Program-made: the position numbers and the translations under genes | Notes under the pieces: model-generated | Told to the model about the DNA's origin: nothing | The model's input: the letters and a program-made list of their open reading frames with translations, nothing else | Database searches by the model: none | In this document: positions 1 to 46,368 of the stretch, one piece after another | Layout of the letters: each line of letters starts with the position of its first letter | Numbering within the stretch: the stretch's first letter is position 1 | Origin: a virus | Reading direction: 5' to 3' (one strand) | DNA length: 46,368 nucleotides | Virus record (IMG/VR): IMGVR_UViG_3300008110_000348 | Location: 1 to 46,368 of that record

Positions 1-1
1 A

Positions 2-958
2 GACAATGCAGTCTCAACAGCAGTAAATGCATTAGATACAGATGATATTGAAGAAGGTGCATCTAACCTTTACTTTACAAATCAACGTGCTCTTGATGCA
101 ACCTCAGCTGCATATGATGCAGCAGGTGCCGCTTCTACAGCAGAAGCAAATGCTAATACTTATACAGATAACGCAATTAATGGACTAGATACAGATGACA
201 TTGAAGAAGGTACAACTAATAAGTACTACTCAGATACTCTTGCCCGTCAAGCAATAAGTGCTGGAACTGGTATTAGTTATAATACTTTATCTGGTGAGAT
301 TTCCGTAGACAATACAATTGCAACTCAATCTTATGTAGATACAGCAATTGATAATCTTGTAGACGGAGCCCCAGGACTTCTAGATACACTTAATGAAATC
401 GCAGCAGCAATTAATGATGATGCAAACTACTTTACAACAGTAGCAAACTCAATTGCAGCTAAGCAAGATACTTTAACTGCTGGCGCTAATATTGATATTA
501 CCTCAAATACAATATCTGTAACTGGACTAGATACAGATGATGTAGCAGAAGGTACAAATCTATACTTCACAGATGCTCGTGCAAGAAGCGCAGTAGACGG
601 AACTGATCGTTCCTTTACTTCTGTTGAAATTAATGAGGTTTCAAAAGAAGTTGCAGCGACAACTGGAAATATTGCAACAGCAGCAGCTACAACAGCATAT
701 GCTTGGGCAAAAGCAGATTATCGCAGTGCCAAGTTTATGGTTAAAATTAAAAATGGATCACACACAGAAGTTTCTGAACTACTAGTTACTTTAGACACAT
801 CTGATAGTGTTTATCTAACAGAATACGGAATGTCATCAACAAGCGGAACATCTCTAGGAACTATTACAGCAGATGTAAGCGGATCAGATGTGCGTATCCG
901 TGTAACACCAGCAAATAATAACTCAGAGGTTATTGTAGCTGGAACATTGTTAATATAA
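2..958 (+). CDS. Fibre-like virion protein, 5' end missing
   Basis: The frame is open from base 2 of the window to a TAA at 956-958, so the N-terminus lies upstream. About 318 residues are visible. They carry three copies of a short module, LDTDDxxEG followed by NLYFTNQRA, NKYYSDTLAR or NLYFTDARAR, starting near bases 35, 184 and 528. I know this module from fibre and appendage proteins of marine and freshwater phages. The composition is rich in Ala, Thr, Asn and Asp and low in aromatics, as expected for a trimeric fibre shaft. The last 80 residues, from about base 737, look like a compact beta-rich end domain. The two genes downstream are also fibre-like, so this is probably part of the host-recognition apparatus. 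A neck or baseplate appendage is an alternative. Confidence 0.7.
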   Translation, partial: DNAVSTAVNALDTDDIEEGASNLYFTNQRALDATSAAYDAAGAASTAEANANTYTDNAINGLDTDDIEEGTTNKYYSDTLARQAISAGTGISYNTLSGEISVDNTIATQSYVDTAIDNLVDGAPGLLDTLNEIAAAINDDANYFTTVANSIAAKQDTLTAGANIDITSNTISVTGLDTDDVAEGTNLYFTDARARSAVDGTDRSFTSVEINEVSKEVAATTGNIATAAATTAYAWAKADYRSAKFMVKIKNGSHTEVSELLVTLDTSDSVYLTEYGMSSTSGTSLGTITADVSGSDVRIRVTPANNNSEVIVAGTLLI

Positions 959-973
959 TTAAATAATAGGCTA

Positions 974-994
974 GGGGAGAGCCTGAATCTCCCC
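974..994. other. GC-rich stem-loop between fibre genes
   Basis: Seven perfect base pairs (GGGGAGA at 974-980 with TCTCCCC at 988-994) enclose a 7-base loop. An A-run follows, not a T-run, so it does not look like a normal + strand terminator. It could be an mRNA 3'-end stabiliser for the gene that ends at 958. Function unproven. Confidence 0.4.
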
Positions 995-1023
995 ACAAAA
1001 AAAATTAGGGGATAGTGAACTTA

Positions 1024-1371
1024 ATGGCAACAACAGATAAAGATTTTAAAGTTAAAAATGGATTAAATGTCGCAGGAACTGCCACATTTGACTCCAATGT
1101 CGTATTGGGAACAACCCCCCTTAGATTTGATACAACAACAAATAAACTACAAATCCAGTTAAATGGAGAGTGGAAGCCTATTGCATTTACAGAAGACCTA
1201 GATAATCAAATTGGATTTACAGATATAGGTTTAGCTATAGATTACAATGGTTTACCAATATATACAGTTCAGGCAAATGGAGTAAACACCACAGCAACAA
1301 AATTTGCTGATGGAGGAAGTCCAACAACCTCAACTTATGGTATAAGTTTTGACTCAGGTTCTTTAGTTTAA
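1024..1371 (+). CDS. Small fibre-associated virion protein
   Basis: A 115-residue protein starting MATTDKDFKVKNGLNVAGT. This opening is typical of short phage structural proteins encoded beside tail fibres, where it may act as an attachment peptide or adaptor. The rest is Gly/Thr/Asn-rich and beta-prone, with a segment (residues about 30-50, LQIQLNGEWKPI) resembling the 'N-x-W-x-P/V' strands of fibre-tip domains. A GTG at 1015 is also in frame, but AGGGG at 1007-1011 sits only three bases from it and 12 from the ATG, so neither start is ideal. I prefer ATG because the protein then begins at the conserved opening. It lies between two fibre genes and has its own downstream promoter boundary at about 1381. 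No enzymatic motif is visible. Confidence 0.6.
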   Translation: MATTDKDFKVKNGLNVAGTATFDSNVVLGTTPLRFDTTTNKLQIQLNGEWKPIAFTEDLDNQIGFTDIGLAIDYNGLPIYTVQANGVNTTATKFADGGSPTTSTYGISFDSGSLV

Positions 1372-1380
1372 ATAAAATAA

Positions 1381-1389
1381 TGCTATACT
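1381..1389 (+). promoter_or_regulatory. Extended -10 promoter before fibre gene
   Basis: TGCTATACT (TG at 1381-1382, -10 box 1384-1389) lies in the short gap before the large fibre gene. No good -35 box is visible, but the TGn extension can substitute. AAGGGG at 1398-1403 then gives a ribosome site for the ATG at 1411. Confidence 0.5.
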
Positions 1390-1410
1390 TAGCAAATAAG
1401 GGGTAATAAA

Positions 1411-3693
1411 ATGTCAACAGTAAGAATTCAGTTACGCAGAGGCACAGCAACCGAATGGACAAATGCTGATACTGCTTTAAACTCATCAGGCGGTCTTGTA
1501 TTAGCTGCTGGTGAAATGGGTGTAGAGACAAACACCAGAAAAATTAAAATTGGCGATGGTTCCACACGATGGAGCTCATTAGCATATGTAGCAGCAGACT
1601 CACCTGCAATTAGTGAGATTGCACAAGATGCAATTAATGATGCCCTTTCAATGGGTTCAGGTTTAACAAAATCTTACAACGATAATACAGATACAATTTC
1701 TATTGCAATTGATGATTCTGTTGTAGCACTTAAGTCTTATGTAGACTCTGAAGTGGGCGGATTACAAAATACAGTAACATCAGATTATGTATTAATATCA
1801 GATGTAGGAAATGCAGGAGGACCTGCAAAGTTAGATGTAGATGGAAATCTATTAGTTCCTAAATCAAGCATTATTTTAGAAGGATCATCAGCAAATGATT
1901 ATGAGACAACTCTAACAGTAACAGATCCTACAGCAGATAGAACAATTACATTGCCAGATGCTTCAGGAACTGTAGCAGTTTTAACAGGTAGCGGAGATTT
2001 AGTTATACCTGGAAATCTAACTGTAAACGGAGATACAACATCATTTAATACAGCAGAAATGCTTGTAGAAGATAATGAATTTGTATTAAATTCAAATGTT
2101 TCAACAGGAACTCCTACAGTAAGTGCTCAGATTTCTGTAAGACGTGGATCATTAGACCCAGCATTTATTCAGTGGAATGAAACAACCGATAAATGGGTAG
2201 CAAATTATGGTGAAGCTAATGCAAAAGAAATAGCAACACTAGACGATGTTGAATTTATGGGAGACACATCAGAAGCATATGCGGATACTCAAATAGGATA
2301 TCACAATGGAATAAGTGTAAATGTTCATGGAATAGCAGACACTTCTTTATTAGTAATACAAAATGATTTATCAACAGCAATTTCTGATCATAATTTAGAT
2401 ACAACAAGCGTTCATGGAATAGCAGATACATCTGTTTTGGTTACTACATCTGACCTTTCATCAACCCTATCTTCAGCTGAAAGTTATGCAGAAACTCAAG
2501 TAACAAATCATAATTTAGATACTACAGATGTTCATGGAATATCAAATACAGCAGATTTAGCAACAAAAGGTTACGCAGATCAAGCGGTATCAGATCATAG
2601 TGGAGACACAACAAATATTCATGGTATTTCAGACACATCTGCTTTAGCAACAAAAACATATGCAGATAATGCAGTATCACAAGAAGCAATTACAACTGCA
2701 TCTAATTTAGCTACAGCAGTATCAAATCATAATAATGCTACAACTTCAGTTCATGGCATTGCGGATACATCTTTGTTAGCAACTACATCTTATGTAGATA
2801 ACGCAGACTCAGATTTACAAGACTCAATAGATCTAAAAGCACCAATTGCAAATCCAACATTTACTGGAACAGTTTCTGGCATTACAGCAACCATGGTAGG
2901 ACTTGGAAACGTAGACAATACTTCTGATTTAGATAAACCAGTTTCTACCGCTACACAAACAGCATTAGATCTTAAGGCAAACCTTAATTCTCCAACATTC
3001 ACAGGTACAGCAACAACAAACCATCTTGTTGTAGATGGTGACTTTACTGTAAATGGTACTAATTTTGCAGCAAGTGCAACATCTATTACAATTGAAGATA
3101 ATATGGTTCAACTTGCACATCAAAATGCAGCAAATACAGTTGATCTTGGTCTTGTTGTAGCATACAACGACGGCTCAGCAAAGCATTCTGGTATTGTTCG
3201 AGATGTTTCCGAAAATAAATGGAAGCTGTTTAAAGGTGTAGCAACAGAACCTTCAACAACAGTTGATTTTACAGAAGGATCTTTAGATGATCTTAAAGTT
3301 GCAGCATTCGAAGCAACAACTGTAACACCTTCAAGCGGTGTAGTGTTCTCAGATGGAACACAAACAAAAGAGGGTGTTCCTTCAAGAACCCCGATTATTT
3401 CAAAGACCGCTGATTACACACTTTCAGCATTATCTGAAAGAGATTCATTAATTGAAGTTGATTCTTCTTCAGCAGTAACAATTACAATTCCAACAAATTC
3501 AGCAGTAGCCTTCCCAGTCGGAACTACTCTTGATATTCTTGGAATAAATACAGGATTAATTACAATAGCAGGAGATACTGGAGTGACAGTAAATGCTACA
3601 CCAGGATTAAAATTACGTACACAATGGTCATCATGTACTCTATTTAAGCGTGGAGAAAACGCTTGGGTAGCTTACGGAGATCTAAAGGCATAG
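1411..3693 (+). CDS. Tail fibre with Mtd-like N-terminal domain
   Basis: A 760-residue fibre protein. Residues 1-62 carry the IQLRRGTATEWTNADT ... LAAGEMGVE ... KIGDGSTRWSSLAY pattern of the N-terminal domain shared by major tropism determinant (Mtd-like) and many tail fibre proteins, which anchors the fibre to the particle. The middle holds beta-rich segments (ITLPDASGTVAVL, LTVNGDTTSFNT) and then five copies of a (V/I)HGI-containing repeat. The end (about residues 665-760) resembles a fibre tip domain with a late 'GENAWVAYGDL' strand. No chaperone or protease domain is seen. It follows an extended -10 promoter and an AAGGGG ribosome site, and the Hint-domain gene is 11 bases downstream. It is most likely a receptor-binding fibre; the ligand cannot be read from sequence. 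Confidence 0.8.
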   Translation: MSTVRIQLRRGTATEWTNADTALNSSGGLVLAAGEMGVETNTRKIKIGDGSTRWSSLAYVAADSPAISEIAQDAINDALSMGSGLTKSYNDNTDTISIAIDDSVVALKSYVDSEVGGLQNTVTSDYVLISDVGNAGGPAKLDVDGNLLVPKSSIILEGSSANDYETTLTVTDPTADRTITLPDASGTVAVLTGSGDLVIPGNLTVNGDTTSFNTAEMLVEDNEFVLNSNVSTGTPTVSAQISVRRGSLDPAFIQWNETTDKWVANYGEANAKEIATLDDVEFMGDTSEAYADTQIGYHNGISVNVHGIADTSLLVIQNDLSTAISDHNLDTTSVHGIADTSVLVTTSDLSSTLSSAESYAETQVTNHNLDTTDVHGISNTADLATKGYADQAVSDHSGDTTNIHGISDTSALATKTYADNAVSQEAITTASNLATAVSNHNNATTSVHGIADTSLLATTSYVDNADSDLQDSIDLKAPIANPTFTGTVSGITATMVGLGNVDNTSDLDKPVSTATQTALDLKANLNSPTFTGTATTNHLVVDGDFTVNGTNFAASATSITIEDNMVQLAHQNAANTVDLGLVVAYNDGSAKHSGIVRDVSENKWKLFKGVATEPSTTVDFTEGSLDDLKVAAFEATTVTPSSGVVFSDGTQTKEGVPSRTPIISKTADYTLSALSERDSLIEVDSSSAVTITIPTNSAVAFPVGTTLDILGINTGLITIAGDTGVTVNATPGLKLRTQWSSCTLFKRGENAWVAYGDLKA
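2299..2805 (+). repeat. Five (V/I)HGI repeats within the fibre gene
   Basis: Five degenerate copies of a unit built on TTxVHGIADTSxLAT (VHGI at about 2323, 2410, 2527, 2617 and 2749) alternate with YADxAVSDH-type linkers. The copies differ in DNA sequence, so the expansion is not recent. They probably form repeated turns of a trimeric shaft. Confidence 0.7.
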
Positions 3694-3704
3694 GAGATAA
3701 ATAA

Positions 3705-5021
3705 ATGAGTAAAAGAGCTGGAAGAAAATCTCAACAGTCTAATGACTTTTTAGAGCCATATAAACCAATAATTACATCAGTTACAGATGTAGGTACAAAT
3801 AGACCATTTAATGATGGGTCTGCAAGCATAGCATTTGAATTGCCAGCAGGATCTCCAGATGCGACATCTTTCACAGCAACATCTAGTCCTACTGGATTAA
3901 CAATAACTGGATCTTCATCTCCATTGGTTATGACTGGATTAGCATCAAATACTAATTATACATTTACAGTATATGCAACAAATTCTTATGGAAATTCACA
4001 AACATCAGATGCATCCTCATCTACATTAATTACAACAGTACCATCAGCACCAGTATCTCCTTCCGTTTCTTCAACAGTTGCCGACAGGGACGATGTTTCT
4101 TGGTCAGAACCATCTAGTGGTGGTAAATCTATTACATCATATACAGTAGTGTCTTCAGATGGACCATCTTATCAAAATATAGCAGCAACGTCATATCAAG
4201 TTTCAGAATCTGGTGGAACTACACAAAGTTATACAATTTATGCAGTTAATGCTAATGGAACATCAGCAGGAGCATCTACAAATTCAGTAACTACATTCTT
4301 TTCTCCACCATCATTCTTTGCACCTCCAGGGTTCTTTAGCCCTCCAGGATTCTTCAGTCCTCCAGGATTCTTCAGTCCTCCAGGATTCTTCAGTCCTCCA
4401 GGATTCTTCAGTCCTCCAGGATTCTTTAGTCCTCCAGGGTTCTTTGCACCACCAAGATTTTTTGCACCTCCAGGGTTCTTTGCACCACCAAGATTTTTTG
4501 GACCTCCGTATTTTGGAGGAGGAGCCACCTGCTTACACGAAGATACACCAGTAACAGTTGTTGGTGAAAATGACTCAATTGAATATAAACCTGCAAAAGA
4601 TGTTCAAGAAGGAGATTGGATATGGGCAGTGGATATAGAAGAACTAGATCCAAATGAACCAGCATATTCATCATTATTCTGGATAAGCCCTACAGCAACC
4701 TTTAATGGTTTAGTTAAAACAGAGGTTATTAATAAATATACTTCTTTAGCTGAAGAAACAATAACCATTAATAATGATCCAAGTTCTAGATTTACAAAAG
4801 AACATCCAATGTTTATAACAAGAAATGGAGAAAATACATTCGTTTTAGCAAATAATTTGCAAATCGGTGATATTTTATCTAAGCATGATAATCAAGGCAA
4901 CATATACTCAGAAACAATAAATTCTATAGAAACTATTGTAGAAGAGTGTGCAGTGCTTACATTTAATGCTGAGCCATATGATTTAATTTATGCAAATGGC
5001 ATATTAACTCATAATAAATAA
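3705..5021 (+). CDS. FN3 x2 / PPGFF-repeat protein with C-terminal Hint domain
   Basis: A 438-residue modular protein. Residues about 18-108 and 112-198 look like two fibronectin type III-like beta domains. Residues about 200-271 are eleven [SA]PPxFF hexapeptides plus a partial unit, then GPPYFGGG. Residues 276-438 are a hedgehog/intein (Hint) fold: start Cys276 (CLHEDTPV), block-B-like T364-K-E-H367 (TxxH), and a C-terminal YDLIYANGILTHNK in which His436-Asn437 are followed only by Lys438. In Hint domains the first Cys makes an N-S acyl shift that activates the upstream peptide bond; His-Asn cleaves the C-terminal side. With no C-extein this cannot be a splicing intein. It may cut itself or transfer the FN3-PPGFF part to a nucleophile, as Hedgehog proteins do. 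The ribosome site is GGAGAT. It lies between a fibre gene and six dioxygenase genes. Confidence 0.8.
   Translation: MSKRAGRKSQQSNDFLEPYKPIITSVTDVGTNRPFNDGSASIAFELPAGSPDATSFTATSSPTGLTITGSSSPLVMTGLASNTNYTFTVYATNSYGNSQTSDASSSTLITTVPSAPVSPSVSSTVADRDDVSWSEPSSGGKSITSYTVVSSDGPSYQNIAATSYQVSESGGTTQSYTIYAVNANGTSAGASTNSVTTFFSPPSFFAPPGFFSPPGFFSPPGFFSPPGFFSPPGFFSPPGFFSPPGFFAPPRFFAPPGFFAPPRFFGPPYFGGGATCLHEDTPVTVVGENDSIEYKPAKDVQEGDWIWAVDIEELDPNEPAYSSLFWISPTATFNGLVKTEVINKYTSLAEETITINNDPSSRFTKEHPMFITRNGENTFVLANNLQIGDILSKHDNQGNIYSETINSIETIVEECAVLTFNAEPYDLIYANGILTHNK
4302..4517 (+). repeat. 18-bp tandem repeat encoding [SA]PPxFF
   Basis: Twelve consecutive 18-base units (the last partial) encode SPPSFF, APPGFF, six SPPGFF, APPRFF, APPGFF, APPRFF and GPPYF. 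The central SPPGFF units are nearly identical at DNA level, which suggests recent slippage or recombination and possible length variation between relatives. There are no spacers, so it is not a CRISPR array. Confidence 0.9.
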
Positions 5022-5023
5022 TA

Positions 5024-5052
5024 TAGACATATAAATAAAGTTTTGCTATAAT
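5024..5052 (+). promoter_or_regulatory. Promoter of the dioxygenase cluster
   Basis: TAGACA at 5024-5029, a 17-base spacer and TATAAT at 5047-5052, with the extended -10 TGC at 5044-5046. It is one of the best sigma70-like promoters in the window and stands just before the first dioxygenase gene. The same -35/-10 pair occurs before the gene at 38294. Confidence 0.7.
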
Positions 5053-5085
5053 TATTTTTTAAATACTAGCAGAAAGATATTTATT

Positions 5086-5703
5086 TTGGAAAAATTAGAA
5101 GTAGGATATGGCATATGGCTATACCGCAACGTATTTCCAGACAATCTTAATTTAATTACAAGAATAGAAAATGCTATTGATAATAGTAATGGAATTTATT
5201 CTTGGAAAGAAGCAATGGTTGGATGGAAACAAAAAATTCCAGAGTATAGAAATTGTTTAGATTTTAAAGTTTCTAAACCAAATAGTACATCAATAACTAA
5301 GAATAAAAGTTCAGTAGAAGTACAATCAATTTGGCAAGACTCCTACAATGCACAAAAAGAATGTCTAGATGATTATTGTAAAATGTATAGAATAAAATTA
5401 GATTATTGGGAATCTTTTAACTTTGTTAAGTATGAAGAGGGCCATCATTTTGAGGAGCACTCAGATCATGGAGATGCCTATGTTTGTACTGTATCTGGAG
5501 TAGGATATCTAAATGATGATTATGAAGGTGGAGAATTATTTTTTCCAAAAATTAATATATTTATTAAACCACAAAAGGGAGATCTATACTTATTTCCATC
5601 TTCATTTATTTATTCTCATAAATCAATGCCAATAAAGTCAGGAACTAAATACTCAATAGTTACAATGTTTGATTATAACGATAAGCACCATAAAGGACAA
5701 TAA
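5086..5703 (+). CDS. 2OG-Fe(II) dioxygenase, prolyl hydroxylase-like (copy 1)
   Basis: A 205-residue oxygenase of the prolyl 4-hydroxylase-like 2-oxoglutarate/Fe(II) superfamily. The double-stranded beta-helix core runs from about residue 108 to 197. Iron ligands are His125-x-Asp127 (HSDH) and His178 (YSHKSMP); Lys188 in GTKYSIV is placed to bind the 2OG carboxylate, Lys being the usual anchor in collagen-type prolyl hydroxylases. The YLNDDYEGGEL motif (residues 141-151) is shared by the sister genes. Family members couple 2OG decarboxylation to hydroxylation of a protein or small molecule. The start is a TTG with a weak AGAAAG ribosome site; it makes the N-terminus align with the next protein (YRNVFP). 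It is first in an eight-gene cluster right after the PPGFF-Hint gene. The substrate is not known. Confidence 0.85.
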   Translation: MEKLEVGYGIWLYRNVFPDNLNLITRIENAIDNSNGIYSWKEAMVGWKQKIPEYRNCLDFKVSKPNSTSITKNKSSVEVQSIWQDSYNAQKECLDDYCKMYRIKLDYWESFNFVKYEEGHHFEEHSDHGDAYVCTVSGVGYLNDDYEGGELFFPKINIFIKPQKGDLYLFPSSFIYSHKSMPIKSGTKYSIVTMFDYNDKHHKGQ

Positions 5704-6398
5704 TGTTAAATAATGCTGAATACCTAGCCCCAGGAATTATAGTTTATAGAAATGTATTCCCAGAATCAATGAATTTAATTCAAAGATTAGAATCAGAACT
5801 TTCAAAAGAAAATAATCCTTATAAATGGAAAACTGCAAAAACTGGGTATAATTTAGAAGATAAAAGATATAGAGATTGTGCTGATTTTAAAATTAAAAGT
5901 AACCCACAAGGTTATTTAATGTTAGGCGGAGAAAGCGTTACGCCAGAAAATAAAAAAGAAACAGAAATAGCTTTAGAAAAAGTTTGGCAAGACTCTTATA
6001 GCGCACAAATAGAACCAGTAGAAGATTATAGAAAAATATTTGGACTTGCACCATTAAATTATTGGGAATCTTTTAATTTTGTTAAGTATGGAGAGGACCA
6101 GCATTTTCAAGTACATTCAGATCACGGATATTCTTATATTTGTGTTTTATCTTCTGTTGGATATATTAATGACGATTACGAGGGTGGAGAATTATTTTTT
6201 GATAAGTTAAATTTAAAAATTAAACCAAAAGCTGGGGATCTTTACTTATTTCCTTCATCTTATATTTACTCACACGCAGCTATGCCAGTTACAAAAGGGG
6301 TTAAATACTCTATAGTTACAATGCTAGATTATTTAGAGGCACCACACACCCCAGAGTACAGAGAAATAGAAAAAAGATATACAGAAAATTATTTATAA
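5703..6398 (+). CDS. 2OG-Fe(II) dioxygenase, prolyl hydroxylase-like (copy 2)
   Basis: A 231-residue paralogue of the preceding gene; its ATG overlaps the previous stop (TAATG). The two align along their length: YRNVFPES against YRNVFPDN, WQDSYSAQ against WQDSYNAQ, and YWESFNFVKY in both. Iron ligands are His138-x-Asp140 and His191; Lys201 (GVKYSIV) is the 2OG anchor. It has a slightly longer insert around residues 65-95 and a C-terminal extension of about 20 charged residues. The clear tandem duplication suggests the pair diverged to handle related substrates or sites. A complete active site argues that the enzyme is functional. Confidence 0.85.
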   Translation: MLNNAEYLAPGIIVYRNVFPESMNLIQRLESELSKENNPYKWKTAKTGYNLEDKRYRDCADFKIKSNPQGYLMLGGESVTPENKKETEIALEKVWQDSYSAQIEPVEDYRKIFGLAPLNYWESFNFVKYGEDQHFQVHSDHGYSYICVLSSVGYINDDYEGGELFFDKLNLKIKPKAGDLYLFPSSYIYSHAAMPVTKGVKYSIVTMLDYLEAPHTPEYREIEKRYTENYL

Positions 6399-7099
6399 TG
6401 TATAAGATTAAGGCTTATAAAAATATTAATTCTGCAGATATAAAACAAATTAATATTAAAAGAGACTGGATGGACAATACTGTAGATGGACACGCATACA
6501 GATGTTTTCCAGTAACATTAGCAAATGGATTAGGATGGGGTTTATCTTTTCCTAAAGATATATCTTTTATTTGGGACGGAATTTCAGACACCTCTGGAAA
6601 TCATGTAAAAATATTAGAAGGAGAAGAGTATTGTTATACAGAAAGAGCAAATGCTACAATTAGTTTCAAAACAGGTATAATATTTGAAACAGATAAAGAC
6701 GTAAGCTTACTACAAATGCCTGTCCCAAATATGTTTATAGATGGAGCACAAGCATTTACAACAATAATGAGTACATCTTTTTTTAAAGGAGAATTTCCCT
6801 GTGCTCTAAGAATAACTAAACCGTTTACAAAAATTACAATTAAAGCTAATCAGCCGTTTATATCAATAGTACCAATATCTTTAACTAATTTACAAAATTC
6901 AATAATAGAAATTGATGATCCTAAGAATATGAAAAATAACATATCTTTAGATGAAAAAGAACACTTAGATGTTGTTAAAGAAAAAACAAAAAATGGAATA
7001 TGGACCAATTTCTATAGAGATGCTGTTAATTATAAAGGACAAAAAATAGGAGAGCATGAAGTTAAAGCAATTAGACTTTATGTTAACAATAATGAATAA
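6398..7099 (+). CDS. DUF6065-like protein
   Basis: A 233-residue protein that I recognise as DUF6065-like from RDWMDNTVDGHAYRCFPVTL, LGWGLSFPKDISFIWDG and the following beta-rich half. The family has no established function. No metal or nucleotide motif stands out. Its C-terminal half (SLLQMPVPNMFIDGAQAF ... MSTSFFKGEFP ... ITIKANQPFISIVPI) can be lined up with that of the next gene, so the two probably share a fold. It starts at an ATG overlapping the previous stop, so it is translationally coupled to the dioxygenases. Membership in the cluster suggests a role in the same modification process, for instance substrate binding; that is inference. Confidence 0.6.
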   Translation: MYKIKAYKNINSADIKQINIKRDWMDNTVDGHAYRCFPVTLANGLGWGLSFPKDISFIWDGISDTSGNHVKILEGEEYCYTERANATISFKTGIIFETDKDVSLLQMPVPNMFIDGAQAFTTIMSTSFFKGEFPCALRITKPFTKITIKANQPFISIVPISLTNLQNSIIEIDDPKNMKNNISLDEKEHLDVVKEKTKNGIWTNFYRDAVNYKGQKIGEHEVKAIRLYVNNNE

Positions 7100-7811
7100 A
7101 ATAATATTTCATTCATCTAGACCTTATAATAAAAATACTGAAGAATATTTACCCGTGCCTTCAAAAACAGAAATTCCAAACTGGTTTTCTAAAGCTAGTA
7201 AATATTGGAAAAACATGGATGGTTCATATATTGTAGATCATCTTGGTGAAAGAGGACTCGGTTTTAAATCATGCCCAGCACTTTTAGATTCATTTTCTAT
7301 TGGTTATCTTTTAAAAACTCCATGTGATTTAGCATTTTATGAAAAAGATGGAGATATACATGTAGAAACCCCCAAAGGATTTGAAGAGTTTTGTGCAAGA
7401 AGAGAAGAGATGCCAGAGTTTGTAGTTCCACATGGATATAGAAAAACACATTTTCATTGGTGGCCAAATTGGTCAATGGAGACCCCAGAAGGATATAGCT
7501 TATTAGTTATAAATCCATTAAATAGATTTGATTTACCATTTTTAACAACTAATGGTATTATAGATAGTGATATGTACACAATTTCAGGACTTATTCCATT
7601 TTTCTTAAAAGATAATTTTGTAGGATTAATTCCTAAAGGAACTCCATATGCACAAGTAATTCCTTTTAAAAGAGAAGACTGGAAAATGGAACCTATTTTT
7701 CATGAAAAAAGAACTATGATAAAAAAACATGTTTTTACTGCAAGAAAATTTAGAGTAAAAGGCGGAGGAATATACAAAAAAGATATTTGGAAACCAAAGA
7801 AATATGAATAA
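7092..7811 (+). CDS. Conserved phage protein, DUF6065-related core
   Basis: About 239 residues from ATG 7092, which overlaps the previous stop; an ATG at 7056 would extend it by 12 residues but overlap its neighbour further. The motifs PEGYSLLVINPLNRFDLPF, MYTISGLIPFFLKDNFVGL and IPKGTPYAQVIPFKREDW are typical of a hypothetical protein family in tailed phages, cyanophages included. They align loosely with the DUF6065-like gene before it (SLL..PxNxF; T..I.S/GxxPFF; P..xVIPF). The N-terminus carries IPNWF. No catalytic signature is seen. It lies between dioxygenase copies 2 and 3 in one unbroken transcript. Function unknown. Confidence 0.65.
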   Translation: MNKIIFHSSRPYNKNTEEYLPVPSKTEIPNWFSKASKYWKNMDGSYIVDHLGERGLGFKSCPALLDSFSIGYLLKTPCDLAFYEKDGDIHVETPKGFEEFCARREEMPEFVVPHGYRKTHFHWWPNWSMETPEGYSLLVINPLNRFDLPFLTTNGIIDSDMYTISGLIPFFLKDNFVGLIPKGTPYAQVIPFKREDWKMEPIFHEKRTMIKKHVFTARKFRVKGGGIYKKDIWKPKKYE

Positions 7812-7822
7812 AGGAGACTGTT

Positions 7823-8539
7823 ATGTTTGAAAATGCAAACGAAAAAGATATTATACAAAATTTTGATGCCGTAAATGAAAACAAAGATATTAGAACTGCT
7901 AGAAAATCAATAACCCCTTCTGGATACTTTGGTTCTTCTTCTAATATGATTCAAGAAATAGAAAATTTTTTAACTGAGGAAGAACAAGAATTTTTATTAA
8001 ATTTTGCAAAAAATAATAAAATATGGGACGTAACAGAATCACATTATAATGAAAATGGAACTATTATATATGACCATAGGCCTTGGGAAAATAGAGTCGC
8101 AACTCTTAATACATTAACAAAAGCAAACCCAGAAGTAGTTTTAATGTTAAGAGAAATTATAGAAAGATTGAAACCAGTAATTGAATCTTTTTATAATGTA
8201 GAAGCTACACCTACACACCCAGCAATTGTTAGATGGCCTAAAGGTACATATCAATTCCCACATGCAGATAAAGAGTTACACGAGGGCCCAGACGCTGGAA
8301 AAGAAAATGATTTTCCATGGTATGATCTAGGAACTATTTTTTATTTAAATGATGACTACGAAGGCGGAGAACTTCATTTCCCTAAACAAAATATATCTTT
8401 TAAACCAAAAGCAAGAGCAGCATATTTTTTCCCTGGAGATTTAAATTATATACATGGAGTTAATGTAGTAAAGGAAGGATGTAGATATACATCGCCCTGG
8501 TTTTGGACTATTACAAAATTAAAGGATAAAAATGTATAA
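7823..8539 (+). CDS. 2OG-Fe(II) dioxygenase (copy 3)
   Basis: A 238-residue 2-oxoglutarate/Fe(II) oxygenase. The N-terminal 120 residues are helical (IENFLTEEEQEFLLNFAKNN), as in prolyl hydroxylase-like proteins. The core has His147-x-Asp149 (PHADKE), YLNDDYEGGELHFP, distal His211 (YIHGVNVV) and Arg221 (CRYTSPWFW) as the 2OG anchor. Arg, where copies 1 and 2 have Lys, places it in a different branch from the first pair. The ribosome site is AAAGGAG, 5-6 bases before the ATG. It overlaps the next gene by 8 bases. The substrate is unknown. Confidence 0.85.
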   Translation: MFENANEKDIIQNFDAVNENKDIRTARKSITPSGYFGSSSNMIQEIENFLTEEEQEFLLNFAKNNKIWDVTESHYNENGTIIYDHRPWENRVATLNTLTKANPEVVLMLREIIERLKPVIESFYNVEATPTHPAIVRWPKGTYQFPHADKELHEGPDAGKENDFPWYDLGTIFYLNDDYEGGELHFPKQNISFKPKARAAYFFPGDLNYIHGVNVVKEGCRYTSPWFWTITKLKDKNV

Positions 8540-9245
8540 TATAACAAAATATAAAGATGATGTATTTACAATAGATGATTTTTTAACTGAAGATGAGTGT
8601 AAAAGAATCATAGATTATTTGGAAATGTCAGTACAAAATAATTATATTAAATGGAACCAGATCTCATTTTATGAATCTTATGCTATGGGATTTTGGGAAT
8701 ATGATAATAATTTAATTCCTTTTGGATTTAATCCAAAATATTTTCATGAGCTTAAAGAAAAAATAAAAAATGCTGGTGAAATCTGCTTTAATAATAAATT
8801 AAGCGAAATTAGTTATCATGCACAAAAATGGACAGAGGGCGCATTTGCAGGATTCCATTCAGACAATTCAGATGAACATGGAAACCCAACGGCTTTTCAA
8901 AGAAGTAAATATGCAATTTTTTTATATCTTAATGATAATTTTGATGGTGGTAATTTAAACTTTGAACACTATCCAATTAACATAAAACCAAAAGTAGGAA
9001 TGTTAGCGGTTTTTAAAGGCGGATATAAAAATGAACATGAAGTAACAACAGTTAAAAATGGTGAAAGGTATACTATTGGATCATTTTGGGATGACGCAGA
9101 CGCAGTCTACACAGATGAAGAAAAAGCTAAATGGGAAGTTGAATTAAAAGAAACAAGAGCTGGTCAAGAAGTTATGTATAAAAAATGGAAATCTGATAAA
9201 GAAAATGGAATAGTTCCAACTTATAAAAGTAAGTATGAAAACTAA
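8532..9245 (+). CDS. 2OG-Fe(II) dioxygenase (copy 4)
   Basis: A 237-residue oxygenase starting inside the end of the previous gene. It opens with the typical FTIDDFLTEDECKRIIDYL helix. Iron ligands are His109-x-Asp111 (FHSDNS) and His169 (NEHEVTTV), with Arg179 (GERYTIGSFW) as 2OG anchor. The sister motif is relaxed here to YLNDNFDGGNLNF. A 45-residue charged helical tail follows the core (residues about 190-237). It is the most divergent of the six copies, but all active-site residues are present. Confidence 0.85.
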   Translation: MYNITKYKDDVFTIDDFLTEDECKRIIDYLEMSVQNNYIKWNQISFYESYAMGFWEYDNNLIPFGFNPKYFHELKEKIKNAGEICFNNKLSEISYHAQKWTEGAFAGFHSDNSDEHGNPTAFQRSKYAIFLYLNDNFDGGNLNFEHYPINIKPKVGMLAVFKGGYKNEHEVTTVKNGERYTIGSFWDDADAVYTDEEKAKWEVELKETRAGQEVMYKKWKSDKENGIVPTYKSKYEN

Positions 9246-9256
9246 CAGGAGAAAAC

Positions 9257-10075
9257 ATGAGCAATAATATGGAAAGAATAGTATTATATCCAAAGGTAGA
9301 GGTATATAGAAATTTATTAAATAACGTAAATGATTTATATGAAACTATGAAGGAATCAGAAAAAACATCAGACGGAAAATATTATTTAAGAAAATGGGAT
9401 AAATGGTCGGTTTTTGGAACTTATACTCAACAAAAACACGAGGAGTCAGAGCCAAGAGAATACGGTCAAATGTACGATAGAGAAAAACTATTATCTGATG
9501 AAGTTTATAAAGCGTATAACATTGCAATAGATGCATATATAAAAAATAATAATGTTGTCATGCCAGAAGGAGCTCAATTAATGTCTTCTTCATTCTCTAA
9601 ATATAAAAAAGACTTAGATGTTTTAGAAAATAATTTAGCCATGCAGTACCATACAGATTTTAAAATTTTTGAATCAGAGTGGCCAGGGTCAAAATTTTTT
9701 CTAACATGTACAACTTACATTAATGATGATTATGAGGGTGGAGATATTGAATTTTTTATAAATGGAGAATTTGTTTCTCACAAACCAAAAGCAGGAGACA
9801 TTTTAGTTTTTCCTTCTATCCCTCCATATTTTCATGGAGTTAAAACAATTAAAAGAGGAGAAAAGTTTTTTGTAAGAAATTTTATCACATATCTTTCTGA
9901 GGGTTCTAGATCTTGGTTAGAGAATCAAAAAATATACGGACCAAGAGAATGGCTTCAGATGGAAGAAGATAGAATTAAAAGAGAGATGCCAGAAGCAATG
10001 CTTTATTTTGAAAATGGAAAACAGATACAATATTCAGAGAAAATAAAAAATAATGAAAATAACAACATTAAATGA
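9257..10075 (+). CDS. 2OG-Fe(II) dioxygenase (copy 5)
   Basis: A 272-residue oxygenase, the longest of the six, with an AGGAGA ribosome site just before its ATG. His132-x-Asp134 (YHTDFK), YINDDYEGGDIEF, His193 (PYFHGVKTI) and Lys203 (GEKFFVRNF) form the expected iron and 2OG site. A C-terminal extension (YLSEGSRSWLENQKIYGPRE...) of about 60 residues is helical and charged, and could be a substrate or partner arm. Its start (YPKVEVYRNLLNNV) resembles copies 1 and 2, which suggests shared ancestry. Confidence 0.85.
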   Translation: MSNNMERIVLYPKVEVYRNLLNNVNDLYETMKESEKTSDGKYYLRKWDKWSVFGTYTQQKHEESEPREYGQMYDREKLLSDEVYKAYNIAIDAYIKNNNVVMPEGAQLMSSSFSKYKKDLDVLENNLAMQYHTDFKIFESEWPGSKFFLTCTTYINDDYEGGDIEFFINGEFVSHKPKAGDILVFPSIPPYFHGVKTIKRGEKFFVRNFITYLSEGSRSWLENQKIYGPREWLQMEEDRIKREMPEAMLYFENGKQIQYSEKIKNNENNNIK

Positions 10076-10655
10076 TAATATTATTTACTATCAGAGTTTA
10101 ATAAATGATATAGATAATTTTATTAATTTAATAAATAATATAGAAGAAGAATATGTTTATCTTTTTTCTAAATGGGAAAAATGGTATGCCAGCAATGCAG
10201 ATGTTTTATATGGAGAATCTAGAGAATCTTCTTTTAGTAGTATATTAAATAATTGTAAAAAGGAATCAGATTCTTTTTTTATTGCAAAAACTATCAAAGA
10301 ATTAGTAGATTTTTGCATTAAAGATTATTGTGAAAAAACAAAACAGGTCCCAGGATATTTGCCAGATCATTTTACAATTAAAAAATATAATACCGATGCA
10401 TATATGGGTCCACATGTAGATACCGAAGATTTATTTGATAAAAAACAACCATCTATATCTATGGTTTTTTATTTAAATGATGATTACGAGGGGGGAGAAA
10501 TAGAGTTCCCTAATCAGCAAATCAAAATAAAGCCAGAAGCTGGAAGTTTAATTATATTCCCGTCCTATCAACCATATATACATGACCCAAAACCAGTTTT
10601 ATCTGGAACCAAATACATGATACCTCTTTTTTGGTTTAAAGAAAAGTTTTGGTAG
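10053..10655 (+). CDS. 2OG-Fe(II) dioxygenase (copy 6)
   Basis: A 200-residue oxygenase and the last gene of the cluster; its ATG lies 23 bases inside copy 5. His121-x-Asp123 (PHVDTED), YLNDDYEGGEIEFP, His177 (PYIHDPKPV) and Lys187 (GTKYMIPLFW) are in register with the other copies. A FSKWEKWYASNADVLYG stretch near residue 45 matches a similar WDKW segment of copy 5, so these two are the closest pair after copies 1 and 2. No terminator is visible after it; a new promoter follows within 30 bases. Confidence 0.85.
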   Translation: MKITTLNDNIIYYQSLINDIDNFINLINNIEEEYVYLFSKWEKWYASNADVLYGESRESSFSSILNNCKKESDSFFIAKTIKELVDFCIKDYCEKTKQVPGYLPDHFTIKKYNTDAYMGPHVDTEDLFDKKQPSISMVFYLNDDYEGGEIEFPNQQIKIKPEAGSLIIFPSYQPYIHDPKPVLSGTKYMIPLFWFKEKFW

Positions 10656-10681
10656 ATTTATTTTAATAATTAAGGTATAAT
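10653..10681 (+). promoter_or_regulatory. Leaderless-type promoter of the LamG gene
   Basis: A perfect TATAAT at 10676-10681 stands six bases before the ATG at 10688, with a poor -35 (TAGATT, 10653-10658) at 17 bases. No ribosome site lies between. The expected transcript start coincides with the ATG. Confidence 0.6.
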
Positions 10682-10687
10682 AAAATA

Positions 10688-12466
10688 ATGTCTTATAAAA
10701 ATGTAATTGTAAAAGACTCACCAATAGGATACTGGCCGCTGTCTGAAAATACTGGCACAACTATAATAGATGAATCTGGATGCAATAATAATGGAACAGC
10801 GTCAAGTTTAAGCGTAGTAAAAATACCACTAGTTTCAGACGGATCATCAGTAGCTAGGCTGATGTCAGATTCAGTATATTTAATATTTAATACATTAAAT
10901 AGCTATTCTCAAGAATCACTAACGGTTCCTGGATTTGCAAACAAATATTCATCTGACAATGATTTTAGTTTAGAGTGTTGGGTATATCCACAAATATCTG
11001 ACCTATCAGAAATTGCAATCCTAGCAGATATAGATAATGAAATAGGAATTTTTTGGGATCAGGGAAATATAGTATTTAAATTAAATAGTGAAACGTTGTC
11101 ATATACAATCCCAGACTTTAATCAAGCATTGCACATAGTTGCCACATATTCTGTAGACAGAATGTCTATTTATTTAAATGGAAGTTTGGCTGTATTCAAA
11201 ACATTAGAAAGTTTTTCTTTTTCAAATACATCTCTTGAAATACAATCTGGACCAATAGATGGAGACGATAATTATTTTATTTTAGATAATGTAGCAATAT
11301 ATAGATATGCTTTAAACGAAAATCAAATTTTAAACCATTATTCGTATACTGGATATACCATACCATATCAAGTTGTAATACCAGACGACGGAGAACTTTT
11401 TGAATTTGTAGATAGTCAGATGAATAAAACTTTTACATATTCATACCCATACAATAAATCATGGGAAGGATTTTTAAATGAAGATGTGGTGTTAAATAGA
11501 TCAGAAAATTATATAGAAATATTAAAAACAAATACTGTTGAAAATAAAGAATTTATAATAGAAGATATAATTTCTATACCATCAGCAATACCAATGGACT
11601 CATCAAAAATAGAATGGGCTGGACACAATGGCATTTCTGTAGAAACAAGTATAGATGGAATTACTTATGAACAATGTGTTAATGGACAATCAATACCTCA
11701 ATTTTTAACAAGTAGCTTTAGCGATTCAAAAGTTATTTATTTAAAAATTACTATGTCGTCTACCGACACGTCGAAGTATTGTCCAAAACTATATAGCCTA
11801 ACAATATCATTCTATAATCAGCAAATAATGTATTCTAGAAATGGAAATAGCTATTTATCAAAAGTTGAAGATTGCGACGCATACCTAGGGACAGAAAAAC
11901 ACCCAATATCTTTTAGAAATAATAAAAATGGAATCTTGGTTCCACTAGATTCAGGATTTAAGATAAATACAGATAAGCTAGTAAAATCAATAGAATTTTT
12001 CTATACGCCATACGATAACTTTCTTTCTGGTCCATCAACTATACCAGGATCAATAATTAATGTCGCTTTATTTGGAGACGGGGAAGCAGCAAGTTATTCA
12101 TGGGATAATGGATTTACAATATCCAAAACCAATATAGAATCATTATATGTGAACACAGTAGACTATACAAGCGAAACCAATATGTCATATATATTTGCCC
12201 CAGGAAATCTACACCATGTAGTAATTTCATTTTCTGACTCAGTAACTGGAGAATTAATTTTTAATATAAATCAAGGGGATGGACCTAAAGCCCTATACCA
12301 AAATCTATCCCTATATACAGAAACCTTAGACTATAATAAAATTAAAAACCACTATAGTCTATATTTAGGAAAGTCTACCTATACAGCAGAAACTTCTGCC
12401 ACCAACCTGTCAGAAAATTCAGTAAATTTATATAATAATGACTGGCTTGTGATACAAAACTCATAA
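10688..12466 (+). CDS. LamG-domain tail appendage protein
   Basis: A 592-residue protein. Residues about 1-225 form a LamG/concanavalin-like jelly roll: SPIGYWPLSENTGTTIIDESG, then FSLECWVYP, LHIVATYSVDRMSIYLNGS and the closing LDNVAIYRYALNENQILNHY. The C-terminal 170 residues look like a second such domain (LHHVVISFSDSVTGELIFNI, LSLYTETLDYNKIKNHYSLY). The middle region (230-400) is a beta-rich linker. LamG-like folds bind glycans, so a carbohydrate-binding appendage is likely. It appears to be transcribed without a leader and lies between the dioxygenase cluster and the head genes. Confidence 0.75.
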   Translation: MSYKNVIVKDSPIGYWPLSENTGTTIIDESGCNNNGTASSLSVVKIPLVSDGSSVARLMSDSVYLIFNTLNSYSQESLTVPGFANKYSSDNDFSLECWVYPQISDLSEIAILADIDNEIGIFWDQGNIVFKLNSETLSYTIPDFNQALHIVATYSVDRMSIYLNGSLAVFKTLESFSFSNTSLEIQSGPIDGDDNYFILDNVAIYRYALNENQILNHYSYTGYTIPYQVVIPDDGELFEFVDSQMNKTFTYSYPYNKSWEGFLNEDVVLNRSENYIEILKTNTVENKEFIIEDIISIPSAIPMDSSKIEWAGHNGISVETSIDGITYEQCVNGQSIPQFLTSSFSDSKVIYLKITMSSTDTSKYCPKLYSLTISFYNQQIMYSRNGNSYLSKVEDCDAYLGTEKHPISFRNNKNGILVPLDSGFKINTDKLVKSIEFFYTPYDNFLSGPSTIPGSIINVALFGDGEAASYSWDNGFTISKTNIESLYVNTVDYTSETNMSYIFAPGNLHHVVISFSDSVTGELIFNINQGDGPKALYQNLSLYTETLDYNKIKNHYSLYLGKSTYTAETSATNLSENSVNLYNNDWLVIQNS

Positions 12467-12491
12467 ATCTGAACATACTGCTGACAAGATA

Positions 12492-12520
12492 TGGACTTTA
12501 ACCAAGAATAATGGTAGAAT
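12492..12520 (+). promoter_or_regulatory. Promoter of the portal operon, leaderless or nearly so
   Basis: TGGACT at 12492-12497, a 17-base spacer and TAGAAT at 12515-12520, preceded by the extended -10 TGG. The ATG follows nine bases later with no ribosome site, so the transcript has at most a few untranslated bases. Confidence 0.6.
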
Positions 12521-12529
12521 AAATACCTG

Positions 12530-12865
12530 ATGGATATTAAAAGAGTAAATCAAGAACTAATAGAAGAGACTATTCTAGGAATTTATGTCTGGGAAATGCC
12601 AGATGGTAGATGGATAGGCGATGATGATGGAAATTTTCTTTCTATTTCATCTAAAAAGGGAAACCGTTCTAGAATCGATGCACTTGCTAGAGAAGTAAGA
12701 TCATATGGAATATATGAAGGAAAACCTAAATTTTTATCTGGTAGACGTAAAATAGATGATGAAGAATTTGAATATCAAAAACAAAGACTTGAATGGGGAC
12801 TTACACCAGATCCACTAGATATTGGTGTTTATAAGGATTCATTGAAAAATGGAGGAAAACCGTAA
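12530..12865 (+). CDS. Conserved small protein upstream of portal
   Basis: A 111-residue protein I do not recognise by family. The first half has GIYVWEMPDGRWIGDDDGNF; the middle is basic (SSKKGNRSRIDALAREVR). The C-terminus is acidic and then basic. There is no transmembrane segment or catalytic motif. It is the first gene of the head operon and its stop overlaps the portal ATG (TAATG). Genes in this place are often small assembly or packaging factors, but nothing in the sequence proves that. Confidence 0.65.
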   Translation: MDIKRVNQELIEETILGIYVWEMPDGRWIGDDDGNFLSISSKKGNRSRIDALAREVRSYGIYEGKPKFLSGRRKIDDEEFEYQKQRLEWGLTPDPLDIGVYKDSLKNGGKP

Positions 12866-14451
12866 TGGAATTTATTGATGAAGAAAATAATCTATCTCAA
12901 GAAGTAAGTATATCAAATTCAGCAGATTGGTTTAAGTTTAATAATAAAGAAGTTACAATAGACAATGATCCATTTAATATTGATGAAGACTCATTAAAAA
13001 AAGTACACGGACTTAGTCCAGCTTTTAGACGTAAAATGTCTAGAGAATTTTCAAAACGTTTTATCGGACAAGAAAAAACTGGAACTCAACAAAATTTATT
13101 GCAACAGGCTGTAACTGGCTATGCCATGTTCGACCTAGTACAACCAGTTTATAACTTAGAATATTTATCTAAAATTTATGAAATATCTCCATATAACTAT
13201 GCTGCAATTAATGCAAAGGTTGCAAATATTGTTGGATTAGGATATACATTTGTTGAAACTAAAAAGGCAAATGATGCATTAGATAATATTGAAGATCCAA
13301 AACAATTAGAAAGAGCTCGTCGTAAATTAAATAAACTAAGACAAGATCTAGATAATTGGCTAGAGGAAACAAACGAAGAAGAAACTTTCACAGAAACTTT
13401 GATAAAAGCATATACTGATCTTGAAGCCACTGGAAATGGATATATTGAAATTGGTAGAACAAGCGCTGGTAATATTGGATATATAGGACACATTCCTGCA
13501 AAAACTATGCGTGTTCGTAGACTTCGTGATGGCTTTATTCAATTGCTTTACGGTAAGGCAGTATTCTTTAGAAACTTTGGAGATCAGGAAACACCTAATC
13601 CAATCGCAGGGCAAGAAGATCGTCCAAATGAAATTATTCATTTAAAGAAATACACACCGATGAATAACTATTATGGCATTCCAGATATTATTGCATCACA
13701 AAATGCTATGGCAGGAAATGAGTTTGCTGGTAAATACAATTTAGATTATTTTGAAAACAAAGCAGTACCTCGTTATATTATTACTGTAAAGGGTGCCAAG
13801 TTATCACCAGAATCAGAACGTAAGCTTCTTGAATTTTTCCAGGTAGGACTAAAAGGTAAAAATCACAGATCATTATATGTGCCACTACCAGCAGATACAG
13901 CAGATTCTAAAGTTGAATTTAAAATGGAACCAATTGAAGCAAATGCTCAAGAATCTTCATTTAATGTATATCGTAAATCAAATAGAGATGAAATATTATT
14001 AGCCCATAGAGTTCCAATTAATAAAATTGGAGTTCCAGAAGGAGTAAGTTTAGCTTCTGCTAGAGATGCTGATAAAATGTTTAAGGAGCAGGTATGTCGT
14101 CCTGCACAAGATATTTTAGAGAAAAAATTAAATAGAATTATTGCAGAAAAAACAGATGCTGTAATTCTTAAATTCAATGAATTAACTCTAACTGATGAGG
14201 ATACTCAGTCTAAAATTGATGAAAGATATTTGCGTATGCAGGTTATTACCCCTAATGAGGTTAGAATTAGAAAAGGTATGATTCCAATGGACGGCGGAGA
14301 TGAGGTTGTTGTTTTAAAACCACAGCAACAATCAGAAATTAGAGCCCAAGCTGGAAATTCTAGAAATAGGACTCAAGAGAGATCTGCAAATTCCCCAGAT
14401 ATTTCAGGGGAGGCTAGAAATCCAAAAGGTGAAGGTCGTACCACCGCTTAA
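12865..14451 (+). CDS. Portal protein
   Basis: A 528-residue portal of the HK97/PBSX-like type, which forms the dodecameric ring through which DNA enters and leaves the head. Diagnostic parts are YEISPYNYAAINAKVANIVG (about residue 108), LEATGNGYIEIGRT (about 188), PNEIIHLKKYTPMNNYYGIP (about 255), and the wing/stem region with RDEILLAHRVPINKIGVPEG (about 375). The C-terminus is disordered and rich in Gln, Arg and Ser. Arg is encoded by both AGA and CGT. The ribosome site GGAGG lies about ten bases before the ATG. A terminator follows the gene, separating it from the protease. Confidence 0.9.
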   Translation: MEFIDEENNLSQEVSISNSADWFKFNNKEVTIDNDPFNIDEDSLKKVHGLSPAFRRKMSREFSKRFIGQEKTGTQQNLLQQAVTGYAMFDLVQPVYNLEYLSKIYEISPYNYAAINAKVANIVGLGYTFVETKKANDALDNIEDPKQLERARRKLNKLRQDLDNWLEETNEEETFTETLIKAYTDLEATGNGYIEIGRTSAGNIGYIGHIPAKTMRVRRLRDGFIQLLYGKAVFFRNFGDQETPNPIAGQEDRPNEIIHLKKYTPMNNYYGIPDIIASQNAMAGNEFAGKYNLDYFENKAVPRYIITVKGAKLSPESERKLLEFFQVGLKGKNHRSLYVPLPADTADSKVEFKMEPIEANAQESSFNVYRKSNRDEILLAHRVPINKIGVPEGVSLASARDADKMFKEQVCRPAQDILEKKLNRIIAEKTDAVILKFNELTLTDEDTQSKIDERYLRMQVITPNEVRIRKGMIPMDGGDEVVVLKPQQQSEIRAQAGNSRNRTQERSANSPDISGEARNPKGEGRTTA

Positions 14452-14456
14452 TTATT

Positions 14457-14480
14457 AGGCAACTAGTTATTTGCCTTTTT
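14457..14480 (+). terminator. Intrinsic terminator after portal
   Basis: AGGCAA (14457-14462) pairs with TTGCCT (14471-14476) around an 8-base loop, and a five-T run ends at 14480. The stem is short, so some read-through is likely. The -35 box of the next promoter overlaps its right arm. Confidence 0.6.
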
Positions 14481-14499
14481 ATATATAGAAAGATAAAAT
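14471..14499 (+). promoter_or_regulatory. Leaderless-type promoter of the protease gene
   Basis: TTGCCT at 14471-14476 and TAAAAT at 14494-14499 are 17 bases apart; the ATG of the protease follows after seven bases with no ribosome site. The -35 box is the right arm of the terminator hairpin. Confidence 0.55.
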
Positions 14500-14506
14500 T
14501 AAGCAT

Positions 14507-15817
14507 ATGAATATTGAAAAATCTTATTGGTCCAGCAATGGCGAAAATATCAATTTATCAGTTCCATTCACAAAAGTCAATCGTGAGAAGAGAACTGTAT
14601 CAGGTTTTGCAACACTAGATAATCTAGATCAAACTGGTGATGTAGTTACAGCAGAAGCATCGCTTAAAGCGTTTGAGAATTTTCGTGGCAATATTCGTGA
14701 GATGCATGGACCAAATGCTGTTGGTAAAATGGTTTCTTTTAAACCAGAAACATTTTATGATCCAAAAAGCGGAGAATTTTACCATGGAGTATTTGTAGAT
14801 GCATATATTTCAAAGGGTGCACAAGATACTTGGGAAAAAGTTCTTGATGGAACACTTTCTGGATTTTCAATAGGCGGAAAGATTATCGAATCAGATAATG
14901 AAGTAAATAAGTCAACAGGACAAACAGTAAGATTTATCAAAGATTATTCATTGATGGAGCTGTCAGTAGTAGACTCTCCAGCAAATGAACTTTGTAACAT
15001 ATTGTCAATTCAAAAAATGAATGGACAACTTATGTTTAAAGGTATTGCAGCAGAAACAAAAGTAGAAAATATTTTTTATTGTGAAGATAGTGATTCTGTA
15101 TTTATGTCAACAGAATCAACATTTGTATCCCCAGTAAGTGGCAAAGAAGCAGAACTAATTGGTTGGGTAGAATCAAATGATGTTAATAAAGCTAAAGAAA
15201 TAGAAAAGATTCTTGCTTCATTCAAGAAGACAAGATTAACGTTGCCTGAAACACAAACAATTGCAAAACAGGCAAACGAAGAAGGAGGTAATGAAGTGTC
15301 AGAAAACACAGAAACAGTAGCAGTAGAAGAAACTGCTCCAGTAGAAGTTTTAGCTCCTGCAGTAGATGCAGTAGTTGAAAAAGCTGTTACAGAAGATGTA
15401 GTAGCAGATACTTCTGCCGAAATCGTTGAAAAAGCAGCAGACGTCTCAGAAGTCGTCGTTGATGAACCTGATTTTGCAAAAATGTTGGGTGATCTAAAGG
15501 GCTTTTTCTCAGAAACTCTAAGCAAGGCTTCTGAAGCAAATGCAGCACAAGTAGCAACTCTTAAAGATACAGTTGAAACTTTTAGCAAGAGCGTAGAAGG
15601 CCGAATCTCAGAGTTGGCAGAGCAACACGCAGAACTCAGCAAGTCTGTTGAGAATATCAAGAACACGATTGATGGCGTACAAAAGCGTGTCGATGCAGTA
15701 GAATCAGAGACTGCAATAAAGAAGTCCTCTGACCTTGGCGGGTCTCAGGAAGTAAAAATCCAAAAATCAAAATGGAACGGTTCTTTCCTCGGTTCCGTAA
15801 ACGAACTATTTAAATAA
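14507..15817 (+). CDS. Prohead maturation protease fused to scaffold domain
   Basis: A 436-residue protein. Residues 1-170 are a prohead protease of the HK97/XkdF-like serine type: VNREKRTVSGFATLDNLDQTGD, candidate catalytic His67 (REMHGPNAVGK), candidate Ser118 or Ser121 (GTLSGFSIGG) and MELSVVDSPAN (150-160). This enzyme cleaves the scaffold and capsid proteins during head maturation. Residues 170-260 form a linker domain. Residues 264-436 are acidic and Ala/Val-rich, then coiled coil (about 335-415), and end in a basic KIQKSKWNGSFLGSVNELFK tail. That part looks like a scaffold and has its own internal start (listed separately). No ribosome site precedes the ATG, but a -10 box does. Confidence 0.85.
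   Translation: MNIEKSYWSSNGENINLSVPFTKVNREKRTVSGFATLDNLDQTGDVVTAEASLKAFENFRGNIREMHGPNAVGKMVSFKPETFYDPKSGEFYHGVFVDAYISKGAQDTWEKVLDGTLSGFSIGGKIIESDNEVNKSTGQTVRFIKDYSLMELSVVDSPANELCNILSIQKMNGQLMFKGIAAETKVENIFYCEDSDSVFMSTESTFVSPVSGKEAELIGWVESNDVNKAKEIEKILASFKKTRLTLPETQTIAKQANEEGGNEVSENTETVAVEETAPVEVLAPAVDAVVEKAVTEDVVADTSAEIVEKAADVSEVVVDEPDFAKMLGDLKGFFSETLSKASEANAAQVATLKDTVETFSKSVEGRISELAEQHAELSKSVENIKNTIDGVQKRVDAVESETAIKKSSDLGGSQEVKIQKSKWNGSFLGSVNELFK
15282..15298 (+). promoter_or_regulatory. Internal ribosome site for a nested scaffold
   Basis: AAGGAGGT at 15282-15289 is a full complement of the 16S rRNA tail and lies seven bases (from the final G) before an in-frame GTG at 15296, deep inside the protease gene. 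Such a perfect site is rare in this window. An out-of-frame ATG at 15291 would give only nine residues. Confidence 0.65.
15296..15817 (+). CDS. Nested scaffold protein, in frame within the protease gene
   Basis: If translation starts at GTG 15296 it yields a 173-residue protein, MSENTETVAVEETAPVEV..., that equals the C-terminal part of the protease gene. It is acidic and Ala/Val-rich for about 70 residues, then a predicted coiled coil (SKASEANAAQVATLKDTV ... ISELAEQHAELSKSVENI), then a basic tail. This is the composition of phage scaffolding proteins, whose basic C-terminus contacts the capsid protein. Lambda has the same plan: Nu3 is made from an in-frame start inside the C protease gene. 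The capsid protein here has no long N-terminal delta domain, which fits a separate scaffold. Arg codons are CGT/CGA, as in other highly expressed genes. Confidence 0.6.
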   Translation: MSENTETVAVEETAPVEVLAPAVDAVVEKAVTEDVVADTSAEIVEKAADVSEVVVDEPDFAKMLGDLKGFFSETLSKASEANAAQVATLKDTVETFSKSVEGRISELAEQHAELSKSVENIKNTIDGVQKRVDAVESETAIKKSSDLGGSQEVKIQKSKWNGSFLGSVNELFK

Positions 15818-15838
15818 AGGGTAGGTGAAATAAAAATA

Positions 15839-16888
15839 ATGAGCAATGAACTATTAGAAAAAGCAGTTGCTAGTGATACAACAGTAACTGGTACATTTGC
15901 TTCAACAACTGGTGGAGAAGGAATCCACACTGGGTCTGAAAATGGCAACGGTGGTCTTCTAAATCCAGAACAATCAGCACGTTTCCTCGACTATATGTTC
16001 GACGCAACCGTAATTGGTAAAGTCGCCCGTACAGTTCGCATGAAGGCTGATACAACTGAAATTGATCGCATGGGCGTAGGCGAAAAGCTTATGAAACTTG
16101 CAACTGAGGCTGACAACACTGCAGAAAACGCAGCTGTTACATTCTCAAAGATTTCTCTTTCAACAAAGAAACTACGTCTAGATTGGGAACTTTCAACTGA
16201 GTCTCTAGAAGACAATATTGAAGGTCCAGATCTAGAAGATCACATTGCCCGCTTGATGGCAACACAAGCAGGTAATGATATTGAAGATGTAATTCTTAAC
16301 GGAAATACAGCTTTGTCATCTGATGCTCTATATAAGGCATTTGATGGTGTAGTAAAGATCGCAAAGGCAAACGGACACGTTGTAGATGCAGGCGGAGATA
16401 CAATCTCTCGTGCAGTATTCAATGATGCTCTAAAGGCGCTTCCACGTAAGTATAAGCAACGCCGTACAGATCTTCGCTTCTTGTCAGGTTCAAACTTGAT
16501 TCAAGATTATCTATACAATACTTCACAGAATATTCAAAATGTTAACCCACAAGATATTGCTTCTGGCATTATCCGTGGTGAGGTAGCTCCTGTATCTGGC
16601 CCAGCTGGATATGTAGCTCCATACGCATTTGGTATTCCAATTGTTGAAGTTCCATTACTACCAGAAACACAAACTGGTACATACTCAGGAACATCTGGTT
16701 CACACGGAGACGTCCACTTGACATTCCCAAATAACGTAGTTATTGGTATCAAGCGTGATGTAACTGTTTACCGATTCTTCTGGCCACGTAAGGACTCCAT
16801 TGAGTACACAATGTATACTCGTGTTGGTGTTCAAATCGAGCAAGCAGACGCTTGGGTAGTTGTAAAGAACGTTAAGGTTGCTTCTTAA
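15839..16888 (+). CDS. Major capsid protein, HK97 fold
   Basis: A 349-residue capsid protein of HK97 type. After a flexible Gly/Thr-rich N-terminus come LLNPEQSARFLDYMFDATVIGKVARTVRM (N-arm/E-loop start), TKKLRLDWELSTESLEDN, DLEDHIARLMATQAGNDIED (spine helix), LPRKYKQRRTDLRFLSG, YAFGIPIVEVPLLP and the closing IGIKRDVTVYRFFWPRKDSIEY. It makes the icosahedral shell. There is no long delta domain; scaffolding probably comes from the protease gene. All arginines are CGT/CGC/CGA rather than AGA, a sign of strong translational selection. The ribosome site is AGGTGA, 10-12 bases upstream. A strong terminator follows. Confidence 0.92.
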   Translation: MSNELLEKAVASDTTVTGTFASTTGGEGIHTGSENGNGGLLNPEQSARFLDYMFDATVIGKVARTVRMKADTTEIDRMGVGEKLMKLATEADNTAENAAVTFSKISLSTKKLRLDWELSTESLEDNIEGPDLEDHIARLMATQAGNDIEDVILNGNTALSSDALYKAFDGVVKIAKANGHVVDAGGDTISRAVFNDALKALPRKYKQRRTDLRFLSGSNLIQDYLYNTSQNIQNVNPQDIASGIIRGEVAPVSGPAGYVAPYAFGIPIVEVPLLPETQTGTYSGTSGSHGDVHLTFPNNVVIGIKRDVTVYRFFWPRKDSIEYTMYTRVGVQIEQADAWVVVKNVKVAS

Positions 16889-16909
16889 TTAAGAATTAAC
16901 CAATTGAAG

Positions 16910-16935
16910 GCCCCCAATTAATTTTGGGGGCTTTT
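16910..16935 (+). terminator. Strong intrinsic terminator after the capsid gene
   Basis: GCCCCCAA (16910-16917) pairs with TTGGGGGC (16924-16931) around a TTAATT loop, followed by TTTT. It closes the capsid transcript. A near copy follows the major tail protein gene. Confidence 0.9.
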
Positions 16936-16960
16936 CATTTAAATTTAGTAATGCTATAAT
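16932..16960 (+). promoter_or_regulatory. Promoter of the connector operon
   Basis: TTTTCA at 16932-16937, 17 bases, TATAAT at 16955-16960, with extended -10 TGC (16952-16954). It begins inside the T-tract of the capsid terminator. A leader of about 20 bases with AAGGAG (16976-16981) precedes the ATG at 16987. Confidence 0.7.
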
Positions 16961-16986
16961 TAAATAACTTAGACTAAGGAGAATAT

Positions 16987-17382
16987 ATGTCATTTGAGAC
17001 ATTAAAATTAGCTGAAATTAAAAAAGTAGCCGAAGACTTTGGCGTAGATATAGAATCAATAAAAAGTAAAAATGATATTATCGCAGCTTTAGCTGAAGAG
17101 GGTGTCACATGGGCAATATATGAAAAAACAATTAAAGATGTAGCACAAGCATCAGAAGAAATTGAAGTATTACCTAAATTTGATCCAAAGAAAAATCAAG
17201 ATAAAGATTCAGTCTTGGTTAGAATGGAAAGAGCAAACTTTAGATACGATACTATGGGATATACTTTTACACAGGAACATCCATTTGTAGCAATGTCAGA
17301 AGATCAAGCTCAAGCAATTTTTGATAAGGAGGAAGGTTTTAGATTAGCCACACCAAAGGAAGCACAAGACTTCTATAACTAA
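16987..17382 (+). CDS. Head protein with SAP/HeH-like N-terminal motif
   Basis: A 131-residue protein. Residues 1-40 (LKLAEIKKVAEDFGVDIESI, then KSKNDIIAALAEEGVTW) have the helix-extended-helix pattern of SAP/LEM-like motifs that many actinophage head proteins carry right after the capsid gene. The C-terminal part contains VRMERANFRYDTMGYTFTQE and a 'FVAMSEDQAQAIFDKEEGFR' segment, the usual look of small proteins that sit at the capsid-connector boundary. Function is probably structural (head decoration or head-tail interface); DNA binding is possible for the helical part. Confidence 0.65.
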   Translation: MSFETLKLAEIKKVAEDFGVDIESIKSKNDIIAALAEEGVTWAIYEKTIKDVAQASEEIEVLPKFDPKKNQDKDSVLVRMERANFRYDTMGYTFTQEHPFVAMSEDQAQAIFDKEEGFRLATPKEAQDFYN

Positions 17383-17396
17383 TTTAAGCCTTTAAA

Positions 17397-18392
17397 ATGG
17401 CAGAGATATATAAAGATACAGTTACTCCAGTAAAAACTAAAATATTTTGGAATAACGAAATAGTTAATGCTGATAACGACGAAGTTACAGCTGAAATTTA
17501 TGACATAACAAATGATATTTCTATAGATCCGCCAATTGATCCAGAAGCCATAATTTCTACTATGGATGCAGATAAAGTAGAAAATGATAATGGAACATAT
17601 CAAATATCATTATCAAGATATTACACAAATAGAAATAGAAAATTTAAAATTGTATGGCTTTATAATATTGGCGGATTAAATGGAGAGCATTCAACATATC
17701 TAGATGTAGTTACTCCATACTGTAGTTTTGCTGAAGTTATAGATGATTTAGAATTAGGAACAGATCCTTCTGATCCAAAATATAAAACTTATCACGAGTT
17801 GTCAATGGCAGAAAAATATGCTCGTAAAATTATAGAAGATTATACTGGACAATCATTTTATTTATATAATGATGAAGAGATAATTTATGGTAATAATTCT
17901 GACGTATTGCCATTGCCATATAAAATAAATGAAATATATCAAATATATGCAGATGATATTCTTTTAGTAGATAATTTATCCACACCACCAGTTAATAATT
18001 GGGGGTATACTCCAGTAATTTCAGAAACTGGATTTGGAATTAGATTAGATAGAACAGAACTTGTTGATAATACTGTATATGTGGCAAACGGAATGATTCC
18101 TCCATCAATTAATGATTTGTATACTGGACAAGCTTTTAGAAAAGGTGTCAGATATAGAGTTGTTGGAAAATATGGATGGGACACAGTACCAGATGAAGTT
18201 GAACAAGCAACAATTCAATTAATTGGACACTATTTTGGAAAAGACAGAATGTGGGCAGATAGATATTTGAAGAGTGTTTCAACATTTGATTGGGACTTTG
18301 AGTATAATGATGCTGTATACAGTGGAACTGGATGCGCTTATTCTGATAAATTATTATCTGCTTATGTTTTATCAAATATGGTGCTTATCTAA
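17397..18392 (+). CDS. Head-tail connector (adaptor) protein
   Basis: A 331-residue protein. The N-terminal 110 residues look like a beta-sandwich (IFWNNEIVNADNDEVTAEIY, IVWLYNIGG). The C-terminal part has the adaptor signature of HK97 gp6-like proteins: MAEKYARKIIEDYTGQSF (about residue 141), then beta strands and the helical IQLIGHYFGKDRMWADRYLK. Such adaptors form a ring under the portal. No ribosome site is visible, so it probably depends on translation of the gene before it. Its stop overlaps the next ATG. Confidence 0.75.
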   Translation: MAEIYKDTVTPVKTKIFWNNEIVNADNDEVTAEIYDITNDISIDPPIDPEAIISTMDADKVENDNGTYQISLSRYYTNRNRKFKIVWLYNIGGLNGEHSTYLDVVTPYCSFAEVIDDLELGTDPSDPKYKTYHELSMAEKYARKIIEDYTGQSFYLYNDEEIIYGNNSDVLPLPYKINEIYQIYADDILLVDNLSTPPVNNWGYTPVISETGFGIRLDRTELVDNTVYVANGMIPPSINDLYTGQAFRKGVRYRVVGKYGWDTVPDEVEQATIQLIGHYFGKDRMWADRYLKSVSTFDWDFEYNDAVYSGTGCAYSDKLLSAYVLSNMVLI

Positions 18393-18820
18393 TGTACGAT
18401 CTCATGGAAGCTGTGCTATCCATGAAAATGGATATATATAAACAATTTGATAAACAAAATGAAGATACTGGTGCAATAGTCAAAGAGTGGAATTATTATA
18501 AAACCATAAATTGTCATGCTAAAGGAGTTATAACAAACTCTGCTACTACCAGATCTGGCGATAAGCAAATATTTAATAATAAATATACTAACGAACAAAT
18601 AATTCAAGTAAGAACATCTGAAAAGCTTACTGCTAGAGAAAAAATTACTAATATTAGAGATGCAGATGAAAATATTATTTGGGTAGAAATAGATTATCCA
18701 ACAGAGACGCCTACCGTATTCGAGGTAATGGGAACTACACCAGTAACCGATCCATTTGGATATGTCGTTGCATTTAACTCCACTTTAAAGAGATCGGAGA
18801 ATCAACAAATTGGAATCTAA
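18392..18820 (+). CDS. Head closure (stopper) protein, probable
   Basis: A 142-residue protein starting in the TAATG overlap with the adaptor gene. Size, position and the beta-rich end (TVFEVMGTTPVTDPFGYVVA) fit a head-closure protein, which plugs the connector after packaging. The middle holds a charged CHAKGVITNSATTRSGDKQ segment. The family is called by order, not by a firm motif. Confidence 0.55.
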   Translation: MYDLMEAVLSMKMDIYKQFDKQNEDTGAIVKEWNYYKTINCHAKGVITNSATTRSGDKQIFNNKYTNEQIIQVRTSEKLTAREKITNIRDADENIIWVEIDYPTETPTVFEVMGTTPVTDPFGYVVAFNSTLKRSENQQIGI

Positions 18821-19598
18821 CGTAATGCTACTGCAGGCAGCATCTGGACTTGAGAGATTAATGTATAATAAAAATCCTAAAGGGGATATACAGGATAGCA
18901 ATATTGCTCAAATCTCAGCAGCATTATATTATCAAGCAAATGTAGTGGCTAAATTAAGCAATAGCAAAAAATTTAAATCAGCATTTAAAAAAATTATATT
19001 TACTCAAATAGATAAAGATTTTGGAGAATATATAGACTCTCAAGCAAGAGCAAAACCAAGATCCCTACATCATGTTTATGAATGGAAAAAATTTGGTAAT
19101 AAAAATGCTAGATTATTTAAATTAACATTTATGGATTCTGAAGGAATTTCATTTAAAATAGATTATCAATTTAAAGCATCCACATCCATGGTTCCAGCAC
19201 CACAAGGTAGACGTAGACATGTATTTGCAAATAAAGCATCTGTGATGGAAGCTGGAATGCCTCTTAAAATTGCTCCACGCCATTCTCAGAGGCTAGTATT
19301 TGAATCTAATGGTATTACAGTATACATGCCTAAAAACGCTTCTGTGACCGTTCAGAGGCCTGGAGGACCTGGTGTTAAAAATCAATTTAAATTACAATAT
19401 TCTAGATTCTTTAGTAGTGAATTAGTAAATAATTCTATTAAAAGATCTGGATTTAAAAATCTATTTAATTCAGAGTCAATGAAGGCTCTTAAAATACCAG
19501 CCTCTATTAAAAAAATTCAATATTCATTTTCTCCAAATACAATTAGGTCAATGGCGGACGCTGCAGTAGAATCATCATTTGGAGGAGTAGTATTATGA
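18810..19598 (+). CDS. Tail completion or neck protein, probable
   Basis: A 262-residue protein starting at TTG 18810, supported by GGAGA nine bases upstream; an ATG at 18825 has no ribosome site. The first 60 residues are helical, with YQANVVAKLSNSKKFKSAFK; the middle has RRRHVFANKASVMEAGMPLKI, a pattern I know from neck and tail-completion proteins (HK97 gp10-like, placed between closure and tail terminator). The C-terminus is basic. The call rests mostly on gene order. Confidence 0.5.
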   Translation: MESNVMLLQAASGLERLMYNKNPKGDIQDSNIAQISAALYYQANVVAKLSNSKKFKSAFKKIIFTQIDKDFGEYIDSQARAKPRSLHHVYEWKKFGNKNARLFKLTFMDSEGISFKIDYQFKASTSMVPAPQGRRRHVFANKASVMEAGMPLKIAPRHSQRLVFESNGITVYMPKNASVTVQRPGGPGVKNQFKLQYSRFFSSELVNNSIKRSGFKNLFNSESMKALKIPASIKKIQYSFSPNTIRSMADAAVESSFGGVVL

Positions 19599-20107
19599 CA
19601 GTAAATTATAAATTAGATGCAATGCTAGAAATTAGAAAGTTTTTATGGTCTGAACTAGTAGACGCTAATATATTTGATGAGGACGACTATTATAGCGATA
19701 ATGTCGGAAGCACAATTGTTCCAATAATACCTGTTCAACAAGCAGCAGAAATGAATCAATTTTTGAGCGGAAAAAAGCATATCATTTACGATAAAATAGG
19801 AATGTCTTATGAAGACAACTGGCTGATATGTTGTGAGCAAATTTTATTTACCATATATTCAACAGACATATCTGAAATAAATGAAATTAGAAACTTCATG
19901 ACAGATGTATTTAGAAGGATGGACGATTCGGCTAGAGATATCAATAGATCTGGGTCATTGAACGATAAATTTAAATTCCATAGTATATTTATAGCAGACA
20001 TATCTCCGACAGAGCCTTCAGAGGAACTACAAGGATTTTTGTCTACCGATGTAATTATAGAGGCTAAATATTCAAGAATAACAGATTTAAACGGCAGATT
20101 CCAGTAG
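19595..20107 (+). CDS. Tail terminator protein, probable
   Basis: A 170-residue protein whose ATG overlaps the previous stop. It has the size, order and alpha-beta layout of tail terminators, which cap the tail tube at the head end: an N-terminal helix (AMLEIRKFLWSELVDANIF), a strand (IPVQQAAEMNQFL, EQILFTIYST), a helix (ISEINEIRNFMTDVFRRM) and a final strand (IAKYSRI-type). It lies directly before the probable major tail protein, the normal place. Sequence identity alone would not prove the family. Confidence 0.6.
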   Translation: MTVNYKLDAMLEIRKFLWSELVDANIFDEDDYYSDNVGSTIVPIIPVQQAAEMNQFLSGKKHIIYDKIGMSYEDNWLICCEQILFTIYSTDISEINEIRNFMTDVFRRMDDSARDINRSGSLNDKFKFHSIFIADISPTEPSEELQGFLSTDVIIEAKYSRITDLNGRFQ

Positions 20108-20219
20108 ATTGCTTTAGGTCTTAATATGCCGTATTATAGGCTATGAGGAAAGAAGCCTAGCCAGCTTTGGTTTTTAAAATATATATATATAGTTTAAAAC
20201 ACAGGAGGTAACAAATACT
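20108..20219 (+). promoter_or_regulatory. Leader region of the tail protein gene
   Basis: A 112-base gap without a gene. TAGGCT (20137-20142) can pair with AGCCTA (20154-20159) around an 11-base loop, and a T-run follows at 20171-20175 after a weak hairpin, so an attenuator or stabilising structure is possible. TATTAT at 20132-20137 is a weak -10 candidate. AGGAGG at 20203-20208 is the ribosome site of the gene that follows. Confidence 0.4.
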
Positions 20220-20677
20220 ATGGCACAATCCGTAGGTAATGCTACGATTCAGTAACTGTAGATCAGTTGCTTGATACAGCTAAGCTGTTCAAGTCTGCAA
20301 TGGAAGTTATGATCGCAACAGAAATGTCAGAAGGTACTCTAGAAAACATCGTAGCAGTATTCGGACAACAGGCATCATCAATTTCAACAACAGGAACTGG
20401 AACATCTAAGAAAGATACATTAGGTTTAGTTGCAGGTGCTCTTGGAGAATCTCCAACAGAGCGTCAACTTATTGCAGTAGGATTAGCTCCAACCGCAAAT
20501 TCAACTGCATCTGAGCGTGTATACTATGCACGTCGAGTTTTGTCTGTACAACAGTCACAATTCTCACTTGCACGTACAACTCCAACCACATTCCCAGTAA
20601 CATTCCGTCTTCTTCCAGATGCTAACTACTCTGGCTCAGAATACGGCAAGATTATTGACCGTGTATTGGTAGCATAA
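20220..20677 (+). CDS. Probable major tail (tube) protein with apparent frameshift near its start
   Basis: The main open frame starts only at a TTG at 20267 without a ribosome site and gives 136 residues: LDTAKLFKSAMEVMIATE ... GTGTSKKDTLGLVAGAL ... YYARRVLSVQQSQFSLART ... PDANYSGSEYGKIIDRVLVA. Upstream, AGGAGG and ATG 20220 encode MAQSVGNA and then hit a stop at 20253. One -1 shift at GCT/TAC (base 20243) joins it to YDSVTVDQ and the main frame, giving about 152 residues. A missing base or a sequencing error is the simplest explanation. Position, CGT codon use, own terminator, and order after the tail terminator gene support a tube protein. The fold itself is not recognisable by eye. Confidence 0.6.
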
Positions 20678-20701
20678 ATTTAATTAATTTAAATTGTAGA
20701 G

Positions 20702-20725
20702 GCCCCCATTAATTTGGGGGCTTTT
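20702..20725 (+). terminator. Strong intrinsic terminator after the tail protein gene
   Basis: GCCCCCA (20702-20708) pairs with TGGGGGC (20715-20721) around a TTAATT loop, followed by TTTT. Nearly identical to the terminator after the capsid gene. Confidence 0.9.
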
Positions 20726-20729
20726 CTAT

Positions 20730-20758
20730 TTGTAGTGATAATGCCATTATGTTATAAT
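20730..20758 (+). promoter_or_regulatory. Promoter of the chaperone and tape measure genes
   Basis: TATAAT at 20753-20758 with the extended -10 TGT (20750-20752); a partial -35, TTGTAG, lies 17 bases upstream. It follows the terminator directly. The leader contains GAGGAGG (20774-20780). Confidence 0.65.
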
Positions 20759-20785
20759 AATTAAGACAAATCCGAGGAGGATAAA

Positions 20786-21124
20786 TTGGCTACAACAGTA
20801 TACGATGTAGAAGAAATTGAACTACAAAATGGCTCTAAAATTAAGTTAAAGCCTTTAACAATTAAAGCCCTAAGAGAGTTCATGCTTGAAATAAAGAAAA
20901 CTGAAAACTCAAAAACAGAAGATGAAACATTAACAATTCTAACTACAGCATGTGGTATTGCAATTAAATCACAAGTACCAGAATTGGTAGCAGATAGAGA
21001 TAAATTAGAAGATGCACTAGATATGCCAACCATTAATCGCATTCTAGAAGTATGTGGTGGAATTAAACTTGACGACCCAAACCTTCTAGCGGCAGCGGTT
21101 CTGGCTGGGCAGAACTCGATTTAG
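20786..21124 (+). CDS. Tail assembly chaperone, short form (gpG-like)
   Basis: A 112-residue protein read from TTG 20786; GAGGAGG five bases upstream decides this start (MATTVYDVEEIELQNGSKIKL). It has the layout of siphovirus tail assembly chaperones: a beta-rich beginning, then helices (LTIKALREFMLEIKK, DKLEDALDMPTINRILEVCG). It ends 14 codons after a slippery heptamer; most ribosomes should make this short form, which binds the tape measure protein during tail assembly and is absent from the finished particle. Confidence 0.85.
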   Translation: MATTVYDVEEIELQNGSKIKLKPLTIKALREFMLEIKKTENSKTEDETLTILTTACGIAIKSQVPELVADRDKLEDALDMPTINRILEVCGGIKLDDPNLLAAAVLAGQNSI

Positions 21125-21444
21125 CCGCATTATTAGGAGAGGTTTTTCTTTTAGGTAATTGGAAAAATTACGAAGAACTAGAAGAAAATCTTTCAATGCC
21201 AGAGTTAATACAAACATTTAAGGCAATGCAAAAAACTGAAGATGAAAAAAGAAGATTCTTAGCATCACTTCAAGGTGTTAACTTAAATGAAGAAGAACAA
21301 ACAGAAGGTCCTACATTTGATGATATACGAAGAAAGGCCCTAGGAATAAATGCAAAAGGAGATGATATAGTGTCACTTCAAGGTCAGTTTGCTTTAGAGG
21401 CTGGGTTCGGAATAGGAGCAGGTTTAGGATACTCTAAGGGGTAA
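20786..21444 (+). CDS. Tail assembly chaperone, frameshifted long form (gpGT-like)
   Basis: A -1 slip on C-CCA-AAC (21076-21082) gives join(20786..21082, 21082..21444), 219 residues. The fusion reads ...KLDDPK-PSSGSGSGWAELDLAALLGEV. The downstream part (NWKNYEELEENLSMPELIQTF, then a charged helical stretch) is open in the -1 frame from 21073 to the stop at 21442-21444. Two overlapping frames before the tape measure gene is the classic G/GT arrangement, and the second part recruits the tail tube protein. The separate ATG at 21196 has no ribosome site. Confidence 0.85.
21076..21115 (+). promoter_or_regulatory. -1 frameshift signal of the tail assembly chaperone
   Basis: CCCAAAC at 21076-21082 is a canonical X XXY YYZ heptamer in the correct phase (C CCA AAC). 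A hairpin GTTCTG (21098-21103) with CAGAAC (21110-21115) lies 15 bases downstream, farther than is usual, so another fold or pseudoknot may be the real stimulator. Confidence 0.75.
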
Positions 21445-21454
21445 ACTATAATAA

Positions 21455-24400
21455 ATGGCTGAAGAACAAATAGTAACACGAATAGTCGCCACGTCCGACT
21501 TTTCAAATCTTATTGTAGATCTCAATAAGGTATCTTCAGCCTTAACAAATCTTCAAACAAAATTAAACGCAACAAATAAAAACTTATCAGCACAAGTTGC
21601 TGTAATGAATCGTTCTTTTGCCGAGACACTTCGAAGCACTGGACAATTTTCTACACATTTTGTTAATTTAACATCTGATGTAGATAAGTTTGGCTCTCAA
21701 TTAGATAAGGGCCAAATTAAATTAAGACAGTTTTTTCAAGTATATCAAAGTCATTTAAAAACTAACGGCGGACTAATCAGGCAATTAGCACAACAACAGG
21801 TGCAGCTACAGAACGCAGTACTCCAGCCATTAGGTAAAAATGCTGAAGGATTAATGCAATATAATGTGCATATTCCAACAGGACTTGATAAAGTAAAGAG
21901 TAAAACAGCATTAGCAAGACAAGAATTACAGATCATGAATCGTGTAGTTCAAGAAGGTGCTAATTCATTAATTAACTGGGGTAAAAATACACAGTGGGCA
22001 GGTCGTCAGTTAACAGTAGGCTTAACAATACCGTTAGCAGCATTTGGTAAAGCATCAGCAGATGCATTTAGAGCAGCAGATCAAGAATTAACAAGATTAA
22101 CTAAGGTATACGGCGGACTTGCTGCAACTTCAGCAGCAGAATTAGCAAAAGTAAGACAAGACGTAACAGCAACTGCAACTGAATTATCTAAAGCATATGG
22201 ATCATCATTTAAAGAAACATTAGCTCTAGGTGCTGATATTGCTGCAACTGGTAAACAAGGAAATGAATTACTTGGATCTATAAAAGAAACAACACGTCTT
22301 GCTGTACTTGGTGAAGTAGATCGTCAAGATGCAATGAAAGCAACTCTTGCAATTCAATCTGCATTTAAATCAAATACAGATCAATTAGCAGAATCAATTA
22401 ACTTTTTAAACGCAGTTGAAAACCAAACATCAACAACTCTTAATGACTTGGTAGAAGCAATTCCTAAAGCTGGTCCAATTATTAAAGGACTTGGTGGAGA
22501 CGTACAAGATCTTGCACTTTATCTTACAGCTATGCGTGAAGGTGGAATTAGCGCATCAGAAGGAGCTAACGCATTAAAGTCAGGCCTTGCTTCTTTAATT
22601 AATCCAACAAAAGTTGCAACAGAAATGTTTGCAGGATTTGGAATAGATTTAAAGGGTATAGTTCAAAAAAATGCAGGAGACACAACTAAAACTATATTGG
22701 CTTTACAGGCAGCATTAGATACATTAAATCCTTTACAAAAACAACAGGCTATTGAACAATTGTTTGGTAAATTCCAATTTTCAAGAATGAATGCTTTGTT
22801 TGAAAATCTTGGAAAACAAGGAAGTCAGACACTACAAGTAATGGATTTAATGAATGCAAGCGCTGCAGACCTGGCTAATATTGCAGGTCGAGAATTAAGT
22901 ATGGTTACAGAATCTGCTTCTGGTAAATACCGTAGAGCATTAGAAGGATTAAAAGCAGATCTAGCTGGCGTTGGCGAACAATTTTTAACTATTAATACTC
23001 ATTTAATTAATATGGTTGATGGAATTTTACAATTTGTTAATAAACTACCAGGACCAATTAAATCTATATTAAGTTTATTTGGCGGACTAACGGCTGTAGC
23101 TGGTCCACTTATTATGTTAACTGGTGTACTTGGAAACTTCTTTGGCTATATCATAAAAGGTGTATCACATTTTAGAGCACTATTTAAAGGTGGAGAAGGA
23201 TGGAGATTACTCACACCAGAAATATTAGCTGCTAATAAAGCAGGTGCACTTGCAGAAACAACATTCTATAGCGATGCAAAAGCTGCAGATATATTAAATC
23301 AAGCAATAACTAGACTATCTGCTTCATATACAAAACTTGCAGCGGATGCAAATAATGCAATTATAGCAACAAATCCAGGAGTATCAACAGTAGGCGGAAC
23401 ACCATTAGTATTAAGTAAACAAGAAAGAATTGCAAATCCAGCGCATCCTCTTATTGGTAAAATAGATGAAAGAGCTGCTGCTCATTCTAGGCCAAGAGGA
23501 AGAATGACAAAGTCTCAAAGAGACGCACAAACAATTCACTCTGTTACTCCTAATCCAATACTTGTTAATCAAAAAATAGGACAGGCACCACAAATCTTTA
23601 CATATCAAAATATGCCAGATATTCCTGGATTGACAACACAAGGTGGAGTATCAACAGGTATTGTTGCTGGAGAAGCAGCTAAGTGGCACTCATTAATGGC
23701 AGCTCTTTCTATGCAAACTAAGCAAGAAGTTGCAACATTAAAGAAAGAAATTTCAACAACAGGAACAGTAAGTCAAGAGTTTTTGACAAGCTATTCTACA
23801 ATATTACCAGCAATGACTAGAGTAATAGATAATGCAGTACTTGAATCTCAAGCAATTGTAAGACAAACAATGGCTGGTAAAATGCGTGTAGATCAAGCAC
23901 AAGCAGAAATTATTCGTATCAATGCACAATTAGAACAAGCAATGATACAGACTACAACACAAACAGCACAGCAAATGGGTAGAACTGCAAACTTAACAGC
24001 AGTTCCATTACTAAATCAACCTATAGTTGATAAATCTGGTAAATCTAATTTAAGAGAATTGTTTAGATCAGGAAGACCAGTAAAACGAATGCTTGATGCA
24101 ATTGCTAGAGCAACTGGTGTAAAGACTTGGGGTGGCGGATATTCTATAGAAACTACTAACCCAAAGAGAATGAATCGTGGAAGCATAGTTCCAGGAACAG
24201 GAAATACAGACAGCGTCCCAGCAGTTCTTACTCCTGGAGAGTTTGTTGTAAATAAAGAAGCTACTGCTGCTAACTTACCTTTATTGACTGCGATCAATGA
24301 GGGTTATGGAAAAGGCGGACCAAACTTTAATGATGGCGGACTATCTGATTTACAATCAGCACACTTAATGAGATCTTATCAATTGTTAGAAGACCCAGCA

Positions 24401-27400
24401 ATTCAAAAGGCATTAGTTGCAGCAGGACAAGATCCAAAGAGATTGACCAGCTTAACATTCCAAGGATTTGGTCAGGGAACAACTGCAGCGATACCTAGAA
24501 ATATAAATAATTTAATGGCTATGGCTTGGGATGGAAGTAGTGCAGAAAGATCAATCAGAATAGCAGAAAATATGAAGCTTCCAAGGCATTTACGTGGAGA
24601 CATAATTCCACTTACAAATTCTGATGCACAAAGGGTGTCAAAATTCTATAAAGCAATAGGTATCCCTGCTGTTGCTTCTTTCTTTGACCGTAAAGATTAT
24701 CAATCTGATTTAATAAAAAGAATTGCTGTTGCAAGCGCAAAAGCTAGAGGTGTTTCTTCAACAAAAGATTTTAATTTATTCTATCAAGAAGAATTAGCTA
24801 AAACCACAAAAGCATTTAATCAAGGAGCAACTCATCAAGCAATTACAAGAGGCTTAATTAATGAATTTATTGTTGATCCAAAAACTTCTGAATTCAGACC
24901 TGACGCATTAAAGAAAGCTTATGTAACAAATGTATCAAGACAAAGAGTAAGGGTTAGAACAGGACAATCTGTACCATACTCAATAAATAGAGGATCAGAA
25001 GAGTATTCAGCAAGACAAGCTGCAAGATATGGTGGAGGTAGATGGTCAAATCTATTACCTCTAACAACTAAATTATTTGGCGGAAGACTCAGAATGAATT
25101 CTGGAGGACTTGTTCCAGGATATCAAGACGGTGGACCAGTTAAACCTTCAATGCTTGGTGGTATTGGACAAAACTTAGGATATATGGGCGCCATGATGGG
25201 CGGAGCAACATTAGGTGGACAATTTGGTGGCACAATGGGATCAATTGCTGGTTCTATTCTTGCTCCTGCAGTATTCACATCACTTACTCAAAAAATATCT
25301 GCAGTAAACAAACAAGGAATGGCCTCTGCAGGAATCTTTTCAAGATTAGGTCCAATAATATCAAATCCATATGTTATGGCTGGTGCGGCAGTAATTGGCG
25401 TAACCGCTGGATTAATGAAATTAAAATCAAGAGTAGAAGAATTTTCAAGAATAAATAGATTGGCATTTTCTGGCGGAGTAAAGCCAATTAAAGATTTTGA
25501 TTCTGAATTAAAGCAGGTTATTAAAAATATTGAAGATACAAGAGCAACTGCAGAATTATTACATGCTCAAATGAATTCAGCTGGAATTTCTGGATTAACA
25601 TTAACAATTAAACAATTTGCAGATTTAAGAGAAAAAGTTAAATCTACACATCCAGAACTTGTTAAGCTATTTAATCAAACACCATCAGATAAATTAAGTC
25701 AAGTTGCTGAAGGATTAAAAGCTCAATTTGTTGCAGCAGGAGACTCAGCTGCAAAAGCAAATGCTAAAATTGCAGCATTGCTTGCAGAATCAGGTAAGGC
25801 TGGATTTATACAAGTAGTATTAGGCGGACAAGGTTTAGCTGGAATAACAGATGCAAAAACTGCTATAGATTCTATGCTCAAGTCTATGTCAAGGTTTAAA
25901 GACGCAAAAGATAGAGCAGCAGGAATGCTACAAATATTTACATCTATGGGAGACTATATTGGTAATGCTAAAGATAAATCAGCTGCATTAAAAGAACAAT
26001 TCGATGCAATAGGAAAATCTAATCAGGCTAATGTTAAGTTAACAGAACAGCAAATAAATGAAATAGCTAAAACAAACCCTATGCTTGCTGCAATATTAAG
26101 CACATCTGATGACATAGGAACAGCTTTGGCAAAATGGAGACTATCCCTTGCTGGAGTTCAAAGAGATTTAAATGGATTAACAAATCAACAACTAAAAGAT
26201 TTTGCAGCAGCATCAGAAGCAATAGGTGCTTATTATAATAAATTGCTTGATGTATCAAGTAAAGAAGCTCAAAGCAATATTATGACTGGCAAACTTGCAA
26301 AAGATATTGATGCATTTAATAAAAAGCAACAATCTGCAGGTAAAATAACTGTACAAAATTTACAAGATCAAATTGATTTAAAAAATAAACAAATTGATCA
26401 AATTAAAAAAGAAGGCGAAGCAAGAAAGAAAGCCTTAAGAGACCAGCAACAAATTGAAGATGTTAAATTACAAATTCAACAAGAGCAATTAAATTATCAA
26501 ATAGCTCTTGCTTCTGGAGACATGGCATCTGCTGCACAGGCTCAAATAAATATTCAAAGACTTGTAGGACAGCAACAATTAAAGGCAGCCGAAGATGCTA
26601 TAGATGCAGCAGTACAGGCAAAGATAGATGCATTACAAGCTCAAATAGATGTATTAAATAAAAAATCAACAGCAGCATCAAATGCTGCTGCAAATAATAA
26701 ACCAAAAGAATCTCCATATGCTTCTACATATCAACAAATTCAGGGAGTATACAAAGAATTCTCATTAGGTAATATAGATGAAAAAGAAGCCATGAAGAGG
26801 CTTAATGATTTAATTAGACAGTTAGAGCAAACTCCAGGCGGAAAGAAGTACTTAGCAGATCTAGGTGTAACAGGATCAGCAGGAAACTTAGTTCGTGAAG
26901 ATAGAGAAACTAGAAGAACAGATATTGATCCTAATACAACACAAGGCGCTGCTTTATTAAAAGCACTACAAAAAGGATCAGATAACCTTGTTGTAAATGC
27001 AATTGGAAAATCAAATCAATATCTAAAAGATATTTTAGCTGCAATTAAAAATGAAGGAGTTAATCTAGATGCAGGAAAAACAGCATCAGATAAATCATAT
27101 GATTCTGTATCTGGAAAGACTGCAGCTGGTGGATTAAATACTACTGGTACAGCTAAGGTTTATGATGCTAAAACATTAAATGCAGCAGCAGGAAAAGCAT
27201 TTAATGATAGAAATTCAGCATCAGCAGCAGGCGTTGGTAAGTCATATAGGCTATTTAGTTTTGGCGGTAAAACCTATGCAGTAAGCACTGTTGACGGATT
27301 AATATATGAATTTGATACAAATAAAAATACAACTTCTAAGAGCAATGTTGGCGTAGCCACACTTGCATTAGGCGGAATGGTTAAGAGATATTCTTCTGCA

Positions 27401-27754
27401 GGATATGTATCTGGTCCAGGTACAGGAACATCCGATTCTATTCCAGCAATGCTTTCTAATGGTGAATATGTAATTAGAGCAGCAGCAGTTAAATCTATAG
27501 GAACCCCAACACTAGATAGAATTAATAAAATGGCAATGGGTGGCTTAGCAACAAAATACAATATTCCAAGAATGTCCATGGGTGGAAGAGTTAATATGAA
27601 TCAAGCTGGATTAGCCTCTACATCTAATTCATTATATAATATTAATGTTACACTTAATGGAAGCAACCTATCGCCAGACGATGTTGCAAAAGCAATTGAA
27701 GCTAGAATGAGAATGATTGAAACTAAAGAAGGAAGAAATAGGTTATTTGTATGA
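21455..27754 (+). CDS. Tape measure protein
   Basis: A 2,099-residue protein, the largest gene here, placed right after the chaperone. Residues about 170-480 resemble the TP901-1-type tape measure core (LSKAYGSSFKETLALGADIA, IPKAGPIIKGLGGDVQDLAL). Hydrophobic segments lie at about 531-569 (ILSLFGGLTAVAGPLIMLTG), 1233-1278 and 1302-1325, possibly for membrane insertion at DNA ejection. A coiled coil spans about 1636-1738. Two short motifs of the GTGxTDSxPAxLxxGEY/FVV type occur near 915-935 and 1988-2012. Residues about 950-1230 (LLEDPAIQKALVAAGQDPKR ...) look like an inserted globular domain that I do not recognise. It sets the tail length and travels into the host envelope. AAGGGG, 13 bases upstream, is the ribosome site. 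Confidence 0.92.
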   Translation: MAEEQIVTRIVATSDFSNLIVDLNKVSSALTNLQTKLNATNKNLSAQVAVMNRSFAETLRSTGQFSTHFVNLTSDVDKFGSQLDKGQIKLRQFFQVYQSHLKTNGGLIRQLAQQQVQLQNAVLQPLGKNAEGLMQYNVHIPTGLDKVKSKTALARQELQIMNRVVQEGANSLINWGKNTQWAGRQLTVGLTIPLAAFGKASADAFRAADQELTRLTKVYGGLAATSAAELAKVRQDVTATATELSKAYGSSFKETLALGADIAATGKQGNELLGSIKETTRLAVLGEVDRQDAMKATLAIQSAFKSNTDQLAESINFLNAVENQTSTTLNDLVEAIPKAGPIIKGLGGDVQDLALYLTAMREGGISASEGANALKSGLASLINPTKVATEMFAGFGIDLKGIVQKNAGDTTKTILALQAALDTLNPLQKQQAIEQLFGKFQFSRMNALFENLGKQGSQTLQVMDLMNASAADLANIAGRELSMVTESASGKYRRALEGLKADLAGVGEQFLTINTHLINMVDGILQFVNKLPGPIKSILSLFGGLTAVAGPLIMLTGVLGNFFGYIIKGVSHFRALFKGGEGWRLLTPEILAANKAGALAETTFYSDAKAADILNQAITRLSASYTKLAADANNAIIATNPGVSTVGGTPLVLSKQERIANPAHPLIGKIDERAAAHSRPRGRMTKSQRDAQTIHSVTPNPILVNQKIGQAPQIFTYQNMPDIPGLTTQGGVSTGIVAGEAAKWHSLMAALSMQTKQEVATLKKEISTTGTVSQEFLTSYSTILPAMTRVIDNAVLESQAIVRQTMAGKMRVDQAQAEIIRINAQLEQAMIQTTTQTAQQMGRTANLTAVPLLNQPIVDKSGKSNLRELFRSGRPVKRMLDAIARATGVKTWGGGYSIETTNPKRMNRGSIVPGTGNTDSVPAVLTPGEFVVNKEATAANLPLLTAINEGYGKGGPNFNDGGLSDLQSAHLMRSYQLLEDPAIQKALVAAGQDPKRLTSLTFQGFGQGTTAAIPRNINNLMAMAWDGSSAERSIRIAENMKLPRHLRGDIIPLTNSDAQRVSKFYKAIGIPAVASFFDRKDYQSDLIKRIAVASAKARGVSSTKDFNLFYQEELAKTTKAFNQGATHQAITRGLINEFIVDPKTSEFRPDALKKAYVTNVSRQRVRVRTGQSVPYSINRGSEEYSARQAARYGGGRWSNLLPLTTKLFGGRLRMNSGGLVPGYQDGGPVKPSMLGGIGQNLGYMGAMMGGATLGGQFGGTMGSIAGSILAPAVFTSLTQKISAVNKQGMASAGIFSRLGPIISNPYVMAGAAVIGVTAGLMKLKSRVEEFSRINRLAFSGGVKPIKDFDSELKQVIKNIEDTRATAELLHAQMNSAGISGLTLTIKQFADLREKVKSTHPELVKLFNQTPSDKLSQVAEGLKAQFVAAGDSAAKANAKIAALLAESGKAGFIQVVLGGQGLAGITDAKTAIDSMLKSMSRFKDAKDRAAGMLQIFTSMGDYIGNAKDKSAALKEQFDAIGKSNQANVKLTEQQINEIAKTNPMLAAILSTSDDIGTALAKWRLSLAGVQRDLNGLTNQQLKDFAAASEAIGAYYNKLLDVSSKEAQSNIMTGKLAKDIDAFNKKQQSAGKITVQNLQDQIDLKNKQIDQIKKEGEARKKALRDQQQIEDVKLQIQQEQLNYQIALASGDMASAAQAQINIQRLVGQQQLKAAEDAIDAAVQAKIDALQAQIDVLNKKSTAASNAAANNKPKESPYASTYQQIQGVYKEFSLGNIDEKEAMKRLNDLIRQLEQTPGGKKYLADLGVTGSAGNLVREDRETRRTDIDPNTTQGAALLKALQKGSDNLVVNAIGKSNQYLKDILAAIKNEGVNLDAGKTASDKSYDSVSGKTAAGGLNTTGTAKVYDAKTLNAAAGKAFNDRNSASAAGVGKSYRLFSFGGKTYAVSTVDGLIYEFDTNKNTTSKSNVGVATLALGGMVKRYSSAGYVSGPGTGTSDSIPAMLSNGEYVIRAAAVKSIGTPTLDRINKMAMGGLATKYNIPRMSMGGRVNMNQAGLASTSNSLYNINVTLNGSNLSPDDVAKAIEARMRMIETKEGRNRLFV

Positions 27755-28224
27755 GCGCATTAATTGTTCCAAGAGGATCTATTCTTCAAATACAAGGTTA
27801 CGATTCAACCACTAATGGCGGCGATGGCACATTAAAATATAATAAAGTAACAGAACATAATAGATCCCAGTTTGATATCACTCCAGAAAGAATAGAAAAA
27901 CAAACAAGAATGGGAAATGGTACATTAAGAAAATACTTCGTTGCAGATAAAAAAACTTTTAATTTATCATGGGATATGTTGCCATCATACAGAACATTAA
28001 CTGTAGATGGAGCCTGGGGAGCAGAAGACTTAAGGACATTCTATAATAGCACAGAAGGAAAATCTTCTTTTAATATTAGGATAAATTTTGCAAAAGATGG
28101 AACAAATCAGGAATCAGTTAATTACGAACAATACAGTGTAATGTTTGGAGAATGTAATTTTATCGTACTAAAAAGAGGCCTACAGCCATTTTGGAACGTT
28201 TCCTTAACAATGGTAGAGGTTTAA
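27751..28224 (+). CDS. Distal tail (Dit-like) or tail-tip protein
   Basis: A 157-residue protein whose ATGA start overlaps the tape measure stop. It has ITPERIEKQTRMGNGTLRKY, then FNLSWDMLPSYRTLTVDGAW and LRTFYNSTEGKSSFNIRINF, which I read as a beta-sandwich tail protein of the distal-tail kind. The order tape measure - distal tail - hub is the normal siphovirus one. It probably forms the ring that joins tube and tip. The family is inferred from order and strand pattern. Confidence 0.6.
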   Translation: MSALIVPRGSILQIQGYDSTTNGGDGTLKYNKVTEHNRSQFDITPERIEKQTRMGNGTLRKYFVADKKTFNLSWDMLPSYRTLTVDGAWGAEDLRTFYNSTEGKSSFNIRINFAKDGTNQESVNYEQYSVMFGECNFIVLKRGLQPFWNVSLTMVEV

Positions 28225-28225
28225 C

Positions 28226-30220
28226 ATGATAACTTCTTCTACTGCATTAAAAAATATATTTTATAATAAAGCCAGCGTTATTATTAAATCTGGGTGTTAT
28301 ATTGAATATAATATGAATACTATGTTAGATGGAATATCTGTTACAAATAATATATCAGACTCTTTATATACTTCACAAATTGTTAACGCAGCAGATCAAC
28401 AGGTATGGCCAGCAAGTAGACCAAATCCATATAAAAAATTATTTCCTGTAGACTCTATAGTAAAACCATTTAGACCAGAAAATTCAGGAATTAAATATTT
28501 TATATTAGAAAAAGTTAGCAACGGATCTGGAACAGATGTTCCTAAAAATAGTTTTTCTTCATATAGATCAGTCAGCTATCCAGAAAGCCAGCCAAGAATA
28601 TATTATCCAGGAGCAAGCACCTATTATAAATATTGGGTTACTCCACAAAATACTGGAGTAGATGTAACAGTTAATTATTTAACATCTGGTACAAAATTTG
28701 CCCTAACAAATAAAATAGTTATTAAATTTGAAAAGACACATAGCTTGCCATCTTCATATACAATTAAAATAACTAAATCAGATAATACTCAAGAAACAAT
28801 TGCAAGTTCTTTATCTACCCCAGCAAATGGAATAGTAAATTTATACTATAATGGAACTACATGGTCAGCAAATCAATTATCAGAACCATATTCATTTGCT
28901 AACCCAGTATCTATAAAATCAATTAATATCACAACGCCAAGCGCAGGAACAGATAGAATTATTGGTCTTATTGAAATTTCTGCAAGATGGGTAAAAGATA
29001 TATCTGACGATGTTGAGTCATTTGATATAAGCAAAGAGGCATCATCAAGCTCAGAAGATTTATTGCCAGTTGGCAAGGTAACATCAAATAATATATCTTT
29101 AAATTTAATTAAATACAATCAAACATCTTTGCAATATGCTTCCTACAATAGATCTGTTGCCTTAAATTCTTCTTTAACTTATATGGTAAAGAATGCAAAA
29201 TTAACTCCTTATTTTAAAATATATCATGCTGACGGAGCAATAACTGAAGGTTTAGAAAAATATGACAAAATATATCAAGGTCAATTTTATGTAGATGAAT
29301 GGAATATCGGTGCATATGGAGAGGTTTCTGTTAATGCATTAGATTCGGCAAAGTATTTAATGGAAGTGATATGCCCAGATGTTCTATGTGAATTTTACCC
29401 AGCTACAGCAGTAATACGTAGACTTTTAGATTCTGTAGGATATACAAATTATAAATTTAATCTTACATCAGAAACAGACTCTTCTGTTCCCTTAATTAAT
29501 TATTTTTGGACAGATGGATCAAAAACAGTCTGGGAGTATATCCAGGAAATATGTAGAGATATACAAATGAATGCTATTGTTGATGAAAATGATATTTTAC
29601 AATTTTATAGCAGAAATTACATGTATGGTCGTACAACAAAAGATTGGAATTTTTATTACGAAGCAGAATCTAGTATTTTGCCAAACATAGTTGATTTTTC
29701 ACAAAAAGAAATAGCCTCTGCAAATCAAGTTAAAGTAATTTGGTCTACTCCAACATCTACTTCATATTTAGGAACATCTGGACCTCTTTGGCAATCACCT
29801 ACTAAATTTTTAGTAGCAGGAGGACTTCTGGAACCTCTAAGCGCTTCTGGTAATCAATATCTAGCAATTAAATTTGAAACATTAGATAAGTATAGTAAAT
29901 TTCAATCAGGATTTAATTTTAATGGATACTTTTTAGTAGATTCTGAAATAATTGAGTATGATGCAATGGGATATCAATATGTTCCAAAAGATTCAAACGA
30001 CTTAACATTTATTAACATATGGATTGAAAATGCTGCTGATTTAAATAAATATACAAATTTTGCAAAACCTGGATCAGAAAATATAGCGTCGGATATTTAT
30101 ATTAAACCAAATGGTAGATATAGAATTAAAACTAGAGGAGCTTTAGGTACTACAGCCGCAGCACATAATTCTAGTGGTGTTCCATCAACTCAGTATGCAT
30201 GGACAGGAGTTTTATTATAA
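28226..30220 (+). CDS. Tail tip hub / minor tail protein
   Basis: A 664-residue protein. Residues about 1-250 contain an inserted beta domain (SLPSSYTIKITKSDNTQETI, a discoidin-like arrangement ending GLIEISARWVKD). The following part, IYQGQFYVDEWNIGAYGEVS then AKYLMEVICPDVLCEF and VWEYIQEICRDIQMNAIVDE, has the look of a tail hub protein with the NAIVDENDILQFYSR motif seen in many siphovirus minor tail proteins. It ends with beta-rich repeats. It likely forms the trimeric tip that closes the tube. No peptidase motif was seen. Confidence 0.7.
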   Translation: MITSSTALKNIFYNKASVIIKSGCYIEYNMNTMLDGISVTNNISDSLYTSQIVNAADQQVWPASRPNPYKKLFPVDSIVKPFRPENSGIKYFILEKVSNGSGTDVPKNSFSSYRSVSYPESQPRIYYPGASTYYKYWVTPQNTGVDVTVNYLTSGTKFALTNKIVIKFEKTHSLPSSYTIKITKSDNTQETIASSLSTPANGIVNLYYNGTTWSANQLSEPYSFANPVSIKSINITTPSAGTDRIIGLIEISARWVKDISDDVESFDISKEASSSSEDLLPVGKVTSNNISLNLIKYNQTSLQYASYNRSVALNSSLTYMVKNAKLTPYFKIYHADGAITEGLEKYDKIYQGQFYVDEWNIGAYGEVSVNALDSAKYLMEVICPDVLCEFYPATAVIRRLLDSVGYTNYKFNLTSETDSSVPLINYFWTDGSKTVWEYIQEICRDIQMNAIVDENDILQFYSRNYMYGRTTKDWNFYYEAESSILPNIVDFSQKEIASANQVKVIWSTPTSTSYLGTSGPLWQSPTKFLVAGGLLEPLSASGNQYLAIKFETLDKYSKFQSGFNFNGYFLVDSEIIEYDAMGYQYVPKDSNDLTFINIWIENAADLNKYTNFAKPGSENIASDIYIKPNGRYRIKTRGALGTTAAAHNSSGVPSTQYAWTGVLL

Positions 30221-31875
30221 TGAGTACGTATACAGCAATACTTGATTTAGTTATAAATCCATCTGAAAATGGAGCAGTTATTACTGCAGAAACATATCCA
30301 GGTTTAAGCGATCCTACTAATTATAATGTTCTTATTATTAGAGAATTTGATCAATATGAAACGACAATACAAAATTTTGATACACAATCTCAACCAATTA
30401 CAATAAGTAATTTATTAAGTGGAACTTCTTATAAAGCAGTTGTTATACCATCTTTAAATGGAGTGTTTGATCCAAGAGGTCGTTGGGAAAAAAGATTTAG
30501 CACTTTAACAAATTATGGAGGACAAACGGTTTCTCCAACAAGGCAAGATTTTAAAGTCAGCAAATCTTATTTACAACTAGCAGTAACCGAAACTCAATAT
30601 GCAAAAAAACAATCTGCTTTATTTTATAGAGATTTTGATTCAATAGAGGTACCTACAGTTAAAACAGTATCTTCTGTTAATGGAAACTCATATAATACTG
30701 GATACTTTTCTTTTGGAACTAGTATATTAATGGATAATATTTTAGATAATACCAAACAGTCTGGTGGGATAGGATTCTTTTTAAATAGCTCTGGAACTAG
30801 TGGCTATTACTTAATTTTAGAATCAACTACTTCAGCTTCAGCTGTATTAGATAAAAAATCAGTAAGAATAGAAAAATGGGTTGGAAGCAATAAAATTCCA
30901 TTAAAAGAAATAGGTACAAGAACTGAATCTACTATAGAGGGTATTTATGGAGGAAGAACATATAATATTGATATTAAAGTTAAGATTGATAATCAAACAG
31001 TATTTATTGATGCTTTTATAAATGGCTACAGAATATCAGCCACAGATACAACATATAAAATTAATAATGCTGTTCAAGTTAAATCTGTTATTTTAGCACC
31101 AAGTAAAAAAATTGGATTAGTCTGTTCAAGAGGTCAAGTTGCATTTGATTATGCATATGCAAATACTTTAAAAGATTATCAATATGATGACAGATTTTTA
31201 GAATTAAATATATATCAAGGACAATTTAGTAATGATTTAATAAATACTTCATACGGAGATTTATCTTACATGGCAAATTACGGAGAAGATGAGATTGCTT
31301 CAGGTAATAAAAGGGCTACTGCTGTTGATGAGTTTGGAACCGTAATAAGAGAAATTGTAAAAACAGATGTTTCTTTTTCTAAGAGACCATCATATCCAGT
31401 AAAATGGAGTACAGGAATAAATCCTTTTGCTAAAATACTTGGGCAAAAAGTTTCTAACTTTGGATCTCAAGCATTTGTTATGAATAATACATCTACCACT
31501 ATTCCTTTATCAAACGGGGCTGAAGCGGCATTTGTTTTATGGGGTAATGATCTAGGAGACTCTGGAGAACTAATATATAGTACAGATGAACTAAATGATT
31601 ATGTTACAAAAGAACCAGTTACATTTAAATCATTTTGGTTACAAAATGAGGCAGATGTAAAGTCTTTAGCAAATTGGATTAAAAACAATGTTATTAACAG
31701 AGGTAAAATAGTTAATATGAAAATATTTGGAAACCCTTTAATTTCTGTAGGAGACATTGTTTCAATTAAATATACTTATCAAGGACTAGCAGGAACAGAA
31801 AGCTTCATTGTTACAGAGGTAAAGCATAGATATTCTGAAGGATTGGAGACGGAGTTATCCTGTAGAACTTTATAG
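30220..31875 (+). CDS. Minor tail protein with FN3-like and LamG-like parts
   Basis: 551 residues from ATG 30220, which overlaps the hub stop (TAATG) and has AGGAG ten bases upstream; a longer reading from 30199 is possible but less natural. Residues 1-100 look FN3-like (TISNLLSGTSYKAVVIP). Residues about 120-320 resemble a LamG-like jelly roll (GGIGFFLNSSGTSGYYLILE, AFINGYRISATDT, VAFDYAYANTLKDYQ). The C-terminus, PLISVGDIVSIKYTYQGLAG and FIVTEVKHRYSEGLETELSC, is the end motif common to tail hub proteins, so this may be a second part of the tip complex. Confidence 0.65.
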   Translation: MSTYTAILDLVINPSENGAVITAETYPGLSDPTNYNVLIIREFDQYETTIQNFDTQSQPITISNLLSGTSYKAVVIPSLNGVFDPRGRWEKRFSTLTNYGGQTVSPTRQDFKVSKSYLQLAVTETQYAKKQSALFYRDFDSIEVPTVKTVSSVNGNSYNTGYFSFGTSILMDNILDNTKQSGGIGFFLNSSGTSGYYLILESTTSASAVLDKKSVRIEKWVGSNKIPLKEIGTRTESTIEGIYGGRTYNIDIKVKIDNQTVFIDAFINGYRISATDTTYKINNAVQVKSVILAPSKKIGLVCSRGQVAFDYAYANTLKDYQYDDRFLELNIYQGQFSNDLINTSYGDLSYMANYGEDEIASGNKRATAVDEFGTVIREIVKTDVSFSKRPSYPVKWSTGINPFAKILGQKVSNFGSQAFVMNNTSTTIPLSNGAEAAFVLWGNDLGDSGELIYSTDELNDYVTKEPVTFKSFWLQNEADVKSLANWIKNNVINRGKIVNMKIFGNPLISVGDIVSIKYTYQGLAGTESFIVTEVKHRYSEGLETELSCRTL

Positions 31876-31883
31876 TTTTAAAA

Positions 31884-31892
31884 TGGTATAAT
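31884..31892 (+). promoter_or_regulatory. Leaderless-type extended -10 promoter
   Basis: TGGTATAAT (TATAAT at 31887-31892) stands seven bases before the ATG at 31900, without a ribosome site in between. Only a weak -35 is visible (TAGAAC at 31863-31868, 18-base spacer). Confidence 0.65.
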
Positions 31893-31899
31893 AAAAAAT

Positions 31900-32709
31900 A
31901 TGGTAAATTCAAATAAAAGAAAAGACTTAAAGGACTTAAATAGAGGCCAAGTAATAGTCCTTTCAGAAGATAGTGTAGATAGGATTATTGCCTATCCAAC
32001 TGAATATTTAACCATAAAAGGCGGGTCAATTGATTATTCTAAATATCTAGCATCTAGTTTATATTCAGGAGAATCAGACGGAGAAAATTATGTAAATGAA
32101 GATGGAGAAAGACCTGTTGATGGAGGAGATCTAGAGGAGATATACCTAGATATACCAGAGCTAACAGATATTGAAAGTATTACATATGAGCCATATTTTG
32201 ACGCAGCAACTAAATCACAAAAAATTAGAGCTATATTAAAAATAAGAAACTCTAGCAAGAATCCATCAAATATTGACGGTGTAGATGCTAGAATATTTAA
32301 TCCAAGTGTTATAGTTACAGCAATAACACCACAATCAACAAATAAATCAGTTGCGTTTACAGCGCCTACACCAGGAACACCTTCAGTTTATTTCAAACGA
32401 AATGGAACATCAATAGCTTGGGGTTGGAACAATGTTTCTGGACTTGGATCATTTTCAGAAGTAAGATATGATTGGATTATAAGTTCTTCAAGCTCTCCCA
32501 CTGCTCCTGCACTCGAAAGCGGATCAGAAACATATTCAACTACTAGTTCTTATAATATAGGAAATAGTGGAGTTATGAAAACATATAGAGTAAGTTCAAG
32601 GGATGGAGATGTTGATGCAACTTCATCATTTAGATGGCTTAGAGTACAAGCAGTAGTTACAGGAACAAATGGAATAGAATATTCTTCATCATATTCTACA
32701 CCAATTTAA
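31900..32709 (+). CDS. Minor tail protein, beta-sandwich C-terminus
   Basis: A 269-residue protein. The N-terminus is basic (NSNKRKDLKDLNRGQVIVL), the next 80 residues are acidic, and the C-terminal 110 residues (FKRNGTSIAWGWNNVSGLGS, YRVSSRDGDV, RWLRVQAVV) form an Ig/FN3-like beta sandwich. It is probably a tip or fibre component. The gene appears to have its own promoter and a leaderless start, even though it lies inside the minor tail group. Confidence 0.6.
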   Translation: MVNSNKRKDLKDLNRGQVIVLSEDSVDRIIAYPTEYLTIKGGSIDYSKYLASSLYSGESDGENYVNEDGERPVDGGDLEEIYLDIPELTDIESITYEPYFDAATKSQKIRAILKIRNSSKNPSNIDGVDARIFNPSVIVTAITPQSTNKSVAFTAPTPGTPSVYFKRNGTSIAWGWNNVSGLGSFSEVRYDWIISSSSSPTAPALESGSETYSTTSSYNIGNSGVMKTYRVSSRDGDVDATSSFRWLRVQAVVTGTNGIEYSSSYSTPI

Positions 32710-32717
32710 GGAGAATA

Positions 32718-33785
32718 ATGATTACAAAATTTGGAAAAAGATTTTTAACTAATCTAATTGCAGGAAATACAAAAAGTTTAAATAAAGATATTGCAATAGG
32801 TATAGATCTTACAGAAGCAACAGAAAACGATACTAGACTTGGATTTGAATTTTATAGAGTACCTGCTTTATTTGGATCAACAGAAATTCAAACAGTTGAT
32901 AATGTATCGACATATTCTGTAATATTTAAAGCATCTATTCCTCAAGATGTTGAAGGGGAAATAAATGAAATAGGATTGTATCCATCTGATAGATCTTCAA
33001 TTAATAATTTTGATAGTAAATTTTTAACAGATTTTTCTAACTATTTAGACTGGACAGATGAAGACTTATTCAAAGCAGATTTTTCTACCAATAATCCTAA
33101 AATAGGAAATAATATAATAGTTATGCAGTCAGATGGACCAGCCTCAAATGAATATTTCTATAATATAGAAAATTTAGATTTATCTGGATATAGCGTAAAC
33201 GATACTTTAAGATTAGCATATAGAAAAATAGACGATAATCTAGAATCTATAATAATTAAATTTTATAGCTCAAGCACTGAATATTTTGAATATGAAATTA
33301 CACCACCTGCTGGAACTGGAGATCAAATTACAGAGGATATCTCCATGTCATTAATATATGCAGGAGCAACTAATCCAGCACCAGATAAATCATTAATAAA
33401 TAAAATTGGTATTACAATTACTCCATCTGGAACTGACACTACCTATGTTGGTTTTGACGGATTAAGAATTAATGATGAAGATACCTTTGATCCATTTTTT
33501 GGATTAATCAGTAGATCTGTAGTTATAAATACTACAACAATATCTGGATCTTCTGGAGAAAATACAATAGAGGTTGACTCTATAAATAACCTATTTATAG
33601 GACAAAAGGTATCAGGAACTGGAATTGCAACTGGTGCAACCATTACAAATATTGAAGATAATACCATAACCTTATCAAGCAACAATACAGCAGCAGTTTC
33701 TGGTAATGGGTCTTTTTATGGAATTAAAAAAGTTGCTGGCAGATCTTTAGATATAGAATATAAATTGGATTTAGACTGGAACTAA
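32718..33785 (+). CDS. Minor tail protein
   Basis: A 355-residue protein with AAGGAG before its ATG. It starts MITKFGKRFLTNLIAGNTKS and contains the INEIGLYPSD motif, typical of phage baseplate/fibre adaptors. Residues about 120-250 resemble a carbohydrate-binding beta sandwich (YNIENLDLSGYSVNDTLRLA, YVGFDGLRINDEDTF). Near residue 275 is a GSSGENTIEVDSINNLFIGQ stretch followed by VSGTGIATGATITNI, a short beta repeat known from fibre proteins. Likely an appendage of the tail tip. Confidence 0.6.
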   Translation: MITKFGKRFLTNLIAGNTKSLNKDIAIGIDLTEATENDTRLGFEFYRVPALFGSTEIQTVDNVSTYSVIFKASIPQDVEGEINEIGLYPSDRSSINNFDSKFLTDFSNYLDWTDEDLFKADFSTNNPKIGNNIIVMQSDGPASNEYFYNIENLDLSGYSVNDTLRLAYRKIDDNLESIIIKFYSSSTEYFEYEITPPAGTGDQITEDISMSLIYAGATNPAPDKSLINKIGITITPSGTDTTYVGFDGLRINDEDTFDPFFGLISRSVVINTTTISGSSGENTIEVDSINNLFIGQKVSGTGIATGATITNIEDNTITLSSNNTAAVSGNGSFYGIKKVAGRSLDIEYKLDLDWN

Positions 33786-33786
33786 T

Positions 33787-35787
33787 ATGACAACATATCA
33801 GGATCTATTAAAAGATACATCAGTAGCTATCGAAAATGGTAACTATTTTGTTGTAACTATTACAGATCTTGAATTAAATAAAAATTATCCAATTCAATTT
33901 AGATGGAAATATAAAGATGGAACATTTGGTCTTTGGTCTGCATCAAAAACATTAACTACCCCAGGAGAAACATTACCAGGAACACCAGATCTTCCAGTAG
34001 GAAGCGTTTCTGCAGAACCAGGTTTAATAAAAATAACATGGAATGGTAATGACGCAGCAGGAAGAGCAATAACAAATATAGATAGAGTTGATATTTATAT
34101 TGATGGTTCTCCATTTGATGGCGAAAAAGCGGCAGGAAGTTTTAAAACAGCTGGAACTCAAACAATAGCCGCACCTGCAGGACAATATGCCGTTGCGTTA
34201 TATGCTATATCAAGTTACGGTGCTAAGTCTGCTGTAAGTTTACCAAGATCAGTAATTGTTCCAGCTATAACAGAAACAATTCTTTCCCCAGAAGATCCAG
34301 ATATTCCAATAGTAACCGCTGGATTAGCTTCTGTAATTGTTGAATGGAATGGAAAAAGATTAGATGAAAACGGAGATCCAGTAGATTTTACTAAAGGAAG
34401 TTTTGCTGGTGCAAAAGTATTTATAGGTACTACAGCAGGATTTACTCCAAGCAATGATAACTGGGTGCATACATTAAATTTTGCAAATGGATCAAATAAA
34501 GTTTCAATAGGTGTTGGAACTATTATTGATAAATCTTTAGGTACAACATTAGATTATAATACTCCATATTATGTAAAAATAGACACAGTAAATGCTAGTG
34601 GTACTGCAAACGGACAACCAGTAGCAGCAGATGGAAACCCTATTACGGTTTCTAAATTACCAGCAAGCGAAATTAGTACTGGAATAATAACTGCAGATGC
34701 ATCAATTACTGCAGGTGTTTCAGGCGGACAAAGAGTAGTTATATCAGGCAGTTCATCTCCATTTATTATTTATGGAACAGATGGAACAACAAAACTATTA
34801 GAATATTTGGCAAGCGGAACAGCTGGAACACTTGCTATAAAAGGATCAGGAACATTTACTGGAAGTTTAGAAATAGGTTCTAGCAATGACATATTTAAAG
34901 CGGTACCAGCAACAGGAATTTGGCTAGGACATGCTGATTTTGCAAGTGCTCCATTTAGTGTTTCAAAAAGTGGATACTTAACATCAACCTATGGAGAAAT
35001 TGGTGGTTGGAATTTAGGAAGTTCATATTTACAAAACTCAACAGGAACATTAAAAATTAATAGCGGAAGCGATCCAAATATATTTTTAGGAAGTAGTTCT
35101 GGATATCATTTTAGATTAACCCCTTCATCAATATCACATTATAATGGTGGATCTCCTACTGGAAAATTTACATTAACAGCAAGCCCTGGAAATGATAGCT
35201 CACACCTTAGCATGTCTGGAAATATTACTGCGTCTACGATAACAGGATCATCTTTTGTTGTAGAAGAATCATATAATAAATGGAATTCTGAAAAGTTTAC
35301 TGTAGGAGATGCTAATACAAGAATAGAATCATTATCTAGTAGTAATGTAATTACTTTATACTCTGGTGTAGTTCCACTAGAATTTTCATCAACTGAAATA
35401 GATACAGAATCTGGAGATACTGGAAGTTCTGGATCTACGTACACTCCATTGTCCAGAATAGAGTTAACTCCAGACGGAGTTGAAATTCAAAATATACCTG
35501 GGGTTGGAAATGGATTAACAGCTTTAGGAAGCCTTGAATATAATAATAGCGGAGCACCTAATACTGCTATAACACAATATATTAGTGGTGGATATCCAAG
35601 TACTGGTACAAATGGCCCAACATATAATTATGGAAAGGCTGCAAGATATAGAGTAATTATTGCAGATCCATATGATGATAATAAATTAAAACGTGGACTT
35701 GGAGTTTATTATGGAGTTCGTAGCGGAACCAATAACCCACCATCAGCAAGCACAGGCTTTGTCGGAGACCTTTGGATAAGTTGGTAA
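33787..35787 (+). CDS. FN3-containing tail fibre-like protein
   Basis: A 666-residue protein beginning directly after the previous stop. Residues about 1-290 hold three FN3-like domains (TLTTPGETLPGTPDLP, GLIKITWNGNDAAGRAI, TAGLASVIVEWNGKRLDENG). The ASEISTGIITADASITAGVS linker leads to a beta-helical shaft with SGTFTGSLEIGSSNDIFKA and GEIGGWNLGSSYLQN, a pattern common at the end of central tail fibres. The C-terminus (GFVGDLWISW) looks like a tip closing strand. I read it as the main tail-tip fibre. Confidence 0.7.
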   Translation: MTTYQDLLKDTSVAIENGNYFVVTITDLELNKNYPIQFRWKYKDGTFGLWSASKTLTTPGETLPGTPDLPVGSVSAEPGLIKITWNGNDAAGRAITNIDRVDIYIDGSPFDGEKAAGSFKTAGTQTIAAPAGQYAVALYAISSYGAKSAVSLPRSVIVPAITETILSPEDPDIPIVTAGLASVIVEWNGKRLDENGDPVDFTKGSFAGAKVFIGTTAGFTPSNDNWVHTLNFANGSNKVSIGVGTIIDKSLGTTLDYNTPYYVKIDTVNASGTANGQPVAADGNPITVSKLPASEISTGIITADASITAGVSGGQRVVISGSSSPFIIYGTDGTTKLLEYLASGTAGTLAIKGSGTFTGSLEIGSSNDIFKAVPATGIWLGHADFASAPFSVSKSGYLTSTYGEIGGWNLGSSYLQNSTGTLKINSGSDPNIFLGSSSGYHFRLTPSSISHYNGGSPTGKFTLTASPGNDSSHLSMSGNITASTITGSSFVVEESYNKWNSEKFTVGDANTRIESLSSSNVITLYSGVVPLEFSSTEIDTESGDTGSSGSTYTPLSRIELTPDGVEIQNIPGVGNGLTALGSLEYNNSGAPNTAITQYISGGYPSTGTNGPTYNYGKAARYRVIIADPYDDNKLKRGLGVYYGVRSGTNNPPSASTGFVGDLWISW

Positions 35788-35790
35788 TTA

Positions 35791-38241
35791 ATGACAGCAA
35801 AAACATATTTAAAGGTTACTCCAAGTACATGGAAAGCTGTAAAATATATATATGTTAAAGTAACACAAAGTACCTGGAAAAAAGTAAAAAATATATATGT
35901 AAAAATATCTCCAACTGAGTGGACAAAAACATTTGGAACAGTTGACTCACCAACACAATTAACTAGACCTACATTATCAGGAACGGGTAGAGTTGGAACA
36001 AGCATTACCAAATCACCAGGAACATATAGCAATTATGATTCAATTGTAAATAAAATATTTTATACCACAGATGAAACTTTGCCAGGAGATGGATATAGCG
36101 AAGAGGTAATTTATGGAAATACTAAATCAACATCTTCATATACAATAGACCAAACAGATGCTACTCCACCACCAAACATTTTTTATTCAAGAGATGAAGT
36201 TACTGGAACAGATGGTATAACTAAATATTATTATTACAGTGATCCACTGACTGCTACCATGCAAGGTATAGAAGATAACTTTAACAATAGAACAACTACA
36301 AGCGGATTAGGTATTGCAAGCGGAGGATTTATTTATAGCTCCTATGCTAGAAATACAAGTTCATGGAGTGTAAGTGGTGGAAAAGCAATAAACAATAGTA
36401 ATGGAAGTGGTTATCCCCTACAAAGTGTTGATTTAAATTCTTCTAATCAAAATACATCAATAGATACATCAGGTGGTGGACTAGGACTTGCTGTATGGGT
36501 TGCATCTGCAAATTCTTGGTGGGCAGTAGTACCAGAGTACTCTTATGAAATTGAACCAGGACTTGCATACAATTGTACTAGTAATAAAACTGGAACAGAA
36601 GAAGAATGTAATGCCGTTTCATATGTTTCAGCTAATATTGAAGGATCTGCATATACAATTTCTGATGTAGGCAAAAGATGTACAGCATGTACAACAACAT
36701 CTAGCTTATATAATTATTCATGTACTAATGATGTAAGAGTATTAAATGCAGGAGATCCGTGTCCAGAATATGAAAATTGGAGCTCTGCAATGCCTGGCGG
36801 AGAAAATACAGTTTGTTCAGGATCCTGTACAGAATCTTATGAATATGTATGTACATCTGATTGGGCATTGAATCAGCCAGATTGTAGCGGATTATTAATA
36901 AGGCCAGATCCAACAGGACCAAATCAACTTTGTGCATGTGAAAGTTATAGTGAAGTAGTAGCAATATGTCCATCATATTATAATAATAGTGGTCCTTGCA
37001 ATGATTCTAATTATGGCGGATCAGCAATAGGTGATCAATGTAGTTATTGCAATGTTTCAACTTCATATGCCTATAGCTATAGAGATTCTTATTTAACTAC
37101 AACTTATCCATGTAATTCACCAGCATCATGTAACGGACAAGGTTGTTGTGAAGGAATTTCATATAGACCAGATCCAACTGGTAGCGGTCAAAGATGTAGC
37201 ACTTGTAATGAAACTTCTACAAGTTCTTCTACATATTCTTATTTTGTAAGATCAAGCACTGGAAGCACTACATATCCATGTAATGGATCTACTATTACTG
37301 GATCAGCTACTTGCCCAACGTATAGACCAGATCCAACTGGTGCTGGACAAAACTGTAGTGGTTGTACATCATCTACAACTACAACATATGGTTCATGTAA
37401 AACTCCAGGCGCTAATGACCCATCTGGATGCGTTAGAGCACCTGCTGGATATACAGCATGTGCCGTAGGATTTGTTAGATGTCCATCTACAACTACAACA
37501 TATTCGTATACAGTTAGCACTTCATCAACAACTTATTCATGTAACGTACAAGTCTCTGGTTCTGGTTCTTGTCCATCGCCATTACCAGCAACAGGATCTG
37601 GACCAGGACAAAGATGTACATCATGTTCAACTTCTACTACCACTACATATACTTCTACATATACTTTATCTAGTTCAAGTTCAAGTTATTTATGTTCAAA
37701 TTATATAACTGGACAATCAAATTGTCCAGGAGAAGGATCTGGACCAGGACAAAGATGCGGAGCATGTACAGCAACAACTACAAGTTTATATAAAACAAGA
37801 ATTGCTGAAACTCAAACAAGATGGAAAACTAAAACAAGTACAACATTAACATATAATAATTATAAAACTAGACAATATTTAGGAGCAGTAATTTATAAAT
37901 CTTGGAAAGAGGTAGAAGAAGTACAATCTGATGCATATACATATAATTCAAATTTAAGTATATATTCATATTCTTCTGGAACATTAACATTACAAAATTC
38001 AATCGTTGTTAGTTCTTATGCTGCACAAGCAGGATCTGAATACAGCGAACTATTGTATCCAACAATTACAAAGGTAGCTGCAGTTACTACTGGAAATACA
38101 ATAAATGCTTTAGGATATGTAGGCACATATTTTGATACTACATCTGCCACAAATACTGGCACTAAAGGAACATCTGTAGGACTAGTTAGCCTTCCAGCAG
38201 TTGAAAAAATAGGTAATCAATTAGACAATTTCTCAGCATAA
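35791..38241 (+). CDS. Cys-rich repeat protein, adhesin-like
   Basis: An 816-residue protein. Residues about 6-47 are three repeats of YVKVTxSTWKKVKN (LKVTPSTWKAVKY, IYVKVTQSTWKKVKN, IYVKISPTEWTK), perhaps an attachment module. Residues about 50-150 are FN3-like; about 160-250 carry a jelly-roll-like segment. Residues about 262-659 contain about 38 cysteines in repeated units built on YRPDPTGxGQRCSxC and YPCN, separated by Ser/Thr-rich stretches. The C-terminus is free of Cys and ends VEKIGNQLDNFSA. Disulfides could form only outside the cytoplasm, so this may be an exposed tip that matures after lysis. I know no family with this architecture. Confidence 0.7.
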   Translation: MTAKTYLKVTPSTWKAVKYIYVKVTQSTWKKVKNIYVKISPTEWTKTFGTVDSPTQLTRPTLSGTGRVGTSITKSPGTYSNYDSIVNKIFYTTDETLPGDGYSEEVIYGNTKSTSSYTIDQTDATPPPNIFYSRDEVTGTDGITKYYYYSDPLTATMQGIEDNFNNRTTTSGLGIASGGFIYSSYARNTSSWSVSGGKAINNSNGSGYPLQSVDLNSSNQNTSIDTSGGGLGLAVWVASANSWWAVVPEYSYEIEPGLAYNCTSNKTGTEEECNAVSYVSANIEGSAYTISDVGKRCTACTTTSSLYNYSCTNDVRVLNAGDPCPEYENWSSAMPGGENTVCSGSCTESYEYVCTSDWALNQPDCSGLLIRPDPTGPNQLCACESYSEVVAICPSYYNNSGPCNDSNYGGSAIGDQCSYCNVSTSYAYSYRDSYLTTTYPCNSPASCNGQGCCEGISYRPDPTGSGQRCSTCNETSTSSSTYSYFVRSSTGSTTYPCNGSTITGSATCPTYRPDPTGAGQNCSGCTSSTTTTYGSCKTPGANDPSGCVRAPAGYTACAVGFVRCPSTTTTYSYTVSTSSTTYSCNVQVSGSGSCPSPLPATGSGPGQRCTSCSTSTTTTYTSTYTLSSSSSSYLCSNYITGQSNCPGEGSGPGQRCGACTATTTSLYKTRIAETQTRWKTKTSTTLTYNNYKTRQYLGAVIYKSWKEVEEVQSDAYTYNSNLSIYSYSSGTLTLQNSIVVSSYAAQAGSEYSELLYPTITKVAAVTTGNTINALGYVGTYFDTTSATNTGTKGTSVGLVSLPAVEKIGNQLDNFSA
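36574..37767 (+). repeat. Cysteine-rich repeat region
   Basis: Degenerate units of 40-60 residues with the core PDPTGxxQxCxxC or GSGPGQRCxxC (near 36901, 37168, 37325, 37590 and 37740) followed by a Ser/Thr-rich stretch and one or two further Cys. About 38 Cys fall within about 400 residues. Confidence 0.75.
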
Positions 38242-38247
38242 TTGCTG

Positions 38248-38276
38248 TAGACAAAAATAAATATATTATGTATAAT
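38248..38276 (+). promoter_or_regulatory. Promoter of the small accessory genes
   Basis: TAGACA at 38248-38253, a 17-base spacer and TATAAT at 38271-38276, the same pair as before the dioxygenase cluster. AAGGAGA lies between the probable start and ATG 38294. Confidence 0.7.
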
Positions 38277-38293
38277 ATATAAAAAGGAGAAAA

Positions 38294-38542
38294 ATGGCAG
38301 AAGAAATACTAGAGCCTGGTCAAAGACCAGAACTACCACCAGTAAAAATAGCATTTGTTATTGATGGAGAAGTTGTAGATATTTTACACACAGATGAAAG
38401 ATTAGGTGCAATATTTACAAGTAATCCAATTATAAAAAATGTAACTGGAAATTTATATACAGATGAAGGCGGTATAGTTTCAGTAGGAGCACTGTACGAT
38501 GCAGAAACTGATACCTTTAGCCCTAAACCAATAGAGGAATAA
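38294..38542 (+). CDS. Small conserved phage protein
   Basis: An 82-residue acidic protein with VKIAFVIDGEVVDILHTDER and LYDAETDTFSPKP. It resembles a group of small phage proteins with the IDGxVxxILxTDxRxxAI pattern, found near tail genes. The function is not established. AAGGAGA lies a few bases before the ATG. It leads a run of short, overlapping genes to 39989. Confidence 0.6.
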   Translation: MAEEILEPGQRPELPPVKIAFVIDGEVVDILHTDERLGAIFTSNPIIKNVTGNLYTDEGGIVSVGALYDAETDTFSPKPIEE

Positions 38543-38543
38543 T

Positions 38544-38819
38544 ATGTCAGAAAAAACACCTTTTCAAATTTGGAAAGAAAAAAATGCTGGTGACAAAGTT
38601 CGCCCTTGGGACTTATTAAATCCAAAAATTGGAAGAGTAGATGAAGAAACATTTAAATATAGATATGAAAATCATTGTTTAAATTGTCCATCATTAATTA
38701 AAGCATCAAAAACTTGTAAAAAATGTGGATGTTTTATGACAGAAAAAGCTAAATTGCCACACGCTAGTTGTCCTTTGGGTAAATGGGGAGCAATAACTGA
38801 AACAAAGGATGTTATTTAA
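38544..38819 (+). CDS. Zinc-ribbon protein, DUF6171-like
   Basis: A 91-residue protein starting one base after the previous stop. Six Cys in the order C45-x2-C48, C58-x2-C61-x-C63 and C76 with CPLGKWG after the last match the DUF6171-like zinc-binding pattern, which occurs in several phages. The N-terminal half is charged and contains FQIWKEKNAGDKVRPWDLL. Zinc binding is likely; the role is unknown. Confidence 0.65.
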   Translation: MSEKTPFQIWKEKNAGDKVRPWDLLNPKIGRVDEETFKYRYENHCLNCPSLIKASKTCKKCGCFMTEKAKLPHASCPLGKWGAITETKDVI

Positions 38820-39043
38820 TGGAGCTATCAGTACCAGAAAAAAATGCTATTATAAATGAACATTTAAAAAGTGTAGTAAATAATATTTATAATATAAATA
38901 TGTTAATAATTCAAGAGTCTGCTATCACACCAATTAATCAAGAAGTAGTAGATGCATTAAATATACAATTAGAAAATGCTTTTTTAAAGAAAGAAGCGCT
39001 ACAAGCAGAACTAGAGAAAGTAAATAATGAGTCAGGAGAATAA
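38819..39043 (+). CDS. Small coiled-coil protein
   Basis: A 74-residue protein, start ATG overlapping the previous stop (TAATG). Residues about 45-72 (ALNIQLENAFLKKEALQAEL) are a heptad-like helix. No transmembrane segment is seen, so it is not an obvious holin. It overlaps the next coiled-coil gene by 17 bases in another frame; the two may form a complex. Confidence 0.55.
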   Translation: MELSVPEKNAIINEHLKSVVNNIYNINMLIIQESAITPINQEVVDALNIQLENAFLKKEALQAELEKVNNESGE

Positions 39044-39215
39044 GGCAAATTTAGTAATAACAGCCCTACAACAGCGTATTGGAGAAATGGTATCTAATTA
39101 TGAAACTCAAATTGCAATTTTACGGGCAGAGATTACTCAACTTATGGAAGAAAAAAATGCTAAATTACAGGCTAAAGAAGAATACTCAGAGCATCTTAGT
39201 AACCTCACCAACTAA
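39027..39215 (+). CDS. Small coiled-coil protein
   Basis: A 62-residue helical protein (ALQQRIGEMVSNYETQIAIL, RAEITQLMEEKNAKLQAK) with AATAATG start. Like its neighbour it is nearly all helix and has no membrane segment. A longer ORF overlaps it in the +1 frame, but I take that overlap to be shadow coding. Confidence 0.55.
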   Translation: MSQENKANLVITALQQRIGEMVSNYETQIAILRAEITQLMEEKNAKLQAKEEYSEHLSNLTN

Positions 39216-39561
39216 TTTTCCATCTGGAATTGCTGTTAAAACATCTAAAGATGTTTATTGGATAAAAGATAATAAACGATATAGGCTTATATCTAAAAGA
39301 GCAGCGGAGTCATGGGCATTTAATACCGTAAATGCAACAGAAGAAGCATTAAGTTTAACTAAATTGGCTGGCAAGCTTGGATTTAGAGATGGAACTTTGA
39401 TAAAAAACATAGCAGATGGTAAAATGTATTTAATATCTCAAAATAAAAAGAGGCATATAGTAGACCCAGATTCATTTATTAAATATGGAATAGATAGATC
39501 AAAGGTTATAGAGGTAAGCGAATCAGAAGCAAATTCGCATGAATTAGGAGAAAATTTATAA
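39157..39561 (+). CDS. Protein with two KxVYxIxxxKKRxI repeats
   Basis: About 134 residues from ATG 39157 (weak GGAAGA site), which overlaps the preceding gene by 59 bases; an upstream ATG at 39079 would overlap it almost completely. The real start may be later, as the conserved part begins with PSGIAVKTSKDVYWI. Two repeats are clear: SGIAVKTSKDVYWIKDNKRY... and DGTLIKNIADGKMYLISQNK.... This KxxDGxVYLIxNGKKRxI pattern is usual in bacterial surface or secreted proteins. Here it may be part of a virion or lysis protein; function unknown. Confidence 0.55.
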   Translation: MLNYRLKKNTQSILVTSPTNFPSGIAVKTSKDVYWIKDNKRYRLISKRAAESWAFNTVNATEEALSLTKLAGKLGFRDGTLIKNIADGKMYLISQNKKRHIVDPDSFIKYGIDRSKVIEVSESEANSHELGENL

Positions 39562-39989
39562 TGACCGAAAAATGGAAAGCAGTAACATTTAATGAGGGTG
39601 CTCCATTTGACCCAAATGATTTAAATCAATTACAATCTAATCTAACAGATGTATTTACAACATCTAAGTCTTTATTAAATGCTACAAGAGATTCTAGTGG
39701 TCAAAATAGAGTTGCAATTGTTGATCAAGGTTTTGTAACAATAACATTGAAAGGCACCACCCCAGTAAATCAAACAGTAACATTTACATCATCATTTGTT
39801 GCTGGAACAGATACTGGATTTGTAGCGTCTGTAGGACAAGCATTAACAGCAGCATTAGGAATAGTCTCAGTGTCAGCAGTTAAAAATTCTACAGGTACAG
39901 GCGGAACTATTTATGTTGCTACTAGCAATGCTAAAGCAACTGGAGATATAAAAATTAATTGGATGGCAGCCCAACTTAAAACAATATAA
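39561..39989 (+). CDS. Virion-associated tail protein, probable
   Basis: A 142-residue protein starting ATGACC in the TAATG overlap. The N-terminus, WKAVTFNEGAPFDPNDLNQL, followed by QSNLTDVF, is typical of small phage tail/baseplate proteins. The rest is a Thr/Val-rich beta domain with VTFTSSFVAGTDTGF. It ends the accessory run; the promoter and the terminator at 39993-40059 follow immediately. Confidence 0.6.
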   Translation: MTEKWKAVTFNEGAPFDPNDLNQLQSNLTDVFTTSKSLLNATRDSSGQNRVAIVDQGFVTITLKGTTPVNQTVTFTSSFVAGTDTGFVASVGQALTAALGIVSVSAVKNSTGTGGTIYVATSNAKATGDIKINWMAAQLKTI

Positions 39990-39992
39990 TGC

Positions 39993-40020
39993 TTGACAGG
40001 ATATAACAATATGTTAAAAT
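39993..40020 (+). promoter_or_regulatory. Near-consensus promoter directly before a terminator
   Basis: TTGACA (39993-39998), a 16-base spacer and TAAAAT (40015-40020) with extended -10 TGT. It is the only perfect -35 in the window. The expected start, about 40027, lies only about eight bases before a terminator hairpin. Confidence 0.75.
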
Positions 40021-40034
40021 ATAGCATATTGCAC

Positions 40035-40059
40035 AAAGTCACGAAACCGTGACTTTTTT
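40035..40059 (+). terminator. Intrinsic terminator or attenuator
   Basis: AAAGTCACG (40035-40043) pairs perfectly with CGTGACTTT (40048-40056) around AAAC, and six T end at 40059. It would end transcripts of the minor tail/accessory genes and any short RNA from the promoter just upstream. AAGGAT follows as ribosome site for the gene at 40076. Confidence 0.85.
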
Positions 40060-40075
40060 AATTTAAGGATAATAG

Positions 40076-40882
40076 ATGTCTAATGATCTAAAATGGATGT
40101 TGTCATCAGATCAACAGTTCCCGTATCAAGATGATAAAGCCATTAAGCTTTGGTTTGAGGTAATGAAATGGTTCAAGCCAGATGTTGTAGATATTTTAGG
40201 AGATACAGACGACCAAGCCTGTTATAGTAAATATACAGAAGGCAGATCAGCAGAGTTTCTTAAGATGTATAAAGATGAAAATGGCGCAGCCATTATTCCA
40301 TTAATGCAACATGAAGCAAAAGGTGCTCGTGATTTTTTTGCTCAAAATAGAAAAGTAGCTGGCAAGGATGCAGAATTATTTACTGCTTTAGGAAATCATG
40401 ATGTTAGAATTTTTAATTATATAGACGCAAAACTTCCTGATTATATTAAAACAGTAACACCAGAATCTTTATGGAATTTAGATTCATTAGGTTATGATTA
40501 TATTTATTATAATGAATTACCTAAAAAGCGTTATGGAGATATCCATGTTCATCACGGATTATCTGTAGCAGACACTGGTGCAGTGCGTAAAGATATGAAT
40601 GATCTTCAGGTTTCATTAATTCGTGGACATTCACATAGAATTGCTTCACACTTTCAAACATATGAATTAAGGAATAAAGGCAAAGGTGAAACTATTCGTG
40701 GGTACGAAATTGGACATATGTGTGATGAAAAGAGTTCTGGCATGAAGTATTCTCAGCACCATGATTGGCAAAAGGGATTTGCTATTGCACATATTGAAAA
40801 TGGTAAATGGCCACATGTTCAAATTATTGAAATATCACCAGACTATTCTTGCGTGGTAGATGGAAAGGTGTTCAAAGTATAA
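40076..40882 (+). CDS. Calcineurin-like metallophosphoesterase
   Basis: A 268-residue phosphoesterase. The metal-binding motifs appear in order: Asp12 (SSDQQFP), GDTDD 42-46, GNHD 106-109, His160 (VHHGLS) and GHSH 184-187. Such enzymes use two metals to split phosphodiesters or phosphomonoesters of nucleic acids, nucleotides or proteins. Phage members occur often in actinophages but their substrates are mostly unknown. The gene lies between the structural and replication regions and may start the early operon. A ribosome site AAGGAT precedes the ATG. Confidence 0.85.
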   Translation: MSNDLKWMLSSDQQFPYQDDKAIKLWFEVMKWFKPDVVDILGDTDDQACYSKYTEGRSAEFLKMYKDENGAAIIPLMQHEAKGARDFFAQNRKVAGKDAELFTALGNHDVRIFNYIDAKLPDYIKTVTPESLWNLDSLGYDYIYYNELPKKRYGDIHVHHGLSVADTGAVRKDMNDLQVSLIRGHSHRIASHFQTYELRNKGKGETIRGYEIGHMCDEKSSGMKYSQHHDWQKGFAIAHIENGKWPHVQIIEISPDYSCVVDGKVFKV

Positions 40883-40883
40883 A

Positions 40884-41069
40884 ATGTGGTGTGCTAAATG
40901 TTCTGGCAGAGTATTTGTAGATAGAGTATTTTCTCAAAAACTTCATGTAGAGCTATTCTGTATTTTATGTGGCAAAAGGTGGATGATCAACAAAGAAACG
41001 AATAGATTTGGAAGATGGTTAGAAAAACAAGATCGGGAATACGCAAAAAATTTCTCTATTTCTTCTTGA
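40884..41069 (+). CDS. Small zinc-ribbon protein
   Basis: 61 residues from ATG 40884, one base after the previous stop. Two CxxC pairs (C3/C6 and C26/C29) give a four-Cys zinc ribbon; the C-terminus is Arg/Lys-rich (FGRWLEKQDREYAKN). A longer reading from 40860 overlaps the phosphoesterase. Likely nucleic-acid binding or a zinc-stabilised regulator; function unknown. Confidence 0.6.
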   Translation: MWCAKCSGRVFVDRVFSQKLHVELFCILCGKRWMINKETNRFGRWLEKQDREYAKNFSISS

Positions 41070-41497
41070 ATAATAAATTACATAAAGTAATTAGATTATC
41101 AAAAGCAAGAGACGAGTTAATTGCTTGGTGCTATACAGATAAAAAAAGAGTGCTGTATTCATATGTAGATGTTAAAAAAAATATGGAAAACGCATATACT
41201 ATAAAACAGGTGGGATTAATAATAGGAAGACATAAAGTTACTATTGAAGAATATATACTTCAAGGTAAAATTAAAGAGCCACAGAAGGTGTATCCAATAA
41301 GTAATCCAGATAGTAAATGGTATAAATTTATGTTTAGTGAATCAGATATACTTAAATTACATGAATATATATTAGAAGCTGGATATACTAAAGACCTTCC
41401 ATCAAAAACACAATTGCAGGCTCTTCTCAAACAGAACATGATATTGTATACTAAGACCGTTGACGGTTCATTTGTACCTGTATGGAAGGCGGAGTAA
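41066..41497 (+). CDS. HTH-like DNA-binding protein, conserved in actinophages
   Basis: About 143 residues. I place the start at a TTG that overlaps the previous stop (TTGA); an ATG at 41015 would add 17 basic residues but overlap the zinc ribbon by 55 bases. The protein reads LHKVIRLSKARDELIAWCYT, VLYSYVDVKKNMENAYTIKQ, then VGLIIGRHKVTIEEYILQGK, a winged-helix/MerR-like arrangement, and FMFSESDILKLHEYIL. I recognise close patterns in actinobacteriophages. It may regulate transcription or replication. Confidence 0.6.
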   Translation: MNNKLHKVIRLSKARDELIAWCYTDKKRVLYSYVDVKKNMENAYTIKQVGLIIGRHKVTIEEYILQGKIKEPQKVYPISNPDSKWYKFMFSESDILKLHEYILEAGYTKDLPSKTQLQALLKQNMILYTKTVDGSFVPVWKAE

Positions 41498-41607
41498 TGT
41501 CAAATAGAATAGTTAAATGTGATATGTGTAATAAAGAAATTGAATTGCGCTGGGGAATATTTGGACATGACACATTAAATAGACATATAAAGGCAGAGCA
41601 TAAATGA
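41497..41607 (+). CDS. 36-residue C2H2-type zinc microprotein
   Basis: A short gene starting at ATG 41497 inside the previous stop (TAATG) and ending at a TGA that overlaps the next ATG (ATGA). The ribosome site is GGCGGAG. The protein MSNRIVKCDMCNKEIELRWG... has C8-x2-C11 and H30-x4-H35, a zinc-finger-like spacing. Perfect fit of both junctions argues for a real gene despite its size. It is probably a DNA- or protein-binding factor; function unknown. Confidence 0.65.
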   Translation: MSNRIVKCDMCNKEIELRWGIFGHDTLNRHIKAEHK

Positions 41608-41804
41608 CCACAGTAAAAGTTGATCTATCATTTACTCGAAATCTTGGAAACTATGAAAGTATAAAAATAGGTATTGGCGTAGAGGATGAAGTACGTTCTG
41701 GAGAAAATGTCGATACAGCAACAGAACGTGTTTATAAATTTGTAGAAGATAAACTAATTCAAAAAACACAAGAAGTAGAAGAAGAGTTAAAACGTGGCAA
41801 ATAA
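41604..41804 (+). CDS. Conserved small phage protein
   Basis: A 66-residue acidic protein: VKVDLSFTRNLGNYESIKIG, then VEDEVRSGENVDTATERVYK and a helical end. I recall similar small proteins in actinophage replication regions, without known function. It overlaps both neighbours by a few bases, so it is in one operon with the helicase. Confidence 0.6.
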   Translation: MTTVKVDLSFTRNLGNYESIKIGIGVEDEVRSGENVDTATERVYKFVEDKLIQKTQEVEEELKRGK

Positions 41805-42111
41805 TAAAGAGGCATATATTCTTTTAACAATGTATCAAAATATGTATAAAGAAAAATATGGTAAACTTCCTTCTTTAAATAAGTATAGAGAAAAATGGGC
41901 CATGCAAGATGTTGTTGATAGTATAGGGTATGAACGTGCTAAAGAATTATTGCAATATTATTTTACAACTGGTAAACATGGACATCCGCTTCAGTTTTTC
42001 TTTTTTAATTTTGATAAAATTGATATAATGCAAAAAGAAATTGAAAAAGATAAAAGAAATCGTAAAATATTACAAGAAGCAACTAAGAAATTAGTAGAGG
42101 GAGAAGAGTGA
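41794..42111 (+). CDS. Putative helicase loader or accessory protein
   Basis: A 105-residue protein, GTG start, overlapping the previous gene by 11 bases and followed by the helicase gene with a 4-base overlap (GTGA). It is helical and basic (MYKEKYGKLPSLNKYREKWA, ELLQYYFTTGKHGHPLQFFF, then a charged tail). A small helical protein directly before a DnaB-like helicase is a usual place for a loader (T4 gp59/lambda P role), but the sequence gives no firm motif. Confidence 0.45.
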   Translation: MANNKEAYILLTMYQNMYKEKYGKLPSLNKYREKWAMQDVVDSIGYERAKELLQYYFTTGKHGHPLQFFFFNFDKIDIMQKEIEKDKRNRKILQEATKKLVEGEE

Positions 42112-43346
42112 ATACAGAAGCTACATTAATATCTGCTGTATGTAAAAATAAAGATATAAGCACCCTATTAGCAGATAATGTTGATGACTTATTTACATCT
42201 CATAGGGATATTTGGGAAGGTCTTAAATCATATTATTATAAATTTAAAGCAGTTCCTGAAACTGGTGTGCTTCAAGAAAAATTTAAAGATTTCGAACCAG
42301 ACTTAAACGTAAAGGCAGAAACTGGATATTACCTAGACAAATTAAAAAATGAATATTTATCTGCACGATTAAAAAGTATTATTCTTCAAGGTGGATCTGC
42401 ATTAAAAGAAGATGCAGCCTCTAGAGTATTAGCAGATATGCAAAGTAAACTTGCTGGACTTGCTAGGTTTACTAATAATGTAAGAGACTTAGATGTTACA
42501 GACCTAGAAGCAGCAGAAAGACATTTTATGTCTGTAAAAGATAGATCTTCCGCAATGGGCGGAAGTCCAGGAATAAAAACTGGATTTGAAGCAATTGATA
42601 AAGCATATCCTACAGGAATGGCTCCAGGACATTTAATTGTTGCAATTGGTTGGCCAGGAAAAGGTAAAACATGGTTTACTTCATATCTTGCATGTAAAGC
42701 TTGGGAGCAAGGATTTAAACCAATGATTATTTCTCTAGAAATGTCGCCAGAAAATATGCGTGATCGTATTTATACAATGCTTGGCTCAGGTTTGTTTAAG
42801 GCATCAGATTTATCAAAAGGTGACATTAATATAGATGATTTTAGATCATGGGGTAATAAAAAGTTTGAAAATAAAAATGGATTTATTCTTGTTTCAAATG
42901 AAGGCGCAGGAGATGTAACTCCAGCAACAGTACAAGGTAAAATAGATCAGCACAAACCAGACCTTGTTATTTTAGATTATCACCAATTATTTAATGATAA
43001 TAAAAGAAGTAATTCTGAAGTAGAAAGAAATAGAAATATATCTCGTGAGTTTAAATTACTTGCTGTAACAAACAACATACCAGTTATTGATATTACTGCT
43101 GCTACAGCAGACGATATCTCAGATCAAGAAAATCCACCAATGATGTCTCAGGTTGCATGGTCTAAAGCTATTGAATATGATGCTGATATGGCTATGGCTA
43201 TTCATAGATATCCTCAAACAAATCTTATTGAAGTTGTTTCTAGGAAAAATAGACATGGTCATGATTTTGACTTCCATTTAGATTGGGATATCAATAGAGG
43301 TATTATTAAAGAGTTATACGATTATGTACCACCACAGCCAAATTAA
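42108..43346 (+). CDS. DnaB-like replicative helicase
   Basis: A 412-residue superfamily-4 helicase, GTG start. The N-terminal helical domain (1-130) is of DnaB type. The RecA-like core has Walker A GWPGKGKT (181-188), the catalytic Glu region IISLEMS (Glu211), Walker B LVILDYHQ (Asp290) and the later VSRKNRHG arginine-finger-like segment. It unwinds DNA at the fork as a hexamer, moving 5'-3'. Together with the following primase it forms the phage primosome. An extra gene overlaps its end by 23 bases. Confidence 0.9.
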   Translation: MNTEATLISAVCKNKDISTLLADNVDDLFTSHRDIWEGLKSYYYKFKAVPETGVLQEKFKDFEPDLNVKAETGYYLDKLKNEYLSARLKSIILQGGSALKEDAASRVLADMQSKLAGLARFTNNVRDLDVTDLEAAERHFMSVKDRSSAMGGSPGIKTGFEAIDKAYPTGMAPGHLIVAIGWPGKGKTWFTSYLACKAWEQGFKPMIISLEMSPENMRDRIYTMLGSGLFKASDLSKGDINIDDFRSWGNKKFENKNGFILVSNEGAGDVTPATVQGKIDQHKPDLVILDYHQLFNDNKRSNSEVERNRNISREFKLLAVTNNIPVIDITAATADDISDQENPPMMSQVAWSKAIEYDADMAMAIHRYPQTNLIEVVSRKNRHGHDFDFHLDWDINRGIIKELYDYVPPQPN

Positions 43347-43617
43347 AAGATTTCAAATTGATGTAGAGTTTAGAGACGATTCAGATATTATTAGACTCAA
43401 AAATCAATATGAAAATATGTTAGTTCATCAAATGAGAGACAAAGGATATTCTAGAGTACTTGACATAGACACCGCATTTTCAGTAGAATTTACTGGTGAG
43501 ACATGGAAGTTCTTAATGACTATTTATGGAATACATACAGGAAGGCGGAAGGCATGGGAATCAGAGGGAATAACACAAGGCAAGTTAATTCCACGCAATA
43601 TGCGCCAAACCATATAA
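43324..43617 (+). CDS. Conserved small protein between helicase and primase
   Basis: A 97-residue protein that starts 23 bases inside the helicase gene. It has IDVEFRDDSDIIRLKNQYEN and TAFSVEFTGETWKFLMTIYG, a pattern I know from actinophage replication regions, always between helicase and primase. The role is unknown; position suggests a replication accessory protein. No metal or nucleotide site is visible. Confidence 0.6.
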   Translation: MYHHSQIKRFQIDVEFRDDSDIIRLKNQYENMLVHQMRDKGYSRVLDIDTAFSVEFTGETWKFLMTIYGIHTGRRKAWESEGITQGKLIPRNMRQTI

Positions 43618-44552
43618 AATCAGTAGTTAAAGAAATAGGATTAAGAATTATTAGTGAATCTAATAATAATTTAGTTATATATTGTCCATTTCATAATAAT
43701 ACTCATAGTCCAAGTTTTTATATTAGCGAAGATAATGGAGCATGGCTCTGTTTTAACCCTTCATGCGGTGAAACTGGTAACATAATTCAGCTAGTTAAAA
43801 AAATTACTGGTAAAAATGATTTTGAATCTATAAGGCTGGTTGCAGCAAAGGAAGCACAGGCTTTAGATAATTTTGATGAAACCTTAAATTCAGTATTAGA
43901 AGATAAGCCTGAGTTTATTGAATTTGATCAAAAAAAATTAGATGAATTATATATGGAATTAACATTTAATAAATTAGCTAGAGATTACTTTGAGTCTCGT
44001 GGAATAAATCAAGAATCTATAACATATTTTAAATTAGGATATTCTGAATCTCAAGGCATGGCTATTGTCCCAGTGCATAGCCCAGACGGAATTCCAGTAG
44101 GACTAGTTGGCAGATCAATATCAGAAAAGAAATTTAAGAATAGCACAAACTTGCCAAAGAACAAAACATTATTTAACATACATCGTGCTAAAAAAATAGG
44201 TGACCATGTAATAATTGTAGAATCAAGTTTTGATGCTATTAGAATACATCAATCTGGATTTCCAAATGTGGTAGCCACACTAGGTGGACACATATCTACA
44301 GATAATATTAATTTATTAAATAGATATTTTAACAAAATTATTATCATGACAGACGCAGATCAAGCTGGCAGAGAATTAGGAATATCAATATCTAATAAAT
44401 TAAAGAATAAAGACATCTTGTGGGCTTCTTATTCTTATGGTAAGATATATCCACATGATGCAAAAGATGCAGGAGATATGTCAGAAGAAGAAATAAAAAT
44501 ATGTATTAAAAATGCAGTTTCTGATATTGAATACAAATCTTGGAATTTATGA
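43554..44552 (+). CDS. DnaG-like DNA primase
   Basis: 332 residues from ATG 43554, chosen because AGGAAGG lies eight bases upstream; an ATG at 43503 would overlap the previous gene more. A CHC2-type zinc finger has C44, H47, C66 and C71 (YCPFHNNTHSPSF, CFNPSCGETG). The TOPRIM domain has Glu223 (VIIVESSFDAI) and Asp267-x-Asp269 (IIMTDADQAGREL). It lays RNA primers for replication. It has no visible C-terminal helicase-binding domain, so contact with the helicase may be indirect. Confidence 0.9.
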   Translation: MGIRGNNTRQVNSTQYAPNHIKSVVKEIGLRIISESNNNLVIYCPFHNNTHSPSFYISEDNGAWLCFNPSCGETGNIIQLVKKITGKNDFESIRLVAAKEAQALDNFDETLNSVLEDKPEFIEFDQKKLDELYMELTFNKLARDYFESRGINQESITYFKLGYSESQGMAIVPVHSPDGIPVGLVGRSISEKKFKNSTNLPKNKTLFNIHRAKKIGDHVIIVESSFDAIRIHQSGFPNVVATLGGHISTDNINLLNRYFNKIIIMTDADQAGRELGISISNKLKNKDILWASYSYGKIYPHDAKDAGDMSEEEIKICIKNAVSDIEYKSWNL

Positions 44553-44558
44553 TATAAT
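44550..44558 (+). promoter_or_regulatory. Extended -10 promoter of the SSB gene
   Basis: TGATATAAT (TATAAT at 44553-44558) overlaps the primase stop. A leader of about 40 bases with AGAAAGAGGAAG precedes the ATG at 44607. No good -35 is seen. Confidence 0.6.
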
Positions 44559-44606
44559 AAAAAGACAGATAGATCTATACTATCAACTACAGAAAGAGGA
44601 AGCAAA

Positions 44607-45272
44607 ATGGGTCTTGTAAAAGGACTAAAAGATTTAAATAAAGTAATGGATAAACCGCAATCATCTAGCGGAGACGGCAGTAAAGCTCGTTGGGTTAAAT
44701 TAGATGACTCAGAAAGTGTTAAAATTAGATTTTTACAGGAATTAGATCCTGACTCTCCACATTATAATGAAAAAAATAGTTTAGGTTTTATTGCTGTTGA
44801 GCATACAAATCCTAAAGACTATAAGCGTAAAGCTTTATGTACAATTGATGACCAAGGAAAATGTTGGGGATGTGAGCAGCATCGTAAGGATTACAAGGCA
44901 GGATGGAAAGGCCGTTCCCGTCTTTATATCAATGTCCTTGTAGATGATGGCAAAGAAGAGCCATATGTTGCCATCTTGTCTCAGGGTAGTAGTGGAAAGA
45001 CTATTACTCCTACATTAATTGAATATGCTGGCGAAATGGGTAGCATTTCAAATTTAATGTGGCGCATTAAGCGTACAGGCACAAAAACAGATACCAGTTA
45101 TACAGCAATCCCTCTTGCTAAAGATGAAACACCATTTGATTCATCTGGATTGGAACTGTACGAATTGGAAAAGGTTGCAGTTCGTGACCTACCCTATACA
45201 GAGCAAGAAGCCTTCTTTAATGGTGAAGGCGGAGAAGAGCCATCAAACGCAACAGGTAGCGTAGAGTGGTAA
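44607..45272 (+). CDS. Single-stranded DNA-binding protein, gp32-like
   Basis: A 221-residue protein. The N-terminus (KGLKDLNKVMDKPQ) is basic, then an OB-like core follows with RFLQELDPDSPHY, a zinc-binding-like group C78, C86, C89, H92 (KALCTIDDQGKCWGCEQH), SRLYINVLVDDGKEEPYVAI and GSISNLMWRIKRTG. The C-terminus is acidic and ends NATGSVEW, as in phage SSBs that use such a tail to call replication proteins. It is a good match to the T4 gp32-like/actinophage SSB type by layout, with a metal group in the core. Arginines are mostly CGT, a sign of high expression. Confidence 0.75.
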   Translation: MGLVKGLKDLNKVMDKPQSSSGDGSKARWVKLDDSESVKIRFLQELDPDSPHYNEKNSLGFIAVEHTNPKDYKRKALCTIDDQGKCWGCEQHRKDYKAGWKGRSRLYINVLVDDGKEEPYVAILSQGSSGKTITPTLIEYAGEMGSISNLMWRIKRTGTKTDTSYTAIPLAKDETPFDSSGLELYELEKVAVRDLPYTEQEAFFNGEGGEEPSNATGSVEW

Positions 45273-45281
45273 ATTAAATAA

Positions 45282-45309
45282 ATAGGGGCTGGCTATTGTC
45301 AGCCCCTAT
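45282..45309 (+). terminator. Terminator-like hairpin after SSB
   Basis: ATAGGGGCTG (45282-45291) pairs perfectly with CAGCCCCTAT (45300-45309) around an 8-base loop. The tail is T-rich but mixed (ATTATTTAG), so its strength is uncertain. The -35 box of the polymerase promoter lies in its loop and right arm. Confidence 0.7.
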
Positions 45310-45324
45310 ATTATTTAGTAGAAT
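45296..45324 (+). promoter_or_regulatory. Leaderless-type promoter of the DNA polymerase gene
   Basis: TTGTCA (45296-45301), 17 bases, TAGAAT (45319-45324), then six bases to ATG 45331 with no ribosome site. The -35 box is part of the terminator hairpin. Confidence 0.7.
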
Positions 45325-45330
45325 GCTTTT

Positions 45331-46368
45331 ATGACAAATTTTGCTCACCTACATGTCCATAGCTATTACAGCTTAATGGATGGATTAAATTCACCCAAAG
45401 CTCTAGCAGAAGCTGCAAAAAATAATGGACATACAGCAATTGCTATTACAGATCATGGAACATTATCTTCTCATAGAGAAATGCAATTAGCATGTAAAGA
45501 AATTGGAATTAAGCCAATATTAGGTGTAGAGGCATACATATCACCAACAGATAGGTTTGATAGATCATCTAAAACAGATAAAAGTATTCAGGCATATAAC
45601 CATATTATCCTTTTAGCCAAAAATATGAAAGGTTTAGAAAATATAAATATTTTACAAGAAATTGCTTGGAACGAAGGATTTTATCATAAACCACGTATTG
45701 ATAGAGAGGTATTAAAAGAATATGCGGAAGGTATTATTGTACTTAGTGGATGTCTTAATGGTCTTATTAGTAAATGCATTGAACGGCAGGAGTTCTCAGA
45801 AGCAAAACTTATACTCAAAGATTTTAAACAAACTTTTGGCGAAGATTTTTACATTGAGGTTCAATCTCACAACCCACAAGAAATAAATAATAAATTATTA
45901 GAGTTTGCAAAAGAACTAGACATCAAACCAGTTGCAACATCAGATTCTCATTTTGCTAAAAAAGAAGACAAGGTTTTAGTTGAAGCTATGTTAATTCTAT
46001 CTACATCTCCAAAATCAGATAAAGAATCAGATTTTGAGATGTCTAGAAATATAAGTAATATGATGGATAGGTTTAATTATTTATACCCAAATAGGAAAAT
46101 ATCATTTCAAGAACAAAATCTCTGGATTCAGTCTAGAAAAGAAATAGAAGAAGATTTTAATAAAGTTGGGATAAATCGATCAGATATTTTTGATAATACA
46201 ATAGAAATTGCTAATAAAATTGAAGAATACGATTTTAATAGTGGTCTAGACCTCCTCCCAGTACCCAAGACGGATGCAGATCAGAAACTGGCTGAGATGG
46301 CCTTTAAAGGCTTAGAAAGCCTACATCTGACCTCATCATGGCTAGGAAATGACATATATGAGCAAAGA
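45331..46368 (+). CDS. dnaE: DNA polymerase III alpha (DnaE-type), 3' end missing
   Basis: The frame is open from ATG 45331 to the end of the window (346 residues). The N-terminal PHP domain is clear: HLHVHS with His6, His8 and His10, LMDGL, AIAITDHGTLS (Asp41, His42), GVEAYISP (Glu67), VLSGCLNG and VATSDSHF. This domain is a metal-dependent fold that stabilises the enzyme or proofreads in some DnaE proteins. The polymerase palm lies beyond the window. Phages with their own DnaE-like polymerase are known, many of them infecting Actinobacteria. The gene begins the replication operon's polymerase part and is read from a leaderless promoter. Confidence 0.9.
   Translation, partial: MTNFAHLHVHSYYSLMDGLNSPKALAEAAKNNGHTAIAITDHGTLSSHREMQLACKEIGIKPILGVEAYISPTDRFDRSSKTDKSIQAYNHIILLAKNMKGLENINILQEIAWNEGFYHKPRIDREVLKEYAEGIIVLSGCLNGLISKCIERQEFSEAKLILKDFKQTFGEDFYIEVQSHNPQEINNKLLEFAKELDIKPVATSDSHFAKKEDKVLVEAMLILSTSPKSDKESDFEMSRNISNMMDRFNYLYPNRKISFQEQNLWIQSRKEIEEDFNKVGINRSDIFDNTIEIANKIEEYDFNSGLDLLPVPKTDADQKLAEMAFKGLESLHLTSSWLGNDIYEQR

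Follow-up and report, generated by a model that had tools for sequence, protein, structure and literature searches.

The window analysed here is the whole 46,368-nt stretch of the virus record IMGVR_UViG_3300008110_000348. A gene for a repeat protein with a Pro- and Phe-rich tract is followed by a run of eight genes on the same strand (5086-10655), which are separated by short gaps or overlap and encode six dioxygenases and two other proteins. The features of this region and its flanks are:

1411-3693, plus strand: tail-fibre-like protein with an Mtd_N N-terminal domain (E 1.8e-12), directly upstream of the repeat gene
3705-5021, plus strand: repeat protein (438 aa), the proposed substrate, with FN3-type N-terminus, xPPxFF hexad tract and C-terminal Hint-like domain
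4305-4514, plus strand: the tract, residues 201-270, eleven PPxFF units and PPYF, 18-nt period (DNA repeat family D1)
5086-5703, plus strand: 2OG/Fe(II) dioxygenase A1 (PF13640, E 1.2e-11; TTG start as listed)
5703-6398, plus strand: 2OG/Fe(II) dioxygenase A2 (PF13640, E 1.2e-12)
6398-7099, plus strand: DUF6065 protein (PF19541, E 3.1e-28; phrog_7084, E 3.7e-6)
7056-7811, plus strand: phrog_7084 protein (E 1e-30)
7823-8539, plus strand: 2OG/Fe(II) dioxygenase C (PF13640, E 2.1e-6)
8532-9245, plus strand: 2OG/Fe(II) dioxygenase D (PF13640, E 6.4e-11)
9257-10075, plus strand: 2OG/Fe(II) dioxygenase E (PF13640, E 7e-7)
10053-10655, plus strand: 2OG/Fe(II) dioxygenase F (PF13640, E 6.4e-13)
10688-12466, plus strand: Laminin-G/concanavalin-like protein (Laminin_G_3, E 8.7e-13), the neighbour after the enzyme run and at most a candidate member of the unit

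The original prediction of eleven PPxFF units followed by an eight-gene run with six intact dioxygenases holds in both coordinates and content. Six genes, starting at 5086, 5703, 7823, 8532, 9257 and 10053, match PF13640 (2OG-FeII_Oxy_3) above cut-off, and all six encode the HxD motif, a distal His and an anchoring Lys or Arg. Searching the window with the enzyme encoded at 5703-6398 returned six matches, every one inside the run. Intact catalytic residues are shared by 595 of the 600 orthologues (dereplicated, 170-330 residues long) in the six orthogroups: all four residues of A1 (H125, D127, H178 and K188) are kept in 98/98 sequences, and those of A2, C, D, E and F in 53/53, 122/122, 98/99, 115/115 and 109/113, respectively. 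A1 and A2 are close relatives (56% identity) that group together in the tree. Downstream of the run, a homologue of the Laminin-G/concanavalin-like protein is found within 5 kb in 22 of the 32 distinct loci that extend far enough.

The two remaining genes of the run are distantly related to each other (profile comparison E 9.7e-5, probability 58). An AlphaFold2 model of the 7056-7811 protein (pLDDT 88.8) matched dUTPases in all 50 structural rows, with Z up to 10.2 and about half of the model aligned. The best solved match was a Plasmodium dUTPase (Z 10.2, 126 of 251 residues aligned, 3.1 Å); the Foldseek comparison gave E 1.9e-4 at a TM-score of only 0.29 by query length. Proteins of this type conserve GIIDxD and GTPxxQ, which we take to resemble dUTPase motifs III and IV. 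None of 42 members examined has a dUTPase Pfam match.

The repeat protein carries an fn3 match (E 1e-7) followed by exact hexads, six residues from unit to unit, with PPYF as the twelfth. Within the tract, Pro and Phe stay constant although their codons vary; together with recurrence of the arrangement in dozens of distinct phages, this shows that it is not a product of chance. PPGFF, originally proposed as the repeat core, turned out to be too narrow: Gly occupies the second variable position in only 441 of 882 units, a count requiring both PP and FF in each unit; the constant part of the hexad is PP and FF. Spacing is six in 810 of 813 intervals, and a distant branch has tracts of the FFPPFFPFFPP type. 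Collagen-like Gly at every third residue is absent from the xPPxFF hexads. Hint/intein-like autoprocessing domains are marked by a Cys at block A, TxxH and a terminal HN. In the window protein a Cys follows the tract, TxxH takes the form TKEH, and HNK ends the chain; the match of this protein to Intein_splicing is weak (21.6 bits, under the Pfam cut-off of 35.8). Of the 91 distinct repeat proteins, 56 have a Hint-length C-terminus and 35 lack it, and 23 of the 56 combine a Cys near the tract end with HN within the last nine residues. The window protein thus shows Hint-like motifs, and among the repeat proteins compared the domain is optional.

All five enzyme alignments (A, C, D, E and F) have a prolyl hydroxylase as best profile match, namely collagen prolyl 3-hydroxylase 1 (P3H1; PDB 8k0e/8k0m) for D and E and Bacillus prolyl 4-hydroxylase (P4H; 3itq, 5hv0) for A, C and F. 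The nearest solved relative of C is a bacterial P4H (E 8.8e-6). PKHD-type hydroxylases are also matched by groups A, C and F, for F as strongly as P4H (3dkq, E 8.1e-9, tied with 3itq, E 7.8e-9), and group A additionally matches lysyl hydroxylase LH3. NCBIfam matches, to PKHD-type and cyclophane-peptide oxygenases, are weak and far below cut-off. For orthogroup D, one of the six enzymes, a model without substrate (pLDDT 94.2) shows a double-stranded β-helix, and 49 of 50 structural rows, drawn from Foldseek's own preselection and including many PHD2 entries, are prolyl hydroxylases. The prolyl-hydroxylase likeness suggested from the start is thereby borne out: by profile, the enzymes resemble peptidyl-prolyl hydroxylases, and orthogroup D has a predicted fold of this type.

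Repeat and enzymes were found together from either side. Starting from the repeat protein, 80 loci were kept from 222 relatives, and 79 have at least one dioxygenase downstream; the sole remaining locus (L063) ends 81 bases past the repeat gene. Starting from orthogroups D and E, and considering loci with at least four enzymes and more than 4 kb upstream, the repeat gene was present in 74 of 76 loci. Many relatives with the cluster and without a Pro-rich repeat had been named beforehand as counter-evidence; after dereplication the repeat was found in 43 of 45 loci. One exception starts inside a Hint-type ORF, leaving as the only clear one L187, whose 145 kb record contains seven PF13640 matches but yielded no instance of the tandem repeat pattern when searched for it. 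A third route used the repeat DNA pattern alone and counted enzymes from -5 to +8 kb in nonredundant loci with at least 3 kb downstream: 30 of 31 have two or more dioxygenases, and the record of the 31st (L313) has six, beside its FN3-type repeat gene. The repeat and its neighbouring enzymes are conserved as a single unit.

Among 73 nonredundant FN3-type repeat genes with at least 9 kb downstream, each locus encodes 4-11 enzymes; C and D occur in all 73, F in 71, E in 68, A1 in 59 and A2 in 48. In the 33 of these, the window included, that were reached with no enzyme as search key, C, D and F occur in 33, A1 and E in 30 and A2 in 22. Tract carriers differ and comprise FN3, PASTA-like (L183, L301), S74 chaperone (L252) and small proteins, and the tract is adjoined by dioxygenases and DUF6065-type genes in L252, L262, L266, L276, L183 and L287. 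Some genomes (L260, L301, L313) encode a second, larger tract-bearing protein. A 257-billion-base genome collection contains three stretches of the four-unit pattern, and the 7-8 kb examined around them encode no dioxygenase. When 18 records were searched whole, PF13640 was matched just once in three of them and not at all in two; these five are uninformative since the tract reads toward a contig end at most about 3 kb away.

We propose, at a probability of roughly two in three, that the locus is best explained as a phage tail-surface modification cassette hydroxylating the xPPxFF tract. The gene order runs from the tail fibre through the xPPxFF carrier to 4-11 prolyl-hydroxylase-type dioxygenases (the range over complete cases) and at least one dUTPase-like/DUF6065 protein. 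The tract is probably the substrate of the enzymes, which would hydroxylate it post-translationally, possibly also at phenylalanine; that proline is the main target appears slightly favoured. Each conserved enzyme line may serve its own position, order or stereochemistry, and the modified tract could form a stiff or sticky segment in the tail's adhesion apparatus, although a role in adhesion at the fibre is a tentative suggestion.

The enzymes might alternatively act on the adjacent tail fibre or another virion protein, with the PPxFF protein as a co-inherited partner or tip protein. In 64 of 65 distinct FN3-type cases with room, the repeat gene is preceded within 600 bp by a homologue of the 1411-3693 protein, and such a homologue also adjoins the tract in seven non-FN3 loci (L252, L262, L266, L276, L183, L287 and L292). 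Because this neighbour is just as constant, the linkage could also stem from joint inheritance or from a different substrate common to the enzymes. We nevertheless consider a fibre target unlikely: across the scanned collections, the tandem hexad occurs almost exclusively near these enzymes, Pro-rich repeats suit prolyl-hydroxylase-like enzymes, and the second tract-bearing protein of some genomes is expected of a shared substrate motif. Somewhat less doubtful is that phenylalanine or the variable residues are the main target, through β-hydroxylation or oxidative cross-linking of the FF pair, in the manner of some ribosomal peptide pathways. Within the 882 units FF and PP are equally constant, in a count that itself demands both, six enzyme lines exceed the apparent need of two prolines, and it is orthogroup D that weakly matches the cyclophane-peptide 2OG oxygenase model, far below cut-off; yet the best solved relative of every enzyme alignment, and nearly every preselected structural row for D, is a prolyl hydroxylase.

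That the run is an accessory expansion by tandem duplication, parked beside a tail gene and lacking a shared substrate, seems improbable. The clustering of A1 with A2 would fit, as would five cyanophage-family records with many dispersed dioxygenases (4-13 PF13640 matches at E ≤ 0.001) and no tandem PPxFF; against it stand the intact active sites, an association spanning different carriers, and the presence of C and D at every one of the 73 loci and the 33 reached from the repeat side. Those same records show that the original figure of one or two such genes for many known phages was an understatement. The post-tract Cys, TxxH and terminal HN of the window protein could also place Hint at the heart of the system, self-cleaving and joining the repeat protein covalently elsewhere with the enzymes secondary, but this is very improbable given how often the C-terminus or its paired Cys and HN are missing.

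For the cassette reading, a close viral precedent is vCPH of the chlorella virus PBCV-1 (PDB 5c5t), a virus-encoded 2OG prolyl hydroxylase matched by the D model (Z 15.2) and by the profiles of groups A and F. It reportedly acts on Pro-rich viral peptides and is a single enzyme of a eukaryotic virus, whereas the phage run has 4-11 enzymes linked genetically to one kind of repeat. The top row for the D model is Chlamydomonas P4H with (Ser-Pro)5 (3gze; Z 17.6, 169 residues, 2.8 Å), tied with P3H1 (8k0m, Z 16.8). The [S/A/G]-Pro-Pro of the tract resembles the Ser-Pro repeats of the algal substrate, but identity is 15%, the algal substrate has no FF and the function of the phage enzyme is putative; compared with collagen, the substrate type of P3H1, the tract has a period of six and not Gly-X-Y. 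In gene layout, the repeat protein is similar to the T-even fibre-tip adhesin gp38, a small, repeat-rich protein whose gene comes right after the fibre gene; we know of no hydroxylases in that system.

If the proposal is correct, phages make a hydroxylated repeat protein using a whole enzyme series, and phage adsorption would be tied to the host's supply of oxygen, iron and 2-oxoglutarate. A more far-reaching version, which we regard as possible but short of an even chance, is that uncultured freshwater Actinobacteria phages use at least five non-interchangeable hydroxylases and dUTPase-like helpers to densely oxidise a water-shy Pro-Phe tail repeat at several positions per hexad. This would yield a new hydroxylated biopolymer, an adhesive or stiff fibre tip and a bacterial-virus counterpart of collagen and plant hydroxyproline proteins. 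On the simpler version too, a matched system of small enzymes and a six-residue substrate could inform the division of labour among prolyl hydroxylases and the making of new hydroxylated materials. A definite role would then also fall to at least some 2OG dioxygenases hoarded by aquatic phages, often filed as auxiliary metabolic genes. Cyanophage 2OG-Fe(II) oxygenases (phrog_61 and relatives) belong to the same superfamily as the window enzymes, and cyanophage S-SCSM1 has three close to its short tail fiber gene; in the five records above they differ in being dispersed through the genome and in the absence of the tandem repeat. A 113 kb relative encodes an identical repeat protein, and of its 11 PF13640 matches five lie outside the cluster, so that phage dioxygenases have other uses too.

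In the window, a virus record of 46,368 bases, the repeat protein gene stands between a tail-fibre-like gene and a run of dioxygenase genes, arranged as follows.

1411-3693: tail-fibre-like gene with an Mtd_N domain, upstream of the repeat protein gene
3705-5021: repeat protein of 438 residues, its FN3-type N-terminal part followed by eleven PPxFF units, one PPYF and, at the C-terminus, a Hint-like domain
Up to 10655, same strand: eight-gene run after the repeat protein, comprising six dioxygenases that pass the curated cut-off of PF13640, a DUF6065 gene and a phrog_7084 gene

The observation itself proved right. The original prediction, that the six dioxygenases belong with the adjacent PPxFF protein, was examined from both ends by looking for the many relatives with the cluster and no Pro-rich repeat gene on which it would fail; its core idea survived, with locus L187 as the sole clean exception. 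From the enzyme side, viral contigs were scanned with alignments of orthogroups D and E (the orthogroups are, in gene order, A1, A2, C, D, E and F), the repeat not being used as a key. Among the 152 loci listed, 76 combined a run of four or more dioxygenases with over 4 kb of upstream sequence, and 74 of these 76 encoded a protein with at least four PPxF units within that upstream 4 kb. Once loci short of room and then near-duplicates had been removed (152 to 76 to 45), the repeat gene was present in 43 of 45 loci among the matches listed. One exception, L196, lies on a contig that starts inside a Hint-type ORF, so that the repeat part would fall off the contig; the other is L187, a 145 kb record with seven PF13640 matches and no tandem repeat. 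From the repeat side, a DNA pattern for three PPxFF units alone gave 80 loci among the matches listed, reduced to 31 by removing loci short of room and near-duplicates. At least two dioxygenases were found nearby in 30 of these 31 nonredundant loci with at least 3 kb downstream (again among the matches listed), and the 31st, L313, has six dioxygenases in its whole record, adjoining its FN3-type repeat gene. Both counts are samples of matches. A search with the repeat protein found a dioxygenase downstream in 79 of 80 kept loci, the remaining locus ending 81 bases past the repeat gene. Repeat and dioxygenases thus form one arrangement, which extends far beyond a single window.

A whole-record PF13640 search covered 18 records, namely those of L187, L196, L252 and L276 and of 14 pattern-first loci whose own piece shows an enzyme far from the tract or none at all (L288, L301 and L303 were omitted because they share contigs with enzyme-bearing loci). 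At least three matches were found in 13 records, one in three and none in two; in these five enzyme-poor records the tract reads towards a contig end that is no more than about 3 kb away, and they therefore cannot decide linkage. Five cyanophage-family records have 4, 4, 10, 10 and 13 PF13640 matches (E ≤ 0.001) and no tandem PPxFF was found in them, so many dioxygenases alone do not bring the repeat. An origin of the cassette in bacteria or hosts was also considered and rejected on a scan of a genome collection of 84,980 species. There, a four-unit repeat pattern matched three stretches, in frames apparently low-complexity or out of frame and with no dioxygenase within the 7-8 kb examined, and none of the 16 pattern matches to the orthogroup D alignment was a relative. 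Two irregular cases were seen among the viral records. G021, the record of L284, has two separate tracts (3184-3270 and 13960-14082), only the second of which is beside dioxygenases, the first resembling the lone tract of L289. In L085:12712-15200, enzyme-like ORFs are broken into pieces of 69-83 residues, which may reflect decay of the cluster or poor assembly.

The 73 nonredundant FN3-type repeat genes that have 9 kb of sequence downstream (from 72 loci, L223 carrying two) are followed by 4-11 enzymes. Orthogroups C and D are always present (73/73), F occurs in 71, E in 68, A1 in 59 and A2 in 48, the D and E counts being partly by construction because some loci had been identified with the D or E alignment. 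The order is near-constant, although D and E have changed places in many cases. In the subset of 33 reached from the repeat side, to which the window belongs, C, D and F are present in 33/33, A1 and E in 30/33 and A2 in 22/33. The iron and 2-oxoglutarate ligands are intact in 98/98 A1, 53/53 A2, 122/122 C, 98/99 D, 115/115 E and 109/113 F dereplicated members (excluding rows L001-L009 and any protein shorter than 170 or longer than 330 residues). This separate survival of the orthogroups with intact ligands argues that they are not interchangeable.

Profile comparison with solved structures places Bacillus prolyl 4-hydroxylase (P4H) first for A (1.3e-8), C (8.8e-6) and F (7.8e-9), and prolyl 3-hydroxylase 1 (P3H1) first for D (7.3e-8) and E (1.2e-3). 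A PKHD-type hydroxylase (8.1e-9) ranks equal with P4H for F, and A also matches lysyl hydroxylase LH3 (5.3e-5). The orthogroup D enzyme, the only one of the six modelled (pLDDT 94.2), is structurally closest to an algal P4H with a (Ser-Pro)5 peptide (Z 17.6, 169 residues, 2.8 Å), followed by P3H1, PHD2, Pseudomonas P4H and others, matches within one Z unit being counted as tied; a chlorella-virus enzyme is matched with Z 15.2. After Foldseek preselection, 49 of the best 50 structural matches of the model are prolyl hydroxylases, a predicted shared fold that does not prove the substrate.

Across 91 distinct repeat proteins we counted 882 xPPxFF units, spaced by six residues in 810 of 813 intervals, a period that rules out reading the tract as collagen. 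Ala, Ser and Gly predominate at the first variable position, and the second is Gly in 441 of the 882 units, then Ser, Leu, Arg, Asn or Ala. The Pro and Phe residues are constant while their codons vary, and it is therefore the protein sequence that is kept. A distant branch among L186-L238 has FFPPFFPFFPP tracts in place of hexads; several proteins of this branch end in short Cys-rich tails, not Hint. Following the tract, a Hint-length domain is present in 56 of the 91 proteins, a short tail in 22 and almost nothing or nothing in 13. The Hint domain is thus optional, and a Hint-centred reading was demoted because the Hint-length C-terminus is missing in 35/91.

The tract also occurs on carriers other than FN3. 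PASTA-like domains were found in L183, where the match falls short of Pfam's cut-off, and in L301, where it narrowly passes, and small carriers of 130-150 residues in L262, L266, L287, L292 and L300. In the dereplicated linkage table the label 'notFN' also covers carriers that are simply truncated where a contig begins; apart from the small-carrier loci, the secure non-FN3 cases are L252 and L276 alone. Dioxygenases and DUF6065-type genes adjoin the tract in L252, L262, L266, L276, L183 and L287. Larger tract proteins of about 790-890 residues are encoded at L301:1042-3666, L313:6599-9019, L260:7945-10620, L293:8942-11323 and L298:9637-12021, those of L260 and L313 sharing a piece with an FN3-type tract protein. 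At L252:9634-10284 the PPxFF tract is fused directly to an S74 endosialidase-chaperone domain, which is typical of tail spikes. This fusion is independent evidence for assigning the tract to tail fibres or spikes.

The gene order runs from fibre to tract carrier to enzymes; in 64 of 65 cases a fibre homologue lies no more than 600 bp upstream. Beyond this order, we infer a mechanism in which the carrier would be made first and the dioxygenases would then hydroxylate its hexads using host Fe(II), oxygen and 2-oxoglutarate. The hydroxylated tract would be displayed near the fibre, and the added hydroxyls could make this hydrophobic repeat soluble, stiff or sticky, or prepare it for further linkage. 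The neighbouring fibre must be taken seriously as a rival substrate, and is the main one, as its homologue also adjoins the tract where the carrier differs from FN3. Since the enzymes are retained where the carrier changes, they most likely serve the tract.

Virus-encoded prolyl hydroxylation is an already known kind of system, to which we would assign the cassette. A passage of one article states that collagen prolyl hydroxylases are lacking in bacteria and viruses (PMC3368898), and an excerpt of another describes, for phages infecting freshwater Actinobacteria, two collagen-like proteins encoded by the side of a tail fiber gene (PMC10202952). The exact string PPGFF was found in two papers, neither on phages by title and abstract, and no mention of DUF6065 was found in the literature searched. 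Such a cassette is not described in titles or abstract openings among the matches listed, from a collection in which bioRxiv is absent and subscription papers are sparse, and where a description could be missed. In an annotated phage collection, the repeat protein matched one phage record via its intein-like part only; BLAST masks low-complexity tracts, and this search therefore could not see the repeat. Neither the DUF6065 protein encoded from 6398 nor the small L266 carrier had a match there.

The model of the 7056-7811 protein (pLDDT 88.8) has dUTPases as its best matches (Z 10.2 over 126 of 251 residues, with a low Foldseek TM-score of 0.29). Its family conserves GIIDxD and GTPxxQ, which we take to resemble dUTPase motifs, and the DUF6065 protein (6398-7099) looks like a distant relative. 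Both could be nucleotide enzymes, or reused scaffolds holding the tract. Relatives of the 7056 protein occur in 49 annotated records, all haloarchaeal viruses by name, for example the tailed viruses HF2 and HSTV-2, and are annotated as hypothetical proteins among the 25 of 49 matches listed. Haloviruses were rejected as further examples of the cassette; HSTV-2, the one examined, has neither a tandem repeat nor PF13640 matches.

The nearest named relatives of the window's portal protein are from Streptomyces phages (about 58% identity), and WhiB, a mark of actinobacterial genes, is encoded in 11 of 12 large cluster-bearing records, the one without it being that of L187. Because of these two features, the hosts are probably Actinobacteria. 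An identical repeat protein is encoded by the 113 kb relative IMGVR_UViG_3300032050_000037 (G001, the record of L007; 113,072 bases). This relative also has five PF13640 matches away from the cluster, those at 62,606 and 1,864 among them, and three of these five score below Pfam's cut-off. The tail region of the window also encodes an 816-residue protein (35791-38241) with many imperfect repeats that are rich in Cys and in Thr, Ser and Tyr.
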